Assembly (NCBI GenBank): GCA_937872895.1
Contig: CALMUP010000008.1
Coordinates: forward strand, 1 to 64,000
Direction of reading: 5' to 3'
DNA length: 64,000 nucleotides
From: an uncultured Verrucomicrobiota bacterium
Lineage (GTDB): Bacteria; Verrucomicrobiota; Kiritimatiellia; CAIVKH01
A program made the translations under genes and the position numbers. Below the pieces are notes generated by a model. The model made no database searches. It was not told the DNA's origin and saw nothing but the letters and a program-made list of their open reading frames with translations. This document shows positions 1 to 64,000 of the stretch, one piece after another (position 1 is the first letter of the stretch; the number at the start of each line of letters is the position of its first letter).

Positions 1-479
1 ATCTGCATGCCGCCCACGCCCAGGTAGGGGATGATCGCGACCACCAGCACGAGAATGCCCATGCCGCCGAGGAAGTGCGTGACCGCGCGCCAGAGCAGGA
101 TGGCCCGGCTGTGCGCCTCGAGGTTGCTCATCACCGACGCCCCGGTGGTGGTCAAACCCGAAGCCGCCTCGAAAAATGAATCGAACAGGCTGTTCATCGC
201 GCCGGTTAGGTGGAACGGCAGGCAGCTCAGCAAGGTCGCCGTCACCCAGCCGAACACGACGATGCCGATGCCTTCCCGGCGCGAGAGTTCCACGGTCGTA
301 CGCGTGAACACCCACATCGCGCCACCGATCACCAGCGTGATGCCGGCCGAGGCGAGCATGCCCTGCCAGGCCTGGTCCGGATCGTCCATGAGATACGAAA
401 CCGCCGCGACTACACCCATGAACAGGGACAGGATCATCACGAGGAACGAGACCAGATGGAAGACGATCTTGAATTTCAT
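1..479 (-). CDS. trkH: TrkH-type potassium uptake membrane subunit (5' part only)
   Basis: Translating the minus strand from an ATG at 479 gives about 159 residues with no stop before the window edge, so the C-terminal two thirds are outside. The fragment has several hydrophobic segments and a selectivity-filter-like motif, TTTGASV, followed by a re-entrant and membrane-helix pattern (WRAVTHFLGGMGILV) typical of TrkH/KtrB. TrkH forms the K+ channel of the Trk system in the inner membrane. Its start lies 10 bases downstream of the trkA stop, so trkA and trkH form one minus-strand operon. The family call is strong; nothing can be said about the missing part. Confidence 0.93.
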   Translation of the reverse strand, partial: MKFKIVFHLVSFLVMILSLFMGVVAAVSYLMDDPDQAWQGMLASAGITLVIGGAMWVFTRTTVELSRREGIGIVVFGWVTATLLSCLPFHLTGAMNSLFDSFFEAASGLTTTGASVMSNLEAHSRAILLWRAVTHFLGGMGILVLVVAIIPYLGVGGMQ

Positions 480-489
480 GGAAGACCCG

Positions 490-1839
490 TCAGGCCCCGA
501 ACAGGTGTTCGATCTTCGCCACCGCCTTGGGTAGTGCATACAGGACGATCCGGTCACCCGCCTGCAGGGCCAGGTCGCCGGTGGCGGGCAGCAGGATATC
601 CGAGCGCAGTACGGTGGCGATCAGCAAGCCGTCGGGAACCCTGAGGCTGCGGATCGAACGCCCCGCCCACGGATGCGAAGCGGAGAGCAGGACCTCGAGC
701 ATCTCGCCCGGCAACCGGTGCAGCATCGCCGCCGCGCGCACGTTCTTGCCGCGCACAAAGTGCAGGATCGCGTTGATCATTGAGATGTGCGAACTGACCG
801 CGCGGTCGAGCAGGCTCAGGCTGCCGATGATCGGCACGTAGTCGGGCTTGGCGACCTGGGCCACGGTGAAGGTCGCGCCCGACTTCTCGCCGAGCAGGCA
901 GATCATGATGTTGGTCTCGTCGTCACCGGTGACCGCGACAAAAGCCGTGTCCTTCACGATGTCCGCATTGCCAAGTGTTTCCTGGCTGAGCGAATCACCG
1001 TGCAGCACGGTCGCGCGGTTGAGTTCCTCCGCGCACAATTCGGCGCGGCGCAGGTCCTTCTCAATGACCGTGACCTTGGTGTTGATCCGGTCAAGCCGCC
1101 TCGCCAGTTCTAGGCCGAGGTCGCCGCCGCCCGCAATGACGATCTTGTTGAACGCCGTGTGCTCGGGACAGGCCCACTCGAGGAACGCCATGACATCCTC
1201 GGGTGATCCGACCAGGTACAGCTCGTCACCGATCATGAACTGCGTGTCCCCGTTCGGGATCATCACCTTCTCGCCGCGCATCATCGCGATGAACCGAACC
1301 CGTTCAATGAGCTCCGGCTTGGGAAACTGCTTCAACGGTTGCAGGATGATCGGACTGTCCATGTGCGCCCGGATACCCACCACAAGCGCACGCTGGTTGA
1401 GCAGGTCGATCGCCTCGATCGTGCCCGGCATGCGCAGGATGGTGAAGATCTCGTCCGCGCATTCCTCTTTCTCGCTGACCACCAGGTCGATGCCCAGCCG
1501 CTTGATGTCGTAGCCCGATTCCGTCCCGTAGTGCCGGCAACTCGTCACCCGCGCCACCTTCATCGGCACCCCGGCAAGGTTGGCAAACGCACAGGCCAGG
1601 ATGTTGACCTCGTCCCGGTTGGTCACCGCCACCAGCAGGTCGGCCTTCCGCACCCCGGCTTCCTCAAGGACCGCCGGACTGGTTCCTTCCCCCTCGACCG
1701 TCTGGATGTCGACCGAGGCCTGAACCAACGCCAGCTTGTCGGCGTCGCGGTCCACCACGACGATGTCGTGCTGTTCACTGCTCAACCGCTCAGCCAGGTT
1801 CTTGCCGGCATTGCCCGCACCTATGATGACAATTCGCAT
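490..1839 (-). CDS. trkA: Trk system potassium uptake protein TrkA
   Basis: This is a 449-residue cytoplasmic protein, the usual length for a two-lobed TrkA. Two NAD-binding RCK lobes are visible, each with a glycine motif: GAGNAGKNLAERL at the very N-terminus and AGGGDLGLELARRL near residue 235. Each is followed by a TrkA_C-type domain. TrkA gates the TrkH channel in response to nucleotides. An in-frame extension runs upstream to 2043, but the glycine-rich strand begins right after the ATG at 1839, so that start is chosen. The next gene downstream is trkH, 10 bases away. Confidence 0.95.
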   Translation of the reverse strand: MRIVIIGAGNAGKNLAERLSSEQHDIVVVDRDADKLALVQASVDIQTVEGEGTSPAVLEEAGVRKADLLVAVTNRDEVNILACAFANLAGVPMKVARVTSCRHYGTESGYDIKRLGIDLVVSEKEECADEIFTILRMPGTIEAIDLLNQRALVVGIRAHMDSPIILQPLKQFPKPELIERVRFIAMMRGEKVMIPNGDTQFMIGDELYLVGSPEDVMAFLEWACPEHTAFNKIVIAGGGDLGLELARRLDRINTKVTVIEKDLRRAELCAEELNRATVLHGDSLSQETLGNADIVKDTAFVAVTGDDETNIMICLLGEKSGATFTVAQVAKPDYVPIIGSLSLLDRAVSSHISMINAILHFVRGKNVRAAAMLHRLPGEMLEVLLSASHPWAGRSIRSLRVPDGLLIATVLRSDILLPATGDLALQAGDRIVLYALPKAVAKIEHLFGA

Positions 1840-2102
1840 GAAAGTATCCCGCCAGCACCGAGGCCAGCTCGTTTGAAACAACCAGTATGGAGGATACCGC
1901 CCCCCCATGACAACCGTGCAGCGGGTTTTTGCGTCGGATGCGTGGGTTATGCCTTGATAACAAACGGATTGCGAAAGTGTTATTTTTGCGCTATCCGGTT
2001 CATGCCTTGTCCCGCGGTGGTGTAAATCCTTTACAAGGAACATGATGCGACGATGTGTGATGGGGCTTGCCGTGCCGGGTGGCTCTGGTGTTGGATGAGG
2101 TT

Positions 2103-2867
2103 ATGCGAAAGAGCTTCTGCATGTGGTTGGTACTTGTTGGCTGGGGTGGTCTGGTGATGGCGTTTGACCATCAGCATTCGGTCTGGACCGAATGGCTCGC
2201 TCGCACCGTGGATGATCAGGGCAGGGTGGACTATCTGGTTGCCGTAGCAGACCAGGACCGCTTGAACCGATACCTTGCCGAACTCTCCGCCGTGTCCCCC
2301 GACCAGTACCGGTCCTGGACCCGCAACCAGCAACTGGCCACGTTGCTGAACCTTTTCAATGCCAGCACAATCGGCCTGGTCGTGCGGAACGAACCAATCA
2401 CGTCGATCAAGGACATCGGCACCTTGCTGCGCGGTCCATGGGAACAGCCTGCGGTGTTATGGTTCGGTCGCCGCACCACCTTGAGCGCCTTGCACCACCA
2501 GATGATCGTTCCGTTGTTCAACGACGACCGGGTCGCCTTCGCCCTCAGCCGCGCTGCCGTTTCGTCGCCGCCGCTTCGCCGCGAAGCCTACGTCGCCGAT
2601 CGCCTCGACGCACAACTGGACGACCAGCGCCGACGCTTCCTCGCCGATCCCGCCTTCAACCGCATCGGCCCCGACCTCGCAACCTGGCACCTCTCCGAAC
2701 TGTTCCAGTGGGAAGCCGCCTCGATCCTCCGCACCACCGCCGATCCCGCCGCGTACATCACCCACGCCCTCGGCATGACCATGCCCGAGCCGCCCCCGCG
2801 CATCGCCTTCCGCCCCTTCAACTGGTCGCTCAACCGCCAGCCGGTTGCCGAAAAGGAACACCCATGA
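2103..2867 (+). CDS. exported DUF547-family protein
   Basis: The protein has 254 residues if it starts at the ATG at 2103, which follows a GGATGAGG stretch with rather short spacing. The first ~20 residues look like a Sec signal peptide (basic start, WLVLVGWGGLVMA core). The rest matches DUF547: an N-terminal LLNLFNAS segment, SIKDI, a HHQMIV segment and SSPPLRREAY followed by LDAQLDDQRRRFL. In members I know, the SPPLR block is normally preceded by a cysteine (CPPL); here the text is SSPPLR, so that residue is a serine. The biochemical role of DUF547 is not established. The stop overlaps the start of the ankyrin gene (ATGA), so the two are translationally coupled. A weak promoter candidate, TTGATA with an 18-base spacer to TGTTAT, lies at 1954-1983. 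Confidence 0.8.
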   Translation: MRKSFCMWLVLVGWGGLVMAFDHQHSVWTEWLARTVDDQGRVDYLVAVADQDRLNRYLAELSAVSPDQYRSWTRNQQLATLLNLFNASTIGLVVRNEPITSIKDIGTLLRGPWEQPAVLWFGRRTTLSALHHQMIVPLFNDDRVAFALSRAAVSSPPLRREAYVADRLDAQLDDQRRRFLADPAFNRIGPDLATWHLSELFQWEAASILRTTADPAAYITHALGMTMPEPPPRIAFRPFNWSLNRQPVAEKEHP

Positions 2868-4921
2868 ACGACCTCCTCGGGTTCGCCATGCCGATCCGCT
2901 GGCTGCTCCTGATCGTCCTGTCGTTTTCCCTGCCGGTTATGGCCGAACCCCGCACCCGTGGTTTTACGCCGCTGATGAAGGCCGCATGGGAAGACGATCA
3001 AGCCACCGCGCGACGGTTGCTGGAGGAAGGGGCTCCGGTCGATGCCTATTCCTCCTCCGGCATGAATGCGCTGCATGTCGCTGCACACCGCAACCACCTG
3101 GTCATGATGGCACTGTTGCACGAACACGGGGCGGACCTGAATGCCACCATGCGCAACCGGATCAGCGCCGTAGCGGCCGCCGCAGCTGCCGGCCGGATTG
3201 ACGTAGTGGAGTGGTTGCTTGATCGCGGCGCGAATATCCAGGCGCGCGACCGGTGGGGATTCACGCCCCTGCACCGCGCGGCCATGCGCGATCATGTAGA
3301 GGTTGTCCAGAGCTTGATCGCCCGCGGTGCCGACCTCCGGGCCGAGGAACAGCGCGGACTCACCCCGTTGATGCTCGCCGCCGGGGAGGGGTCGCTCGGC
3401 GCCGTGGCCGCGTTGATCGAAGGCGGCAGTATGGTCAATGTCATCAATGCCAACGGCCAGGCGGCCATTAGCTATGCCATCCTTCGCTTCAATCCCGATA
3501 TCGCCGATTACCTGGCCGACCACGGTGCCGACCTCGACGTGGTCAACCGCAAGGGTGAAACCCTCGTTGATATCGCCTTGCGTCAACCGGATGGCCTGGC
3601 GGCGTTGACGTGGCTGCTTGACCGGGGCTTCGACGTCAACCGCGTGGGGTGGAAACAGGAGTCGCCACTCCACATCGCCATCCAGCGCAACCACATGGAG
3701 GCCATTGACCTGTTGCTTGCCCGTGGCGCATCGCTCACGGCAACCAACAGCCATGACAACACGCCACTTGTGGTGGCCATTAACGGGAAAAATCCTGCTA
3801 TCGTACAACGGTTGCTCGCCGCCGGCGCGGATGTCGAATTACCGGTGAGAGGCATGACCCCGTTGATGGTGGCTGCCACCCACGCCGATGCCCGTATCGT
3901 CGAACTGCTGCTCGATGCCGGTGCCGACCCGGTCCGAACCAATCATCTCGGGCATGGCACCTTCGAATGGGCGCTGGCCTATTCCAACTTGCCCGTGGTT
4001 TCACTGCTGCTCGAACGAAATGTCGATCCGGAGGCGCATCCCGATGACGACTGGCCGGCGATCATGAGCGCCGCCTGGGGCAATCACGAAGACGCTCTGT
4101 TCGAACTGATCGCCCATGGCGCAGATCCCGATCGTCGACGGTTGGTTGGACAAACCCCGTTGATGATCGCCGTGCGCCGCGGTTATTCCAGCCTGGTGTA
4201 CCGGCTGCTCGACCACGGGGTCGACACGGGCGTGCGCAACGACGATGGCCACACCGCCTGGCATATCGCCGCCTACCTCGATCGCCACGAACTGGCCGAC
4301 CGGTTGTCCGGGTACATGGACCCGGAGGACTTCGCACCCACCAACCGCATCCGGTGCTACCTCGATCTGGACGCCCCGCTGGCCACCAATGTGCAGGTCG
4401 CTGGCAATTTCAACGAATGGGACGGGTCACGGCACCCGATGACCAAGCGGGACGATGATGGCTGGTGGTATGTCGAGTTCGACTACTTCCCCGGAACCTT
4501 CACCTACAAGTTCATCATCGACGGTGCCTGGGTGACGGATCCGGCCCATCGGACCACCCGAACCGGAGGCGACAACAGCGTGCTGGATTCCGCCGACCGG
4601 ATCGTCGGCACACGGCCCGAACGACCCGCCTCGCGTGCCGATATGCTGGTGCCCGTGACCTTTACCTTCCACGCCCGCGATGCCTTTGCCGTTTCCCTCG
4701 CCGGTGAGTTCAACGGATGGAGCACCGCCTCCCATCCAATGTCCCTCGCGCGGATCGGTCGCTGGGAGACGACCCTGTTCCTCAAGCCGGGCGACTATGG
4801 ATACAAGTTCGTCGTGGACGGGCGATGGTTGCTTGATCCTTCCAACCATCAGATGCACGTGGTTTCAGGCGTCACCAATTCCTTGCTGCAGGTCCTGCCG
4901 CCATCTGGCCCACCGCCTTGA
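2864..4921 (+). CDS. exported ankyrin-repeat protein with two C-terminal CBM48/AMPK-type glycogen-binding domains
   Basis: The protein has 685 residues, with a good ribosome site (AAGGAA) before the ATG at 2864. The N-terminus has a signal peptide ([16 protein letters not shown]). About 14 ankyrin repeats follow at roughly residues 28-485, recognisable as TPLMxAA and LLxxGAD blocks. Two tandem early-set domains of the AMPK/CBM48 type close the protein at about 485-570 and 595-680. They carry [10 protein letters not shown] and LAGEFNGWS, then FxYKFxxDGxWxxDP in each. Ankyrin repeats bind proteins and CBM48 modules bind alpha-glucans, so this may be a periplasmic protein-binding scaffold that also touches a glucan. 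The function is inferred only. It overlaps the DUF547 gene by 4 bases. Confidence 0.85.
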
Positions 4922-4989
4922 CCCATCCGATTTTGCCCACTTGCACCAAGCTCCCGCACAAGGTACGTTGGCCGCCACGGAGTAACTTT

Positions 4990-6069
4990 ATGTCGAGTAC
5001 GTTTGGAACCATCTTCCGGGTCAGCACGTTTGGCGAGTCGCACTGCAAGGGCGTCGGCGCCATCGTGGATGGCTGTCCCGCCAACATCCCGCTTACCGAG
5101 GCGGACATCCAGCCGCAACTGGACCGCCGCCGCCCCGGCCAGAGCAAGGTCGCCACCGCGCGCGCCGAAAGCGACACCGTGACCATCCTCTCCGGCACCG
5201 AACACGGCATCACCCTCGGCACCCCCATCGGACTGTTCGTGCCCAACAAGGACCAGCGTCCCGGCGACTACCAGGAGATGAACCAGATCCCGCGTCCGTC
5301 CCACGCCGACTACACCTACCAGATGAAGTACGGCGTGCGCGCCTCCAGCGGCGGTGGCCGTTCCAGCGCACGCGAGACCATCGGACGCGTCGCCGCCGGC
5401 GCGATCGCGGAAAAAATTCTCCGCCTGAAATTCGGCACGGAGATCGTGGCCTGGGTCAGCTCGGTCGGCACCATCGACAGCGAGGTGGATGCCGCATCGC
5501 TGACCCGCGACATCGTCGATGGCACGATGGTGCGCTGCCCCGACCTCCGTGCCTCCGCGCGCATGGAGGACGCCATCGTCGCCGCCAAGAACGCCGGCGA
5601 CTCCCTCGGCGGCGTGGTCACCTGCATCTGCCGCAACCTCCCGGCGGGGTGGGGCGAACCGGTGTTCGACAAACTCGAGGCCAAACTCGCCCACGCCATG
5701 TTGTCCATCCCCGCGACCAAGGGCTTCGAGATCGGCTCCGGATTCAGCGGCACCCGCCTGCCCGGCAGCCAGCACAACGACCCGTTCGTCAAGCGCGGCG
5801 ACCGCCTCGGCACCGTCACCAACCACAGCGGCGGCATCCAGGGGGGCATCTCCAACGGCGAACCGATCGTCTTCCGCATCGCCTTCAAACCCCCGGCCAC
5901 GATCAGCCGCGCCCAGCCCACCGTCACCTTCGACGGCGAACCGGTTGTGCTCGAGGCGAAGGGTCGCCACGACCCCTGCGTCGTGCCCCGCGCCATCCCG
6001 ATCGTCGAGGCCATGGCCGCGCTCGTGCTTGCCGATGCCGCGATGCGCCAGCACGCCCGCACCCTCTGA
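4990..6069 (+). CDS. aroC: chorismate synthase
   Basis: AroC converts 5-enolpyruvylshikimate-3-phosphate to chorismate using reduced FMN, the last step of the shikimate pathway. The 359-residue protein begins [21 protein letters not shown], the classic AroC N-terminus, behind GGAG at 4979-4982. Further family signatures are [19 protein letters not shown] and the C-terminal [12 protein letters not shown] longer in-frame reading from 4918 is rejected because family similarity starts at 4990. aroB of the same pathway lies at 33636. It is the first gene of the aroC-rsmD-coaD-yceD-rpmF-plsX-fab run. Confidence 0.97.
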
Positions 6070-6078
6070 GGCACCGCG

Positions 6079-6648
6079 ATGGTCCGCATCACCGGAGGCC
6101 TGCACCGCGGCCGCAACCTGCGCGTTCCCCCCGCCGGGGTCCGCCCGACCAAGGACATGGTCCGGCTCGCCTTGTTCTCCGCCCTTGGCGATTCCATCAC
6201 GGGCAAGCGGGTGATCGACCTCTTCGCCGGCTCCGGGGTCATCGGCCTCGATGCGATCAGCCGTGGCGCCGCCGAGGCGGTCTGGATCGAGGCCGATCCG
6301 CGCACCCACGCCATCCTCCGCGAAAACGTCGCGCTGATCTGCGGTCCGGAAATCGCCGCCCGCGCCTGCATCGCCGCCGATGCCTTCGCCTGGCTCGCCT
6401 CGTCGCGACCGCCCGAGGGCTTCGACCTCCTCGTCGCCGATCCCCCGTACCGCCCGGCCGATAATCTCCCGTGGGGCGAACGCCTGCTCACCGCCCTCGG
6501 CCCGAGCGCCCGGCTCAAGCCCGACGGTCTTTTCGTGCTCGAGCAGCACGCCGATCAACCGGTAGTCGACAACCCCGCGTGGAATAGATTAAAAGAAGCC
6601 CGCTACGGCGAGACCCGGTTGGTCTATTACCGCCGCGTGGAAACGTAA
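6079..6648 (+). CDS. rsmD: 16S rRNA (guanine-N2)-methyltransferase RsmD
   Basis: The protein has 189 residues, the expected size. It opens with RITGGLHRGRNLRVPP and RPTKDMVRLALF, and has the SAM-binding motif VIDLFAGSGVIGLDAISRGA and the catalytic DPPY motif near residue 120. RsmD methylates G966 (E. coli numbering) of 16S rRNA. It lies 9 bases after aroC and 13 bases before coaD. The rsmD-coaD pairing is common in bacteria and supports the call. Confidence 0.95.
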   Translation: MVRITGGLHRGRNLRVPPAGVRPTKDMVRLALFSALGDSITGKRVIDLFAGSGVIGLDAISRGAAEAVWIEADPRTHAILRENVALICGPEIAARACIAADAFAWLASSRPPEGFDLLVADPPYRPADNLPWGERLLTALGPSARLKPDGLFVLEQHADQPVVDNPAWNRLKEARYGETRLVYYRRVET

Positions 6649-6661
6649 AGGAGCAGGCGCA

Positions 6662-7156
6662 ATGAAACGGGCAGCCATATATCCAGGGACCTTCGACCCG
6701 ATCACCCTCGGCCACCTCGATGTGATGAGCCGCGCCGCCCTGGTCTTCGACCGGCTGGTTGTAGCCGTCGCCGAGAGCCCGCGCAAGAAACTCTGGTTCG
6801 ATCTTCCCGAACGCCTCTCCATGGTCCGCGACGCCACCGCCAAACTTGCCAACATCGAGGTCATCTCCTTCGATGGCCTGCTCGTCGAGTTCGCCCGCCG
6901 CCAGGGCATCGGTATCCTCGTGCGCGGCCTGCGCGCCTTTTCCGATTTCGAGTACGAATTCCAGATGGCCCTCAGCAACCGCAAGCTCGCCCCCGATGTC
7001 GAGACCGTGTTCCTGATGGCCTCCGACACCTACAGCTACGTGAGCTCCAGCGTCGTGCGCGAAGTCGCCGAGCTCGGCGGCGACATCTCCGTCCTCGTAC
7101 CGCCCGGCGTCCAGAATGCCCTCGAACGCAAACGCGCCTCCCGCCAAGCCACCTGA
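6662..7156 (+). CDS. coaD: phosphopantetheine adenylyltransferase
   Basis: CoaD transfers AMP from ATP to 4'-phosphopantetheine, the penultimate step of coenzyme A synthesis. The 164-residue protein shows the nucleotidyltransferase start AIYPGTFDPITLGHLD, the LVRGLRAFSDFEYE block and the C-terminal SYVSSSVVRE motif. AAAGGAG precedes the ATG with good spacing. The location just before fatty-acid genes is sensible, because CoA supplies the phosphopantetheine arm for acyl carrier protein. Confidence 0.97.
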   Translation: MKRAAIYPGTFDPITLGHLDVMSRAALVFDRLVVAVAESPRKKLWFDLPERLSMVRDATAKLANIEVISFDGLLVEFARRQGIGILVRGLRAFSDFEYEFQMALSNRKLAPDVETVFLMASDTYSYVSSSVVREVAELGGDISVLVPPGVQNALERKRASRQAT

Positions 7157-7188
7157 ACCCGTCCCGATCCGCCGTGGAGAAACCGTCC

Positions 7189-7650
7189 ATGTTCATCGAA
7201 ATCGCCAAGCTGCCCCCCGATGGCGGCCCCATCCAGGCCGAGGTTCCGGGCGAACTGCTCGCCCTCGAAAACGACAAGTTCGCCCATGCCGACGGCCCTA
7301 TCCAGGTCGATCTATTCGCCTATGTCGTTTCCCACGAGCTGATTGTCAAAGGCACCCTCAAGGCCCCGGTCAAGCTGCTCTGCGGCCGCTGCGCCGAATT
7401 TTTCTCGACATTCCTGACCGTTTCGTCTTTCCTTCGCGCTTACCCGATTTCCGAGGGGGTCGACAAAGTCGATCTCTCCGAGGACATCCGCGAGGATATT
7501 TTGGTGGAAATACCCACCTATCCCGCTTGTCCGTGGAAGGGGGAGGGCGTGTGTCCCTTCTCCGGGGTCGACCTGGACGAGATGAAGCGGTATGAGCGCC
7601 CTCCGGAGGACAATCCGTGGGGGATCCTGGATAACCTGGATCGCAAGTAA
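7189..7650 (+). CDS. yceD: YceD/DUF177 family protein (23S rRNA accumulation factor)
   Basis: A 153-residue protein. A GTG at 7174 would add five residues, but GGAG at 7176-7179 sits nine bases before the ATG at 7189, so the ATG is preferred. DUF177 features include the CGRCAEFF cysteine pair near residue 65 and a C-terminal half with a second cysteine pair, CPWKGEGVCPFSG, ending in NPWGILDNL. In bacteria and plants this family is needed for normal 23S rRNA levels, and its gene nearly always precedes rpmF, as here. The position therefore strengthens a call that sequence alone makes moderately well. Confidence 0.88.
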   Translation: MFIEIAKLPPDGGPIQAEVPGELLALENDKFAHADGPIQVDLFAYVVSHELIVKGTLKAPVKLLCGRCAEFFSTFLTVSSFLRAYPISEGVDKVDLSEDIREDILVEIPTYPACPWKGEGVCPFSGVDLDEMKRYERPPEDNPWGILDNLDRK

Positions 7651-7686
7651 CCGTTTGGCATGCATTGATGTAGCGAGGTAACAACT

Positions 7687-7872
7687 ATGGCAGTACCAAA
7701 GAGACGTGTTTCGCGGATGAAGCGCCGCCAGCGCCAGGCATCCCACAAGAAGGATTATCCGAACGCCGCCGAGGACAAGCAGGGCGGCGGGCTGCACATG
7801 CCGCACCGGGTCAACCCGGAAACCGGCATGTACCGCGGCCGTCAGGTCCTGACCATCAAGTCCGACGACTGA
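7687..7872 (+). CDS. rpmF: 50S ribosomal protein L32
   Basis: A 61-residue basic protein beginning MAVPKRRVSRMKRRQRQASH, the standard L32 start, with the conserved PHRVNPETGMYRGRQVL block in the C-terminal half. The two CxxC zinc-binding pairs found in many L32 proteins are absent, making this a zinc-independent (C-minus) form. GAGG lies ahead of the ATG. It is placed between yceD and plsX, the order seen in many bacteria; plsX begins four bases after its stop. Confidence 0.96.
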   Translation: MAVPKRRVSRMKRRQRQASHKKDYPNAAEDKQGGGLHMPHRVNPETGMYRGRQVLTIKSDD

Positions 7873-7876
7873 TGAC

Positions 7877-8884
7877 ATGCGCATTGCCGTTGATGCCATG
7901 GGCGGCGATTTCGCCCCTCGTGAGATCGTCGCCGGCGCGGTCCGTGCGGCTCGCACGCTGACCAACATCAAGACCCTGTTTCTCGTCGGCAACCAGCAGG
8001 CCATCGAAGCCGAGCTGGCCAAGCACGGCCCGACCCCGTCGAACATCGACATCCGCCACGCCTCCGAGGTCGTGGGGATGGACGAGTCGCCGGCCATCGC
8101 CGTGCGCCGCAAGAAGGACTCCTCGATCGCCCGTTCGGTGGAACTGGTGAAGACCGGCGAGGCCGATGCGGTCTTTTCCGCCGGCAGCACCGGTGCCGCC
8201 GTGGCCTCCAGCCAGTTGCGCCTCCGCACCCTCGAAGGCGTGACCCGCCCCGGCATCGCTACCGTGTTCCCGTCGCCGACCAAGCCGTTCGTGCTGATCG
8301 ACGCCGGGGCCACCACCGACTGCTCCCCCGACATCCTGCTCCAGTTCGCCGCGATGGGCACCGTCTATTCGCGCCACATCCTCGGCGTCGACAAGCCGAA
8401 GGTCGGCCTGATGAGCATCGGCGAGGAGGACGCGAAGGGTAACGAGACCACCAAGGAAACCTTCGGCCTGCTCGAGAAGAGCCACCTGAATTTCGCCGGC
8501 AACATCGAGGGCCATGACCTGTTCGAAGGCGACATCGATGTCGTCGTCTGCGACGGGTTCGTCGGCAATGTGATCCTGAAGACCAGCGAAAGCGTCGGCC
8601 ACGCCATCAGCACCTGGTTGAAGAAGGAATTCACCGCCAACCCGGTCCGCATCCTCGGCGCGTTGCTGCTGCGCGGCGCGCTGAAATCGTTCAAGCGGAA
8701 GATCGATCCCGAGACCTACGGCGGCGCCCCGCTGCTCGGCGTCAACGGTATCTGCTATATCGGCCATGGTTCGTCCTCGTCCGTCGCCGCCTACAACGGC
8801 ATCCGCTCCGCCACCGAGGCGCTGCGCCACGACATTAACCACCTGATCGTGGAGGAAATCAAACGCCTCCACGCCTCGCCATGA
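7877..8884 (+). CDS. plsX: phosphate acyltransferase PlsX
   Basis: PlsX makes acyl-phosphate from acyl-ACP for phospholipid synthesis. The 335-residue protein starts MRIAVDAMGGDFAP, a hallmark of the family, and carries SAGSTGA, IGEEDAKGNE and VCDGFVGNV. The length matches known PlsX proteins. It starts four bases after rpmF and its stop overlaps the fabH start by four bases, so expression is probably coupled to the fatty-acid genes. Confidence 0.97.
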   Translation: MRIAVDAMGGDFAPREIVAGAVRAARTLTNIKTLFLVGNQQAIEAELAKHGPTPSNIDIRHASEVVGMDESPAIAVRRKKDSSIARSVELVKTGEADAVFSAGSTGAAVASSQLRLRTLEGVTRPGIATVFPSPTKPFVLIDAGATTDCSPDILLQFAAMGTVYSRHILGVDKPKVGLMSIGEEDAKGNETTKETFGLLEKSHLNFAGNIEGHDLFEGDIDVVVCDGFVGNVILKTSESVGHAISTWLKKEFTANPVRILGALLLRGALKSFKRKIDPETYGGAPLLGVNGICYIGHGSSSSVAAYNGIRSATEALRHDINHLIVEEIKRLHASP

Positions 8885-9924
8885 ATCCAACGCTTGCCGG
8901 TAAACTGAAGGCCCCCCCCGCGCGGCCGGTCCGTCCCGTCGCCATCACCGGAACCGGCTCCTACGTGCCGCAACGCGTGATGACCAACGCCGACCTCGAG
9001 AAGATCGTGGAGACCACCGACCAGTGGATCCAGGAACGCACCGGCATCCGCGAACGCCGCATCGCCAACGACCAGGAAACCACCTCGTTCATGGCCGCCG
9101 AAGCCGCCCGCCGCGCCATGGCCGCCGCCGGCGTGACCGCCGAACAGATCGACCTGATCATCGTCGCCACCATCACCCCCGACATGGTGTTCCCGAACAC
9201 CGCGTGTTTCGTGCAGGACCAGATCGGCGCGAAGAACGCGTTCTGCTTCGACCTCGAAGCCGCCTGCTCCGGGTTCCTCTATTCGCTCGACGTGGCCAAG
9301 CAGTTCATCGCCAACGGCACCTACGAGACCGCCCTGGTCATCGGCGCCGAGAAGATCAGCACCATCACCGACTGGTCCGACCGCTCCCTCTGCGTCCTGT
9401 TCGGCGACGCCGCCGGTGCCGCCATCGTCCAGGCCGCGAAGCCGGGGCAGGGGCACGGCCTGATCCACTCTGTGCTGCGCTCCGACGGCAGCCTGGCCGA
9501 CCTGCTCAAGCTCCCCGCCGGTGGCAGCCGCTTCCCGGCCAGCGAGGAGACCCTGAAGCAGAAGCTGCACTACATGAAGATGGACGGCCGCGAGGTGTTC
9601 AAGCACGCCGTCACCTGCATGATCAGCGCCGCCCGCCAGACCCTCGAGGAGACCGGGCTCGACGTCGCCGACCTCACCCTGATCATCCCGCACCAGGCCA
9701 ACATGCGCATCATCAAGGCCATCAGCGACCGCCTCGGCGGCGAGTCATCCCAGTACTTCGTCAACCTCGACCGCTACGGCAATACCTCCGCCGCCTCGGT
9801 CATCGTGGCCCTCGACGAAGCCTGCCGCAGCGGCCGCCTGAAACAGGGCGACCTCGTCCTGCTCGTCGCCTTCGGCGGCGGTTTCGTCTGGGGCGCCAGC
9901 CTGCTCGAATGGAGCCTGCCATGA
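8881..9924 (+). CDS. fabH: beta-ketoacyl-ACP synthase III
   Basis: FabH starts fatty-acid synthesis by condensing acetyl-CoA with malonyl-ACP. The 347-residue protein has the full Cys-His-Asn triad in context: the cysteine in DLEAACSGFLY, the histidine in IPHQANMRII and the asparagine in DRYGNTSAAS. The N-terminus is about 20 residues longer than the shortest homologues (a proline/alanine-rich leader before VAITGTGSYVP). It overlaps plsX and fabD by four bases at each end. Confidence 0.97.
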   Translation: MNPTLAGKLKAPPARPVRPVAITGTGSYVPQRVMTNADLEKIVETTDQWIQERTGIRERRIANDQETTSFMAAEAARRAMAAAGVTAEQIDLIIVATITPDMVFPNTACFVQDQIGAKNAFCFDLEAACSGFLYSLDVAKQFIANGTYETALVIGAEKISTITDWSDRSLCVLFGDAAGAAIVQAAKPGQGHGLIHSVLRSDGSLADLLKLPAGGSRFPASEETLKQKLHYMKMDGREVFKHAVTCMISAARQTLEETGLDVADLTLIIPHQANMRIIKAISDRLGGESSQYFVNLDRYGNTSAASVIVALDEACRSGRLKQGDLVLLVAFGGGFVWGASLLEWSLP

Positions 9925-10841
9925 CCACCACCGCCATCCTCTTCCCCGGCCAGGGCGCCCAGAGCGTCGGCATGGGCAAATCGTTCGCCGAAGCCTATCC
10001 CGCCGCCCGCGCCCTCTACGACCGCGCCGCGCAGATCCTCGGCTACGACCTCGCGTCCATCTCGTTCGACGGCCCGATCGAGAAACTCACCGTCTCCGCG
10101 CACGCCCAGCCCGCGATCTTCGTCGCCTCGGTCGCCGCCTGGCAGGCCGTGAAGGCGAAGTTCCCCGGCCTTGCCCCGCACGCCCTCGCCGGCCTCAGTT
10201 CCGGTGAATGGACCGCCTTGCATCTCGCCGGCGTGCTCTCCTTTGACGCCACCCTGAAGGTCCTCGAGGCCCGCGGCCGCCTGATGCAGGAAGCCTGCGA
10301 ACAGCGCCCCGGCTCGATGCTCAGCGTGCTCGGAGCCGAGGACAGCCAGTTGCAGGCCCTGTGCGATGCCACCGGCGCGGAGATGGCCAATCTGAATGCC
10401 CGCGAACAGACTGTGCTCAGCGGCAGCAGGGAGTCGATCGACGCCGCCGAGATCAAGGCCAAGGAACTCGGCATCCGCAAGGCCATCCGACTCAATGTCG
10501 CCGGTGCCTTCCACTCGTCGCTGATGAAGCCTGCGGCCGACCGCTTTGCCGACTTCCTCGCCTCGATCGATTTCGCCGCGCCCGGCCTCCCGGTTATCGC
10601 CAACGTCACCGGCCAGCCCCACGCCGCCGACCCCGCCTCGATCCGCGATGCGATGGTCCAGCAGGTGTACCGCTCGGTCCGCTGGTACCAGGGCATCGAG
10701 TGGATGGCCGCCCAGGGTGTCACCACCTACCTCGAATGCGGCCCCGGAAAAGTGTTAAGCGGACTGGTCAAGCGTATTGACAAGAATGCCTCAACGCATA
10801 GCATACAGGAACTTTCACAACTGGAAGCCTTGGCGATCTGA
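9921..10841 (+). CDS. fabD: malonyl-CoA:ACP transacylase
   Basis: FabD loads malonyl units onto acyl carrier protein. It is 306 residues from the ATG at 9921, which overlaps the fabH stop. The N-terminus has LFPGQGAQSVGMGKSF, and the active-site histidine is in GAFHSSLM. The nucleophile elbow reads AGLSSGEWTAL instead of the proteobacterial GHSLGE: the serine is kept but the preceding histidine is leucine. I believe this variant is common in PVC bacteria. An in-frame upstream extension to 9024 lies wholly inside fabH and is not coding. Confidence 0.96.
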   Translation: MTTTAILFPGQGAQSVGMGKSFAEAYPAARALYDRAAQILGYDLASISFDGPIEKLTVSAHAQPAIFVASVAAWQAVKAKFPGLAPHALAGLSSGEWTALHLAGVLSFDATLKVLEARGRLMQEACEQRPGSMLSVLGAEDSQLQALCDATGAEMANLNAREQTVLSGSRESIDAAEIKAKELGIRKAIRLNVAGAFHSSLMKPAADRFADFLASIDFAAPGLPVIANVTGQPHAADPASIRDAMVQQVYRSVRWYQGIEWMAAQGVTTYLECGPGKVLSGLVKRIDKNASTHSIQELSQLEALAI

Positions 10842-10859
10842 GGCGCCGGAATTCGCTTT

Positions 10860-11603
10860 ATGGAACTTGCAGGTAAAACAGCCATCGTGACCGGAGCCAG
10901 TGGCGGCATCGGCCAGGCCGTCGCCGAGGCCCTCGCCCGCGCCGGCGCCGACGTCGCCATCTGCGGCCAGAACCAGGAACGTCTCGCCGCCACCTCCACG
11001 CTGGTCGCCGCGACTGGCCGCCGGGTCCTGTCCTATGCGATGAACGTCGCCCAGGCCGATGCCGTGCAGCAGACCGTGGACGACGTAGCCAAGCAGTGGG
11101 GCCGGATCGACATCATGGTCAATAATGCCGGTATCACCAAGGACGGCCTGCTCATCCGCATGTCCGAATCGGACTGGGATGATGTGATCAACGTGAACCT
11201 GAAGAGCGTGTTCCTGTTCTCCAAGGCGGTTGCCCGCGTGATGATGAAGCAGCGCACCGGTTCGATCGTGAACATCGCCTCGATCATTGGCCTGATCGGC
11301 AACCCGGGGCAGGGGAACTATTCGGCCTCCAAGGGCGGCATCATCGCCTTCACGAAATCGGTCGCCCGCGAGCTCGCTTCGCGCCATGTGCGGGCCAATG
11401 CCATCGCCCCCGGGTTCATCGAGACCCGGATGACCGAAAAAATACCCGAGGATTTGCAGAAGAAGATGTTGGATTCCATACCGCTGGGACGGTACGGTAA
11501 ACCGGAAGATGTGGCCAACCTCGCCGTCTTTTTGGCCGGCGATCGTTCCGCCTACATCACCGGGCAGGTCATATCGATCTGCGGTGGAATGGTGATGCAG
11601 TAG
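10860..11603 (+). CDS. fabG: 3-oxoacyl-ACP reductase
   Basis: A 247-residue short-chain dehydrogenase that reduces 3-oxoacyl-ACP with NADPH. Visible signatures are the nucleotide motif TGASGGIGQ, NNAGITKDGLLIRM, the catalytic serine in NIASIIGL and the YSASKGG tyrosine-lysine pair. The text PEDVANLAVFLAGDRSAYITGQV near the end is typical of FabG. Its place between fabD and acpP makes the assignment to fatty-acid synthesis, rather than another SDR role, secure. Confidence 0.97.
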   Translation: MELAGKTAIVTGASGGIGQAVAEALARAGADVAICGQNQERLAATSTLVAATGRRVLSYAMNVAQADAVQQTVDDVAKQWGRIDIMVNNAGITKDGLLIRMSESDWDDVINVNLKSVFLFSKAVARVMMKQRTGSIVNIASIIGLIGNPGQGNYSASKGGIIAFTKSVARELASRHVRANAIAPGFIETRMTEKIPEDLQKKMLDSIPLGRYGKPEDVANLAVFLAGDRSAYITGQVISICGGMVMQ

Positions 11604-11630
11604 GAAACTTAACGCAGAAGGAGATACGTC

Positions 11631-11870
11631 ATGGCACTGGAAGAGAAAGTAAAGGAAATCATCGTCGAGCAGCTCGGCGTTAACGCGGAACAGGTCACCA
11701 ACGAAGCTTCGTTCATCGAAGACCTCGGCGCCGACTCCCTCGACACCGTCGAGCTCGTCATGGCGTTCGAAGAGGAATTCGGGGCCGAGATTCCGGATGA
11801 AGACGCCGAGAAGCTGACCACCGTCGGCGCCGTCGTCAGCTACCTGAAGGAAAAAGGCTACAACGGTTAA
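11631..11870 (+). CDS. acpP: acyl carrier protein
   Basis: A 79-residue acidic protein with the phosphopantetheine attachment serine in [17 protein letters not shown]. It carries acyl intermediates for the type II system encoded around it. A very strong ribosome site, GAAGGAG, lies before the ATG. The stop codon is embedded in a terminator-like hairpin (11860-11890) and a second very stable hairpin follows before fabF. That would suit making more carrier protein than FabF. Confidence 0.98.
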
Positions 11871-11890
11871 TTCCGTTGTTGTTCCTTTTT
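11860..11890 (+). terminator. intrinsic-terminator-like hairpin at the end of acpP
   Basis: Arms ACAACGG (11860-11866) and CCGTTGT (11873-11879) form a 7-bp stem around the six-base loop that contains the TAA stop of acpP. A T-rich tract, ttcctttttg, follows. The stem is short, so termination would be partial at best. It could raise acpP transcript level over fabF or protect the 3' end of a short acpP message. Confidence 0.5.
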
Positions 11891-11901
11891 GCATGATTGC
11901 T

Positions 11902-11935
11902 CCGGGAAGACCGGCCAACCGGCTGGTCTTCCCGG
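11902..11935 (+). promoter_or_regulatory. 15-bp perfect-stem hairpin just before fabF
   Basis: Positions 11902-11916 and 11921-11935 pair over 15 bp (one G-U pair in RNA) around the tetraloop AACC. The hairpin ends only 10 bases before the fabF ATG. In the remaining bases (gtctctttcc) there is no Shine-Dalgarno sequence. It can act as a partial terminator, an RNA processing or stability element, or a block to fabF translation initiation; sequence alone does not decide which. Confidence 0.7.
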
Positions 11936-11945
11936 GTCTCTTTCC

Positions 11946-13190
11946 ATGAGCAAACGTCGTGTTGTCGTAACGGGCCTCGGGGTGGTTTCACCTCTGGGAT
12001 GTGATCTGGCCAAATTCTGGGAGCGCCTCACCGGCGGTGTGTCCGGCATCGGACCGCTGACCTACTTCGATGCCTCCGCCTTCCGCTCGCGGATCGGCGG
12101 TCAGGTGATCGAATTCAACGCGACCGACTTCGTCACCCCGAAGGAACAGCGGCGCATGGACCCGTTCAGCGTGCTCGGCATCGCCTCGGGCAAGCTGGCC
12201 TTCCGGGATTCGGGCCTCGATCCGTCCGCGATCGACCTGGAACGCGCCGGCGTGATTTATGCCTCCGGCATCGGCGGCATCCAGGTCCTGCTCGACCAGT
12301 CCCGCATCCTGGCTGCGAAAGGCCCGTCCCGCTTTTCCCCGTTCATGATCCCCCAGATGATCACGAACATCACCGCCGGCCACATCGCGATCGAGTACGG
12401 CCTGCGCGGACCCAATTTCTGCATCACGTCGGCCTGCGCTTCCGCCACCCATTCCATCGGCGAAGCCATGCGCCTGATCCAGCACGGCGAAGCCGAGGTC
12501 ATGGTGGTGGGCGGCTCGGAAGCCTCGCTGAATGAACTCGGCGTTGGCGGCTTCTGCGCGATGCACGCCCTGAGTCAGCGCAACGATGCCCCGCAGCAGG
12601 CCTCGCGTCCGTTCGACCGTGACCGCGATGGCTTCGTCATCTCCGAAGGTGCCGCCACCCTGGTGATCGAGGAGTACGAACACGCGAGGAAACGCGGCGC
12701 GAACATCTATTGCGAGCTGGCCGGCTACGGCCGCACCTGCGACGCCTACCACATCACCGCGCCCGACGAGTTCGGCCGTGGCGCCGCCCGCGGCATGGAA
12801 CTGGCCATCCAGGACGCCGGCCTCAACCCTGACCAGATCGACTACATCAACGCCCATGGCACCAGCACCGAGCTGAATGACAAGTGCGAGACCATGGCCA
12901 TCAAGAAGGCCCTCGGCGAGGACAACGCCCGCAAGGTCATGATCAGCTCGAACAAGTCGATGACCGGCCACACCCTCGGCGCGGCCGGCGGCATCGAATC
13001 GGTCGCCTGCGCCCTGACCATCAAGTACGGCGTCATCCCGCCGACCATCAACCTCGACAATCCCGACCCGAATTGCGACCTCGACTATGTCCCGCACACC
13101 GCGCGCGAGAAGAAGGTCAAGGCCTGCCTGAACAACTCCCTCGGCTTCGGCGGCCACAACGCCACCTTGTGTTTCAAGGCGTTGGAGTAA
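11946..13190 (+). CDS. fabF: beta-ketoacyl-ACP synthase II
   Basis: FabF elongates acyl chains by condensing acyl-ACP with malonyl-ACP. The 414-residue protein has the Cys-His-His triad in context: cysteine in TSACASATHS, histidine in INAHGTSTE and histidine in MTGHTLGAAGG. The family start is MSKRRVVVTGLGVVSPLG at 11946. A reading from 11889 would translate through the stable hairpin at 11902-11935 and is unlikely. No ribosome site is visible ahead of the ATG, which is unusual among its neighbours. Confidence 0.97.
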   Translation: MSKRRVVVTGLGVVSPLGCDLAKFWERLTGGVSGIGPLTYFDASAFRSRIGGQVIEFNATDFVTPKEQRRMDPFSVLGIASGKLAFRDSGLDPSAIDLERAGVIYASGIGGIQVLLDQSRILAAKGPSRFSPFMIPQMITNITAGHIAIEYGLRGPNFCITSACASATHSIGEAMRLIQHGEAEVMVVGGSEASLNELGVGGFCAMHALSQRNDAPQQASRPFDRDRDGFVISEGAATLVIEEYEHARKRGANIYCELAGYGRTCDAYHITAPDEFGRGAARGMELAIQDAGLNPDQIDYINAHGTSTELNDKCETMAIKKALGEDNARKVMISSNKSMTGHTLGAAGGIESVACALTIKYGVIPPTINLDNPDPNCDLDYVPHTAREKKVKACLNNSLGFGGHNATLCFKALE

Positions 13191-13204
13191 ACGCCGGGGC
13201 GGCT

Positions 13205-13240
13205 GCTTCAAGGGTGCAAGGGTGCAGGGGTTCAAGGGGC
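13205..13240. repeat. short tandem CAAGGGTGCA repeat
   Basis: Between fabF and the DHH gene, the unit TTCAAGGGTGCAAGGGTGCA is followed by a degenerate copy ending TTCAAGGGG. It is low-complexity, near-tandem and intergenic, and belongs with the other dispersed intergenic repeats in this window. No coding or regulatory role is visible. Confidence 0.5.
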
Positions 13241-13280
13241 GTGATCGGGATTCGTGTCCGGTTTGTGCCTGCGTGCTACC

Positions 13281-14366
13281 ATGAATGATGTCGAACGTTC
13301 CGCCGCTGAAAAGCGCATCGACCAGCTGGGTGCGATCCTCCCGCACAAACGGCGCATTCTCATCATGCCGCACGACTATCCCGATCCCGACGCGCTGGCC
13401 TCGGCCGCGGCGATGCACCTGCTGTTGGTGAAGAAGTTCGGCATCCACAGCCAGATCGCGTTTAACGGTACCGTCTCGCGCGCCGAGAACAAGGAGTTGC
13501 TCAAGCGCCTCCGCTACAAGTGGGTCCGCACCAGTTCGCTCGTCCCGCCGAGCCGCCCGATGTACGCGATTCTCGTCGATACCGCCCCGTGGTCGACCAA
13601 CATCACCATCCCGCCCTTCGTGAAGCCGATCGCCGTGGTGGACCACCATTGCCACACGCGTGCACACCAGGCCCGCGACCTGTTCGCCGACATCCGGACC
13701 GGTGCCGGGGCCACCACCACGATCATGCACGAGTACCTCAAGGCCGCCGGGGTCGTGCCGCCGCGCTGGCTCGCCGCCATCATGGCCTATGCGATCAGTT
13801 CGGAAACCCTCGACCTCTCCCGCGAGTACGAGGAGCCCGACGTCAAGGCCTACATCGACCTCGCCGCACGGGCCGATCTGAAGATCATCGGCAAGATCCG
13901 CCACGCCCCGCTGCCGCGCAGCTACTACGCGCTGCTGCAGGAAGCGCTTACCAATGCGCGCAAGTACGAGAAGGCGGCGTGGAGCCACCTGTCGGGCATC
14001 GAACAGCCGGAGATCGTCGCCGAGGTCGCCGACCTGCTGCTGCGCATGGAAGGCCTGCGCTGGTCCTTCTGCACCGCCCATGTCAACGACGGCCTCTTCG
14101 TGTCGCTGCGCAGCAACGAGCGCGGCGCGCGCTGCAGCCAATTGCTGCGCGCCGTCATCGCCCGCAAGGGCTCGTCTGGCGGACACGACAGCATGGCCGC
14201 CGGCTTCATGGACCTGTCGGGCTTGTCGGACACCGACCGACTCGAACGCCGCCGCAACCTCGTCGGCGCGATTCTCGGCAAGATTTTCCGCAAGTCGCCG
14301 ATCGACTACGACCGCATCGAGCAACTCTCCCAGCCGCTCTCCCACCAACCCGCACCCGAGGCGTGA
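13281..14366 (+). CDS. DHH-family phosphoesterase (nanoRNase/pAp phosphatase-like)
   Basis: A 361-residue cytoplasmic protein. The DHH-type metal sites are HDYPDPDALAS near residue 30, an aspartate in AILVDTAP and the name-giving VDHHCH near residue 118. The DHHA1 domain ends in SSGGHDSMAAGF. This layout is that of NrnA-like enzymes, which hydrolyse very short RNAs or 3'-phosphoadenosine-5'-phosphate. A GTG at 13254 would add nine residues; the ATG at 13281 is preferred because family similarity starts later. It lies 90 bases after fabF, probably at the end of the core run. Confidence 0.85.
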   Translation: MNDVERSAAEKRIDQLGAILPHKRRILIMPHDYPDPDALASAAAMHLLLVKKFGIHSQIAFNGTVSRAENKELLKRLRYKWVRTSSLVPPSRPMYAILVDTAPWSTNITIPPFVKPIAVVDHHCHTRAHQARDLFADIRTGAGATTTIMHEYLKAAGVVPPRWLAAIMAYAISSETLDLSREYEEPDVKAYIDLAARADLKIIGKIRHAPLPRSYYALLQEALTNARKYEKAAWSHLSGIEQPEIVAEVADLLLRMEGLRWSFCTAHVNDGLFVSLRSNERGARCSQLLRAVIARKGSSGGHDSMAAGFMDLSGLSDTDRLERRRNLVGAILGKIFRKSPIDYDRIEQLSQPLSHQPAPEA

Positions 14367-14771
14367 TCCCCCGCGCTTCCGCGAAGGAAGAAGGTTGAAC
14401 CACCCGCTTCGCTAGAGGACACAGAGGTCACGGAGGGGGATCTGGACACGCGGATTACCTGAGAATGTCATGCGCCTGAGGACGCGACAGAATAACTTAA
14501 AGAGGGAACCGCTGATACCCCGGATGTACGCGGATCGGAACAGCAACATCATGTTTTCCCAATCCGGCATCGGCCAATAACCATCTCCCCATCCACACCT
14601 TCCGTGCAATTCGCGGACTCTTCTTTTCGGGAAATCAGCGAGCCGGAATCCAACGGGGACCTGATAGGAGGGCTCAGGCACCCGTTCTTCGTCGTGAGCG
14701 TTGTCGACATCGTGTTCCGGTTCTACAAAGCGAACGACAAAGCGCACGATCAGGGATACCAGGAGGAGTTG
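14367..14771. other. 405-base intergenic stretch with decayed repeats
   Basis: No credible gene is seen. It holds fragments of the dispersed families found elsewhere in the window: CTAGAGGACACAGAGG with TCACGGAG at about 14410-14436, and a GAACCGCTGATACC/TACGCGGAT type element at 14505-14540. An open frame continues upstream from the next gene to 14604, but its composition is not protein-like and the good ribosome site lies much later. Confidence 0.6.
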
Positions 14772-15233
14772 ATGGAAAGGTTGATGGTTGGATGGATGGG
14801 TTTGGTGGTGTTGACCGTGGCGGTGGGTGCTTCGGTGGTGGCACCCCGTTTGTATTTCCTCAACGGGCAGGCGTATCCGGCTTCGGTTGCGCCGGCCTAC
14901 CATGTCTTGCCGGGTGTTCCGGTGGAATGGAATGCGTTGCTTCGTCCACCCGGAACCAACGATGTGCTGGGGTATGTTGCACGATCCGAGACGGTTACCT
15001 GCCGCACGGCAGCATCGGGGCTGTTGGTCTGTTCGGACGGACAGGAAATCGCCGGCGACGGCTTGACCGTGCAGCAGCTTTTCCAACGTCTCGCCGAGAA
15101 CTACGCCATCCTGCATACCCCTCAGCATGCACCACGCCGGCTGCCGGTCAGCACGGTCGGCGAACTGCGGTTAAACGACACGGTGGAGTACGAGTTGGAA
15201 ATCCCGAATCTCGCCGAACCACCAGCTGAATAG
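14772..15233 (+). CDS. small membrane-anchored hypothetical protein
   Basis: The 153-residue product is not assigned to a family. The ATG at 14772 sits five bases after a perfect AGGAGG, which decides the start over the open frame beginning at 14604. Residues ~6-24 form one hydrophobic segment (MVGWMGLVVLTVAVGASVV), probably an anchor with the rest outside the cytoplasm. The body starts APRLYFLNGQAYP and has two cysteines (in ETVTCRTA and LLVCSDG) that could form a disulfide. The protein stands alone between repeat-rich stretches. Function unknown. Confidence 0.6.
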   Translation: MERLMVGWMGLVVLTVAVGASVVAPRLYFLNGQAYPASVAPAYHVLPGVPVEWNALLRPPGTNDVLGYVARSETVTCRTAASGLLVCSDGQEIAGDGLTVQQLFQRLAENYAILHTPQHAPRRLPVSTVGELRLNDTVEYELEIPNLAEPPAE

Positions 15234-15244
15234 CCTACGAAACG

Positions 15245-15285
15245 AATGGGGACATAGCTTATCAGCATCTGTCTGTCCTTGTGAG
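15245..15285. repeat. REP-like palindromic element, copy A
   Basis: The copy reads AATGGGGACATAGC near its left end and CTGTCTGTCCTTG near its right end. Left GGACA pairs with right TGTCC. The same layout and most of the same bases occur at 17590-17630 and 17737-17775. A partial copy (CGGGGAC, then GCGGGGACATAGC) follows at 15299-15328. Palindromic GGGGACA-type repeats of this kind are often scattered by REP-associated tyrosine transposases; none is encoded here. Confidence 0.7.
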
Positions 15286-15467
15286 AAAAGGGGAAAAACG
15301 GGGACGGGAAAAGCGGGGACATAGCACGCATCGTCAGAGGACGCAGAAGGCGTGTCGAATCTGTCCAGCCGGGTGAACCGGAAGCCCCATTCCATAATAT
15401 GTGTTTCGCCGCCCGTTGGTTCGGTGTACCGTTGCAGGGTAACATCGGGGATTCCAGGAAGTCAGTC

Positions 15468-17516
15468 ATGGCACACATACCTAGCAAGTGTTCAACCCTC
15501 AGGATGGCGGTTTTTCTCGCGCTGATGGGTTTCGTTTTGCTTCAGGGAGCGCGCGCGCAGACGAACCTGTTCGGGCAGGCGCTGGTCCTTGATGGCACCA
15601 ACCAGCATGTCGCGATTCCGCCCAATACCCTGATCGGCCCGGAGTTCACCGTGGAGGCGTGGGTCAACGTGCGGGCGCATGCCGACTGGGGACGCCTGTT
15701 CGAAACGGGCAACGGACCGGGCGACAACAACATCCTGTGCGCGCTGTCGGCGGGCGGCAGCGGACAGCCCATCTTCCGATGGTACAACGGCGGCAGCTTG
15801 GTGGGCGACCTGCTGTCGCCGACCACGCTCCCGCTGAACGCCTGGACGCATCTGGCGTTCACGTACGATGGGACGAACGCGGCGATCGTCATGAATGGGA
15901 ACGTCGTGACGTCTGGCGTCTTCACGCCGCCGAACGTGGTGCTGCGGTCGTCGAACTACGTGGGGCGGAGCCTGTACGCTGCCGATGGCTACGCGGACGC
16001 TTCGATCGAGGACTTCCGCATCTGGTCCGTCGCGCGTCCGACAAACTTCATCCAGGCCGCGATGAACACGGCGTTGACCGGCGAAGAGGGCGATCTGCTG
16101 GCCTATTATCCGTTCGACGAGACCGGCGGCACCACCGCGGTCAACCGCGCCGACACCACCGGCGCGGCCCTCAATGGCACCTATGTGAACGGTCCGACCA
16201 ACGTCCCCTCGGGCTTGTATGCGCCGATTCCGCCGGTCAGGACCCTCAACTACTATCCGATGGGTGAGGCGGAAGGCGGCATACCGGGTATCGCGACTAC
16301 GGGAACGGTCGATCTCGCGATGGGCAACAACCTGGTCACCAGCAGCGTGTACAGCGTCAACCGGCCCGCCTATTCCGCCGATGTCCCCTCCGACCCTGCG
16401 GCGGGCAGTACACGGTCGATGGAGTTTTTCGCCAGCCCGCTCGGGGGCTACCAGGACCATCCCTGTTATGTTTCAGGACATTTCAGCAGTACCATCACCG
16501 ACAATTTCGGCCTCGAATGCTGGGTGAAGCTGGCGTCGGACAGCGACACGCGCTACATCGTATACAACGGCAATTCCGAAGCCACGCCGAATGTTTTGTG
16601 GAACGGCTTCGGCATCATTCAGGGCGGGTCATCCGTCCTGGCCCGGTTTGGCGGTGTTGTGGAATTTGGCACCACCCAGATCGAGACCAATGTCTGGACC
16701 CATCTGGCCCTTGTGCGTGACAACGGCGTCGCCACCTTTTATGTCAATGGCGAGCCGGCCGGGTCGACCACCCAGGCCCCGAACGCGGTGAAATCCTATG
16801 AATCGAGTTTTTACAGCCGCGGTTTTGTCGTCGGTTCGCGGTTCTACAACCCGATGTATGGCAACTTCGCCGGCAAGATCGATGAAATCCGACTCTTCAC
16901 CTTTTTCCCCGGCACCTTCCGTGCGGACAGCTTGCGCGTGAGCCGGAGTGCGTCCATCGCCTCCACCGAAAAAGCCGGCAGTGGGTTCCGCCTGAACTGG
17001 CCCACCAACAAGGGACCCTTTTTCGTGCAGACGGCCACGCAGTTGACGGATCCGACGTGGACGACGTTGACGAATGTCGTCGTGACCAACGAGCTCGCCT
17101 CACTGGTGGACAACGCCGGGCCGAGCGGCTTCTACCGCCTGGTCCATGCGAACACGACGGCGGCACCCGTGACCTGCACCGCCCTGCTGGCGCCTCCACA
17201 TTTCTACGGGTACTCCACGCTCACCTTCTTTTGGGGAGGGCGTCAAACGAACGTTTCCGTGACGCTGGACGCTTCACCCATCATCAGGGCGCAAAGCACC
17301 TGCACGAACACCACGTTCACCTACCGCTGGCGGTGCTCTCCGACGAGCCCCAACATCAGTGGCTGGAACACTCCGACCCTGCACATCCCGGCAAATACGT
17401 TTGGAGTGGGGGATGTGACCATCTCGCTGGACGTCACGGACAGCCTCGGCGCAACCCGCACCTTCACGCGGGTCCTCCCGTACTTTCCACCCGGCAACAC
17501 CCCTCCCGACGCCTGA
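15468..17516 (+). CDS. secreted protein with two LamG/concanavalin-like domains
   Basis: A 682-residue protein. The ATG at 15468 follows AGGAAG and begins a clear signal peptide (MAVFLALMGFVLLQGARAQ). Two LamG-like jelly-roll domains are seen at about residues 33-255 and 258-485, each with the LxLDGTNxxVxIP or FGLECWVKL start and a WTHLAxxxD strand. A linker with TATQLTDPTWTTLTN follows, a phrase common in PVC exported proteins, then a C-terminal beta-rich domain. LamG domains bind glycans or proteins, so a surface or carbohydrate role is plausible. No sorting signal is recognised at the C-terminus. The gene is bracketed by REP-like palindromes on both sides. Confidence 0.85.
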   Translation: MAHIPSKCSTLRMAVFLALMGFVLLQGARAQTNLFGQALVLDGTNQHVAIPPNTLIGPEFTVEAWVNVRAHADWGRLFETGNGPGDNNILCALSAGGSGQPIFRWYNGGSLVGDLLSPTTLPLNAWTHLAFTYDGTNAAIVMNGNVVTSGVFTPPNVVLRSSNYVGRSLYAADGYADASIEDFRIWSVARPTNFIQAAMNTALTGEEGDLLAYYPFDETGGTTAVNRADTTGAALNGTYVNGPTNVPSGLYAPIPPVRTLNYYPMGEAEGGIPGIATTGTVDLAMGNNLVTSSVYSVNRPAYSADVPSDPAAGSTRSMEFFASPLGGYQDHPCYVSGHFSSTITDNFGLECWVKLASDSDTRYIVYNGNSEATPNVLWNGFGIIQGGSSVLARFGGVVEFGTTQIETNVWTHLALVRDNGVATFYVNGEPAGSTTQAPNAVKSYESSFYSRGFVVGSRFYNPMYGNFAGKIDEIRLFTFFPGTFRADSLRVSRSASIASTEKAGSGFRLNWPTNKGPFFVQTATQLTDPTWTTLTNVVVTNELASLVDNAGPSGFYRLVHANTTAAPVTCTALLAPPHFYGYSTLTFFWGGRQTNVSVTLDASPIIRAQSTCTNTTFTYRWRCSPTSPNISGWNTPTLHIPANTFGVGDVTISLDVTDSLGATRTFTRVLPYFPPGNTPPDA

Positions 17517-17589
17517 CCACCCGCCCGCCGAAGGCGTATCCGCCAGGGCGGGCTCCGCTGAAGGACGCGGAGAGAACAACGGGAAGGTC

Positions 17590-17630
17590 AACGGGGACAT
17601 AGCCTATCGGCGATTGTCTGTCCCTGATTG
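17590..17630. repeat. REP-like palindromic element, copy B
   Basis: This copy begins AACGGGGACATAGCCTATCG and ends TGTCTGTCCCTGATTG. Its GGGACA left arm pairs with the TGTCCC right arm. It matches copy A in order and spacing, and copy C in its right half. Confidence 0.7.
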
Positions 17631-17689
17631 CACTGAAAAGGAACCGCGAATAGCGCGGAGATACGCGGATAAGGCCATGAGAAGGAACC

Positions 17690-17775
17690 AACAGGGGAAT
17701 CAACAGGGACGAATCAACAGGGACATACAAGGAATCAACAGGGACATACAATGTTGGCTTGTCTGTCCTTGATTG
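17690..17775. repeat. REP-like element copy C preceded by tandem half-units
   Basis: The unit AATCAACAGGGACATACA or a close variant is repeated head to tail from 17690, then runs into a full copy at 17737-17775. That copy ends in TTGTCTGTCCTTGATTG, as in copies A and B. The stuttered left half suggests local expansion by slippage or unequal recombination. Confidence 0.65.
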
Positions 17776-17868
17776 TACCGATTGTGGTGCAGTCAGGCAT
17801 TCCCTTGAACGATTCACCCCTTCCGCTCCATCCGCGGTTCTTCCGCCGGTTTGGTCCGGTATGAGTAA

Positions 17869-18975
<1,107 letters not shown>

Positions 18976-19031
18976 GTCCCTCCGCACTTCCGCATCATCC
19001 TCCCGCCGCGTCGTGGTAACAGGACCGGGCC

Positions 19032-19886
19032 GTGTCGGCCCGCTCCAATTGGCAGGATTGGAATGTCGTGAATGATCGAACCTTGATTCGCTGGGTGATC
19101 GTCGCCGTGGTGGTGCTCGCCCTGCTCAACCTCCCCGCATCGCTATCCTCCGGGATCAAGGCGATGTTTCGGGAGACAGCCCGGCCGCTGCAAAGCGCGG
19201 TGGATGGCCTGGTCGGGGCCGGTCGCCACTTTTTTGCCTCGGTGGGCCGGATCCCCAGCCTGGCCCGTGAGAACGACCAGCTCCGGCTGGAGGTGGCCCG
19301 TTTGCAGGCGGAACGCAACCAGGCTCGCGCGCTGGAGGCGGAGAATGCCGAGTTGCGCCGCCAGCTGAAGTTTTCCCCGCCGCCCGAAACGGAATGGATT
19401 GCCGCCGAGGTGCTGGCCCGCAGCCGCGACGGCTGGTGGCAGACCATTCGCCTGAACAAGGGATCGGGTCATGGTATCGCGGAGAACATGGCGGTGGTGT
19501 CACTGGACGGACTGGTCGGAAAAACCGTCGCGGTGTCGCGCAATACCGCCGATGTATTGCTGCTCTCCGATCCGGCCTGCAAGGTTTCCGCCCGCGTTCT
19601 CCGCACCGGTTCATTCGGCGTGGTCAACGGGCGCGGCCCGTCCTGGTCCGGCCAGGTGTTCTGCCGGATGGAATTCATCCACAAGAATGACGATATCGAA
19701 CCGGGTGACGAGGTGGTCGCCTCCGGGCTCGGCGGCGTATTCCCGGCGAACATCCCGATCGGTTACATCGACCGCGTCACCACCGACCACTCGGGCCTGT
19801 TCCAGCAGGCTGATGTGATCACCCACGCCGACCTCGGGAACCTGCGGTACGTCTTCGTGATGAAGCGGAAGGAGGCGGGTCCGTGA
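19032..19886 (+). CDS. mreC: rod shape-determining protein MreC
   Basis: A 284-residue inner-membrane protein: a short cytoplasmic start, one transmembrane helix (WVIVAVVVLALLNLP), a coiled coil around residues 70-115 (ENDQLRLEVARLQAERN and LEAENAELRRQL) and the beta-rich periplasmic part with VVSLDGLVGKTVAVS. It links MreB to the wall synthesis enzymes. The start is uncertain: a GTG at 19032 has AGGA at good spacing, and a second in-frame GTG lies at 19068. The stop overlaps mreD. Confidence 0.93.
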   Translation: MSARSNWQDWNVVNDRTLIRWVIVAVVVLALLNLPASLSSGIKAMFRETARPLQSAVDGLVGAGRHFFASVGRIPSLARENDQLRLEVARLQAERNQARALEAENAELRRQLKFSPPPETEWIAAEVLARSRDGWWQTIRLNKGSGHGIAENMAVVSLDGLVGKTVAVSRNTADVLLLSDPACKVSARVLRTGSFGVVNGRGPSWSGQVFCRMEFIHKNDDIEPGDEVVASGLGGVFPANIPIGYIDRVTTDHSGLFQQADVITHADLGNLRYVFVMKRKEAGP

Positions 19887-20422
19887 AGGTGATCGCCCTG
19901 TTGTTCCTGCTTCTGGCCGGCACTGCTTTGCAGGCGTTTATTCCGGCGCTGGCCTGGCTCGGGTATGCCAGCACGCCGGTGCTCGGGGCGATCGTGGTGT
20001 ACTACACGCTGTTCCGGGGCGGGGCGATGATGCTGGCGGCCGCCCTGCTCGGCGGGTTGTTCCAGGACAGCTTGAGTCTGATCCCGATCGGCTACTCCTC
20101 GTTCGGGTTCGCGGTCGGGGCGTTGATCATCGAGCGCTACCGCGAGGTGATCGTGCTGCAGTCGCCATTGACCCACATGGTGTTGACGTCGTTGTTGCAT
20201 GCCGGTGTGACGGTGTTCCTGGCGTTGATGCTGGTGCAGGGAGATTTGATCGGGTGGCAGCCCGGGTGGCTGTTGCTCAAGGTGGGGGGCGCGGCGGTAC
20301 TCGGGCTGGTGGCTGGCCCGGTGATCGTGGGATTGACCCACCTGCTGGAAGAGAAACTTGGATTGATTGAAGGAAATTCCGACGATGAAGGCGCGAAACG
20401 CACCTACTACGGTATTGGATGA
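19883..20422 (+). CDS. mreD: rod shape-determining protein MreD
   Basis: A 179-residue, very hydrophobic protein with about five membrane segments, including the LLGGLFQDSLSLIPIGYSS loop typical of MreD. It starts with GTG at 19883 inside the mreC stop (GTGA). MreD is a small integral partner in the elongasome and is identified largely by position between mreC and mrdA plus hydropathy. The C-terminal tail extends past the start of mrdA by 38 bases. Confidence 0.9.
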   Translation: MKVIALLFLLLAGTALQAFIPALAWLGYASTPVLGAIVVYYTLFRGGAMMLAAALLGGLFQDSLSLIPIGYSSFGFAVGALIIERYREVIVLQSPLTHMVLTSLLHAGVTVFLALMLVQGDLIGWQPGWLLLKVGGAAVLGLVAGPVIVGLTHLLEEKLGLIEGNSDDEGAKRTYYGIG

Positions 20423-22235
20423 CGACCTGTTGCGTCTTCGTCTGATGCTGCTGGTGTTCCTGCTGGGCATTGCCCTGCTGGGGGCGTTCCTGTGGCGCAT
20501 CCAGGTGGCCAACACGGGGCAATACGAGGTGGACCTGGCCAAGCAAAGCATCCGCCGGGTGCGCCTGCCGGGCGTACGGGGCTGCCTGTATGACCGGCAG
20601 GGAAACGTGCTGGCGGAAAATCGTCCGGCTCATGGCGTGGCCTTGTACCTCGAAGAGTTGCGCCAACCCGGTCCGTTGAAGCGCACGGTGGACCACGTCG
20701 AGTCGGTGGTCTCCAACCTGAGTGCCATCGTCCAGCTTTCCCCGGAGATCGATCGCGAGGCTATCCGCACCCACATCCGCCGCCGCCTGCCGTTGCCGTT
20801 GGTGGTCTGGCGTGAATTGCCCGAGGCGGCCCTGGCCCGGTTGGTCGAATCCGGTTTGTCGGTGCCCGGGGTGGATATCTACACCCAGCCGGTGCGGGTT
20901 TATCCGCTCGGGGCGCTGGCTTGCCACGCCATCGGCTATGTCGGACGCGCCGAGCCGGCCAAGGTCGAGAACGAGGAGGAATCCTACCACTATTACCTGC
21001 CCGAAATGGCAGGACGGGCCGGGGTGGAAAAGTCGATGGATGATCTGCTGCGCGGCGAGGCCGGCGGGCGGCTGTTACGGGTGGATGTTTCGGGGTACCG
21101 ACGCAATGACATCGGCATGCGCACGCCGCGTCGCGGGCACGACTTGATGTTGTCGCTCGATGCGAAGATCCAGCAGACCGCCGAGTCGATCCTCAGCGAT
21201 ACGGCGGGCTCGATCGTGGTGATCGATCCGAACAACGGCGACGTCATCGCGCTGGCCAGTTCGCCGGGGTACGACCTCAACCAGTTTATTCCCGGCATCA
21301 GCTCGGAGAACTGGAAGACACTCAACGATGATCCCAACACCCCGCTGCTTCACCGGGCCATCGCGGGCACCTATCCGCCCGGCAGCACCTTTAAGATGAT
21401 TACCGCGCTGGCCGGGTTGGTCAACGGCAAGGCTCGACCGGAGGATGTCCACCACTGTCCCGGTTACTTCAGGCTCGGCAACGTCACCTTCCGGTGCTGG
21501 CTGCGTTCCGGGCACGGACCGGTGAACCTCGAGCAGGCCATCGAGGGATCGTGCAACGTCTATTGTTTCCATGTCGGTCTCGACAGCGGGATCGATGCGA
21601 TCGCGAACATGGCGCGCGCCTTCGGGATGGGGGATCGCACCGGGATTGCGCTTGATGGTGAGGCGCGCGGCCTGGTGCCCGATGCGGCCTGGAAGCGGCG
21701 GGTGTACGAGGACGGGTGGCGCGATGGCGACACCTGCAACGTGTCGATCGGGCAGGGGGCCTTGCTCGCCACACCGTTGCAGATGGCGGTCATGACGGCG
21801 GCGCTGGCCAACGGCGGCATCGTTTACCAGCCGCGTCTGATCCTCGGTGTGCGACCGGAGGCGGGCGAGACCTTCCGCACCCTGGATCCGGTCGTGGTCA
21901 ACCGGATGTTATGGGACCGCAAGCACCTCAACATTGTCCGGCTGGGGATGAAGGATGTCGTGATGTCGCCCACCGGAACCGGACGTACCGCGCGTATTCC
22001 CGGCGTGGTCATGGCGGGCAAGACCGGCACGGCGGAGTTCGGCCGCAAGGACGAGAAGCGCCGCCATGCATGGATGGTCGCCTTTGCTCCGTTTGATGCC
22101 CCGCGGTATGCGGTGGCGATGCTGATCGACGAAGGGGTGTCGGGCGGCGAGACGGCCGCACCGCGCATGAAGCTGTTGATGCAGGCCTTGTTTCCGGAGA
22201 GCCAGCCTGCCGCCGTGGGCGGGGGGGCGGGTTGA
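20385..22235 (+). CDS. mrdA: penicillin-binding protein 2 (elongation transpeptidase)
   Basis: A 616-residue peptidoglycan DD-transpeptidase anchored by one N-terminal helix. A PBP dimerisation domain comes first. The transpeptidase domain has the active-site SxxK as GSTFKM near residue 330, SxN as GSCNVYC and KTG as AGKTGTAEFG near the C-terminus. The ATG at 20385 follows GAAGGAA and overlaps the end of mreD. RodA lies immediately downstream, its usual glycosyltransferase partner. Confidence 0.96.
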   Translation: MKARNAPTTVLDDDLLRLRLMLLVFLLGIALLGAFLWRIQVANTGQYEVDLAKQSIRRVRLPGVRGCLYDRQGNVLAENRPAHGVALYLEELRQPGPLKRTVDHVESVVSNLSAIVQLSPEIDREAIRTHIRRRLPLPLVVWRELPEAALARLVESGLSVPGVDIYTQPVRVYPLGALACHAIGYVGRAEPAKVENEEESYHYYLPEMAGRAGVEKSMDDLLRGEAGGRLLRVDVSGYRRNDIGMRTPRRGHDLMLSLDAKIQQTAESILSDTAGSIVVIDPNNGDVIALASSPGYDLNQFIPGISSENWKTLNDDPNTPLLHRAIAGTYPPGSTFKMITALAGLVNGKARPEDVHHCPGYFRLGNVTFRCWLRSGHGPVNLEQAIEGSCNVYCFHVGLDSGIDAIANMARAFGMGDRTGIALDGEARGLVPDAAWKRRVYEDGWRDGDTCNVSIGQGALLATPLQMAVMTAALANGGIVYQPRLILGVRPEAGETFRTLDPVVVNRMLWDRKHLNIVRLGMKDVVMSPTGTGRTARIPGVVMAGKTGTAEFGRKDEKRRHAWMVAFAPFDAPRYAVAMLIDEGVSGGETAAPRMKLLMQALFPESQPAAVGGGAG

Positions 22236-23350
22236 TGAAACACGGCGAGGAAAAGGGTTCGATGCTGGCGAGGCTCGACTGGATCTTCCTGTTCGCGGTG
22301 CTCGCGTTGATGGGCATCGGGATTCTGTTCATCTACAGCGCCTCGTACCGGGGTGACAACGAGTGGATGACCGAGTTGACCCGCAAGCAGGCGGTGTGGG
22401 CGGTCGCCGGCCTGGTCGCCTTCGCGCTGGCGGTGATGACCGACTACCGGCAACTGGCCGACAATGCATGGTGGCTGTTCATCGTCTGCCTGGTCCTGCT
22501 GGTGCTGGTGCTGTTCATGGGGGTGAAGATCTACGGCTCCACGCGGTGGCTTAACCTGTTCGGAATCCAGGTGCAGCCCTCGGAGTTCGCCAAGATCGGA
22601 ACCTTGCTCGTGCTGGCCCACTATCTCAGTCCGCCCTCCCGCGACATGGCCTCGGCCAAGACCTTCTTCGCGGTGTTCGGGTTGATGGCCATTCCGTTCG
22701 TGCTGGTGCTGCAGCAGCCCGACCTGGGCACGGCGCTGATGCTGCTCCCGGTCACGCTTGCGCTGTTGTTTGTCGGCGGGGTGCCGCTTCGTTACTTGGT
22801 GATCCTGGGGGTGATCGGCCTGTTGCTGTCGCCCCTGGGTTGGTACGTGTTGGATGATTATCAAAAGGAGAGAATTCTGGTTTTTTTGGATCCCGGACGC
22901 GATCCGCTCGGTGCCGGCTGGAACAAGATCCAGTCGGAAATTGCCGTCGGCTCGGGTGGTCTGGGAGGCAAAGGATATCTAATGGGGACGCAGAACATTC
23001 TGGGGTTTCTGCCCCGCACGGTTGCGCCGACCGACTTCATTTTTTCCGTAATTGCGGAGGAGAGTGGATTCGCCGGGGCAGCCCTAGTGCTGGGGTTGTA
23101 TGCCGTGATCCTCGGTTGTGGAATCCGCGCGGCCATCCGCGCCCGCGACCGCCTGGGCCGCCTGTTGGCCGCCGGGATCACCACCAGCCTGTTCTGCCAC
23201 ATGTTCGTGAACATCGCCATGACGGTCGGCCTGGCGCCGATCACGGGATTGCCCCTCCCGCTCATCAGTTATGGCGGTTCGTTCATGATCAGCACCATGG
23301 TCGGGCTCGGCCTGGTGCAAAGCGTGTATGTACGCCGGATAGACAGATAA
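22235..23350 (+). CDS. rodA: SEDS glycosyltransferase RodA
   Basis: A 371-residue polytopic membrane protein of the SEDS family, which polymerises lipid II during cell elongation. Visible marks are YGSTRWLNLFGIQVQPSEFAKI, the QQPDLGTALM block and the C-terminal GLPLPLISYGGSFM loop. The ATG at 22235 shares its first base with the mrdA stop (TGATG). With the preceding genes it completes a full Rod system. Confidence 0.96.
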   Translation: MKHGEEKGSMLARLDWIFLFAVLALMGIGILFIYSASYRGDNEWMTELTRKQAVWAVAGLVAFALAVMTDYRQLADNAWWLFIVCLVLLVLVLFMGVKIYGSTRWLNLFGIQVQPSEFAKIGTLLVLAHYLSPPSRDMASAKTFFAVFGLMAIPFVLVLQQPDLGTALMLLPVTLALLFVGGVPLRYLVILGVIGLLLSPLGWYVLDDYQKERILVFLDPGRDPLGAGWNKIQSEIAVGSGGLGGKGYLMGTQNILGFLPRTVAPTDFIFSVIAEESGFAGAALVLGLYAVILGCGIRAAIRARDRLGRLLAAGITTSLFCHMFVNIAMTVGLAPITGLPLPLISYGGSFMISTMVGLGLVQSVYVRRIDR

Positions 23351-23362
23351 CGGAGCAAGATT

Positions 23363-24976
23363 ATGTGGGAGTTTATCAAAATGCTCATGCGTCGTAAGAT
23401 CAAAAAGGAAATCGTCATCAACAAGGAAAGCCTGCAATCACGCGTGGTCATCCTTGAAGAGGGCAAACTCGAGGACTTCTTCATCGAGCGCAGCAGCGAA
23501 GACCGCATCGTCGGCAGCATCTTCAAGGGCAAGATCCAGAACCTTGAAGACGGGTTGCAGGCGGCGTTCATCGACCTCGGCTTGAAGAAAAACGCCTTCA
23601 TCCACTACTGGGACATGATCCCGGAGGACACGGTGCGGTTGGAGGCGGAGGAGGGGATCGAGAGCGGCAAACGGGGCAGCAGCCGCCAGAAGCGGTACTC
23701 GTCGGAGGAAATCGCCAAGCGGTTCCCGATCGGCTCGGAAATCATCGTCCAGGTCACCAAGGCCGCCATCGGCACGAAGGGGCCGCGGGTGACCGCGAAC
23801 CTGAGCATTCCCGGTCGGTACCTGGTGATGATGCCAGGATCACGGCTGAAGGGCGTCTCACGGAAGATCGAGGATGCGAAGGAGCGTGAGCGCCTGAAGA
23901 AAGTGCTGGCCCGCCTGCCGCTGCCCGGCGACAACGGCATTATCGTCCGCACCGCCGGCTCGGGTGCACGCAAGGTCAGCTTCGTGCGCGACATCCGCGC
24001 CCTGACCGAGATCTGGAACGAGATGGCCCGGATCATGCGCGATGTCCCGGCTCCGTGCCGCCTGTACCAGGAACCGGATCTCGTGGAGCGCATCGTTCGC
24101 GACGCTTTGACCGAGGACATCGACCGGATTGTGGTGGATTCGAAGGACGAGTGCCAGCGGATCAAGCAGATCATCGCCCGTTTCGCCCGGCGTTCACGCG
24201 CCCGGGTGCAGACCTACGATGGTGATGCCCCGATCTTCGAGCACTTCGATATCGAGCGCCAACTGGAGAATGCATTCAGCCGCAAGGTCTGGCTCAAGGG
24301 TGGCGGCTACCTCATCCTCGACGAGACCGAGGCGCTGATCGCGATCGACGTCAACACTGGACGCCACAAGGGTGGCAACAACCAGGAGGAGTCGATCCTC
24401 CAGGTCAACCTGGAGGCGGCGGATGAAGTCGCCCGCCAGCTCCGCTTGCGCAACATCGGCGGCCTGGTGGTCATCGACTTCATCGACATGAAGCAGAAGA
24501 AGAACCAGAACCAGGTGCACCGCAAGCTCAAGGAGGCGTTGCAGCGCGACAAGTCGCGCACCAACGTGCTGCCGCTGTCGCCGCTGGGGCTGATGGAAAT
24601 GACCCGCCAGCGCCATGAGGAGAGCGTGCGGGCGACGACCTACATGAACTGCCCGTACTGCGATGGCCGTGGCAAGGTGCTTTCGGCGATGAGCATGAGC
24701 GTGGAGATCCAGCGAAGGGTCGGGGAGGTCATGCGCCGCCACCGGTCCACGGCCGAACGTCCGCTGCCCGTCAAGATCACGGTCAACCCGATCGTGCTCG
24801 AACGGCTGCGCACCGAGGACGAGGCGATCCTGGTCGAGCTGGAGGAGAAGTACCATGGCCACATGACCTTTGTGGCGTCGCAGCACATCCACGTCGAGGA
24901 GTTCATGATCACCAGGACTGATACCGGCGAGGAATTGTTCTCCAACGTGGAACGCAAGACCGCGAACAACCACTGA
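23363..24976 (+). CDS. rng: ribonuclease E/G family endoribonuclease
   Basis: The 537-residue protein has an S1-like RNA-binding region near residues 45-130 (IFKGKIQNLEDGLQAAFIDLG), then the catalytic domain with the metal-binding ALIAIDVNTGRH and IDFIDMK aspartates and the zinc-link CPYCDGRG near residue 430. The length, without a long disordered tail, fits RNase G or a short RNase E. These enzymes mature rRNA and degrade mRNA. The gene lies 12 bases after rodA; an RNase G gene next to shape genes is common. A strong terminator follows. Confidence 0.94.
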   Translation: MWEFIKMLMRRKIKKEIVINKESLQSRVVILEEGKLEDFFIERSSEDRIVGSIFKGKIQNLEDGLQAAFIDLGLKKNAFIHYWDMIPEDTVRLEAEEGIESGKRGSSRQKRYSSEEIAKRFPIGSEIIVQVTKAAIGTKGPRVTANLSIPGRYLVMMPGSRLKGVSRKIEDAKERERLKKVLARLPLPGDNGIIVRTAGSGARKVSFVRDIRALTEIWNEMARIMRDVPAPCRLYQEPDLVERIVRDALTEDIDRIVVDSKDECQRIKQIIARFARRSRARVQTYDGDAPIFEHFDIERQLENAFSRKVWLKGGGYLILDETEALIAIDVNTGRHKGGNNQEESILQVNLEAADEVARQLRLRNIGGLVVIDFIDMKQKKNQNQVHRKLKEALQRDKSRTNVLPLSPLGLMEMTRQRHEESVRATTYMNCPYCDGRGKVLSAMSMSVEIQRRVGEVMRRHRSTAERPLPVKITVNPIVLERLRTEDEAILVELEEKYHGHMTFVASQHIHVEEFMITRTDTGEELFSNVERKTANNH

Positions 24977-24999
24977 CCGGGATCCTGAATGGACCGAGC

Positions 25000-25037
25000 C
25001 GCGGCGCGCATCCCACGATGCGCGCCGCGTTTTTTTT
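25000..25037 (+). terminator. strong intrinsic terminator after rng
   Basis: A perfect 13-bp GC-rich stem (25000-25012 with 25017-25029) around a CCAC loop is followed directly by eight T residues (25030-25037). It faces the plus strand only and ends the mreB-to-rng run before the convergent gene. Confidence 0.95.
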
Positions 25038-25105
25038 GCCGGCACGGACTCGTCAAGGGCAGCGGCGACCCGCGCGGAAACGGCACGACCCTGTCCCGTA
25101 TCAGC

Positions 25106-28100
25106 CTAGGGCTGGGGGGCCATCCGTACGCCGACGCGCAGGAACAGGATGGGTTCGCTGTTGGTGAAGGAGAAGGTGACGGCAGCGCCGGTACCGGTGC
25201 GGGTCTGGCTGGTCTCGGTCCAGGTGCCGGTGACATTGAGGTCGGGTTTCCACTGGAGGGTGTAGATGCGGCCGGTCGCGGTGACCGGGACACGACAGTC
25301 TCCTGTCCCGTCGGCTATGTCGGGGAGGGCGATGGCGAGGAAGGACAGGGCATTGGTGGGATCGGTACCGGCGATGAATTCGTCAAGGTTGACGACGCCA
25401 TCGCCGTCGCTGTCGGCGCCCGGAAGGGCCGGGGTCGGTGCGGCAAAATGCTGCGTTTCCCACAGATCGGGGAGCCCATCGCCATCGCGGTCGGGGTCGC
25501 ACGGGTCGCCGATTCCGTCCCCGTCCAGGTCTTCCTGTCCGGGGTTGGCGAGGTTGGGGCAGTTGTCGACAGGATCGGGTATGCCGTCGCCATCGGTATC
25601 CGGCGGCGGCAGGCAGATCACACACGGCACGGAGACATCATCGACCTGCCAGTAGTTCTCCTGGTACGCGTTGTAGAAGTGGAAGCGGATGACCGCGTTG
25701 GATGCGCCCGCGAACGGAGTGAGGTCGAGGGAGAAGGTCCCGCTGGCATCGGCGGTGCGGCGCCAGAGGTTGCTCCACGGTCCGGAAGTACCGTTGACGC
25801 TGACATCCACATCGGCGACTTCGTTGCTGCGTGCGGTGCGGTAGTCGAAAAAGGTGCGGAATACCAGGCTCGCCTGCTGGGCAAAGCGCAGGTTGAGGGG
25901 GGGCGTGCGGAGTTGGGTGGCCAGTTGCAGGTTCCGGGAGTGAAGGGAGCTTTCGACGATGGCAAATGGTCCCGACCCTCCGGTGCGGTTTCCGCGGAAT
26001 ACCGGGTCGTCAAAGCGCCACCCTTGGCTGACTTGACCGTTGGTGGTGATGGCCCATCCGGCGGGTAGGCCGGTGGTGAAGGCGGCACTGACCAGCGTGG
26101 TGGCGATGAGGGTGCCGGTGCAGGGATCGCAGGCGTCGCCGATCCCGTCGCCATCGCTGTCTCGCTGGTTGACGTTCGGTACGGTGGGGCAGTTGTCGGC
26201 GAGGTCGGGGACGCCGTCGGTATCGCTGTCCTGCTCGCACAGGTCGCCAACCCCGTTGTTGTTGGCGTCGGTCTGGGCGGGGTTGGGGAAGTCCGGGCAG
26301 TTGTCGAGCGCATTGTCGATCCCGTCGCCATCGCGGTCGGAATCACAGGCATCACCGAGGCCGTCGCCGTCTAGATCGGCTTGCCCGGGATTGGGGATCA
26401 GAGGACAGTTGTCGGTTGTGTCCGGTATCCCGTCGCCATCATCGTCCGGATCACAGGCATTGCCGAGGCCGTCCAGGTCGGTATCGGTCTGGGCGGGATC
26501 ATGCACGGCGGGACACAGGTCGTCGTCGTTGTCGATGCCATCGCCGTCGAGGTCCTCGTCACAGGCATCGCCGATCCCGTCGGCATCGAGATCGGATTGC
26601 AGGGCGTTGGTGGCGAAGGGGCAGTTGTCGGCGAGGTCGGGGATGCCGTCGTTGTCGCGGTCGGGATCGCAGGCGTCACCGATGCCATCGCCATCGAGGT
26701 CGGATTGGGTCGGGTTGAACACGGTGGGGCAGTTGTCCATGTTGTCGGGGAAGCTGTCGAGATCCTGGTCGCCGATGGCGGTGGCGGCGATGCGGATCAC
26801 GCCGGAGGTCTGCCCGATGTTGATGGCGCCAGGTGTTGGGTTCGCCCGCAGCCAGCCGGTGCCGGGATCGCCGAGCACATCATTGGGGGCCTGGTGGGTC
26901 AGGTCGGTCGTGTTGGCGGTGAGCAGGTGGAGGAAGTTGTTTTCGGTCGGGGCGATGTTGGTGAACACGGTGCCCGGGTCATCGAGGGGCATGTCGCCGG
27001 CGCCACCCCAGGCGATCGCATCGACGATGTTGCTGGCGGGGTCGTACAGGACCAGTCCGTCCGGTCCGTTCTGCATGGTGCCGGGGATGATGAAGAGATC
27101 GATGTTGGCGACGGTCAGGCTGTTGTTGGTGACGAGGACGCAGAAGCCGAGCGGGCGGCCCTGGTCGTCGCGAATTCCGTCATCCGGTAACACGAACGAG
27201 GGAAACGTAACACTCCAGATGGGATCATCCCCGGTGTTGGCCCCGTCGTGATGCACGATCCGGTAGCCGGCGAGGTTCAGGCCGGCGGGGCCGATCACCT
27301 CGATGAATTCCTGGTCATCGGAGCTGCTGTCGTCCGGCTCGACCTCGTTGAAGCGGGGTTGGACGGTGCCGGGGGCGACGGGCGGCAGCGGAAAGGTGTA
27401 GGTGGCGGGGGTGGAGGTGACCGGCGTGGCGCCGGGGCCGGAGAAGGTGGCGGTGACCTGCCAGGTCCACGTGTCGCCGGCGGACGCATCGGGGTTGAAC
27501 GGAGCGGTTTCCCAGCTGCCATTGGTGGCGAGGGACAGGGTCTGGGTGAGGGTGGGGCCCCCGTTCAGCGACCAGGTGGCAACGGCCGCGAGGTTGGAGG
27601 CGGTGCCGTTGGGTACGATGGCGGCGGTGATGCGCACGGACTGGCCGGTGGCGGGGGCGGCGGGGATGGTGGCGGTGGACTGGAAGAAGACGCTGGCGGC
27701 GTTGCAGGCGGCGTGGTCGCCGGGGGTGGCGAGGGCGGCCGGAGCTTTGCTCCATTCGATCGCGGACCACGGGTTGATCGGATCGCTCACCCCGGCGATT
27801 CGCTGAACACGGCTGGTGGCGAAGGCCCAGATCATCGAGAAGTCGGCCGGACCGTTCGGTTCACCGATCACGCCATACAAATCGGTGATGCGGTTGTCGG
27901 CGTTGCGGAGGGCTACGACGTCGTTCCCGTCCAAGGCAAGCAGGTTCGTATTCACGAGATGGGGGGTGCGGCCGGTAAACACGGATGTAAAGGCGTTGGA
28001 TTGGGCAGCGATGACCATGGAACTGCCGGCGCCGAGGGTGCCGGCGATGGGAATTTGCACGGGGTCGCTGCCATTCAGGTAAAGCACCACGGCGTGGTTG

Positions 28101-29188
28101 GTGAAGGTGAGGGAGGCGGTGCCGGAGTTGTGCAGTTCAATGTAGGATGCGCCGGGGGTCGGGTGGGCAACGATTTCACTCAGAAGCAGAACCGGGTTCA
28201 CGCAAGCCAGGGCATCAATCAGGTGGAAGTCGGTAAACACCAGGTAATGATCGGAGGCGCTCGCGCTGGTGGTTGCGGGAAGCGGTGGGCCGAATTTGGG
28301 AAGACCGCCGATGCCATCATCGCGGATCGAGTTGTACACTTCGCCCGCCGGAGCGCCATAGGGATTTTCGCGGATGTCCTGGCTGAGCAAGAGGTAGTCG
28401 AGGCGTCCGCCGCTGGTGTAGGTGCTGGTATTCGTGGTGTCCTCCTGCACGGCAGTCACGGGGAGCAGTCCGGCAGGGAGGAAGCGGTCGGTCGGGAACA
28501 GGCGGTAGGCAACCGGGAACTGCACATCGGAGCCCAGTTGGTACGAGGTGGGGAGTCCGGAGGGTTGGTTGGTGAATGCGGCGGTCTGGCTGTTGGCGAC
28601 ATCCTCGTTGAAGTCGCCGATGATCGCGTATTCGGTATCGAGCGGATTGTTTTCAATGTAGGCGACCAGGTTGGACAGGACGCGTCGTCCTTCGATGGCG
28701 CGGCGGAATTGGTTGGCGCTGCCGGAGCTGGCCTTGTGGTGCACGGTGTAAACCGCGAATGGATTCAGTGCGCCGGGGATGTCGATGACCACACGGAGTG
28801 GGTAGCGTGTCAGTTCGGTTGCGCCGGGAAATTCTGTGACCTCGGTGGCGGAGCGGATCGGGTAGCGACTGAAGAAGCCGAGGCGTTGTGAGCCGGTGAG
28901 GGGTCCGGCACTCGTGCCATAGGCAAGGTAAGGGTACCCGAGATCGGCGGCAAGGGTTACCCAATTGTCATGGTCACTGTTCAGCAATTCCTGAAAACCA
29001 ATCACATCGGCATTCACCCGTTGCAGGATGCTGCGCACGGCAAGGTAGTCGTTGCTGCCGGGGGTGCCAACGCCGAACAGGACGTTGTAGGTGGCCAGGC
29101 GAACCTGGATGGCAGGGCTCACGCAGGGCCAAAGCATGGCCATGGCGAGAATCCCCCAGCCGATCGAGCGTCCCCACAAACGCGGCAT
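25106..29188 (-). CDS. large secreted protein: endonuclease/exonuclease/phosphatase domain, lamin-tail domains, thrombospondin type-3 repeats
   Basis: A 1360-residue protein with a signal peptide (GWGILAMAMLWPCVSPA). The nuclease-fold domain at ~26-330 has RLATYNVLFG, IGFQEL, TVHHKAS, IIGDFNED and SDHYLVF, so the expected Asn, Glu, His and Asp residues are present. Lamin-tail-like domains follow at ~336-453 (LLLSEIVAHP) and ~614-736 (FNEVEPDD). Six calcium-type thrombospondin-3 repeats (DGDGIxDxxDNCP) lie at ~823-1026, then a jelly-roll-like domain, one more repeat at ~1196-1236 and a short beta C-terminus. An extracellular, calcium-stabilised DNase or phosphoesterase is likely. The start has no ribosome site (CCCCCT before ATG). 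The gene stands alone, convergent with rng. Confidence 0.88.
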   Translation of the reverse strand: MPRLWGRSIGWGILAMAMLWPCVSPAIQVRLATYNVLFGVGTPGSNDYLAVRSILQRVNADVIGFQELLNSDHDNWVTLAADLGYPYLAYGTSAGPLTGSQRLGFFSRYPIRSATEVTEFPGATELTRYPLRVVIDIPGALNPFAVYTVHHKASSGSANQFRRAIEGRRVLSNLVAYIENNPLDTEYAIIGDFNEDVANSQTAAFTNQPSGLPTSYQLGSDVQFPVAYRLFPTDRFLPAGLLPVTAVQEDTTNTSTYTSGGRLDYLLLSQDIRENPYGAPAGEVYNSIRDDGIGGLPKFGPPLPATTSASASDHYLVFTDFHLIDALACVNPVLLLSEIVAHPTPGASYIELHNSGTASLTFTNHAVVLYLNGSDPVQIPIAGTLGAGSSMVIAAQSNAFTSVFTGRTPHLVNTNLLALDGNDVVALRNADNRITDLYGVIGEPNGPADFSMIWAFATSRVQRIAGVSDPINPWSAIEWSKAPAALATPGDHAACNAASVFFQSTATIPAAPATGQSVRITAAIVPNGTASNLAAVATWSLNGGPTLTQTLSLATNGSWETAPFNPDASAGDTWTWQVTATFSGPGATPVTSTPATYTFPLPPVAPGTVQPRFNEVEPDDSSSDDQEFIEVIGPAGLNLAGYRIVHHDGANTGDDPIWSVTFPSFVLPDDGIRDDQGRPLGFCVLVTNNSLTVANIDLFIIPGTMQNGPDGLVLYDPASNIVDAIAWGGAGDMPLDDPGTVFTNIAPTENNFLHLLTANTTDLTHQAPNDVLGDPGTGWLRANPTPGAINIGQTSGVIRIAATAIGDQDLDSFPDNMDNCPTVFNPTQSDLDGDGIGDACDPDRDNDGIPDLADNCPFATNALQSDLDADGIGDACDEDLDGDGIDNDDDLCPAVHDPAQTDTDLDGLGNACDPDDDGDGIPDTTDNCPLIPNPGQADLDGDGLGDACDSDRDGDGIDNALDNCPDFPNPAQTDANNNGVGDLCEQDSDTDGVPDLADNCPTVPNVNQRDSDGDGIGDACDPCTGTLIATTLVSAAFTTGLPAGWAITTNGQVSQGWRFDDPVFRGNRTGGSGPFAIVESSLHSRNLQLATQLRTPPLNLRFAQQASLVFRTFFDYRTARSNEVADVDVSVNGTSGPWSNLWRRTADASGTFSLDLTPFAGASNAVIRFHFYNAYQENYWQVDDVSVPCVICLPPPDTDGDGIPDPVDNCPNLANPGQEDLDGDGIGDPCDPDRDGDGLPDLWETQHFAAPTPALPGADSDGDGVVNLDEFIAGTDPTNALSFLAIALPDIADGTGDCRVPVTATGRIYTLQWKPDLNVTGTWTETSQTRTGTGAAVTFSFTNSEPILFLRVGVRMAPQP

Positions 29189-29566
29189 AGGGGGCAAAGT
29201 ATACCCGGGTTGACGTGGTGTGTGAATACTCGATGCGCGGTAGATCCCGCTGATCCTGGACGGGATCCGGGTCCGATCCACCGCGATCACCGATCCCGGC
29301 TACAGGGACGACCCTCGAACCCGTAATCGTCCGGCGGGATTATGAGCAGGATTAGGATTACGAGTACGAACGACATCCGTGGTCATTGCCCGCCGAAGGT
29401 GTGGCCCTCACCGCGTACCCGATCCTGATCCGGCACACGTTCCGCCTCCGGCGAACATCGCCGGAGCTACAGGAATCGGGAATAGCCCCGGATAACCAGG
29501 GCGCAGGGACGACACCCGACACCCGAACAACGCCACCTGGCCGGGCAGGCTTGTCGCGCGGGGTGT
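29189..29566. other. 378-base intergenic stretch with dispersed repeats
   Basis: No gene is seen. It should contain the promoter of the large secreted protein; TATACT lies just before that gene's start on the minus strand, too close for a normal leader. It also holds repeat fragments: a GGATTACGAGTACGA-type element near 29337-29370, a GCCCGCCGAAGG fragment at about 29389, and a perfect palindrome at 29446-29466 followed by CTACAGGA. Confidence 0.6.
29446..29474. repeat. palindromic CTCCGGCGA repeat with CTACAGGA tail
   Basis: CTCCGGCGA and TCGCCGGAG form a perfect 9-bp inverted repeat around ACA, followed by CTACAGGA. A diverged copy in the opposite orientation occurs at 55977-56007 (TCCTGTAG, then a TTCCGG/CCGGAA palindrome). 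Both are intergenic, which points to a dispersed genomic repeat family. Confidence 0.65.
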
Positions 29567-31324
29567 CTAGGAAAGCAGGGTGACCCGCCGCCAGCCGCGC
29601 ACGGAGTTGAGCCAGTAGAGGGTGTTGGCGTGGGTCAGGTCTTCAAGGGTCAGCCGGGCGGGAACAAGGACCTTCCGGTCGATCAGCTCGGCGCGGAAGA
29701 CGCCGGGCAACAGGCCGGCGGCGAGGTCGGGGGTGAGGAGGCGCCCGTCACGTTCGAGGGCGAGGTTGCCATTGCAGAATTCCATCAGTTCGCTGCGGGA
29801 ATTGACCAGCAGGGTCTCGTCGGCATCGGGGCAGCGGCGTCGGGCCTGCTGGTAGAGGGCGCGCCGGGTGGTCTTATGGTACAGGAAAAGCGAGTCGGGG
29901 TTGGTTCGGCGCGTGTCGATGCGGGCGGTAAGGATCGGGGCCTGTTCGCGGTGATCGTAGACGGCGGGCTGGTCGGCGGGTTGGTGCTGGAGGGTGATGC
30001 GGCCGCGGTGGTCGAGCAGCAATCGGATGCGTTGCGGGTGGTCGGTAAACGTACGGGCGAGGGCGTCGAGTTTTTCCTGAATGCGAGGGCGGGCGAAGGG
30101 TCGCTGGAAGTGTTCGGCGGATATGGCCATGCGGTCGAGGTGTCGGTCGCGCAGGATATAGCCGGCGACGGGATCCCACCGCATGGTTTCCAGCAATCGA
30201 AACGGTGGTGTTGTGTCATGCAGTACGCGGGCTTTCAAAAGGCATTCGCGGAATTCCTCGTCGGGGTCGGAGTCCCAGACGACGCCGCTGCCGACGCCAT
30301 AGGTCAGGGTGCGGGCGGAGTGATCGGAGACGAGGGTGCGGATGGCGACGGCGAATTCAGCCTGTCGGTTGGGGGACCAGCGGCCGATCGCACCGGTGTA
30401 GAGGCCGCGCGGGCCGGGTTCGAGCGCGGCGATGATTTCCGAGGTCTTGAGTTTGGGGGCGCCGGTGATCGAGGCGCACGGAAACAGGGCATGGAAGAGG
30501 TCGGGGATGCTGGCGGTGGTGGTGGCGGTCACGGTCGAGGTCATCTGCCACAGGGTCGGCCACGGGGTTACGTCGAACAGGGAGGCGACGTTCACCGAGC
30601 CGGGGTCGGCGATGCGGCCGAGGTCGTTCCGCATCATGTCTACGATCATCACGTTTTCGGCGCGGTTTTTCACGGAGGCGCGCAGGGCGGCGCCGGCCTG
30701 ACGGTCGAGTTCGGGGAGGGGGCCGCGGGGGCAGGTTCCTTTCATCGGCTCGACACGAATACGCTCGCCGTCCAGCGAAAAGAAGCGTTCGGGCGAGGTC
30801 GAGGCGATGCTGAAGGCGGGTGTTTCGATCAGCATGGCGAAAGGGGAGGGTTGCCGGTCGACCAGGTGGGAAAAAAGCTCCGGCAGGGCGGGTTGGGCAC
30901 CGGCACGCAGAAGGAAGGTGTAGTTCACCTGGTAGGTGTCACCGGCGGCGATATGACGTTTGATCAAGGCGAGGGCGTGACGGTAGTCCGCGCGCGAGAG
31001 GTCCGGCCGCAAGACCAGAGGGGGGGTGGGGGTGGGGGCCGGGGGCGTGAAGGGCGTGCACTCCTCGAACAGTGCGAACCAGAGCAGGGGTAGCGTTGGG
31101 GTGGCTCCGGTTTGGATCATGAAGTGGGGATCAAAGGCGGCACCCGCCTCGTAGGCAAGGAAGCCGAGGGCGTGGTGTCCGCGGGCAACTTGCTTTTCGA
31201 TGGCGCGCAGGGTCGCGGTGACGTCGCCGGTTTGATGGGTTGAGAACGTGGCGACCGGATCGCGCCAGCACACCCATTCCCCGCTACCCGCCGGGTGGCG
31301 GGTGATGATCCGGGTGCCAGTCAC
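29567..31324 (-). CDS. pabBC: fused aminodeoxychorismate synthase component I and 4-amino-4-deoxychorismate lyase
   Basis: The 585-residue protein joins two folate-pathway steps. Residues ~1-360 are a chorismate-binding PabB domain with GDTYQVNYTF, EPMKGTCPRG, the ITGAPKLKTSEII block and YGVGSGVVWDSD. The lysine in PMKGT marks PabB-type chemistry rather than anthranilate synthase. From ~375 to the end is a PLP-dependent class IV domain (FRLLETMRWDP, LVNSRSELMEFCNGNL, LLPGVFRAEL). Together they convert chorismate to p-aminobenzoate; the glutaminase PabA is not in this window. It starts 9 bases after argA on the same strand. Confidence 0.93.
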   Translation of the reverse strand: MTGTRIITRHPAGSGEWVCWRDPVATFSTHQTGDVTATLRAIEKQVARGHHALGFLAYEAGAAFDPHFMIQTGATPTLPLLWFALFEECTPFTPPAPTPTPPLVLRPDLSRADYRHALALIKRHIAAGDTYQVNYTFLLRAGAQPALPELFSHLVDRQPSPFAMLIETPAFSIASTSPERFFSLDGERIRVEPMKGTCPRGPLPELDRQAGAALRASVKNRAENVMIVDMMRNDLGRIADPGSVNVASLFDVTPWPTLWQMTSTVTATTTASIPDLFHALFPCASITGAPKLKTSEIIAALEPGPRGLYTGAIGRWSPNRQAEFAVAIRTLVSDHSARTLTYGVGSGVVWDSDPDEEFRECLLKARVLHDTTPPFRLLETMRWDPVAGYILRDRHLDRMAISAEHFQRPFARPRIQEKLDALARTFTDHPQRIRLLLDHRGRITLQHQPADQPAVYDHREQAPILTARIDTRRTNPDSLFLYHKTTRRALYQQARRRCPDADETLLVNSRSELMEFCNGNLALERDGRLLTPDLAAGLLPGVFRAELIDRKVLVPARLTLEDLTHANTLYWLNSVRGWRRVTLLS

Positions 31325-31333
31325 GCCGAACCT

Positions 31334-32620
31334 CTAGGCGAGGTCCTTGTAGAGCACACGGGATTGGCGACCGCTCTTGCTGTAAATGGTCTGGCGGTCG
31401 GCGGGCAGCATCGAGGGATCGCCGACCGCGAAGCCGCCCTTCTGGTTGAAGTAGTTGAAGGCCTGGGTGGACAGGGCGAACAGGCGTTCGACGCCCATGA
31501 TGCGCGCCTGGTTCTCGATGAAGTTCATCAACTTGCGGCCGATGCCCTGGTTCTCGTGGGATTCGGCGACGAACAGGCATTCGAGCTCGGCGATCGGTTT
31601 GGGCTTCGTCGGGTAGGTGCGGAGGGCTACGCAGCCGAGGATGTTGCGATCGATCTCGAACACGAAGTAGTCGTTGATCCGTTTCGCGATGTCGTCGCGG
31701 GTGCGCTCCAGCAGTTGTTTTGATTCCACGGAGTCGCGGATCAAGCCCATGATGGCCCCGACGTCCTTCTTGCGGGCTCGGCGGATGGCCTGGTACTCGT
31801 TGGCATGGATCATCGTGCCGATGCCTTCGTTCGAGAAGATCTCGCTCAGCAGCGCGGCGTCCTGGCGGCCGTCGATGATGTGCACGCGGGACACGCCGTT
31901 GCGGCAGGCGCGCACCCCGTGGCGGAGTTTCGAATTCATTTCCTTGTCGATCGCCTGCCGGTTCTTCTTCAGGTACTCCTCCGCCTCGGCCACGGAAAAC
32001 TGGGCTTGGAGGGTCCCGCTTCCGCGCACACCGTTGCTGGTGGTGATAAACATCAGTTTCGCGGCTTTCAGCGCCTCGGAGACCTCGAGGGCTACGCCAT
32101 CGGAGTTTACCCGGAAGGTCTGGCCGTTGCCATCCATGCCGAGTGGCGGTATAACCGGGATGATGTCCTGTTCCAGCAGGTCCTCGAGGAATCCGGTCTC
32201 GACGCGTTCGACCTGCCCGGTGAATTGCTGGTCCACGCCGTCGATAATGCCGGCGGGGTGGGCGATGATGGCGTTGGTGACCACGGCGCGCTGGTCGGTG
32301 TCGCGCAGGCCTTCGAGGATATCGTGGGCGAGCCGGTTAGCGGCGAGCACTGAAAGTTTGAGGGTGTCGGCATCGGTGATGCCCATGCCATCGAGGTCGG
32401 AATAGGGGCTGCCCATCGTGGCGGAGAGCTGCTTGATGTGCAGGCTTGCGCCATGGACGAGCACGATCTTGATGTTCAGGCTGCGCAGCACCGAAATGTC
32501 GAGCAGCAGGTTGTGGAAGGTGTCGGCGGCGAGGATCTCGCTGTCGATGTTCAGGACAAAGATTTTATCGCGGAAGCGGGCGATATAACCCAAGATGCCC
32601 CGGAGATTCGATAGGTTCAT
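31334..32620 (-). CDS. argA: N-acetylglutamate synthase (kinase-like plus GNAT domains)
   Basis: ArgA acetylates glutamate with acetyl-CoA, the first step of arginine synthesis. The 428-residue protein has an amino-acid-kinase fold at ~20-285 (IVLVHGASLHIKQL, VNSDGVALEVSEALKA) and a C-terminal GNAT domain at ~290-428 (CLFVAESHENQGIGRKLMNF, FALSTQAFNYFNQKGF-like end). This two-domain layout is that of classical ArgA rather than ArgB or the short NAGS. Divergent from fmt with only 61 bases between; no clear ribosome site precedes the ATG. argH lies far away at 60755. Confidence 0.94.
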   Translation of the reverse strand: MNLSNLRGILGYIARFRDKIFVLNIDSEILAADTFHNLLLDISVLRSLNIKIVLVHGASLHIKQLSATMGSPYSDLDGMGITDADTLKLSVLAANRLAHDILEGLRDTDQRAVVTNAIIAHPAGIIDGVDQQFTGQVERVETGFLEDLLEQDIIPVIPPLGMDGNGQTFRVNSDGVALEVSEALKAAKLMFITTSNGVRGSGTLQAQFSVAEAEEYLKKNRQAIDKEMNSKLRHGVRACRNGVSRVHIIDGRQDAALLSEIFSNEGIGTMIHANEYQAIRRARKKDVGAIMGLIRDSVESKQLLERTRDDIAKRINDYFVFEIDRNILGCVALRTYPTKPKPIAELECLFVAESHENQGIGRKLMNFIENQARIMGVERLFALSTQAFNYFNQKGGFAVGDPSMLPADRQTIYSKSGRQSRVLYKDLA

Positions 32621-32681
32621 GAAGGTTTTTTATCACATTGCCGTGAACACGCAACTGTCATTCGAGGAGCGGGGCTGAGCC

Positions 32682-33632
32682 ATGCGGGTGGTTTTCCTCG
32701 GTTCATCCGGGTTTTCTGTGCCGTCCTTCCGGGTTCTGGCGGCCGGCGGTCGCCACGAACTGGTCGGTGTGGCGGCGCAGCCGGACCGGCCGAGCGGGCG
32801 CAACCGGCAGGTACAGCGCGGAGTGATCCACCAGGCAGCGCTGGATGCCGGTGTGCCGGTGATGACGCCAGAGAAAATCGGAGGCGCGGAGGCGATGGCG
32901 CAGTTGGCGGCATGGCGTCCGGAGGTGATCGCGGTTGCTTCGTTTGGCCAGTACATCCCGACCCGGGTGCTCGCGTTTCCGCGCTGCGGGGTCATCAACG
33001 TACATCCCTCATTGCTTCCGAAGTACCGCGGTGCGGCACCACTCCAGTGGTCGATTGCCGAAGGGGAAACGGAAAGCGGGGTCACGATCTTTCGCGTGGT
33101 CCAGAAGATGGATGCGGGGGATGTCATCTTGCAGGAGCGGTATCCGGTATTTCCCGGTGATACGGCGGCCACGTTAAGCAGCCGGTTTGCCGAGTTGGGT
33201 GCGGAACTGATGATCAAGGCGCTCGACCTGCTCGAGGAGGGGCGTGCGCCTGCGGTTCCGCAGGACGAGGCGGCGGCGACGTATGCGCCGAAGATCAGCA
33301 AGATGGATGGGTGGATCGACTGGGCGTGGCCGAGCGCGCGGATCGTTAACCGCGTGCGCGGTTTCCAGCCCTGGCCGTGCGCGTATATCGTGCATCAAGG
33401 ACAGACCATCAAGGTGTGGCGGGCCGAAGCCGCTGATGGTGCGGGACGGCCGGGTGAGGTGCTGTCGGTACGGGGCGATGGCCCGGTGGTGGCCGTCGGC
33501 GAGGGTGCGGTTCGTTTGCTTGAGGTCCAGCCGGAAGGCAAAAAAATCATGTCCGGCGCGGCTTTTTTGTGTGGGCATGCGTGGTCCGTCGGGAGCATAG
33601 TGGATGGGCGAAAGTCCGAAGGAATCATCTGA
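32682..33632 (+). CDS. fmt: methionyl-tRNA formyltransferase
   Basis: Fmt formylates initiator Met-tRNA with 10-formyl-tetrahydrofolate. The 316-residue protein starts MRVVFLGSSGFSVPSFRVL and has the catalytic region VINVHPSLLPKYRGAAP, the aspartate in KMDAGDV and a C-terminal OB-like domain. The ATG follows GAGGAGCGGG. def, its usual partner, is not adjacent. aroB follows after three bases. Confidence 0.96.
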   Translation: MRVVFLGSSGFSVPSFRVLAAGGRHELVGVAAQPDRPSGRNRQVQRGVIHQAALDAGVPVMTPEKIGGAEAMAQLAAWRPEVIAVASFGQYIPTRVLAFPRCGVINVHPSLLPKYRGAAPLQWSIAEGETESGVTIFRVVQKMDAGDVILQERYPVFPGDTAATLSSRFAELGAELMIKALDLLEEGRAPAVPQDEAAATYAPKISKMDGWIDWAWPSARIVNRVRGFQPWPCAYIVHQGQTIKVWRAEAADGAGRPGEVLSVRGDGPVVAVGEGAVRLLEVQPEGKKIMSGAAFLCGHAWSVGSIVDGRKSEGII

Positions 33633-33635
33633 CCC

Positions 33636-34715
33636 ATGAATGTGCAGGTACAACTGGGGCCCCGCTCCTACGATATCCAGATCAAGGCCGGTCTGCTTGA
33701 CCAGTTGCCGAAATGGTTGCGCGACTACAACCTCGCCCCGGCCAAGGGTTTGTTGGTTACCGATGACGAGGTGGATCGGCACCACACCTACCTGTTGCAG
33801 CAGCGCCTGGTCGAGGCCGGCCTCTCCTATCCGCGTTCGGTCGTACCGGCCGGTGAGGAGAGCAAATCGCAGGAGTGGTTGTTCAATATCTACGAGGATG
33901 CGCTGGATGCGCGGCTGGATCGGAAATCGATCATGCTGGCGGTCGGTGGGGGAGTCGTTGGTGATCTCGGTGGTTACGCTGCAGCCAGTTTCATGCGGGG
34001 CATCCGGTACGTGCAGATCCCGACGACCTTGCTTTCGATGGTGGACAGTGCGGTAGGTGGGAAAACCGGGATCAACCTGCGCCGCGGCAAGAACCTGATC
34101 GGGGCTTTCCATCAGCCTTCCCTGGTGCTATGCGACCTGGCCACGCTGAAGACGCTACCTTCGCGCGAATTCCGCTCCGGTTTGGCCGAGATTATCAAGT
34201 ACGGGATCATCTACGACCGAGTCCTGTTCGAATACCTGGAGACCGGGATCGACGCTGCGCTGGGCCTCGACATGATCACGCTGGAGCACCTGGTCAGCCG
34301 TAGTTGCATGATCAAGGCCGAGGTGGTCAGTCAGGACGAGACCGAATCGGGGTTGCGGGCGATCCTCAATTTCGGACATACCCTTGGCCATGCAATCGAG
34401 GCGGTCGCGGGGTACGGCAAGTATCTGCATGGGGAAGCGATCGCGATCGGTATGGTCTATGCCGCGCGGTTGTCGGAAAAGCGACTGGGACTTCCCGGTT
34501 CCGAGGTCGAACGAATTTCCACGTTGCTGCAGCGAGCGAAGTTGCCGGTCAAGCCGCGTTCACTGCCTTGGACGGAGCTGCGGACCGCGATGGCGCTCGA
34601 CAAGAAGACCACCGATGGAAAGGTTAAGTTTGTACTGGCCCGTGCGATTGGACAGGTCGACTTCGGCGTCGAGGTTGACGACGCCTTGCTGAAAGACGTC
34701 TGGGAGTCACTCTAA
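33636..34715 (+). CDS. aroB: 3-dehydroquinate synthase
   Basis: AroB closes the ring of DAHP to 3-dehydroquinate using NAD and a divalent metal, step two of the shikimate pathway. The 359-residue protein has the NAD-binding GGGVVGDLGGYAAASFMRG, the metal and substrate block VDSAVGGKTGIN, EIIKYG and the metal-ligand histidines in NFGHTLGHAIE and HGEAIAIGM. It lies 3 bases after fmt and converges on the pstS-like gene with only 14 bases between stops and no terminator. Confidence 0.97.
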   Translation: MNVQVQLGPRSYDIQIKAGLLDQLPKWLRDYNLAPAKGLLVTDDEVDRHHTYLLQQRLVEAGLSYPRSVVPAGEESKSQEWLFNIYEDALDARLDRKSIMLAVGGGVVGDLGGYAAASFMRGIRYVQIPTTLLSMVDSAVGGKTGINLRRGKNLIGAFHQPSLVLCDLATLKTLPSREFRSGLAEIIKYGIIYDRVLFEYLETGIDAALGLDMITLEHLVSRSCMIKAEVVSQDETESGLRAILNFGHTLGHAIEAVAGYGKYLHGEAIAIGMVYAARLSEKRLGLPGSEVERISTLLQRAKLPVKPRSLPWTELRTAMALDKKTTDGKVKFVLARAIGQVDFGVEVDDALLKDVWESL

Positions 34716-34729
34716 TTCGCGCCAGTCTC

Positions 34730-35581
34730 TTACGGGGCCATTCCGCCAAGATCCATCGGCACGGCCATGCGCGGGACAAAACCGGTAGCCTCCACGATTC
34801 GCTGGCCATCCCGCGATTGCACGAACCGAATGAATGAAGCGGCTGGTTTGGAACGCATGTCCCGGTTGGTGATGAGTCGGACTTGGCGTGCATAGGGGTA
34901 GAGGTTTTCGACGACGGCCGACGGGGCGGGATGCACACCGTTGATGATCACGGCCCGGGTGCCCGGCTGTTGTGCGGTGCGTAGGTCCACGAATCCGATT
35001 CCGGCGGGATCAGCCGCAACAGCAGCATGGATTTCGACATACCCGTTACGTGCCTGGGCCGCGGCGGCATACGGTTTGCGTCCCATCGCCAGTTCCTGGA
35101 AGCCGAGGTAGGTTCCATCCTCGCGGCGCGGCGTATAGACGTTCACCGGAAGATCCGGGCCACCGAGGCTGCTCCACGAGGCCAACCGCCCGGTAAACAG
35201 ATCGCGCACCTGACGGTCGGTCAAGGCCCGGACCGGCAGCTGTTCGTTCACGATGACCGCGATGCCGTAGTAACCCACGACATGGTTGACCAATCGGATG
35301 CCGCGTGATCTGGCCACGCGTTCCTCGTCCTCGTTCAACGGGCGGGAACTGGAGGCGATGTCGGTCGTGCCATCCAGCAGGGCTGCGATGCCGCTGGAAC
35401 TGCCCTCGGTTTCCAGGTCAATGGCCGTGCCAGGATTCCGTTCCGTGAATTCGGAAATCAGGGCGGGACCCAGGTCCTGCCCGAAGGTATTTGAGCCTTT
35501 GATGGTGAGAGTTTCGGCCCACCCTGCCAACGCCACGCCCGCCAGGGCCATGGCCCAACCTGCTGTGCATCTCGTTTTCAT
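34730..35581 (-). CDS. PstS-like periplasmic phosphate-binding protein (orphan)
   Basis: A 283-residue exported protein. The signal peptide is MKTRCTAGWAMALAGVALAGWA. The mature part starts with LTIKGSNTFGQDLGPAL and has EGSSSGIAALLDGTTDIASSSRPL, matching the phosphate-cradle motifs of PstS-type proteins (GSNT and SSxG). It ends GQRIVEATGFVPR, also typical. No pstC, pstA, pstB or phoU gene is next to it, so it may bind phosphate for signalling or scavenging, or serve a distant transporter. Confidence 0.85.
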   Translation of the reverse strand: MKTRCTAGWAMALAGVALAGWAETLTIKGSNTFGQDLGPALISEFTERNPGTAIDLETEGSSSGIAALLDGTTDIASSSRPLNEDEERVARSRGIRLVNHVVGYYGIAVIVNEQLPVRALTDRQVRDLFTGRLASWSSLGGPDLPVNVYTPRREDGTYLGFQELAMGRKPYAAAAQARNGYVEIHAAVAADPAGIGFVDLRTAQQPGTRAVIINGVHPAPSAVVENLYPYARQVRLITNRDMRSKPAASFIRFVQSRDGQRIVEATGFVPRMAVPMDLGGMAP

Positions 35582-35660
35582 GGTTCACCTCGCTGACTGC
35601 ATGGTACCAAGATCCATCCACATTGGCAAACCAACGTGAACATCGGCTGAATCCCACCGC

Positions 35661-35689
35661 TTGAACCGGGAGGCACGCTTGCGTATGAT
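35661..35689 (+). promoter_or_regulatory. sigma-70-type promoter for tRNA-Arg
   Basis: TTGAAC (35661-35666) and TATGAT (35684-35689) are separated by exactly 17 bases, and the tRNA begins ten bases after the -10 box. Each box matches consensus at five of six positions. This is the best housekeeping promoter I can see in the window. Confidence 0.8.
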
Positions 35690-35699
35690 CTCAGCCTGG

Positions 35700-35776
<77 letters not shown>

Positions 35777-35822
35777 GCCTGGTCGGATCGGTTCCAGTCA
35801 TTGGACACCGGGAGGGTCGACG

Positions 35823-35846
35823 TGTCCAGTTCCTGGACATTTTTTT
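35823..35846 (+). terminator. terminator after tRNA-Arg, upstream of the ABC operon
   Basis: TGTCCAG (35823-35829) pairs with CTGGACA (35833-35839) around TTC, followed by seven T. A competing stem can form between TGGACAC (35802-35808) and GTGTCCA (35822-35828), which would use up the left arm of the terminator. A 12-base perfect palindrome, TTGAACGTTCAA, follows at 35845-35856. Confidence 0.85.
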
Positions 35847-35856
35847 GAACGTTCAA
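35845..35856. promoter_or_regulatory. 12-base perfect palindrome upstream of the ABC operon
   Basis: TTGAACGTTCAA overlaps the last T residues of the tRNA terminator and lies about 50 bases before the first gene of the ABC operon. Short perfect palindromes in such positions are often dimeric repressor sites. No regulator gene is adjacent to suggest which. Confidence 0.35.
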
Positions 35857-35904
35857 GGGTCTGGATGGTCCGTCATCGCAACCTTGTGGGAGAAGGAGTA
35901 TTGC

Positions 35905-36621
35905 ATGATACGAGTCGATAACGTGACCAAGGAGTTCGGGGCGAGGCGCGCCGTGGATGGCGTGTCCTTCTCCGTGGAGCCGGGTACGGTGCTGGGATTC
36001 CTCGGGCCGAACGGGGCAGGGAAGACCACCACCATCCGCATGATCGCCGGTTTCCTGAAGCCGACCAGCGGCACCATCTACGTGAACGGGATCAATATCC
36101 AGCAGGATCCGGTCGGGGCACAGCGCGACGTGGGCTACATGCCCGAGCGGACGCCGCTTTATGACGAAATGACCGTCGAGGCCTTCCTGCGGTTTGCCGC
36201 GGAGATGCGCGGTTTCCGGGGAAAAGCGCGCGAGGATCGGGTAAATCAGGCGCTGGCCGCGTGTTTCCTGGAACCGGTACGCCGCCAGGTGATCGAGACC
36301 TTGTCCAAAGGGTTCCGCCAGCGCACCTGCCTGGCCCAGGCCATCATCCACGATCCGAAGGTGCTGCTGCTCGACGAGCCCACGGAAGGGCTGGATCCGA
36401 ACCAGAAGAAGGTGGTACGCGACATGATCACCACGATGGGCCGCAGCAAGGTCATCATGATCTCCACGCACGTGCTGGAGGAGGTCGAGGCGATCTGCTC
36501 GCGGGTGATCATCATAAGCCGCGGCAGGGTGGTGGCCGACAATCCGCCCGCCGAATTGACCCGGGGCGGGGCACGGCTGGAGGATGTGTTCCGCCGCATC
36601 ACCACGACGGAGGAGGTCTGA
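35905..36621 (+). CDS. ABC transporter ATP-binding protein (GldA-like)
   Basis: A 238-residue ABC ATPase with Walker A GPNGAGKTTT near residue 38, signature-like LSKGFRQR, Walker B VLLLDEPTEGLDPNQ and the switch histidine in STHVLEEVE. AGAAGGAG lies before the ATG. It is first of four genes (ATPase, ABC-2 permease, GldG-like, DUF4340) spaced 2, 15 and 22 bases apart. The same four-gene set is widespread in PVC bacteria and relates to GldA/F/G, known from Bacteroidetes gliding. Gliding is not implied here; the substrate is unknown. Confidence 0.93.
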   Translation: MIRVDNVTKEFGARRAVDGVSFSVEPGTVLGFLGPNGAGKTTTIRMIAGFLKPTSGTIYVNGINIQQDPVGAQRDVGYMPERTPLYDEMTVEAFLRFAAEMRGFRGKAREDRVNQALAACFLEPVRRQVIETLSKGFRQRTCLAQAIIHDPKVLLLDEPTEGLDPNQKKVVRDMITTMGRSKVIMISTHVLEEVEAICSRVIIISRGRVVADNPPAELTRGGARLEDVFRRITTTEEV

Positions 36622-36623
36622 GC

Positions 36624-37373
36624 ATGAGCCGTGTTTATCAACCCATCCGCACAATGATGGCGCGCGAGTGGAGCGCCTATTTCAACGCGCCCATCGCCTA
36701 TGTGTTCCTGGTGATCTTCCTGGTGTTGTCCGCATTCTTCACCTTCGGGGTGACGCGGTTCTACGAATCCGGACAGGCCGACCTGCGGCCCTTCTTCTTC
36801 TGGCATCCCTGGCTGTACCTGATCCTGGTGCCGGCGGTGACCATGCGGTTGTGGGCCGAGGAGCAGCGCACCGGCACCGCCGAGTTGCTGCTGACCTTGT
36901 CGATCAAGCCGGGCGAGGCGATCATCGCGAAGTTCCTCGCCGCCTGGCTGTTCATGGGTCTGGCCCTGTTGCTGACCTTCCCGATGGTGCTGACCGCCTT
37001 CTACCTCGGCGAGCCCGATCCGGGGGTGATGGTGAGCGGGTACCTGGGTAGCCTCTTGCTGGCCGGGGCGTACGTGGCGGTGGGGCAATTTGCCTCGTCG
37101 CTGACCCGGAACCAGGTCATCAGTTTCATCATCGGCGTGGTGGTCGGGCTGTTCCTGCTGCTGGCCGGATTCCCGCCGGTGACCGACTTGTTGTCCCAGT
37201 GGGCACCGCCGTGGCTGGTGGATGGCGTAGCCGGATTCAGTTTCATGTTCCACTACGATATGCTGCAGCGCGGCCTGATCAGCCTGGGCGACCTGGTGTA
37301 CTTCGCCAGCGTGATCGTGGTGATGCTGGTCGCCACCCATGCCGCCTTGAGCCGCCGGCTCGGCCGCGCCTAA
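36624..37373 (+). CDS. ABC-2 type permease (GldF-like)
   Basis: A 249-residue protein with six hydrophobic segments, starting MSRVYQPIRTMMAREWSAYFNAPIAYVF, the pattern of ABC-2 permeases that follow GldA-type ATPases. The motif WAEEQRTGTAELLLTLSIKP after the second membrane segment is characteristic. It begins two bases after the ATPase stop, behind GGAGG, so the two are surely co-translated. Confidence 0.92.
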   Translation: MSRVYQPIRTMMAREWSAYFNAPIAYVFLVIFLVLSAFFTFGVTRFYESGQADLRPFFFWHPWLYLILVPAVTMRLWAEEQRTGTAELLLTLSIKPGEAIIAKFLAAWLFMGLALLLTFPMVLTAFYLGEPDPGVMVSGYLGSLLLAGAYVAVGQFASSLTRNQVISFIIGVVVGLFLLLAGFPPVTDLLSQWAPPWLVDGVAGFSFMFHYDMLQRGLISLGDLVYFASVIVVMLVATHAALSRRLGRA

Positions 37374-37388
37374 CCCGAGGAGCCTTCG

Positions 37389-39266
37389 ATGAATCAACCC
37401 ACCGTCAAACACCCTGCCCGTGTGAATCCGTGGATCGGCGTACTGGTCGTCCTGGCCGTCGCCATCGCGGTGAATGTCGTCGCAAAGTCCGTGCGTGCGC
37501 GGATCGACGTGACCGAGGAGCGCCTGTTCACCCTCAGCGGGGGGACGACTGCCTTCGTCGAGAACCTCGAGACCCCGGTGACGCTCAAGTTCTACTACAG
37601 TCGGGGCAACGAGGTGCCGTCCTTCGTCAAGCAGTACACCCAGCGCATTCTCGACCTGTTGCGCGAGTTGGAGCATGCCTCCGGCGGGTCCATCGTCCTC
37701 GAGACTTACGATCCACAGCCCGATTCCGACGAGGAGGAATGGGCGCAACGGTTCGGGCTGATCGGTCAGCAGGTAAGTCCGACCGGCCTGGAAGATCCGC
37801 TGTACATCGGACTGGTGGCGGTGAGCGGGCAACGCGAGGCGGCGATCCCGTTCCTCGCTCCGAATACCGAGGCCCAGTTGGAGTACAACGTGGCGCGTCT
37901 GGTGCACGAGGTGACCCGCGTGTCGAAACCCAAGCTCGGCGTGATCAGTTCGCTCCCGGTGGCGGGGCGTCCGGTCAGTCCGATGATGCGGGGCCGCCAG
38001 CCCGACACCGGCTGGGTCGCGATGCGCGAGTTGCGCCGGCATTACGATATCGCCACCATTACGCCCGATGCGGTATCGATCCCGGAGGACATCACGGCGC
38101 TGCTGGTCATCCATCCGAAGCAGTTTCCCGATGCCTTGACCTACGCGATCGACCAGTATGTGGTCGGCGGCGGCCGGTTGATCGTGCTGCAGGATCCGTT
38201 GAGCATGACCGAGCGCGAGACGAATCCGGAGATGGCGTCGATGGGCATGATGATGAGTCCCGGATCGCAGTTGAATGCCCTGACCGCGGCGTGGGGGGTG
38301 ACCATGGATGCGGAATCCGTGCTGGCGGATGTGGCCATGGCCAGTCCGATCACCTTCGGCAACGGACAGAGCGAGCGGCTGGCCGCGTGGCTGACCGCGC
38401 GACCCGAGCAGGTCAACCGGGATGATGCGATCACCGCCTCGATCAACCTGCTGATGCTGCCGTTCGCCGGTGCGCTGACGGTGACGAACGTGGAGGGCAT
38501 CACCGCGACGACCCTGCTGCGGTCGACGACCAACGCGGTGTCGATCAACGCCTTCATGGCGACGATGCCCGGACCCGAGAAGATGCGCGACGCCATGCCG
38601 CTCGGGGAAAAGGCGTTGGCCGTGCGCCTGGTAGGCCGTTTCCCGTCGGCCTTCACGAACGGTCCGCCGCTCCCGGCGCAGGGCGGTCCGGAGATCGATC
38701 CTTCCAGGCATCGCGGGATGGGCGAACGGGATGGCCTGGTGGTAGTGGTTAGCGATGTTGATTTCCTCTACGATCAACACGCCTTCCGCGTCATGAACCT
38801 GTTCGGGCAGCAGATGGTCGAGCTGGCCAACGACAACTTCAACCTGATGCTCGGCTTGGTCGAGCAGGCCACCGGCAGCGAGGCGTTGATGGGTCTGCGC
38901 AGCCGTGGTATCAGGGACCGGACCTTCTCCCGCGTGCTGGCGCTCGAGCAGGCGGCCCAGCAGCGGTGGCAGGCCGAGGAGTTGAACCTGCTGACGAAGC
39001 TGCAGGAGACGCAGCGGCGGCTGGGCGAGCTTCAGGCGGCGCGCGACGACCAGCAGCAGGCGATCATCACACCGGAGCAGAAGGCGGAGATCGAGACGTT
39101 CCGCAAGCAGCGGTTCGAGACCCAGCGCGAACTGAAGGAGGTCCGTCGCAACCTGCGCCGCGAGATCGAGGTGCTCGGCTTCCAGGTCAAGGCGGTGAAT
39201 TTCGCCGCTGTACCGGTACTGGTAGCCTTGTTTGGTATCGCCCGGGGAATCCGCCGCCGCCGTTGA
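37389..39266 (+). CDS. GldG-like ABC-associated membrane protein
   Basis: A 625-residue protein with one N-terminal helix (WIGVLVVLAVAIAVNVVA), then DVTEERLFTLSGGTT, the entry motif of the GldG/ABC-type uncharacterised transport domain. A large extracytoplasmic region follows, with a glutamine- and arginine-rich coiled coil at ~525-600 and a final membrane helix at the C-terminus. It is the third gene of the ABC operon. Related proteins are thought to form the extracytoplasmic part of the complex; the substrate is unknown. Confidence 0.88.
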   Translation: MNQPTVKHPARVNPWIGVLVVLAVAIAVNVVAKSVRARIDVTEERLFTLSGGTTAFVENLETPVTLKFYYSRGNEVPSFVKQYTQRILDLLRELEHASGGSIVLETYDPQPDSDEEEWAQRFGLIGQQVSPTGLEDPLYIGLVAVSGQREAAIPFLAPNTEAQLEYNVARLVHEVTRVSKPKLGVISSLPVAGRPVSPMMRGRQPDTGWVAMRELRRHYDIATITPDAVSIPEDITALLVIHPKQFPDALTYAIDQYVVGGGRLIVLQDPLSMTERETNPEMASMGMMMSPGSQLNALTAAWGVTMDAESVLADVAMASPITFGNGQSERLAAWLTARPEQVNRDDAITASINLLMLPFAGALTVTNVEGITATTLLRSTTNAVSINAFMATMPGPEKMRDAMPLGEKALAVRLVGRFPSAFTNGPPLPAQGGPEIDPSRHRGMGERDGLVVVVSDVDFLYDQHAFRVMNLFGQQMVELANDNFNLMLGLVEQATGSEALMGLRSRGIRDRTFSRVLALEQAAQQRWQAEELNLLTKLQETQRRLGELQAARDDQQQAIITPEQKAEIETFRKQRFETQRELKEVRRNLRREIEVLGFQVKAVNFAAVPVLVALFGIARGIRRRR

Positions 39267-39288
39267 TCTGCCACTGAGGAAATATCAC

Positions 39289-40392
39289 ATGACCACAAAA
39301 ACCTTGTTGCGCCTGCTTTTACTTCTTGCCGTCGCCTCGGCCCTGGCCTACTGGCTCAACCGGCCTGCCGGAAACGTCACCGTGGATGGCGTTACCGCAG
39401 GCGATCCGGTACTGCCAGGACTTGATGTCAATGCCATCACCCGGATCGAGGTGGCGGGAAGCCTGTCCACGGCAATCATCGTCCGCGCTGATAACGGCTG
39501 GGTATCCGAACATTGGTTCGGGTATCCGGCGCGATTCGACCGGGTGGTAAGCGCCTTGCGCAGTTTGGCTGACCTGAAGGTTGGTCAAGTGCAACGTGAT
39601 GGTGCAACCCTGCTGGCCGACTATGGACTGGATACCGCCATGCCCGGTACCGATACCCTGCACATTCGCCTCGGCACGAGGGACAAGCCGGATGCATTCG
39701 CCTTGATGCTTGGTTCGTTGAAGCACCCTCGCGATGCCGCGAGTATTGGTCTCGGCATGCCGAACGGCCGTTTTGTGCGGGCGGCCGGGGGGCCGGTGGT
39801 ATTGGTCGAGGATGTATTGACGGGACTGGGGGATACGCCAGGAGCGTGGGTGGAACGCACCCTGGTATCCATCAAGGCGGAGGAGATCGAATCGATCAAT
39901 GTCATCGGCAAGAGCGATGAATTCAGTCTGCGCCGCAACGAGGAAGGATCCTTTGTCCTTGGCGGACTGGCGGATGATCAAGCCGTGGATCAGGCGGCTG
40001 TGTTGCGTATGCTGCAACCCTTGCAGATCCTGATGGCGGATGCGGTCAGGGATCCTGCACTCAGTGCGTCAGAACAGGGCATCGCTGATCATGAGGTGCT
40101 GCTGGTCAGGCTCCGCAATGAACTGAACTACCAATTCACCATCGGTGCACCGGGTGAAAGCTTTGATGCACCGCGGGCCATGAAGATCGCGGTCTCGTGG
40201 CAGCCGGAAAATCGTGGGGGCGGTGCGGACGAATCGGCCGCGGCACGCGAGGCGGAAACGGGAATGGCCCGGCTGGGCGGCTGGGTGTTTTCAGTTCCCG
40301 GTGCGGTGGCCGCCCAACTGGTGACCACGCGTGATGCGCTGGTCGTCACGCATCCGGTATCTGCGCCGGCAAGCGGGGAAAACTCCCCGTAG
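39289..40392 (+). CDS. DUF4340-family protein of the GldG-type ABC operon
   Basis: A 367-residue protein with an N-terminal anchor (LLRLLLLLAVASALAYWL) and a beta-rich outside domain: repeating VxGKSDEFSLRRNEEGSFVL-type strands that fit DUF4340. TGAGGAAA precedes the ATG at 39289. In many genomes a DUF4340 gene follows the GldG-like gene, as here. A role in the same envelope complex is inferred from that conserved order. Confidence 0.85.
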   Translation: MTTKTLLRLLLLLAVASALAYWLNRPAGNVTVDGVTAGDPVLPGLDVNAITRIEVAGSLSTAIIVRADNGWVSEHWFGYPARFDRVVSALRSLADLKVGQVQRDGATLLADYGLDTAMPGTDTLHIRLGTRDKPDAFALMLGSLKHPRDAASIGLGMPNGRFVRAAGGPVVLVEDVLTGLGDTPGAWVERTLVSIKAEEIESINVIGKSDEFSLRRNEEGSFVLGGLADDQAVDQAAVLRMLQPLQILMADAVRDPALSASEQGIADHEVLLVRLRNELNYQFTIGAPGESFDAPRAMKIAVSWQPENRGGGADESAAAREAETGMARLGGWVFSVPGAVAAQLVTTRDALVVTHPVSAPASGENSP

Positions 40393-40413
40393 CCGAATGG
40401 GGTACCATCAACG

Positions 40414-41187
40414 TCAACGGAGTTTGGTGCCCAGAAACGACGTGAGTTCCTTCCAGGAGGCCTCATCGACCGCCTTGTTGTAGGCCGCGCCGGTGGTGGG
40501 ATCGTCGCCGGCATTCCAGTCGGTGAAGGAATGCACGGCCTCGTACACGGTGATCGTGGCGTCGACCGTACCGTCGGCCATTTCCGCTCGGAACGCGGCC
40601 AGTTCCTCGGCCGGCACATACGGATCCTGTCCGCCATGCTGGACGAGCACCGCTGCGGTGATGTTGGAGGCGTCGGAAGGGGTTGGCGAGTTCAGCGCGC
40701 CGTGGATGCTGACGGCCGCCACGATCGGGGCGCCATCGCGCGCGAGTTCGAGGGTGACCATGCCGCCGAAGCAATAACCGATCGCGGCGATGCGATCGGC
40801 GTTCACGCGGGCATCGGCGCTGACCAGGTCGAGGGCGGCGCGGGCGCGGGCGCGCACCATGGGCCGGTCCTGGTAGTAGACGGTGGCCAGGGTGCGGCGT
40901 TCCTCGAAGGTGGCGGGCCGGATGCCCTGTCCGTACACATCGGCCACGAAGGCGATGTAGCCTTGCTCGACGAGCATTTTCGCACGCGCCTTTTCGTAGT
41001 CGCTGGGACCGCCCCACTGGTGGAACACGATGACGGCGGGCCGCGGACCGGTGGCGGTCGTGTCATGGACCCACGCGCCTTCGAGGGTCGCGCCGTCCTG
41101 GGTGTAGGTCACGGTCTCCGTGACGATCTCCGCCTGGGTCAGGCGGGCGAGGGCAAGGGTGAGCAACAAGGCGGCGCGTGTCTTCAT
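40414..41187 (-). CDS. exported dienelactone hydrolase-family alpha/beta hydrolase
   Basis: A 257-residue protein with a signal peptide (MKTRAALLLTLALARLTQA). The alpha/beta-hydrolase triad of the dienelactone hydrolase family is visible: cysteine in GYCFGGMV, aspartate in HGGQDPYVP and histidine in AVHSFTDW. The nucleophile is cysteine, as in true dienelactone hydrolases. Export to the periplasm is less usual and suggests hydrolysis of an external ester or lactone. Good AAGGAG ribosome site. It lies 19 bases upstream of the tolC-like gene's end but on its own, after the efflux operon in the same direction. Confidence 0.88.
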   Translation of the reverse strand: MKTRAALLLTLALARLTQAEIVTETVTYTQDGATLEGAWVHDTTATGPRPAVIVFHQWGGPSDYEKARAKMLVEQGYIAFVADVYGQGIRPATFEERRTLATVYYQDRPMVRARARAALDLVSADARVNADRIAAIGYCFGGMVTLELARDGAPIVAAVSIHGALNSPTPSDASNITAAVLVQHGGQDPYVPAEELAAFRAEMADGTVDATITVYEAVHSFTDWNAGDDPTTGAAYNKAVDEASWKELTSFLGTKLR

Positions 41188-41206
41188 GGGGTTCTCCTTC
41201 GTGGGT

Positions 41207-42556
41207 TTACTTTACGTCGGAATCCGGAGGGATCAAGCGACCGGTGGCGCGTTCGAGGTCGATGAAGGCCAGTGCGTAGTTGCGTTCGGCCGTGATGCGT
41301 TCCAGTTTCGCCTGAGTCAGTTCCAGTTGCGAGGTCAGCACATCCAGCTGGGTAATCGCCCCGGCGGCGTAGCGGTTTTCAGCGAGGCGCAGTGCCTCGG
41401 TGGCGAGGTCGCTGGTCTGCATGCTGGCATCGAGAATGGCCCGGGCTTCGGCCGCGCCGGTCCATGCGGTGCGGACTTCCAGTTCGATGTCGAGGCGAAG
41501 GGTTTGTTCCTGCAGCTTGCGCTGGTCGTATTGCGATTGCGCCTGGGCCACTTCGCCGCGGATGCGGCCGCCTTCCCAGATGCGCAGCGAGGCGGAAACC
41601 CCGGCCTGCCAGCCATCGAGGGTGGTGGACTCGGCGGCGAACCGGTCGTTCTCGGCCGCGTAGTTCGCGAAGAAGTTGATTTGCGGGGCGCGCTGGCGGC
41701 TGACCCGGCGAACCCATTCGCGGGCCGCCTCGCGGGCCATGATGGCTTGCTGCATTTCGGGGCGTTCGGCCACGGCCTGTTGGATGGCGGAGGGCAGGTC
41801 CATGGTCAGTTCGGGTTGGTTCCACCGGTCGCTGAGCGTGATGTCGGCCGGGGTTGCCTGGTCCGGGAATACCGCGCCGAGGGTGGTGCGGAGGTCGTCG
41901 ATCGCCACGAGGTAGTCATTCTCGGCGCGGATCAACGGAGGTCGGGCATTGGCTACTCGCACATCGGCCTGCAGCACGTCGAAGCGTGCCCCGGCCCCGG
42001 CCTCGAAGCGGTTGCGGGCCAGTTGGCGTTGGTTCTCCAGCAGGGCCATCGACTCGCGGCGCACGGCGATGATCTCCCGCGCGAGCAGGGCGTTGTAGTA
42101 CTTGCGGTATACGTCGGCCATGACCCGGGCCTCGGTCGCCTTGACCTGCTGGAGCAGCGCCTCGAGCTCGAAGCGACGCGAGCGCACGGCGGCATTCAGC
42201 ACGCCGCCGGCATACAGCGGTTGGGTCAACTCGATGCCGGCTCGCCAGTAGGTGTCATCGGGTGTGACCGGTCCGCCGAAGGATCCGGTGCGGGTGTCCT
42301 CCTCCCAGGTATAGGTGCCGAATCCGTTGATATCGGGCCGGCGCGAGCTGAGGGAGACCTCGAGCACGCCTTCCTGTTCGCGGATCCGTTCGCGGGCCTC
42401 GTTGATTTCCGGATTGTGCTCCATGGCCATCGCGAGGGCCTGGGGCAGGTCGAGGGTCGTGGGCAGGGTGGGGGCGGGAACCGGCTCCGCGGTGGCGACG
42501 ACCAGCCCGGCCAGCATGGACAGGAGTGAATAAGGGGTAATGCGGGGTTTAGACAT
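41207..42556 (-). CDS. TolC-family outer membrane efflux channel
   Basis: A 449-residue exported protein with two OEP repeats rich in coiled-coil helices: LPQALAMAMEHNPEINEARERI and a second block with LRLAENRYAAGAITQLDVL. A signal peptide follows the ATG at 42556, which stands behind GAGGAGG. It overlaps the end of the RND pump gene by 8 bases. It forms the outer-membrane exit duct of the tripartite pump encoded by the two preceding genes. Confidence 0.93.
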   Translation of the reverse strand: MSKPRITPYSLLSMLAGLVVATAEPVPAPTLPTTLDLPQALAMAMEHNPEINEARERIREQEGVLEVSLSSRRPDINGFGTYTWEEDTRTGSFGGPVTPDDTYWRAGIELTQPLYAGGVLNAAVRSRRFELEALLQQVKATEARVMADVYRKYYNALLAREIIAVRRESMALLENQRQLARNRFEAGAGARFDVLQADVRVANARPPLIRAENDYLVAIDDLRTTLGAVFPDQATPADITLSDRWNQPELTMDLPSAIQQAVAERPEMQQAIMAREAAREWVRRVSRQRAPQINFFANYAAENDRFAAESTTLDGWQAGVSASLRIWEGGRIRGEVAQAQSQYDQRKLQEQTLRLDIELEVRTAWTGAAEARAILDASMQTSDLATEALRLAENRYAAGAITQLDVLTSQLELTQAKLERITAERNYALAFIDLERATGRLIPPDSDVK

Positions 42557-45500
42557 AACCAGCCTCCTCGGGCTTGCTGACCGTGGCTTGGGGGCCTTCC
42601 AGGATGCCATCCTTGTGGATGCCGGCGGGCCGCCCGGTCAGCTTGAGTGAAAGGTCGGAGAAAATGGTGTAGATGACCGGGATCACGAACAGGGTGAGGA
42701 AGGTGCTGGTGATCATGCCGCCGACGGCGACCACGCCGAGGGGGCGTCGGCTTTCCGCGGCGTCGCCGAAGCCGATGGCGATGGGCAGGATTCCGGCGAT
42801 GGTGGCGAAACTGGTCATCAGGATCGGGCGCAACCGGATCGCGCCGGCCTTGGCCATCGCAGCCCGGCTATCCAGCCCGAGTGCCATCTGCTGGTTCGCG
42901 AACTCCACGAGCAGGATCGAATTCTTCGTAACCAGACCGATCAGCAGGATCAGGCCGACCTGACTGAAGATGTTCAGGTTCATCGACGAGATGCGCGGGA
43001 TGATCGCGGCCAGGGTGTGGGCGATCGGCGGGGCATCGGGCGCGTAGTTCGCCCAGCCGTAGAACATCGTCCCGGCAAAGTTCACCCAGCTCAGCAGGTA
43101 GAGCAGGCCGAACGCGCCGAGGAAGGCGAGGGGTAGGGCGAGCAGCACGGTGAACGGGTGGACAAAGCTCTCGAACTGGGCGGCGAGCACCATGTAGACC
43201 ACGATGATGGCGAGGATCATGAAACCGTAGATGTCGCCCGACGACTCGCGGAGGTTGCGGATATCGCCCTTCCAGTCATACTGGAAATCGGCAGGCAGGC
43301 TCTGGGCGAGGATGGCTTCCGCCTTCTCCATGGCGGTGCCGAGCGGGATGCCGACCGGGGTTCCTTCGATGGTGGCCGAGCGTTGGCGCTGGAAACGTTC
43401 AATGGCATTTGGTCCCGCACCTTCCTCGATGCGCACCACGTTGGACAATTGAACGAGCTCGCCGTCGATTCCCCTGACATAGACGGAAGTCAGGTCGTCG
43501 AGGGTCAGCCGGTTTTCACGCTCGAGCTGGGCGATCACGTCATACTGTTTGCCTTCGATCTTCAGGTCGCTGATGGCCTGGCCGCCGAACAATACCTGCA
43601 AGGTCCTGGCGATCTCGCGTACCGAGACATTCAAGGCGCCGGCACGGTCGCGGTCGATCACCACCCGCACTTCCGGTTTCTCCATGTCGAAGGTTGAACG
43701 CACGTTGGCGAGGAAGCCAGCACCATAAAACTGGCCGATGATCCCCTGCACCTGCTCGTTGAGCTTGTTCAGATCGGGGTGCGAGATGACCAACTGGAAG
43801 GGTTGCGAGAAACCGAGGTCGACCGCTTTGGGCAGGATCGGGATCGCGATCGATCCCTCCACCTCGGAGATGAAGCGGAAGCCCAACCCGGCCGGTCCGT
43901 CCATCATGTCACGCACGTGAGGGCGGTCACCTTCGGTCAGGCGGACAAACATGAAGCCGAGGGTCGGATCCCCGGGTCCGTTAAAGGGGAGGGCCACCGC
44001 AGAAAAGTACGTATCAATGCCCGGTGTTTCCGAGACGATTTTCTCCATGGCCTGCATCATCCGGTCACTGTACTCCGGAGTGCTGCCCACAGGATTGATC
44101 GCGATGGAGAGGAAACGTCCCTTGTCCTCCTCGGGGAGGAATTCGCGCTCCAGATTCATGAAGAAATGAATCGATAGTCCGATCGAGGCCAGGGCAATGA
44201 TCATCATGGCCATGCGATGCCGCAGCGCCCAGTCCAAACCGCGTTCGTAACGGCGGTTCAGGTTTTCCAATTTGCGCTCAAAGAAGTTGAATACCGGTCC
44301 ATGCTTGATGTCGTTGATCGGTTTGAGCAGGCGCGCTCCGGACATCGGGGCGAGGGTCAGGGCGACGATGCTCGATACGATGACCGAGCCGGCCAGCGCG
44401 AAGGCGAACTCCAGCAGCAGTCGTCCGGTAACGCCGCCGATGAAGGCCAGCGGCAGGAATACCGACACCAGCGCGGCGGTGGTCGCGATGACCGCGAAGG
44501 TGATCTCCTTCATGGCCAGGACGGCTGCGTCGAACGGTTTCTTGCCCTCTTCGATATGGCGGTAGATGTTTTCGAGCACGACGATGGTGTCGTCCACCAC
44601 GATGCCGATGGCCAGTACCAGGGCGAGCAGGGTGAAGATGTTCACCGAGAATCCCATGACATAGAGTAGACCAAAGGTTGCTACGATGGAAACCGGGATG
44701 GATAGCGCCGGAATGATGGTGGAGCGCACATTGCGCAGGAAGATGAATATGGTCAGCACCACGAGTACAAAAGCAATGACGAGGGTTTCCCATACCTCGA
44801 TAACCGCACGTTCCACGAATACCGACTCGTCATAGGGGAAACGGTATTCAATACCTGCGGGCAAGGAAGGGGCGATCTCGTCCATACGCGCCTTTACGCC
44901 CTCGGCTACCGCCAGGGTATTGGCCTTGGATTGCCGTACGACGCCGAGGCCGATTGATGGCTGTGAATTGAAGCGGGCCACACTGCGTTCGTCCTCGACA
45001 CCATCCGCGGCATACCCGATATCCCGCAAACGGACAACGTCGAGGCCGTCCTGACGAATGATCAGGTCGTCGAACTGCTGCACGGAGGCGAGCTGGCCCT
45101 TGGTCTGGATGGTAAACTCGCGGTTCCGGCTTTCAATGCGGCCACTCGGCAGTTCCACGTTCTGCTCGGACAGCGCGCGTTCAACGTCGAGCACGGTCAC
45201 ATTACGTGCGGCCATCTTCTTCGGGTCGAGCCACAGGCGCATGGCAAATTTCTTTTCGCCGCCGATGATGACCGAGCTGACGCCATCCACGGTCTGGAGC
45301 CGGTCCTTCACCATGGTGTCGGCGATGTGGGTCAACTCCCGTGTATCGTAACGGTCGCTGTAGAAGGCGATCCACATGATCGGCTGGGCGTTCGAATCCT
45401 GTTTGCTGATGACCGGTTCGTCGATATCATCGGGCAGTTCGCCGCGCACCCGGGCCACCCGGTCTCGCACATCCTGGGCCGAAAGATCAACGTCGCGGTT

Positions 45501-45791
45501 CTGGTTGAACTCGATGGCGATGCTGCTGACCTGCTCGCGGCTTTCGCTGTTGAGAAGGCGGATACCCTCGATGCTGCTGATGGCCTCCTCCAGTACTTCG
45601 GTCACTTCGGTCTCGACCACTTCGGCCGAGGCCCCGGGGAACACGGTCAGCACGTTCACGATCGGCGGATCGATATCCGGCAACTCGCGCACCGGAAGAC
45701 TCAACAGGCCGAGGATGCCGAATACCATCAGTGACAGGTTCAGCATGATCGTGCCGACGGGACGGCGGATGAATTGTTCGTAGATGGTCAT
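42549..45791 (-). CDS. RND-family efflux pump inner-membrane transporter (AcrB-like)
   Basis: A 1080-residue protein, the normal RND length, starting MTIYEQFIRRPVGTIMLNLSLMVFG. The proton-relay aspartates of transmembrane helix 4 are present in IGIVVDDTIVVLENIYRH, and the repeat in the second half has GLVTKNSILLVEFAN. It is of the hydrophobe/amphiphile class, pumping drugs, detergents or bile-like compounds with proton influx. Encoded between its adaptor and its TolC partner, under MarR-type control. Confidence 0.96.
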   Translation of the reverse strand: MTIYEQFIRRPVGTIMLNLSLMVFGILGLLSLPVRELPDIDPPIVNVLTVFPGASAEVVETEVTEVLEEAISSIEGIRLLNSESREQVSSIAIEFNQNRDVDLSAQDVRDRVARVRGELPDDIDEPVISKQDSNAQPIMWIAFYSDRYDTRELTHIADTMVKDRLQTVDGVSSVIIGGEKKFAMRLWLDPKKMAARNVTVLDVERALSEQNVELPSGRIESRNREFTIQTKGQLASVQQFDDLIIRQDGLDVVRLRDIGYAADGVEDERSVARFNSQPSIGLGVVRQSKANTLAVAEGVKARMDEIAPSLPAGIEYRFPYDESVFVERAVIEVWETLVIAFVLVVLTIFIFLRNVRSTIIPALSIPVSIVATFGLLYVMGFSVNIFTLLALVLAIGIVVDDTIVVLENIYRHIEEGKKPFDAAVLAMKEITFAVIATTAALVSVFLPLAFIGGVTGRLLLEFAFALAGSVIVSSIVALTLAPMSGARLLKPINDIKHGPVFNFFERKLENLNRRYERGLDWALRHRMAMMIIALASIGLSIHFFMNLEREFLPEEDKGRFLSIAINPVGSTPEYSDRMMQAMEKIVSETPGIDTYFSAVALPFNGPGDPTLGFMFVRLTEGDRPHVRDMMDGPAGLGFRFISEVEGSIAIPILPKAVDLGFSQPFQLVISHPDLNKLNEQVQGIIGQFYGAGFLANVRSTFDMEKPEVRVVIDRDRAGALNVSVREIARTLQVLFGGQAISDLKIEGKQYDVIAQLERENRLTLDDLTSVYVRGIDGELVQLSNVVRIEEGAGPNAIERFQRQRSATIEGTPVGIPLGTAMEKAEAILAQSLPADFQYDWKGDIRNLRESSGDIYGFMILAIIVVYMVLAAQFESFVHPFTVLLALPLAFLGAFGLLYLLSWVNFAGTMFYGWANYAPDAPPIAHTLAAIIPRISSMNLNIFSQVGLILLIGLVTKNSILLVEFANQQMALGLDSRAAMAKAGAIRLRPILMTSFATIAGILPIAIGFGDAAESRRPLGVVAVGGMITSTFLTLFVIPVIYTIFSDLSLKLTGRPAGIHKDGILEGPQATVSKPEEAGYV

Positions 45792-45797
45792 GGGGTC

Positions 45798-46934
45798 TTA
45801 TTCCTGCGAGGCGGCTTCCGGGGTGGCCGTTGCTTCCGGCGGTGGCGGGGGGGTGATGCCGTAGCGCTCGGAGGCCGGGCTGATGGTGATGCCGGTGCCG
45901 GGTCCCATTTTCTGGTACCCTTCCACGACCACGACTTCGCCAGCGGAGAGGCCGCTCGTGATCTCGACCCGGCCGGGTTGGCGCTGACCGACGGTAACAT
46001 TCCGGAATTCGGCGCGGTTTTCCGCGTTCATTACGACTACCGAGGCCTGATCGCCGGCATAGCGGACCGCGCTTTCCGGGACCACCAATGCCCCCTCGCG
46101 CTCACCCAGCACCACCGAAAGCGTGCCGAACATGCCGGGGCGCAGGTAAAGGCCGGAGTTGTCAACCCGGGCCTTGGCCAGTACTGAGCGGGTGCGGCTG
46201 TCGATGACGGGATCCACGAAAAATACTTCGCCACGAATCGGTTCGCCTGGCCGAGCCACCGTGTCCATGATGACCGTCTGGCCGCTTTTAATCTGTCCGA
46301 CGTGGCGTTCGGGGATGCGGAAGCTGGCTTCCAATTCATCTAGGCGCACGATGGAGGACAGACGCTGTCCAATCGATACCAATTGTCCTGGACTGACCAA
46401 CCGTGCACCCATCACGCCATCAAATGGTGCTTTGAGCACGGTGTCGTCCAGTTCGCGCTTCAGCAGGTTGAATCCGGCCACCGCCACATCGTACTCCGCC
46501 TTGACCTGGTCGTGCTCCGCCCGCGAGATGGTCTCGCTGGCCAGCAAGTCCTCCGCCCGCTTGAAGTTGGTCTCGGCGAGGTTGCGTCGCGCCCGGGACT
46601 CGGCCAGTCGTGCCGACAATTTCGCGTCGTCCAGCCGAATCAGGATGTCGCCCTTGCGTACCTGATCCCCTTCGGTGAAGAGGATCTCGACCACATTCGC
46701 CGCTACTTCGCTCAACACCTCCACCGTATCGCGCGCCTCGAGGCTCCCGACCACCACCACGGTGTCACGCACGGTCTCCATGGAAACCGGCGCAACCACA
46801 GCCGACACGTAGAAGTCCTCCGGGGGGCCGCCGGCCGGCGGTGGCGGCTTGCCAAGGCGGAGCAGGGCATAGGCGGCTGCGATGGCCACCACGGCCAGCA
46901 GGATGCGTTTCAATGTCTTGGGGATCAGGCTCAT
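45798..46934 (-). CDS. RND efflux periplasmic adaptor (membrane fusion protein)
   Basis: A 378-residue protein with an N-terminal anchor (LKRILLAVVAIAAAYALLRL), a biotinyl-lipoyl-like half motif (VVVVGSLEARDTVEVLSEV), a helical hairpin around residues 95-170 and a beta-barrel with LYLRPGMFGTLSVVLGE. It bridges the RND pump and the outer-membrane channel. A TTG at 46967 is in frame, but the ATG at 46934 follows GAGGATGACC and gives a proper anchor. It starts four bases after the marR stop. Confidence 0.94.
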   Translation of the reverse strand: MSLIPKTLKRILLAVVAIAAAYALLRLGKPPPPAGGPPEDFYVSAVVAPVSMETVRDTVVVVGSLEARDTVEVLSEVAANVVEILFTEGDQVRKGDILIRLDDAKLSARLAESRARRNLAETNFKRAEDLLASETISRAEHDQVKAEYDVAVAGFNLLKRELDDTVLKAPFDGVMGARLVSPGQLVSIGQRLSSIVRLDELEASFRIPERHVGQIKSGQTVIMDTVARPGEPIRGEVFFVDPVIDSRTRSVLAKARVDNSGLYLRPGMFGTLSVVLGEREGALVVPESAVRYAGDQASVVVMNAENRAEFRNVTVGQRQPGRVEITSGLSAGEVVVVEGYQKMGPGTGITISPASERYGITPPPPPEATATPEAASQE

Positions 46935-46938
46935 ACGG

Positions 46939-47397
46939 TCATCCTCGGGGTTGAAGAGTCGATTCAATGCGGCGGGCCAGCGTTTCCACCAGCTCCAAAT
47001 AACGGGAACGTTCCTGCGCGGTCAGCGGACGGAAGGTCTCGAGCAATGCCTTGCGCTTCTGGGTGTGGATCTCTTCCAGCATCCGGCGACCACGCTGGGT
47101 CAACCGTACCAACACCCGGCGCCGATCCGTACGGTCTCGCACCCGGCTCATCAGCTTCTTGCGCACCAGGCGGTCCACCAACAGCGTCGCCGTCGAGGGA
47201 TTCATCGCCATGGCGACCGCCAGATCATGCATCGGTGGACGGTCACGTTCCTGCACCCAGGACAAGGCCCAGAACTGGGGCAAGGTCAATTCGCCAGTGG
47301 TCAGTGCGTTCTGCTCGTAGCGCACCATCGACTTGCACATGACCGGCAAAACGGCAGAGAGGCGTTCGGCGAATTCCTGGAGGGTTGTTTCCGGCAT
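46939..47397 (-). CDS. MarR-family transcriptional regulator of the efflux operon
   Basis: A 152-residue winged-helix protein. The recognition helix and wing are clear: AMAMNPSTATLLVDRLVRKKLMSR followed in the wing by RDRTDRRRVLVRLTQRGRRML. It heads the minus-strand operon (regulator, adaptor, pump, channel) and is most likely its ligand-responsive repressor. The 211-base gap to the divergent transketolase-like gene should hold its operator; an imperfect palindrome lies at 47409-47426. Confidence 0.92.
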   Translation of the reverse strand: MPETTLQEFAERLSAVLPVMCKSMVRYEQNALTTGELTLPQFWALSWVQERDRPPMHDLAVAMAMNPSTATLLVDRLVRKKLMSRVRDRTDRRRVLVRLTQRGRRMLEEIHTQKRKALLETFRPLTAQERSRYLELVETLARRIESTLQPRG

Positions 47398-47408
47398 TTA
47401 CTTCACAT

Positions 47409-47426
47409 TCTGAAATATTTGACAGA
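47409..47426. promoter_or_regulatory. candidate MarR operator
   Basis: TCTGAAATATTTGACAGA is an 18-base imperfect palindrome (12 of 18 positions match its own reverse complement, with TCTG/CAGA ends). It lies 12 bases upstream of the marR start. A wider 8-base inverted pair, ACTTCACA (47400) and TGTGAAGT (47447), encloses it. Size and position fit an autoregulatory MarR site; there is no direct evidence. Confidence 0.4.
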
Positions 47427-47608
47427 TGAACCATACGCTGAAGTGGTGTGAAGTCCAGCGGGAATTCGGTCAGGAATGTGTTTGGTGGCCTCCGGCATGC
47501 CTTCCGGTGTGGTCGGCCGTCAGAAAGATGAAGGCCACGACATGGTTGCGTTGCCCGGTAAAATCAAGTAAAAGCGGCGGCTTACATTGATCTAGGGAGA
47601 ACCAACGC

Positions 47609-49873
47609 ATGAACCACGAGACCATTGCCGTGACGGCCCAGCAGCACCGGAACAGGACCTTGCTTGAAGATACCCGTTACTGTGGCAACAGCTTCACTTC
47701 CAAGGCATTGCCTTTCAAGTTGGACCTGGCCGGGTCCCCCGCGCTGACCCCGGAACAACTGGTAGTGTTGGAGGCGTTGCAGCGCCGGGCCGCCCGCATC
47801 GCCGTGACCGCGGTCGCTGAACTCTCGAAGCTGAACGAGGTGGACCACATGGGCGGCGGGTTGGACCTGATTCCTTCGCTCGCCCTGACCCTGGCAGTGA
47901 CCGACTACGGCGCGGTGGAGTACACCATCGAGAACGCCCACGCGAGTGTCGGGTACTATGGCCTGCTGTCCGCCCTGGGCCACCTGGATCCCGACCATGT
48001 CGCCGCGAAGTTCCGCCAGAGCCTCGATATCGCCGGCCATGTCTCCTGGGTTCCCGGCGGCACCCAGCTCAACGGCGGCCGCCTCGGGGTGATGATCCCG
48101 GTCGCGGTCGGCCAGGCCATCGGCAAACGCGCCCGCTACGGGCAGGATGCCTGGGTGATCTGCCATTGCGGCGATGCGGGCTGGATTTCCGGCCAGGCCC
48201 TGAACGGCTTCAACGCGGCCGACCTGCACCACGCCCCGATTACCTTCGTCATGCAGCGCAACGGCATCCAGTTGTCCGGCTCGAACAAGCAGATCATGGA
48301 CAAGGATCCGCGCAAGATCATCGAGGCGCTCGGCATCACCATCATCGAGATCCCGTCGCTCCACGACGCCGCCAGCCTCTACCAGGCCTACCGCGAGGCG
48401 CGCCAGCTCGCCCGCTCGGGTCGCCCGAGCATGATCTACCCGGTCGGCTTCCACAATGTCGGCTCGCACAAGGAGACCCTCTCCTCGTTCGCCGAGCGCT
48501 ACGGCATCGTGGCGGAAACCACCGCCTATGCCGCGAAGAACAAGGTCGCGATGGATACCCCGGTGTGGACCCCCGGCGCCCTGATGAGCTTCCGCGACAT
48601 CGAGTGCATGCTGGACTGCCTCTTCCTGGTGAACCAGCTCCCCGGCGGCAAGGGCCACCACGATGGCCACATGAAAGGCCGCGACCTGCAGGCGCTGCTG
48701 GCGAATCCGATGATGACCGAGTCGGCCGAGCACCGTAAGGCCCTGGCCGACCTGGCCGCGCAAGCGCCCCTGGCCGTGGTCACCGCGGCCCGCCCGTCCC
48801 CCGGATCGCCGAACCTGCTGTTTCCCGATGCCGCGGCCGCCGCGGTGAAGCTCCCCGCCGTGGGTGAGGTAGTCAGCCCGCGCGCCGGCGTCTCCCCCGC
48901 CTATGCCGAAGTGGCGAAAGCCCATCCGGACAAGGTCTTCGTGCTCAGCTGCGACCTCGATCCCTCGACCAAGCTCGACAAGGCCGCCTCGCTGGTGGCG
49001 AAGGGCAACCATATCGAGCTTAGCATCCAGGAACAGATCGCCACCCTGATGGCCAACGGCATCGCCATGTCCGGTCCCGATCCCCGCCTCGTCGTGTTCT
49101 CGACCTTTGCCGCGTTCTTCGAGGGCATCGCCCGCGAAGGCATGGAGATGTGGCGGTACCAGCGCAACCTGAATGGCGCGAACGAGGGATTGAACGTGAC
49201 CTTCCACATGTCCCACGTTGGCGGGTGCACCGGACGCGACCACTTCACCGGCTGGTCGCTCGACTGGATCACCCTGGCCATGGGCTACCTGCCGTACCTG
49301 CACCGCTTCTACGCCCCGGCCGACGCCCGCGCCGCGTTCATCGCGATCCGCGACCTCGCCGCGCATTACGGCGGTCACCTGATCGGCATCCCGCGCGACA
49401 ACCTCCCGATCCTCGCGAAGCAGGGCACGAACGAACCGCTGTGGCAGGCCACCGATGCCTGGCAGCCGGTCACCACCTACCGCACCTACAACGGCGCCAC
49501 CAAGGCGATCCTCGTCATCGGTGCCCCGGCCCATCTGGCGGGCGAGGCCGCTGACACGCTGCACACCCAGGGCCACGCCGTCGATGTCCATATCATCAAT
49601 GGCCTCCCGGTCGGGCAGGACATCATGACCACGCTGCTGGCGAAGTATCCGGCCGGTGTCGTCACCGTCGAGGATGGCATCATCGGCACCCGCGCGGTCG
49701 GGTTGCGCGGTTTCGCAAGCCTCGTCGCCGGACACGCCGCCGCCCTGAAGATCCCCGCCGCCCACATCGGCATCACCGACCCGCGTATCGCCCCGTCGGA
49801 AGGGCACTACGAGGTCTGGGCCCATTTCGGTATCACCAGGGACGCGATCGTCGAGGACGTGCGCGCGCTCTAA
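47609..49873 (+). CDS. divergent transketolase-like thiamine-diphosphate enzyme
   Basis: A 754-residue protein of the transketolase fold, but not close to textbook transketolases. The N-terminal domain has a thiamine-diphosphate/metal motif near residue 188 (GDAGWISGQALN, with NGIQLSG about 30 residues later). The pyrimidine domain at ~430-620 has the expected activating glutamate in LSIQEQIATLMANG. A C-terminal domain follows with VTVEDGIIGTRAVG. The likely chemistry is two-carbon ketol transfer. It shares direction with gnd 51 bases downstream, which points to the pentose-phosphate pathway. A phosphoketolase was considered and rejected because its signatures are missing. GGGAGAA precedes the ATG. 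Confidence 0.75.
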   Translation: MNHETIAVTAQQHRNRTLLEDTRYCGNSFTSKALPFKLDLAGSPALTPEQLVVLEALQRRAARIAVTAVAELSKLNEVDHMGGGLDLIPSLALTLAVTDYGAVEYTIENAHASVGYYGLLSALGHLDPDHVAAKFRQSLDIAGHVSWVPGGTQLNGGRLGVMIPVAVGQAIGKRARYGQDAWVICHCGDAGWISGQALNGFNAADLHHAPITFVMQRNGIQLSGSNKQIMDKDPRKIIEALGITIIEIPSLHDAASLYQAYREARQLARSGRPSMIYPVGFHNVGSHKETLSSFAERYGIVAETTAYAAKNKVAMDTPVWTPGALMSFRDIECMLDCLFLVNQLPGGKGHHDGHMKGRDLQALLANPMMTESAEHRKALADLAAQAPLAVVTAARPSPGSPNLLFPDAAAAAVKLPAVGEVVSPRAGVSPAYAEVAKAHPDKVFVLSCDLDPSTKLDKAASLVAKGNHIELSIQEQIATLMANGIAMSGPDPRLVVFSTFAAFFEGIAREGMEMWRYQRNLNGANEGLNVTFHMSHVGGCTGRDHFTGWSLDWITLAMGYLPYLHRFYAPADARAAFIAIRDLAAHYGGHLIGIPRDNLPILAKQGTNEPLWQATDAWQPVTTYRTYNGATKAILVIGAPAHLAGEAADTLHTQGHAVDVHIINGLPVGQDIMTTLLAKYPAGVVTVEDGIIGTRAVGLRGFASLVAGHAAALKIPAAHIGITDPRIAPSEGHYEVWAHFGITRDAIVEDVRAL

Positions 49874-49924
49874 ACGAACCCTCGGTTCCCGCACCATCAA
49901 CCCGCCACAGCAGGAAAAAGGATT

Positions 49925-51379
49925 ATGGCACAAGCAGACATCGGACTGATCGGACTCGCCGTGATGGGCGAGAACCTCGTGTTGAACATGGCCAACCACG
50001 GCCACACCGTCGCGGTCTACAACCGCAGCACCGACAAGGTGAAGGCCTTCGTCGAAGGGCGCGCCCAGGGCAAGCCGATTATCGGCACCTACAGCTACCA
50101 GGAGCTGATCGCCAACCTCAAGCGCCCCCGCCGCATCATGATCATGGTGAAGGCCGGCGCGCCGGTGGATGCGGTAATCGACGGGCTCGTCCCGCTGCTC
50201 GAACCCGGCGACATCCTGATCGACGGCGGCAACTCGTTTTTCCCCGACACCAACCGCCGCACCGAGGCGCTGCGCGAGGCCGGCATCCTGTTCATCGGCA
50301 CCGGCGTGTCCGGCGGCGAGGAGGGCGCACTCAAGGGCCCGTCGATCATGCCCGGTGGCAACCCCGACGCCTGGCCGCACGTGAAGACCATCTTCCAGGA
50401 CATCGCCGCGAAGGTCGATGACGGGTCGCCGTGCTGCGATTGGGTGGGGGACTACGGTGCCGGCCACTACGTGAAGATGATCCACAACGGCATCGAGTAC
50501 GGTGACATGCAGATGATCTGCGAGGCCTACGCCATGCTGAAGATCCTCGGTGGGTTCAGCGCCGACGAACTCTCCGCGATCTTCCGCGAATGGAACCGGG
50601 GCGAACTCGACAGCTACCTGATCGAGATCACCACCGACATCCTCGGCAAGAAGGACGAAACCACCGGCAAGCCGCTGGTCGACCTGATCCTTGATTCCGC
50701 CGGCCAGAAAGGTACCGGCAAGTGGACCTCGCAGAACGCCCTCGATCTCGGTATCCCGCTGGTCACCATCGCCGAGGCCACCTTCGCCCGTTTCATGTCC
50801 TCGCTCAAGGACGAGCGGGTGCGCGCCGCCTCGATCCTCTCCGGTCCGAAAGCCTCGTTCACCGGTGACCGCACCGCGCTGGTCGAGGACGTGCGCCAGG
50901 CCCTGTTCGCCAGCAAGATCTGCTCCTACGCGCAGGGGTTCCAGCTTCTTCGCGAGGCCGCCACCGCCTACCAGTGGAAACTCAACTACGGCAGCATCGC
51001 CCTGATGTGGCGCGGCGGCTGCATCATCCGCGCCCAGTTCCTCGGCGATATCAAGAAGGCGTTCGACAAGGATCCGGCCCTCGCCAACCTGCTCCTAGAT
51101 CCGTTCTTCAAGGCCGCGATCGACCGCAGCCAGGCCGGCTGGCGCCGCACCGTCGCTCGCGCCGCCGAGTTCGGCATTCCCATGCCCGCCTTCGCCAGCG
51201 CCCTGGCCTACTACGACAGCTACCGCAGTGCCAATCTCCCGGCGAACCTGCTCCAGGCCCAGCGCGACTACTTCGGCGCCCACACCTACGAGCGCATCGA
51301 CCGCCCGCGCGGCGAATTCCACCACGCCAACTGGACCGGACACGGCGGCACCACCGCTTCGTCCACCTACAATGCGTGA
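49925..51379 (+). CDS. gnd: 6-phosphogluconate dehydrogenase, decarboxylating
   Basis: Gnd oxidises 6-phosphogluconate to ribulose-5-phosphate and CO2 with NADP. The 484-residue protein has the dinucleotide motif IGLAVMGENLVLNMANHG, the substrate block GTGVSGGEEGALKGPSIMPGG, the catalytic lysine and asparagine in YVKMIHNGIEYGDMQ and the C-terminal FGAHTYERID. The length fits the long dimeric form. It lies 51 bases after the transketolase-like gene, with AAAGGA before the ATG. Confidence 0.97.
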   Translation: MAQADIGLIGLAVMGENLVLNMANHGHTVAVYNRSTDKVKAFVEGRAQGKPIIGTYSYQELIANLKRPRRIMIMVKAGAPVDAVIDGLVPLLEPGDILIDGGNSFFPDTNRRTEALREAGILFIGTGVSGGEEGALKGPSIMPGGNPDAWPHVKTIFQDIAAKVDDGSPCCDWVGDYGAGHYVKMIHNGIEYGDMQMICEAYAMLKILGGFSADELSAIFREWNRGELDSYLIEITTDILGKKDETTGKPLVDLILDSAGQKGTGKWTSQNALDLGIPLVTIAEATFARFMSSLKDERVRAASILSGPKASFTGDRTALVEDVRQALFASKICSYAQGFQLLREAATAYQWKLNYGSIALMWRGGCIIRAQFLGDIKKAFDKDPALANLLLDPFFKAAIDRSQAGWRRTVARAAEFGIPMPAFASALAYYDSYRSANLPANLLQAQRDYFGAHTYERIDRPRGEFHHANWTGHGGTTASSTYNA

Positions 51380-51389
51380 CCCTGAAGGG

Positions 51390-51449
51390 CAACATTCAAC
51401 ATCCAACTTCCAACATTCAACATCCAACTTCCAACACGCAACGTTCAAC
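51390..51449. repeat. tandem 21-base repeat with degenerate third unit
   Basis: Two identical 21-base units, each beginning CAACATTCAACATCCAACTT, sit head to tail at 51390-51410 and 51411-51431, followed by a partial diverged unit (CAACACGCAACGTTCAAC). They lie 11 bases after the gnd stop. Such pyrimidine/adenine repeats are a dispersed intergenic type in PVC-like genomes. Confidence 0.75.
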
Positions 51450-51510
51450 GGAAGGATCACCCTTCCCGACACCCGTTTCCCCATCACCCATCACCCATTC
51501 ACCATAAACC

Positions 51511-51545
51511 ATCCCGCCAAAGGCGGACCCGCCTCCGGCGGGCAA
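51511..51545. repeat. GC-rich CCCGCC/GGCGGG inverted element
   Basis: CCCGCC at 51513 and GGCGGG ending at 51542 enclose a second small hairpin, CCGCC-TCC-GGCGG. Similar text occurs at 17523-17552 and in part at about 29389, always between genes. The stretch between it and pyrE is a run of CCCATTCCCATCC-like pyrimidine repeats. Confidence 0.55.
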
Positions 51546-51570
51546 CCATTCCCATTCCCATCCCCATCCC

Positions 51571-52092
51571 ATGACCACACCACTCGCCGCCCGCGTCGTT
51601 AAAACCGCACTGCTCCACGGAACCTTCACCCTGCGTTCCGGCGTCGTCTCAAACGTGTACTTCGACAAGTACCGGTTCGAGGCCGATCCGGCCCTGCTGG
51701 CGGAGATCACCGCGGCGATGGCGAAGACCCTGCCGCCCGGCCACGACCTGCTGGCCGGCCTCGAGATGGGTGGCATCCCGGTGGCCACGATGCTGGGGCA
51801 GCAGACCGGATTGCCGGTGCTGTTCGTGCGCAAGAAGGCGAAGGATTACGGTACCTGCAAGCTCGCCGAAGGGGGCGATTTCGCCGGGAAGAAATTGCTG
51901 GTGGTCGAGGATGTCGTGACTTCGGGCGGCCAGATCCTGCTGTCGGTGGCCGAATTGCGCGCCCTCGGCGCGATTGTCACCGACGTGGTTTGCGTGATTG
52001 ACCGCGAGTCCGGCGGGGTGGAGAATCTGGCGAAGGAAGGGTTGACCCTCCATTCGCTGTTCCGGATGTCTGAATTGATGAAACACGCATGA
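51571..52092 (+). CDS. pyrE: orotate phosphoribosyltransferase
   Basis: PyrE attaches orotate to PRPP to give OMP in pyrimidine synthesis. The 173-residue protein has LRSGVVSNVYFDKYRF near the N-terminus and the PRPP-binding loop LLVVEDVVTSGGQ near residue 110. It is shorter than the E. coli enzyme but similar to the short bacterial class. There is no Shine-Dalgarno sequence ahead of the ATG, only a C/T/A-rich repeat. Its stop overlaps the HIT gene (ATGA). Confidence 0.92.
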   Translation: MTTPLAARVVKTALLHGTFTLRSGVVSNVYFDKYRFEADPALLAEITAAMAKTLPPGHDLLAGLEMGGIPVATMLGQQTGLPVLFVRKKAKDYGTCKLAEGGDFAGKKLLVVEDVVTSGGQILLSVAELRALGAIVTDVVCVIDRESGGVENLAKEGLTLHSLFRMSELMKHA

Positions 52093-52481
52093 GTACGATC
52101 TTCACCAAGATCATCAAGGGCGAGATCCCCTGCCACAAGATCGCCGAGAGTGACCGCTTTTTCGCGTTCCTCGATATCCGCCCGATCAAGGCCGGCCATA
52201 CCTTGGTGATCCCCAAGCAGGAAACCGATTACCTCTTCGATCTTGAACCCTCGCTGCTCGGCGAGATGATGGTTTTCGCCCAGCCGATCGCCAAGGCCCT
52301 CGAGAAGGCCGTCCCATGCGCGCGGGTAGGGGTGATCGTGGCCGGACTCGAGGTTCCCCACGCCCATGTCCACCTCGTCCCGTTCACCCATATCGGCGAC
52401 CTGAGTTTCGCCCACGCCCGCCCCGGCGATCACGCCCAACTGGCCGAACTCGCTGCCAAGGTCCGCGCCCTGCTCGGATAA
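52089..52481 (+). CDS. HIT-family nucleotide hydrolase/transferase
   Basis: A 130-residue protein with the histidine-triad motif HAHVHLVP near residue 95 and the family N-terminus IFTKIIKGEIPCHKIAE. HIT enzymes of this kind (HinT-like) hydrolyse AMP-lysine or AMP-amide-type substrates. Translationally coupled to pyrE by a four-base overlap and followed four bases later by the QueD-like gene. Confidence 0.93.
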   Translation: MSTIFTKIIKGEIPCHKIAESDRFFAFLDIRPIKAGHTLVIPKQETDYLFDLEPSLLGEMMVFAQPIAKALEKAVPCARVGVIVAGLEVPHAHVHLVPFTHIGDLSFAHARPGDHAQLAELAAKVRALLG

Positions 52482-52485
52482 CGCC

Positions 52486-52950
52486 ATGCCCTACCGCATC
52501 TGCAAACACATCGTCGTGGAAAGCGGGCACATGCTCGCCAAGCACCCGGACAAGTGCCAGTTCCCGCACGGCCACACCCGCCGCGTCGAGTTCGTGCTCG
52601 AGGCCGACCAACTGGATGCCAACGACATGGTCTGCGATTTCAAGGTCATTACCCTCGCCGTGAACGACCTGATCCAGACCTACGACCACTCGATGTGCAT
52701 GAACACCGATGATCCGAAGTACGCCGAATTCAAGGCGGCCTACGGCGACCGGGTCATCGGCTTCACCCGGCAGGACCCCACCACCGAAGTCATCGCCAAG
52801 ACCATCTTCGATGCCGCGAAGGCCCGCCTGATGCTCTACGCCCAGCGCACCGATACCGAATTTCCATTGAGTCCGCAGGTCCGCATCGTCCGCGTCCGGG
52901 TTTGGGAAACCGAAACCAGCTGGGCCGAATACGGAGAAAACGCGCGCTGA
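52486..52950 (+). CDS. 6-pyruvoyl-tetrahydropterin synthase/QueD-family protein
   Basis: A 154-residue T-fold enzyme. The zinc ligands His15, His28 and His30 (SGHML and PHGH) and the catalytic cysteine Cys24 are all present, with CDFKVI and YDHSMCMN further on. Family members make 6-carboxy-tetrahydropterin for queuosine or act in folate and pterin pathways. No other queuosine gene is nearby, so the exact product is open. It is co-transcribed with pyrE and the HIT gene by spacing. Confidence 0.88.
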   Translation: MPYRICKHIVVESGHMLAKHPDKCQFPHGHTRRVEFVLEADQLDANDMVCDFKVITLAVNDLIQTYDHSMCMNTDDPKYAEFKAAYGDRVIGFTRQDPTTEVIAKTIFDAAKARLMLYAQRTDTEFPLSPQVRIVRVRVWETETSWAEYGENAR

Positions 52951-53011
52951 TCCGCGCGGCATCCCAACCCCATCCCAGCGGCAGGTCGGTGTCGCAGCTT
53001 GAAAGTACGTT

Positions 53012-54469
53012 ATGACGACAGACGAAATTCCCTTCACCTTCGACCAGTTCGGCTTCAAGGACAAGTTGATCCAGGCCATCCGCGAGGCCGGCTTCCGGCA
53101 GCCCAGCCCGATCCAGGCCCAGGTCATCCCGCTGATCCTCGCCGGCCGCGACCTTGTCGGTCAGGCCCACACCGGAACCGGCAAGACCGCCGCCTTCTGC
53201 CTGCCGGCCATGCAGCGCATGACCTTCGACCGCGGTGTCGAATTGCTCGTCATCACCCCGACCCGCGAACTCGCCGCGCAGGTCAGCGATGAGATCTACC
53301 GCCTCGGCCACCTCTCCGGCGTGCGCTCCGTCGCCGTCTGCGGCGGCCAGTCCTACGACCGCCAGGTCAAGCTCGCCAACGGCGGCTGCCAGGCCGTGGT
53401 CGCCACCCCCGGCCGCATGCTCGACCTGCTGAACAGCAAGAAGGTCCGGAACTTCAAACCCACGATGATCGTGCTCGACGAGGCCGACGAGATGCTCGAC
53501 ATGGGCTTCCTCGACGAGGTGAAGGCGATCTTCGAGTTCCTGCCCGAAGACCGCCAGACCCTGCTGTTCTCCGCGACCATGCCCGAGCCGATCCGCCGCC
53601 TCGCCGAGACGATCCTGCGCGATCCCGCCCACGTGAAGACCAACGCCGCCAACGATTCCGCGAACAAGGACATCGCCCAGCGCTTCTTCGTGGTGGAGGA
53701 GGAGGAACGCAAGGAGGCGGTGGTCCGCCTGATCGACGACCTCCAGCCGGAGAAGGCGATCCTGTTCTGCCGCACCCGCATCGAGGTCGATGAACTCTGC
53801 ATGTTCCTCGGCACCCGCGGTTTTCTCGTCCAGGCCCTGCACGGCGATATGGAACAACCGGTGCGCAACAAGGTCATGGCCGGCTTCCGCCGCGGGGATT
53901 TCGACCTGCTCGTCGCGACCGATGTCGCCGCCCGCGGCCTCGATGTGGCCGATGTCTCGCATGTATTCAATTACCACATTCCCTTCGACAGCAAGAGCTA
54001 CGTCCACCGCATCGGCCGCACCGGCCGCGCCGGCCGCAAGGGCATCGCCCTGACCCTGGTCACCCCGCGCGAGTTCCGCCAGATCGAGTTCATCCAGCGC
54101 GATACCGGCTCGAAGATGGAAGCCGGCCACATCCCCAACCGGCGTACCCTGCGCCTGAACCGCCTGGTCCGGCTGAAGGACCAGCTTGCCGATATCCCGA
54201 TTGCCGAGGAGGCCCTCGAACTGCTCGCCGAATTCAAGGGCGAGTTCCGGGGCGATGACCTTGCCGCCCGCCTGTTATCCATGCTGCTGAACCAGCAGAA
54301 GGAAACCGGACCCGACAGCATCGGCATCCACCCCGACGACCTTCACCGCCTGCGCACTGCCCAGCGCAAGAAGTTCCACCAGCGCGGTCCGCACCACGGC
54401 CCGCCCGGCAAGTTCAAGCCGTGGCTGCAGCGCGCCGCCAAGCGCCGCAAGTCCGGCGGCCAGGGCTAG
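53012..54469 (+). CDS. DEAD-box ATP-dependent RNA helicase
   Basis: A 485-residue helicase core with the Q motif FRQPSPIQ, motif I AHTGTGKT, motif Ia PTRELAAQ, motif II VLDEADEML, motif III SATMP and, in the second lobe, ARGLDV and HRIGRTGRAGRKG. The C-terminal ~100 residues are basic (KKFHQRGPHHGPPGKFKPW, then RAAKRRK), a tail typical of RhlE/DeaD-type helicases that bind RNA or ribosomes. A weak ribosome site precedes it. It follows the QueD-like gene by 61 bases. Confidence 0.95.
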   Translation: MTTDEIPFTFDQFGFKDKLIQAIREAGFRQPSPIQAQVIPLILAGRDLVGQAHTGTGKTAAFCLPAMQRMTFDRGVELLVITPTRELAAQVSDEIYRLGHLSGVRSVAVCGGQSYDRQVKLANGGCQAVVATPGRMLDLLNSKKVRNFKPTMIVLDEADEMLDMGFLDEVKAIFEFLPEDRQTLLFSATMPEPIRRLAETILRDPAHVKTNAANDSANKDIAQRFFVVEEEERKEAVVRLIDDLQPEKAILFCRTRIEVDELCMFLGTRGFLVQALHGDMEQPVRNKVMAGFRRGDFDLLVATDVAARGLDVADVSHVFNYHIPFDSKSYVHRIGRTGRAGRKGIALTLVTPREFRQIEFIQRDTGSKMEAGHIPNRRTLRLNRLVRLKDQLADIPIAEEALELLAEFKGEFRGDDLAARLLSMLLNQQKETGPDSIGIHPDDLHRLRTAQRKKFHQRGPHHGPPGKFKPWLQRAAKRRKSGGQG

Positions 54470-54528
54470 GCGCACGCGACCCGCAACTTCCGTTTGGTCG
54501 CCCTGCCGGTTTATCGTATAGTGCCGGC

Positions 54529-55752
54529 ATGAGTGAGGTCGCCCCAGAACCGACGCCGGTCGCCGTGCCCGACCCGACCGCGCGCGACGAGCGACGCGTG
54601 CGCGCCGCGCAGGACGTGTTGCGCACCGCGATCCGCGACCTGTACCTCGCGCAGTATGCCTCGGCCGATGCGTTGCCCGCTGAACTGTCCCTCGCGCTGA
54701 CCCTCCGGATCACGCCGCGCGACGGCTGGGCGCTCACCTTTGATCCGCCGCTAAGCGATCAGGTTCTGCCCCAGTTGGCCGATGCCGAAGCCGCTCGGGA
54801 GGTCTTCGCGGTCGGCCGGGTCTACTGCTACCGGTGCGAATCCTGCCGCTGCGAGCATGCCGCGCCGCCGCAGCCGCTCTGCGTCTTCCGTGGCTACGAC
54901 GCCGCGGGCCGCCCCGAATGGCACGAGCTCGCCCAGGCGCTGATCGATGACAAGGTCGAGCGGGTCGAGGGTCTCTACCTGCCGCGCCCGCAGGTCGTCG
55001 CCCATGTCCAACCCGGCCGCCAACTCAAGGGCCGGCAACTCACCGCCTTCGGAAAAGCCTCGCTCCGCTACTCCGTGCTCGCCCAGGTCATCGCCGGGTA
55101 TTTCGAGGTCAAGGGAAACCGGACCGCCCTCACGTTGCAGGTGGTCGAGGGCCGCGACCGCGCCGGGCAGTTGCGGTTGCGCCTGAATCCCGTGATGGTC
55201 GGGGCCGACGAGGCGTTCCTGATGGAATGGCTGGCCGAAGGGCGCAACAGCGCGGTCTTCCGGGCCATCCAGATCATCGAACGCGAACTGGCCACGCTCG
55301 AGCAGCGGGTCATCGCCGCGCGTTCGCGCCGCGACCAGGACGAGGGGAACCGGCTGATGGGACGGATCCCCTCGATCATGCGTCGGCTCGCCGAGATCAT
55401 CGAGCGCGGCGACCGGCAGGGCCAGCGCCGCACCCGCCATGTCGAGGAGCGCCGCGAGGAACAGCGGCCGGTGCACAAGGCGATGGACGATGCGGGGCGG
55501 GCGGATGCCAGCCGGTGCTACTTCGACGAGAAGGCGAAGACCTATGTGATTGTTGGTGACCGTGGCCGCGCCCATGCCTTCAACGCCGCCGGAAGGCATG
55601 TCACCAGCTTCGTGATCAAGCCCTCGGCCATCGGCTTCCGTGTGCGCACCGAACGCTGGCGTCCGGTGGCGGCCGGCGAATGGGCCGAGATCCGCCCCAA
55701 CCTGCACCCGCGCCCGCGCACGGAAGAGTCGCCCTCTTTACCGGACCGATAG
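54529..55752 (+). CDS. conserved-looking hypothetical protein with a CxxCxxCxC cluster
   Basis: A 407-residue protein I cannot assign to a named family. Residues 100-108 read CYRCESCRC, four cysteines that look like a metal site. The segment ~244-325 is strongly helical and charged (IIERELATLEQRVIAARSR, RRLAEIIERGDRQGQRR), probably a coiled coil. The last third is beta-rich (KTYVIVGDRGRAHAFN, then TSFVIKPSAIGFRVRTERW). There is no signal peptide, so it is cytoplasmic. The codon pattern is that of a real gene and the antisense frames are not better. A nucleic-acid-linked role would suit the cysteine cluster and basic helices but is a guess. Confidence 0.75.
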   Translation: MSEVAPEPTPVAVPDPTARDERRVRAAQDVLRTAIRDLYLAQYASADALPAELSLALTLRITPRDGWALTFDPPLSDQVLPQLADAEAAREVFAVGRVYCYRCESCRCEHAAPPQPLCVFRGYDAAGRPEWHELAQALIDDKVERVEGLYLPRPQVVAHVQPGRQLKGRQLTAFGKASLRYSVLAQVIAGYFEVKGNRTALTLQVVEGRDRAGQLRLRLNPVMVGADEAFLMEWLAEGRNSAVFRAIQIIERELATLEQRVIAARSRRDQDEGNRLMGRIPSIMRRLAEIIERGDRQGQRRTRHVEERREEQRPVHKAMDDAGRADASRCYFDEKAKTYVIVGDRGRAHAFNAAGRHVTSFVIKPSAIGFRVRTERWRPVAAGEWAEIRPNLHPRPRTEESPSLPDR

Positions 55753-56096
55753 ATCGGAACCTGAACCGACGAGGCGGAGTAACTACGAAACACGCGAAAT
55801 ACGCGTAAGGATTTGGGGAAATGGTGGGGTGGGGGTCCGGTGTCACTGCCGGACCGGAATGTGAACCGCGGATTACGCGGAGGACGCGGATGAAGAGGGT
55901 GTATCCTCCAAAAAAGATGAAAAGTGGAGGAGGTTGAACCGCAGATTTCGCGGAGTATGCAGAGAAGGAATGCAAGTCCTGTAGTTCCGGGGATATTCGC
56001 CGGAAGGAGACAATGGCGCGAATGGGACAGGATGAAGCGGTGCGGCCATCAACAGGAACTGCACCTGCCGGATACGGGGGAGCGCATGCCGTGCTA
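55753..56096. other. 344-base intergenic stretch built of dispersed repeats
   Basis: No gene is visible. In order: an ACTACGAAACACGCGAAATA-type element (55781-55810), a GAACCGCGGATTACGCGGA-type element (55863-55894), a TCCTCCA/TGGAGGA inverted pair around an A-rich loop (about 55903-55931), a second ACCGCAGATTTCGCGGA-type element (55935-55968) and the palindromic TCCTGTAG/CCGGAA repeat (55977-56007). Confidence 0.65.
55863..55968. repeat. two copies of the ACCGCGGATT-ACGCGGA family
   Basis: GAACCGCGGATTACGCGG (55863) and GAACCGCAGATTTCGCGG (55938) are diverged copies of one element. Related text occurs at 14505, 17640, about 58609 and, as ACCACGGATAGACACGGAT, at 59579. All are between genes. 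Confidence 0.65.
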
Positions 56097-56531
56097 TTAT
56101 TTCCAGACCAGCAGGAAGGCCCCGGCGGCCATCAACCCGACGCCAAGCCAACCGAGTGCCGTAAGCCGTTCGCCGAGCAGTAAAACGCCGAGAATAGCCA
56201 CGAGGAGGAGACTTAGTTTGTCGATGGGCGCAACCTGCGAGACCGGTCCAAACTTGAGCGCGTGAAAATAGCAAAGCCAAGATGCTCCGGTCGCCAGCCC
56301 TGAAAGGACAAGGAACACGAGGCTTCTGCGCGAGACCGAAGACAAGGGCTGAAACCCGCCGGTGACCGCCACGATCCCAAGCAGGAGGAGGAGAATCACG
56401 ACGGTTCTCACCAGCGTGGCATAGTTCGTGTTGACACCCTGTACGCCGATCTTGGCCAGAATTGCGGTAATAGCGGCAAAGAGGGCGGAAAGTGCCGCCC
56501 ATGCTTGCCATGAATCAACGAACGTTCTCAT
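56097..56531 (-). CDS. short EamA/DMT-type membrane protein (COG2510-like)
   Basis: A 144-residue protein with about five hydrophobic helices and the EamA phrases ALFAAITAILAKIGVQGVNT and APIDKLSLLLVAILGVLLLGE, a single EamA domain. Short single-domain members of the drug/metabolite superfamily are believed to pair as dimers. The ATG at 56531 lacks a clear ribosome site; a GTG at 56573 is a longer option with AAGGA nearby. Substrate unknown. Confidence 0.8.
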   Translation of the reverse strand: MRTFVDSWQAWAALSALFAAITAILAKIGVQGVNTNYATLVRTVVILLLLLGIVAVTGGFQPLSSVSRRSLVFLVLSGLATGASWLCYFHALKFGPVSQVAPIDKLSLLLVAILGVLLLGERLTALGWLGVGLMAAGAFLLVWK

Positions 56532-56606
56532 GATGGTGATGCGTGGTCCTTGTCCCCGTAGCCGAGGTTGCACGCTGGCTGAATGGTTGTTCGGCTTTTG
56601 TTTCCA

Positions 56607-57378
56607 CTACTTCATCGATTCCGCCATGTCAACGAGCACGCTGTTCTTTGCATCGAGACGTATCAAGCCAAATCGCGAGTATTCCATGTCCAGGATGACG
56701 TACAGGATGGAGGCTGTGATCAACGCCATCAGGACATGATAAAAGAGGCCTGGACGACCGGTAAACCGGCACGTTATCTGGTCAGTCCGGCACAGGCCAG
56801 GGCGATGGCGAACAACATGCACCAAATCAGGAACGGGGGATGGGTTTGGATGGCCGCGGTGCGCGTCGTGATGATGTCGATCATCTCGTTGAGCGCTGGC
56901 AGGAGCAGCATGCGTGCGGATTGGTAGTTAGGATCGGCGCTTTCGCTCACGGCTTGTTTCCAGATTTCCTGTTGCAGGGCGGTCGCTCGGGCAAGCTCGC
57001 TTCGTGCCGCCTCGACATCGGTGATTTTGTGATAAAAACCGCCCGGGATGTCGCATAGGACTTGAACTTTTCTCGCAACGGGGGCTGGGCAGAGGCCGGG
57101 ACTAAATCCAGGCGGAGATAGGTCGTTCCAATGGCATTGGCCTCCTGAACGATCAATTGTCGCCGCGCATCGAACCGTGCATGGGCGCCGGAAAACGTGA
57201 AGGCAATCAACAAGCCCAGCAGGGCAAAGATCGCACCTGTCACGGCTCCCGACACTTCCGCATGACGGTCCTCTTCCTGCTGCTTTCGTCGTCCGAGTCG
57301 GTAGCAAACAACGGGAGCCAGGATCATTCCCAGAAACAGGGATAGGCATGCCGCCTGGATCGCGAATTCTTTACTCAT
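56607..57378 (-). pseudogene. frameshifted DUF4239-like membrane protein
   Basis: One protein can be pieced together from three minus-strand frames. Frame one, from an ATG at 57378, gives MSKEFAIQAACLSLFLGM to REKFKSYA (membrane helices, AIFALLGLLIAFTFSGAHAR). Near 57050 the reading moves to a second frame (FYHKITDVEAARSELARA to FLIWCMLFAIALACA). Near 56780 it moves to a third (HVLMALITASILYVILDMEY to DMAESMK). Order, hydropathy and the end motif ILDMEYSRFGLIRLD fit DUF4239. Two frameshifts imply an inactive gene, or two assembly errors. Confidence 0.75.
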
Positions 57379-57570
57379 AGATGCTCCCGAGGGCCACATC
57401 CTGTCAGGGCGATGTATTCACATACACTGTTTTGTCGTGGCCGTATCTACCTGTTGGCTCGTGTGCATTGTTGCAACCTGCTCGGGAAAAGGTGCTTGGG
57501 TCGGCTCCGGCATCCCTCCCGGACCGCTGGACCGGGCACGAGCCGAGCAGGATGCGGCGGACTCCTGCCG

Positions 57571-57801
57571 TCACCAGGTCCGCCGGAACCGGTTGATCGC
57601 GACGGCCCCACATCGTGCACACACGTGGCCCGCCCGGGTATCTCCGCTGTCAATCACGACGTCATTCTTTTGCGTGTCATGTCGCCGGAACCACAGGTTC
57701 TGGTGCGAGAGCCCGAAGATCAGAAAACCCCAGAAGGTTCCCCGCACAAAGGCTTCACCCGCGATCATTTGTTCTCCGCAGTATGGGCAGGTTGGATTCA
57801 T
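57571..57801 (-). CDS. small double zinc-ribbon protein (DUF6487-like)
   Basis: A 76-residue protein with two cysteine pairs, CPYCGEQM at residues 5-8 and CARCGAV near residue 61, that could together bind one zinc. Between them is an aromatic stretch (FWGFLIFGLSHQNLWF). This layout resembles small PF20097/DUF6487-type proteins of unknown function. AGAAG lies before the ATG. It stands alone beside the pseudogene. Confidence 0.7.
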   Translation of the reverse strand: MNPTCPYCGEQMIAGEAFVRGTFWGFLIFGLSHQNLWFRRHDTQKNDVVIDSGDTRAGHVCARCGAVAINRFRRTW

Positions 57802-58118
57802 GGGCTTCTCTTGTTTCTTCTTCCGGTTTTCCTTTTCGACATGGCTGGAACCGCCACGGTCTTGCCCTTTTCATGGATCGGGAAACCCGCGGGTTCCATT
57901 CGCCCATGATACCCACCGGAGGATGGAAATATAGTGTATTTGGCCTTGAAATGGGGATGCGCGAGGGCCACTTTCGGGATGCATGCGGCACCGCGAGGGT
58001 ATTATGAACGGCAAAGATCGACGGGAAGGGTTCCATGACCAGGACGGTCTCGTGGTTTCGGGGTTGACCATGGTACTCGTAAAAACGCATAGCCCGCGCA
58101 CCGAGGAGTCTCCGTTCC
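57802..58118. other. 317-base intergenic stretch
   Basis: Nothing convincing is seen. Open frames here are in poor codon context and overlap the neighbouring zinc-ribbon gene. The stretch must hold the promoters of the divergent zinc-ribbon and YkgJ-type genes, but no clear -35/-10 pair stands out. Confidence 0.5.
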
Positions 58119-58577
58119 ATGCATGATCCCAAGCCACGCTCCGCAACCGACCGCCCATACTTCTTCGATCAGGGTCTTCGCTTTGAATGCACCGGGTGTG
58201 GCAAGTGCTGCACCGGGGCCTCGGGCACGATCTTCATCAACGACCGTGAAGCCGCGGCCATCGCCAAGCGCCTCGGATTGACCGTGAAGACGTTTCTCGC
58301 CGATTACACCTATCCCTACAAGGGCGGCCACAGCATCCGCGAAAAGGAAAACGGCGATTGCGTCTTCCTGCGCGGGAAGCTGTGCGGCATCTACGAGGAC
58401 CGGCCCACCCAGTGCCGGACCTTCCCGTTCTGGCCGGAGGTGCTGCGCTCGGAGAAGCAGTGGCGCGCCGCCGCCAAGGACTGCGAGGGGATCGGGCAGG
58501 GGAAGCTACACACCAGGGACGAGATCATGGCCATCCTCGACAAGGTCATGAACGAATGCCACGACGCCGAGTGGTGA
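58119..58577 (+). CDS. YkgJ-type CxxCxxCC cluster protein
   Basis: A 152-residue protein with the family's cysteine pattern: CTGCGKCCTG near residue 24, then CVFL and CGIYEDRPTQCRTFPFWP mid-protein. Such proteins probably bind zinc or an iron-sulfur cluster; their role is unknown. The start at 58119 is the first in-frame ATG before the conserved RFECTGCGKCC. The region just downstream contains a dispersed-repeat fragment. Confidence 0.9.
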   Translation: MHDPKPRSATDRPYFFDQGLRFECTGCGKCCTGASGTIFINDREAAAIAKRLGLTVKTFLADYTYPYKGGHSIREKENGDCVFLRGKLCGIYEDRPTQCRTFPFWPEVLRSEKQWRAAAKDCEGIGQGKLHTRDEIMAILDKVMNECHDAEW

Positions 58578-58679
58578 CGCATCGCCCGATACAGGATGAA
58601 CAGGAGGCGCAGAGGACGCGGAGAAGACGGATGACGCCTCGGGCTACAGGAAGATCGAGGACGTGAGGAAGGAACCCGT

Positions 58680-59555
58680 ATGCCGTTTTACCTGATCCAG
58701 GCTGTTCTGGTCACGGGGTGGTGGCTATTGATGGCATTGGATCCTGCGGTCGGTGCTGCGTTCGCCTTTGATGGCATGGCGGTGGGCGCGTTTGGCTTGT
58801 TTGTGATTCCTGACTTGGTGGTTATCGTCGGAAGTTCACTCGTCGCCTGGCGTCGACCGGGGAGGACGGTGCAGGCGATTCTGGTGGGCGCATGGTCCTA
58901 CGCGGCAGCATGGTGCATTGCCGCGTCGTGGTCGACGCGCAGCGGGTATCTCGGAACAACCTGCATGGTCCTTGCCCTGCTGGCCAATGGATTCGCGGTA
59001 TGGGGACATACCCTTTTTGCGCGAAAGCCGGTACCCCGTTTCGGGTCGTTCGGTCTGGAAACCTTCCTGCAAAGTGCCGTGATATGGATGGTGTTCCTGG
59101 CGTTGCTCCCCGCGCTCCTGTTGGTCGAGTTCGGTCGCTGGCCGGTTCAGCTTGAGCCCTGGTCGGGGGCGGCGGGTTTCCTGATGCTAGGTTCGTTTTC
59201 TCTTTTGGGTGTTCGAAGTGCGTTGGCCCTGGTCCGTGATGGAAAGGGGACCCCGCTGCCCCTTGCGGCACCCAATCGTCTGGTGGTGTCCGGGCCCTAC
59301 CGACGGGTGCGAAATCCCATGGCCATCGCCGGACTGGGGCAGGGGTTGGGCGTGGCGGTCATGACGCGTTCCCCCGAGGTTGCCGCCTATGTTGTTGTCG
59401 GCATGATCGTTTGGAATTACCTGGTTCGTCCGGTGGAAGAGGATGAATTGCGCCAGACCTTCGGAGACGATTACGTGAACTACGCCAAGCGGGTACGCTG
59501 TTGGATTCCCGCCTTCTCCTCTCCCTCGACACCGCCTTCAGGCTCGGGCCATTGA
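58680..59555 (+). CDS. isoprenylcysteine carboxyl methyltransferase-like membrane protein
   Basis: A 291-residue protein with about seven membrane helices. The C-terminal third carries the ICMT/PEMT signature: VSGPYRRVRNPMAIAGLG, then EEDELRQTFGDDYVNYAKRV and W-I-P. These SAM-dependent enzymes methylate lipids or small molecules within the membrane; many bacterial members are uncharacterised. GAGGAAGG precedes the ATG. No partner gene nearby. Confidence 0.83.
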   Translation: MPFYLIQAVLVTGWWLLMALDPAVGAAFAFDGMAVGAFGLFVIPDLVVIVGSSLVAWRRPGRTVQAILVGAWSYAAAWCIAASWSTRSGYLGTTCMVLALLANGFAVWGHTLFARKPVPRFGSFGLETFLQSAVIWMVFLALLPALLLVEFGRWPVQLEPWSGAAGFLMLGSFSLLGVRSALALVRDGKGTPLPLAAPNRLVVSGPYRRVRNPMAIAGLGQGLGVAVMTRSPEVAAYVVVGMIVWNYLVRPVEEDELRQTFGDDYVNYAKRVRCWIPAFSSPSTPPSGSGH

Positions 59556-59575
59556 ACCCGAAAACCGAAATTGAT

Positions 59576-59721
59576 TTCACCACGGATAGACACGGATGCA
59601 CACGGATCTGGGATTCCGAAGATGATTTCTGCCGCGATAAAACCAGGCTATTTTCATGCACAGGCAAAAACCGCACACCCCTTGATGCATCCTTGTTGAT
59701 CCGTGTGTATCCGTGGTTTCA
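59576..59721. repeat. inverted pair of ACCACGGATA-ACACGGAT elements
   Basis: ACCACGGATAGACACGGAT at 59579 is mirrored by ATCCGTGTGTATCCGTGGT at 59699 (one mismatch over 19 bases), with about 100 bases between. An extra CACACGGAT copy follows the left arm. The enclosed DNA shows no gene. The pair could fold into a long hairpin or be two inserted copies of one dispersed repeat. Confidence 0.75.
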
Positions 59722-59814
59722 ACTTCCGGATTCGAATTGAACTCGGGAGGGGTTTGCTCCGGAAGCACAAACGCACTGGACACTGCCGGGGGTGCGCTCC
59801 ATAGTCCGCCGATC

Positions 59815-60672
59815 ATGAGTGAAATCCTGAAGACCGTCGTGCTTCCGCTGGCCCTGATGGTGATCATGTTCGGAATGGGGTTGACCCTCACGCTGGCGGA
59901 CTTCAAACGGGTGCTCCTGTCGCCCAAGGCGAAGCTGATCGGTCTGGTCAATCAATTGATCCTCCTGCCGCTGGTGGCATTCGGGCTGGTGTGCCTGTTC
60001 CGCTTGTCGGCGGAATTGGCCGTCGGGTTGATGCTGGTGGCGGCCTGTCCGGGTGGTCCGACCTCGAACATGATCACCCACCTGTCCCGCGGTGACACCG
60101 CGTTGTCGGTGACCCTGACTGCGGTATCCAGCCTGATCACCGTGTTCACCATCCCGGTGATCGTCGGTGCCTCCCTGTCGCATTTTATGGGTGATGCCGG
60201 GGCGACGATCGCCTTGCCGTTCGGGAAGACGGTTTTCCAGTTGATGCTGGTAACGCTGGTCCCGGTATTGCTGGGCATGGGGGTTCATGCCCGGTGGCCC
60301 TCGTTCGCCCGCAGGATGGGCAAGCCGGTCAACCTGCTGTCGATGCTGTTCCTGGCTCTGGTCATCGTGCTTGCGGTCATGAAGGAACCCGACCTCACCG
60401 GGCAATTCCGCGCGGCGGGATGGGCGACCTTCACCCTCAACGTGACAACCATGATCCTCGGATTTTCCATTGCCGCCGCAGCAAGCCTGTCGCTGCCCCA
60501 GCGCATCAGCATCTCGATCGAGTCCGGCATCCAGAACGGCACGATGTCGCTGGCTATCGCCCTCGGCCTGCTCGAAAGTCCGCGTATCGCGGTGCCCGCC
60601 GTGGTCTACAGCTTGATCATGTTCGCCACCGGGGCGTTCATGATCCTCCGTTTCGGGCGGCGCTCCGCGTGA
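59815..60672 (+). CDS. bile acid:sodium symporter (BASS) family transporter
   Basis: A 285-residue protein with about nine hydrophobic segments. BASS motifs include MVIMFGMGLTLTLADFKRV in the first helices and LMLVAACPGGPTSNMITHLSRGD, the crossover region that binds sodium. Bacterial members carry bile acids, pantoate, pyruvate and other organic anions; the substrate here is not predictable. A longer frame from 59713 enters repeat DNA and is rejected. Confidence 0.9.
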   Translation: MSEILKTVVLPLALMVIMFGMGLTLTLADFKRVLLSPKAKLIGLVNQLILLPLVAFGLVCLFRLSAELAVGLMLVAACPGGPTSNMITHLSRGDTALSVTLTAVSSLITVFTIPVIVGASLSHFMGDAGATIALPFGKTVFQLMLVTLVPVLLGMGVHARWPSFARRMGKPVNLLSMLFLALVIVLAVMKEPDLTGQFRAAGWATFTLNVTTMILGFSIAAAASLSLPQRISISIESGIQNGTMSLAIALGLLESPRIAVPAVVYSLIMFATGAFMILRFGRRSA

Positions 60673-60754
60673 GGCATCCGCTACCCTGAAAAAATCCTTC
60701 GATTTGACCATCGTGGGCGGTTATGCTGCGGGCTCACGAGGTTTTAGTGAGTCT

Positions 60755-62149
60755 ATGAAGAAGAAAAACGCAGTGAAGGCGACGACGGTGGGGGCGATCC
60801 ATGACGATGTGCTGGCGTACACGGCCGGCAAGGATGTCGTGCTGGATCTCGCCCTGGTGGAGGCGGATTGCCTGGGGTCGGCGGCCCATGTGACGATGCT
60901 GTCCCGCATGCCGGTCAAGCCGCGCCTGTTCTCCCGTGACGATGTCCGCCGCGTGATCGCCGAACTGTCCGCGATCATCGGCCAGGCCCGCGCCGGGCAG
61001 TTCCGCATCACCCTCGAGGACCAGGACGTCCATCTTGCGGTGGAGCGCACCCTGACCGCCAAGCTCGGCGATCTCGGCAAGAAGATCCATACCGGCCGCA
61101 GCCGCAACGACCAGGTCGCCCTCGACCTGCGCCTGTTCGCCCGCAAGGAACTGCTCGACCTGCTCGAGGAGGCCGTCCGCCTCGCCTCCGTCCTGCTGGA
61201 AATGGGGCAGGTCCACGCCGATGTCCCGATGGTCGGCCGCACCCACATGCAACCGGGTATGCCGAGTTCGGTCGGTCTGTGGGCCACCTCCTACACGGAG
61301 ATGCTCCTGGACGATATCGCCTTGCTGATGCAGGCCTACGAACTGAACGACAAGAGCCCGCTGGGCGCGGCCGCCAGCTACGGGGTGCCATTGCCGATCG
61401 ACCGCCAACTCGTCGCCGACCTGCTCGGCTTCAGTGCTCCCTGCCACAATGTCCTCTACGCCAACGGAAGCCGCGGCAAAATGGAGTCGGTCATCCTGAT
61501 GGCGGCCAGCCAGGTCATGCTCACCCTCTCACGTCTCGCCCAGGACCTGATGCTCTTCACCATGCCCGAGTTCGGCTACTTCGTCCTGCCTGCCGCCTAC
61601 TGCACCGGAAGCAGCATCATGCCCCAGAAGAAGAATCCCGACGTGCTCGAACTCGTCCGCGCCAAGGCGACCCGGGTCCAGGCCGACATGATCGCCGCCT
61701 ACGACCTGATCAAGGGTTCGCCCAGCGGGTATAACCGCGACATTCAGGAGGCCAAGGACGTCTTCATGAACGGGCTCGCCACCACCCGCAGCTCGCTCCG
61801 GGTCATGGCCGGCATGCTGGCCGAAACCGGCATCAACGAGGAACGGTTGGTGAACGGCTTCACCCCCGACGTCTTCGCCACCGACCGGGCCCTCGAACTC
61901 GTCGCCGCCGGCATGCCGTTCCGCGATGCCTACCACCACGTCAAAGGCAACCTCGACGAACTTGCCGCCTACGATCCCCGCGAGGCCATCGCACGCAAGA
62001 CCCACCTTGGCGCCACCGCCGGCCTCAACTTCGCACTCTACGCCACACGCCTCGACGCCGCCGGCGCATTTATCGAAAATGAGCGGGCGGATGCGCAAAA
62101 AGCATACCGGAAGTTGTTGGGACCGGTTTATCAACCGGTACTCGTTTGA
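60755..62149 (+). CDS. argH: argininosuccinate lyase
   Basis: ArgH splits argininosuccinate to arginine and fumarate, the last step of arginine synthesis. The 464-residue protein has EADCLGSAAHVTML, HTGRSRNDQVALDLRLF, the histidine region GRTHMQPGMPSS and the family signature TGSSIMPQKKNPD. The ATG at 60755 gives the usual length; an upstream TTG at 60704 is less likely. The N-terminus lacks the common LWGGRF start, a mild divergence. Other arg genes besides argA are outside the window. Confidence 0.95.
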   Translation: MKKKNAVKATTVGAIHDDVLAYTAGKDVVLDLALVEADCLGSAAHVTMLSRMPVKPRLFSRDDVRRVIAELSAIIGQARAGQFRITLEDQDVHLAVERTLTAKLGDLGKKIHTGRSRNDQVALDLRLFARKELLDLLEEAVRLASVLLEMGQVHADVPMVGRTHMQPGMPSSVGLWATSYTEMLLDDIALLMQAYELNDKSPLGAAASYGVPLPIDRQLVADLLGFSAPCHNVLYANGSRGKMESVILMAASQVMLTLSRLAQDLMLFTMPEFGYFVLPAAYCTGSSIMPQKKNPDVLELVRAKATRVQADMIAAYDLIKGSPSGYNRDIQEAKDVFMNGLATTRSSLRVMAGMLAETGINEERLVNGFTPDVFATDRALELVAAGMPFRDAYHHVKGNLDELAAYDPREAIARKTHLGATAGLNFALYATRLDAAGAFIENERADAQKAYRKLLGPVYQPVLV

Positions 62150-62158
62150 CTCCCTAAC

Positions 62159-62190
62159 ATCTTGCAAACACGCAAGATAAGCGTCTTTTT
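62159..62190 (+). terminator. possible terminator after argH
   Basis: ATCTTGC (62159-62165) and GCAAGAT (62172-62178) form a 7-bp stem with loop AAACAC. A T-rich run (tcttttt) follows after six bases. The gap between stem and T run makes it a weak candidate, but it fits the position between argH and the sigma-54 promoter. Confidence 0.45.
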
Positions 62191-62206
62191 CGGCCGAACT
62201 CGCGCT

Positions 62207-62221
62207 TGGCACGTCGTTTGC
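62207..62221 (+). promoter_or_regulatory. sigma-54 promoter for the NtrC-type regulator
   Basis: TGGCACG-TCGT-TTGC matches the -24/-12 consensus, with GG at 62208-62209 and GC at 62220-62221 exactly ten bases apart. It lies 81 bases upstream of a gene that encodes a sigma-54 activator, so autoregulation or control by a related activator is likely. Confidence 0.85.
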
Positions 62222-62302
62222 GTATGCCTGGAATCACTTTTGAAAACAGGTTTTGCATTTTCGCGCATGTCCTGTTAGATTTGAAAAAGTGATGAGGGGA
62301 TC

Positions 62303-63667
<1,365 letters not shown>

Positions 63668-63676
63668 TCTCCAGCG

Positions 63677-63991
63677 GTGACGAACCAAAAAGCCATCCGG
63701 GTGCTGATCGTCGCCCTGATTGTCTTTACGATGTTTGTCGTGCATGCCTTGGTCCAGCGCCGCGATGCCGTTCGGCGCGACCAGTGCTTCCAAGCCCTCA
63801 GGGCCATCGAAGGGGCGAAGGAGCAATACGCCATTGAACACGGAGGCGAAGCGCCACCTACAATCGATGCGTTGATTCCCCGCTACCTGCCTGCGCCACC
63901 GGTCTGTCCCTCCGGCGGAACCTACCTGCTGGGTGACTTGCAGACCGGTGTGGTGTGCAGCATCGCCGCCCACATGCATGCATGGCCCTGA
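63677..63991 (+). CDS. pseudopilin-like small membrane protein
   Basis: A 104-residue protein starting with GTG at 63677, nine bases after the regulator. One N-terminal helix (VLIVALIVFTMFVVHALV) is followed by CFQALRAIEGAKEQYAIEHG and CPSGGTYLLGDLQTGVVCSI. The latter two blocks match the soluble part of type II secretion or pilin-like proteins common in PVC bacteria. The usual prepilin cleavage motif (GFTLIE-like) is missing, so it is probably not processed as a pilin. Four cysteines may form disulfides. Complete within the window. Confidence 0.7.
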   Translation: MTNQKAIRVLIVALIVFTMFVVHALVQRRDAVRRDQCFQALRAIEGAKEQYAIEHGGEAPPTIDALIPRYLPAPPVCPSGGTYLLGDLQTGVVCSIAAHMHAWP

Positions 63992-64000
63992 ATGCTTTGA

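Follow-up and report, generated by a model that had tools for sequence, protein, structure and literature searches.

Organization of the gene pair

The locus raises the question of whether two adjoining genes, one for a DUF547 protein and the other for an ankyrin-repeat protein with two CBM48 domains, serve a common function outside the cytoplasm. The genes are located in the window, which denotes the whole stretch of 64,000 nucleotides that was analyzed, and derive from the genome designated G000 (3.87 Mb in 51 contigs) in which there is only one DUF547 gene. The features of the region are as follows.

490 to 1841, reverse strand: divergent neighbor, which from its sequence we take to be a TrkA-like potassium uptake protein; start picked by eye
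2103 to 2867, forward strand: ORF for the DUF547 protein, 254 aa; export judged by eye, with a Pfam match and an AlphaFold2 model
2864 to 2867, forward strand: ATGA overlap in the sequence, the start of the second gene lying inside the stop of the first
2864 to 4921, forward strand: ankyrin protein of 685 aa with 14 repeats (residues about 32-490) and two CBM48/AMPK1_CBM domains; export judged by eye
4337 to 4620 (approximate limits), forward strand: first CBM48 domain; retains the Trp (NEW), Lys (YKF) and Trp (GAW)
4649 to 4897, forward strand: second CBM48/AMPK1_CBM domain; retains the Trp (NGW), Lys (YKF), Trp (GRW) and Asn (TNS)
4990 to 6069, forward strand: neighbor, from its sequence presumably chorismate synthase AroC, with RsmD-like and CoaD-like genes after it

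The initial annotation described positions 2103-4921 as a pair of signal-peptide genes with an ATGA overlap. The coordinates and the overlap are right, and by eye the N-termini of both proteins are hydrophobic, end in VMA and resemble signal peptides. A Shine-Dalgarno-like AAGGAA is positioned 5 bases ahead of the ATG of the ankyrin gene. The GC content by codon position is of the coding type, with GC3 values of 0.80 and 0.76 for the DUF547 and ankyrin genes, respectively, which supports both genes as coding. The first ORF matched Pfam DUF547 (PF04784) with an E-value of 2e-15 and 57.3 bits compared to a curated cut-off of 27. The second matched Ank_2 (E 3.9e-93), CBM_48 (E 7.4e-19) and, in two stretches, AMPK1_CBM (E 2.8e-23; 82.3 bits compared to a curated cut-off of 26.8). 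Scoring against a generic ankyrin consensus placed 12 repeats in a 33-residue register, and in the gaps two weaker repeats, with starts near residues 230 and 461, can be made out by eye. The total of ~14 repeats and the two CBM48-type domains proposed originally were both recovered in this way. The DUF547 and ankyrin proteins are likely to be co-translated, and translational coupling through the ATGA would give their co-expression.

The pairing was seen in one genome

The DUF547 protein was searched for in 193 related genomes and was present in 31, G000 included. No ankyrin or CBM48 ORF resembling that of the window was evident at the 35 other DUF547 loci in these genomes, the surroundings of which extended at least 1 kb downstream in 33 of the 35 cases and at least 400 bases in all. 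For the named genomes, the 80 best of 285 loci were read with as much as 6 kb of flanking DNA per side; no ankyrin ORF was near DUF547, and a single CBM48 ORF (L190, Opitutaceae) was ~5 kb away on the opposite strand. Reading of the DNA beside the six other ankyrin-CBM48 genes revealed no DUF547 ORF (0/6), one of these loci (L065) being cut upstream by a contig end; the same-genome paralog that is the closest relative of the ankyrin gene is among those with no DUF547 gene beside it. The genus-mate G001 possesses both families on different contigs, and its DUF547 gene is on a 3-kb contig with no ankyrin start in the 467 bases after the gene. Conservation of the pair across genomes, which the initial annotation had made a check on its proposal, was rejected on these counts, and the pair was seen in G000 alone.

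The aroC-rsmD-coaD order is retained in G001 with the pair absent upstream. Genes that we take from their sequences to be purM-like, purH-like and peptidase-like precede aroC there, and trkA is on another contig, by which the pair as a local ancestral order was rejected. The gene arrangement is lineage-specific, any joint function of the DUF547 and ankyrin proteins is not conserved, and the overlap would point to co-expression alone. The reading that we favor, with a confidence that is evenly poised between belief and doubt, is that an exported ankyrin scaffold, predicted to be anchored to alpha-glucan, stands beside a lineage-specific DUF547 protein that is putatively inactivated and descended from a presumed redox protein.

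Ankyrin proteins with two CBM48 domains are rare

A profile of the last repeat and both CBM domains was used to search 345 genomes of the class for the architecture of the ankyrin protein. Seven genes with ankyrin repeats and a double CBM48 were present in five of the 345 genomes (two each in G000 and G060, and one each in G001, G104 and G017), and no further examples emerged from a search of 387 genomes across the phylum. The combination is a rare architecture, and no paper on ankyrin repeats with CBM48 in bacteria was recognized among the titles and opening parts of abstracts in the literature. By being joined to a double CBM48, protein-binding repeats would be placed on starch or glycogen in an extracytoplasmic setting. 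The tree built from all seven proteins shows the same-genome paralog P0003 (contig C23) and P0004 from G001 as orthologs with 55% identity, and the ankyrin protein of the window as sister to this pair with 37-38% identity. The G001 assembly, which is 92% complete, yielded no ortholog of the ankyrin gene of the window. For P0002, folding with no alignment as input gave a poor model (mean pLDDT 52.1), which was left unused.

The neighborhoods of the ankyrin-CBM48 genes differ among loci. When the neighbors at the six other loci and in the window were compared by blastp, the shared non-ankyrin genes were mainly those of L065 and L067, which are orthologous f8 loci; one further f8 gene was shared with L066, and one PPIase-like match linked L064 with L066. 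A set of shared neighbors was rejected as the overlap is mainly between the two orthologous loci, and no common Pfam family was present among ten neighbors that were scanned. At L065:8309-10755 the ankyrin-CBM48 gene of G060 occupies two frames that overlap. Its relative from G104, with 78% identity, is a single frame, and the split in G060 reflects either a frameshift or an assembly error.

The CBM48 domains retain residues for glucan binding

The glycogen-binding domain of the AMPK beta subunit (PF16561; PDB 1z0n, 1z0m) belongs to the same domain family as the CBM48 domains of the ankyrin protein. Equivalents of AMPK-beta W100, K126 and W133 are kept in both domains, as gauged by alignment to the AMPK-beta structures (1z0n) for domain 2 and by sequence alignment for domain 1. 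In the second CBM48, all seven family members share the Trp100, Lys126 and Trp133 equivalents and the Asn in the final loop. In the first, the Lys and the second Trp are invariant in 7/7, and the first Trp is a Tyr in two members. Passages of an AMPK study describe these Trp and Lys residues as contacting sugar and report that mutated contact residues reduce glycogen binding (PMC2642990). The aromatic residues for glucan binding, whose absence the initial annotation had named as counting against its proposal, are present, with Trp, Lys and Trp kept in both domains. The arrangement differs from AMPK beta in that two copies of the domain lie in tandem, carried by an ankyrin protein that is exported and lacks a kinase.

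The alternative that the CBM48 domains bind no glucan, and serve only in packing or protein binding like the early-set domains of many enzymes, is a distinctly improbable one. CBM48-type early-set domains are indeed widespread in the phylum, with some match in 175 of 387 genomes and many in proteins of ~100 aa, but the AMPK-type Trp, Lys and Trp are kept in both domains of the window protein and G000 is rich in genes of the alpha-amylase family. This genome has 31 matches to PF00128, 17 of them at E ≤ 1e-8, in which some matches are pieces of one gene and some sit in open frames of 2000-3000 codons; it has 16 AMPK1_CBM matches also. The alpha-amylase count was rejected as a marker of ankyrin-CBM48 carriers because relatives without the architecture can be as rich (PF00128 matches: G004, 15; G005, 13; G007, 15; G030, 16). 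Since other relatives are poor in such matches (G011, 0; G008, 1), the alpha-amylase richness is a setting for the ankyrin protein rather than a specific link.

In the favored explanation of an alpha-glucan-anchored scaffold, the two CBM48 domains would hold glycogen or starch and the 14-repeat solenoid would hold a protein partner, possibly an enzyme of the alpha-amylase family, of which G000 has many. Proteins of the AnkB kind are periplasmic ankyrin proteins and resemble the window protein in having ankyrin repeats outside the cytoplasm. We know of no CBM48 domains in proteins of this kind, and, as a further difference from them, no catalase gene was noticed at the window locus.

Other exported-looking proteins with CBM48-type domains are encoded at L069:3568-7347 (G000, contig C13), L070 and L072. 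The CBM48-type domains at L069 and L072 are followed by a very long uncharacterized C-terminal part, and a shorter version without this part is present in G007.

The DUF547 protein has lost six near-invariant residues

The DUF547 protein of the window (P0001) was compared with 62 relatives from named genomes. Six residues that are near-invariant among the relatives are altered in P0001: Y85 to F, E131 to H, H145 to A, C150 to R, C155 to S and D207 to S. Residues Y85, E131, H145 and D207 each are conserved in 62/62 relatives, and C150 and C155 each in 61/62, with a bias at the second cysteine where the scan pattern allowed C, S or A. The DUF547 protein of G001 is the sole one of the 62 relatives without the Cys pair and keeps the other four residues. 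As judged from its sequence, the DUF547 protein of the window is degenerate.

The AlphaFold2 model of the protein, built from 63 sequences, has a mean pLDDT of 92.9 and a pTM of 0.88. There was no sequence relative in the PDB at E ≤ 1e-3 and no Foldseek match for the model at E ≤ 0.001 (best 1.6), and the best VIA-align Z was 4.9. Assignment of the fold from solved structures was rejected as there was no PDB or Foldseek match, which is not proof of a new fold. The function of DUF547 was not apparent from titles and the opening parts of abstracts in the literature, which yielded nothing on DUF547 with cysteine and periplasmic.

The DUF547 gene conceivably is decaying, with a position before the ankyrin gene that arose by chance and the ankyrin gene alone being useful. 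This explanation is unlikely, albeit the least so of the alternatives, and draws on the loss of all of the conserved polar residues, on a long end branch in the tree (1.39 vs. 0.75) and on rapid divergence: identity to the G001 counterpart is 49% for DUF547 compared to 88% for AroC and 74% for TrkA. However, the frame is intact with an export signal, a coding-type GC3 and a confident fold, and the G001 copy retains four of the six residues.

Another explanation is a periplasmic complex in which the DUF547 protein is the partner of the solenoid and is placed on glucan by the CBM48 domains; DUF547 would have lost its ancestral residues because of having become a structural or regulatory subunit. 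The ATGA coupling and the good ribosome site that goes with it, the export of both proteins as judged by eye, the intact ORF with its well-folding model, and the change of all six polar residues, as expected in a repurposed protein, are each in keeping with such a complex. The pair nevertheless is present in no other genome examined, the closest ankyrin paralog, also encoded in G000, lacks a DUF547 gene beside it, and the DUF547 gene of G000 is its only one. The complex appears somewhat less probable again than decay of the gene. From the periplasmic complex proposed in the initial annotation, the exported appearance of both proteins and the CBM48 aromatics have stood, but the pairing is not conserved and there is no sign that the ankyrin protein holds DUF547. 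A more specific version, rated lower still, is that DUF547, having been deprived of its thiol/acid/His site, now serves as a client or clamp of the exported ankyrin scaffold on alpha-glucan. If true, it would be a newly assembled, lineage-specific glucan-surface complex built from a retired redox protein.

DUF547 genes frequently neighbor VTT and FAD oxidoreductase genes

The VTT (TVP38-type) and FAD disulfide oxidoreductase proteins of one relative were used as probes of DUF547 neighborhoods. Both were near DUF547 at 35 of the 80 named-genome loci (best 80 of 285), and at least one was near at 43 of the 80. A plasmid record of Catenovulum adriaticum annotates DUF547 adjoining a bifunctional TVP38/TMEM64-FAD oxidoreductase, and, according to passages of a DedA survey, membrane proteins of this type occur fused to PF07992/PF02852 oxidoreductases (PMC10127716). 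Among 35 loci of the class, VTT was within 6 kb of 14/26 Cys-bearing and 0/9 Cys-less DUF547 genes (Fisher p 0.005), and the oxidoreductase was nearby in 11/26 and 1/9 cases, respectively (p 0.12). The tree implies three changes in the Cys trait, the association having about three independent losses behind it, and a tree-respecting pairwise test had no power (2-3 pairs, p 1). As there are only three trait changes and 2-3 pairs for this test, the association between the Cys pair and VTT is a lead that is not significant when the tree is respected.

P0001 belongs to the DUF547 family by its Pfam score and groups with canonical members in a supported set of eight (96/94), together with G004, G001, G036 and four G6PD-linked copies. 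Unlike the DUF547-VTT/TVP38-FAD oxidoreductase set, it is without the near-invariant residues at all six positions, and neither a VTT nor an oxidoreductase gene accompanies it in positions 1-9500 of the window, in which the contig starts at base 1 and 2.1 kb are upstream of the gene. VTT matches of the strength of DUF547-linked proteins (about 100-114 bits) are present in G004, G063 and G040, and scores elsewhere are at most 66 bits in G000 and G001 and 81-82 bits in G005 and G007. G004, which is in the same bacterial family, has kept the Cys pair and the gene order DUF547, VTT, oxidoreductase, G6PD; loss of the Cys pair and the cluster therefore is not family-wide.

A Cys-less DUF547 gene abuts G6PD in G002, G005, G006 and G007 (L090, L093, L227 and L236). 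A link between Cys-less DUF547 and G6PD was rejected as the four genomes constitute one supported clade, P0001 is not by G6PD, and G004 keeps the cysteines. At L087 there is a 4-base overlap between a Cys-bearing DUF547 gene and a gene of the 6-phosphogluconolactonase-like type.

Because of the conserved E/H/Cys-Cys/D set and the frequent VTT/TVP38 and FAD oxidoreductase neighbors, the ancestral DUF547 protein probably acted, after export, in a thiol/redox step together with the VTT and oxidoreductase membrane pair; it is the gene neighborhood and conserved Cys pair alone that point to redox chemistry. The comparison offers a first testable idea, an exported Cys pair acting with a VTT/TVP38 protein and an FAD disulfide oxidoreductase, for which the DUF547 protein of the window would be a natural loss-of-site case. 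In the favored explanation of a scaffold beside an inactivated DUF547 protein, the VTT-oxidoreductase setting would have been lost in the lineage and the Cys pair with it, the site being gone in this genus and all six residues in G000, and the DUF547 gene ahead of the ankyrin gene would be a relict. Against its being a relict, the ORF has stayed intact and coding-like, and its product is predicted to have a good fold. As this exceeds the needs of a dead relict, the DUF547 protein may have acquired a new function.

Elsewhere in the window, positions 25106-29290 on the reverse strand encode a protein of 1394 aa in which an endonuclease/exonuclease/phosphatase domain is accompanied by a lamin-tail domain and by thrombospondin type 3 repeats. 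At positions 47582-50485, long ORFs of opposite strands cover the same DNA (reverse, 967 aa; forward, 754 aa), the forward one matching a transketolase/E1-type dehydrogenase in Pfam.
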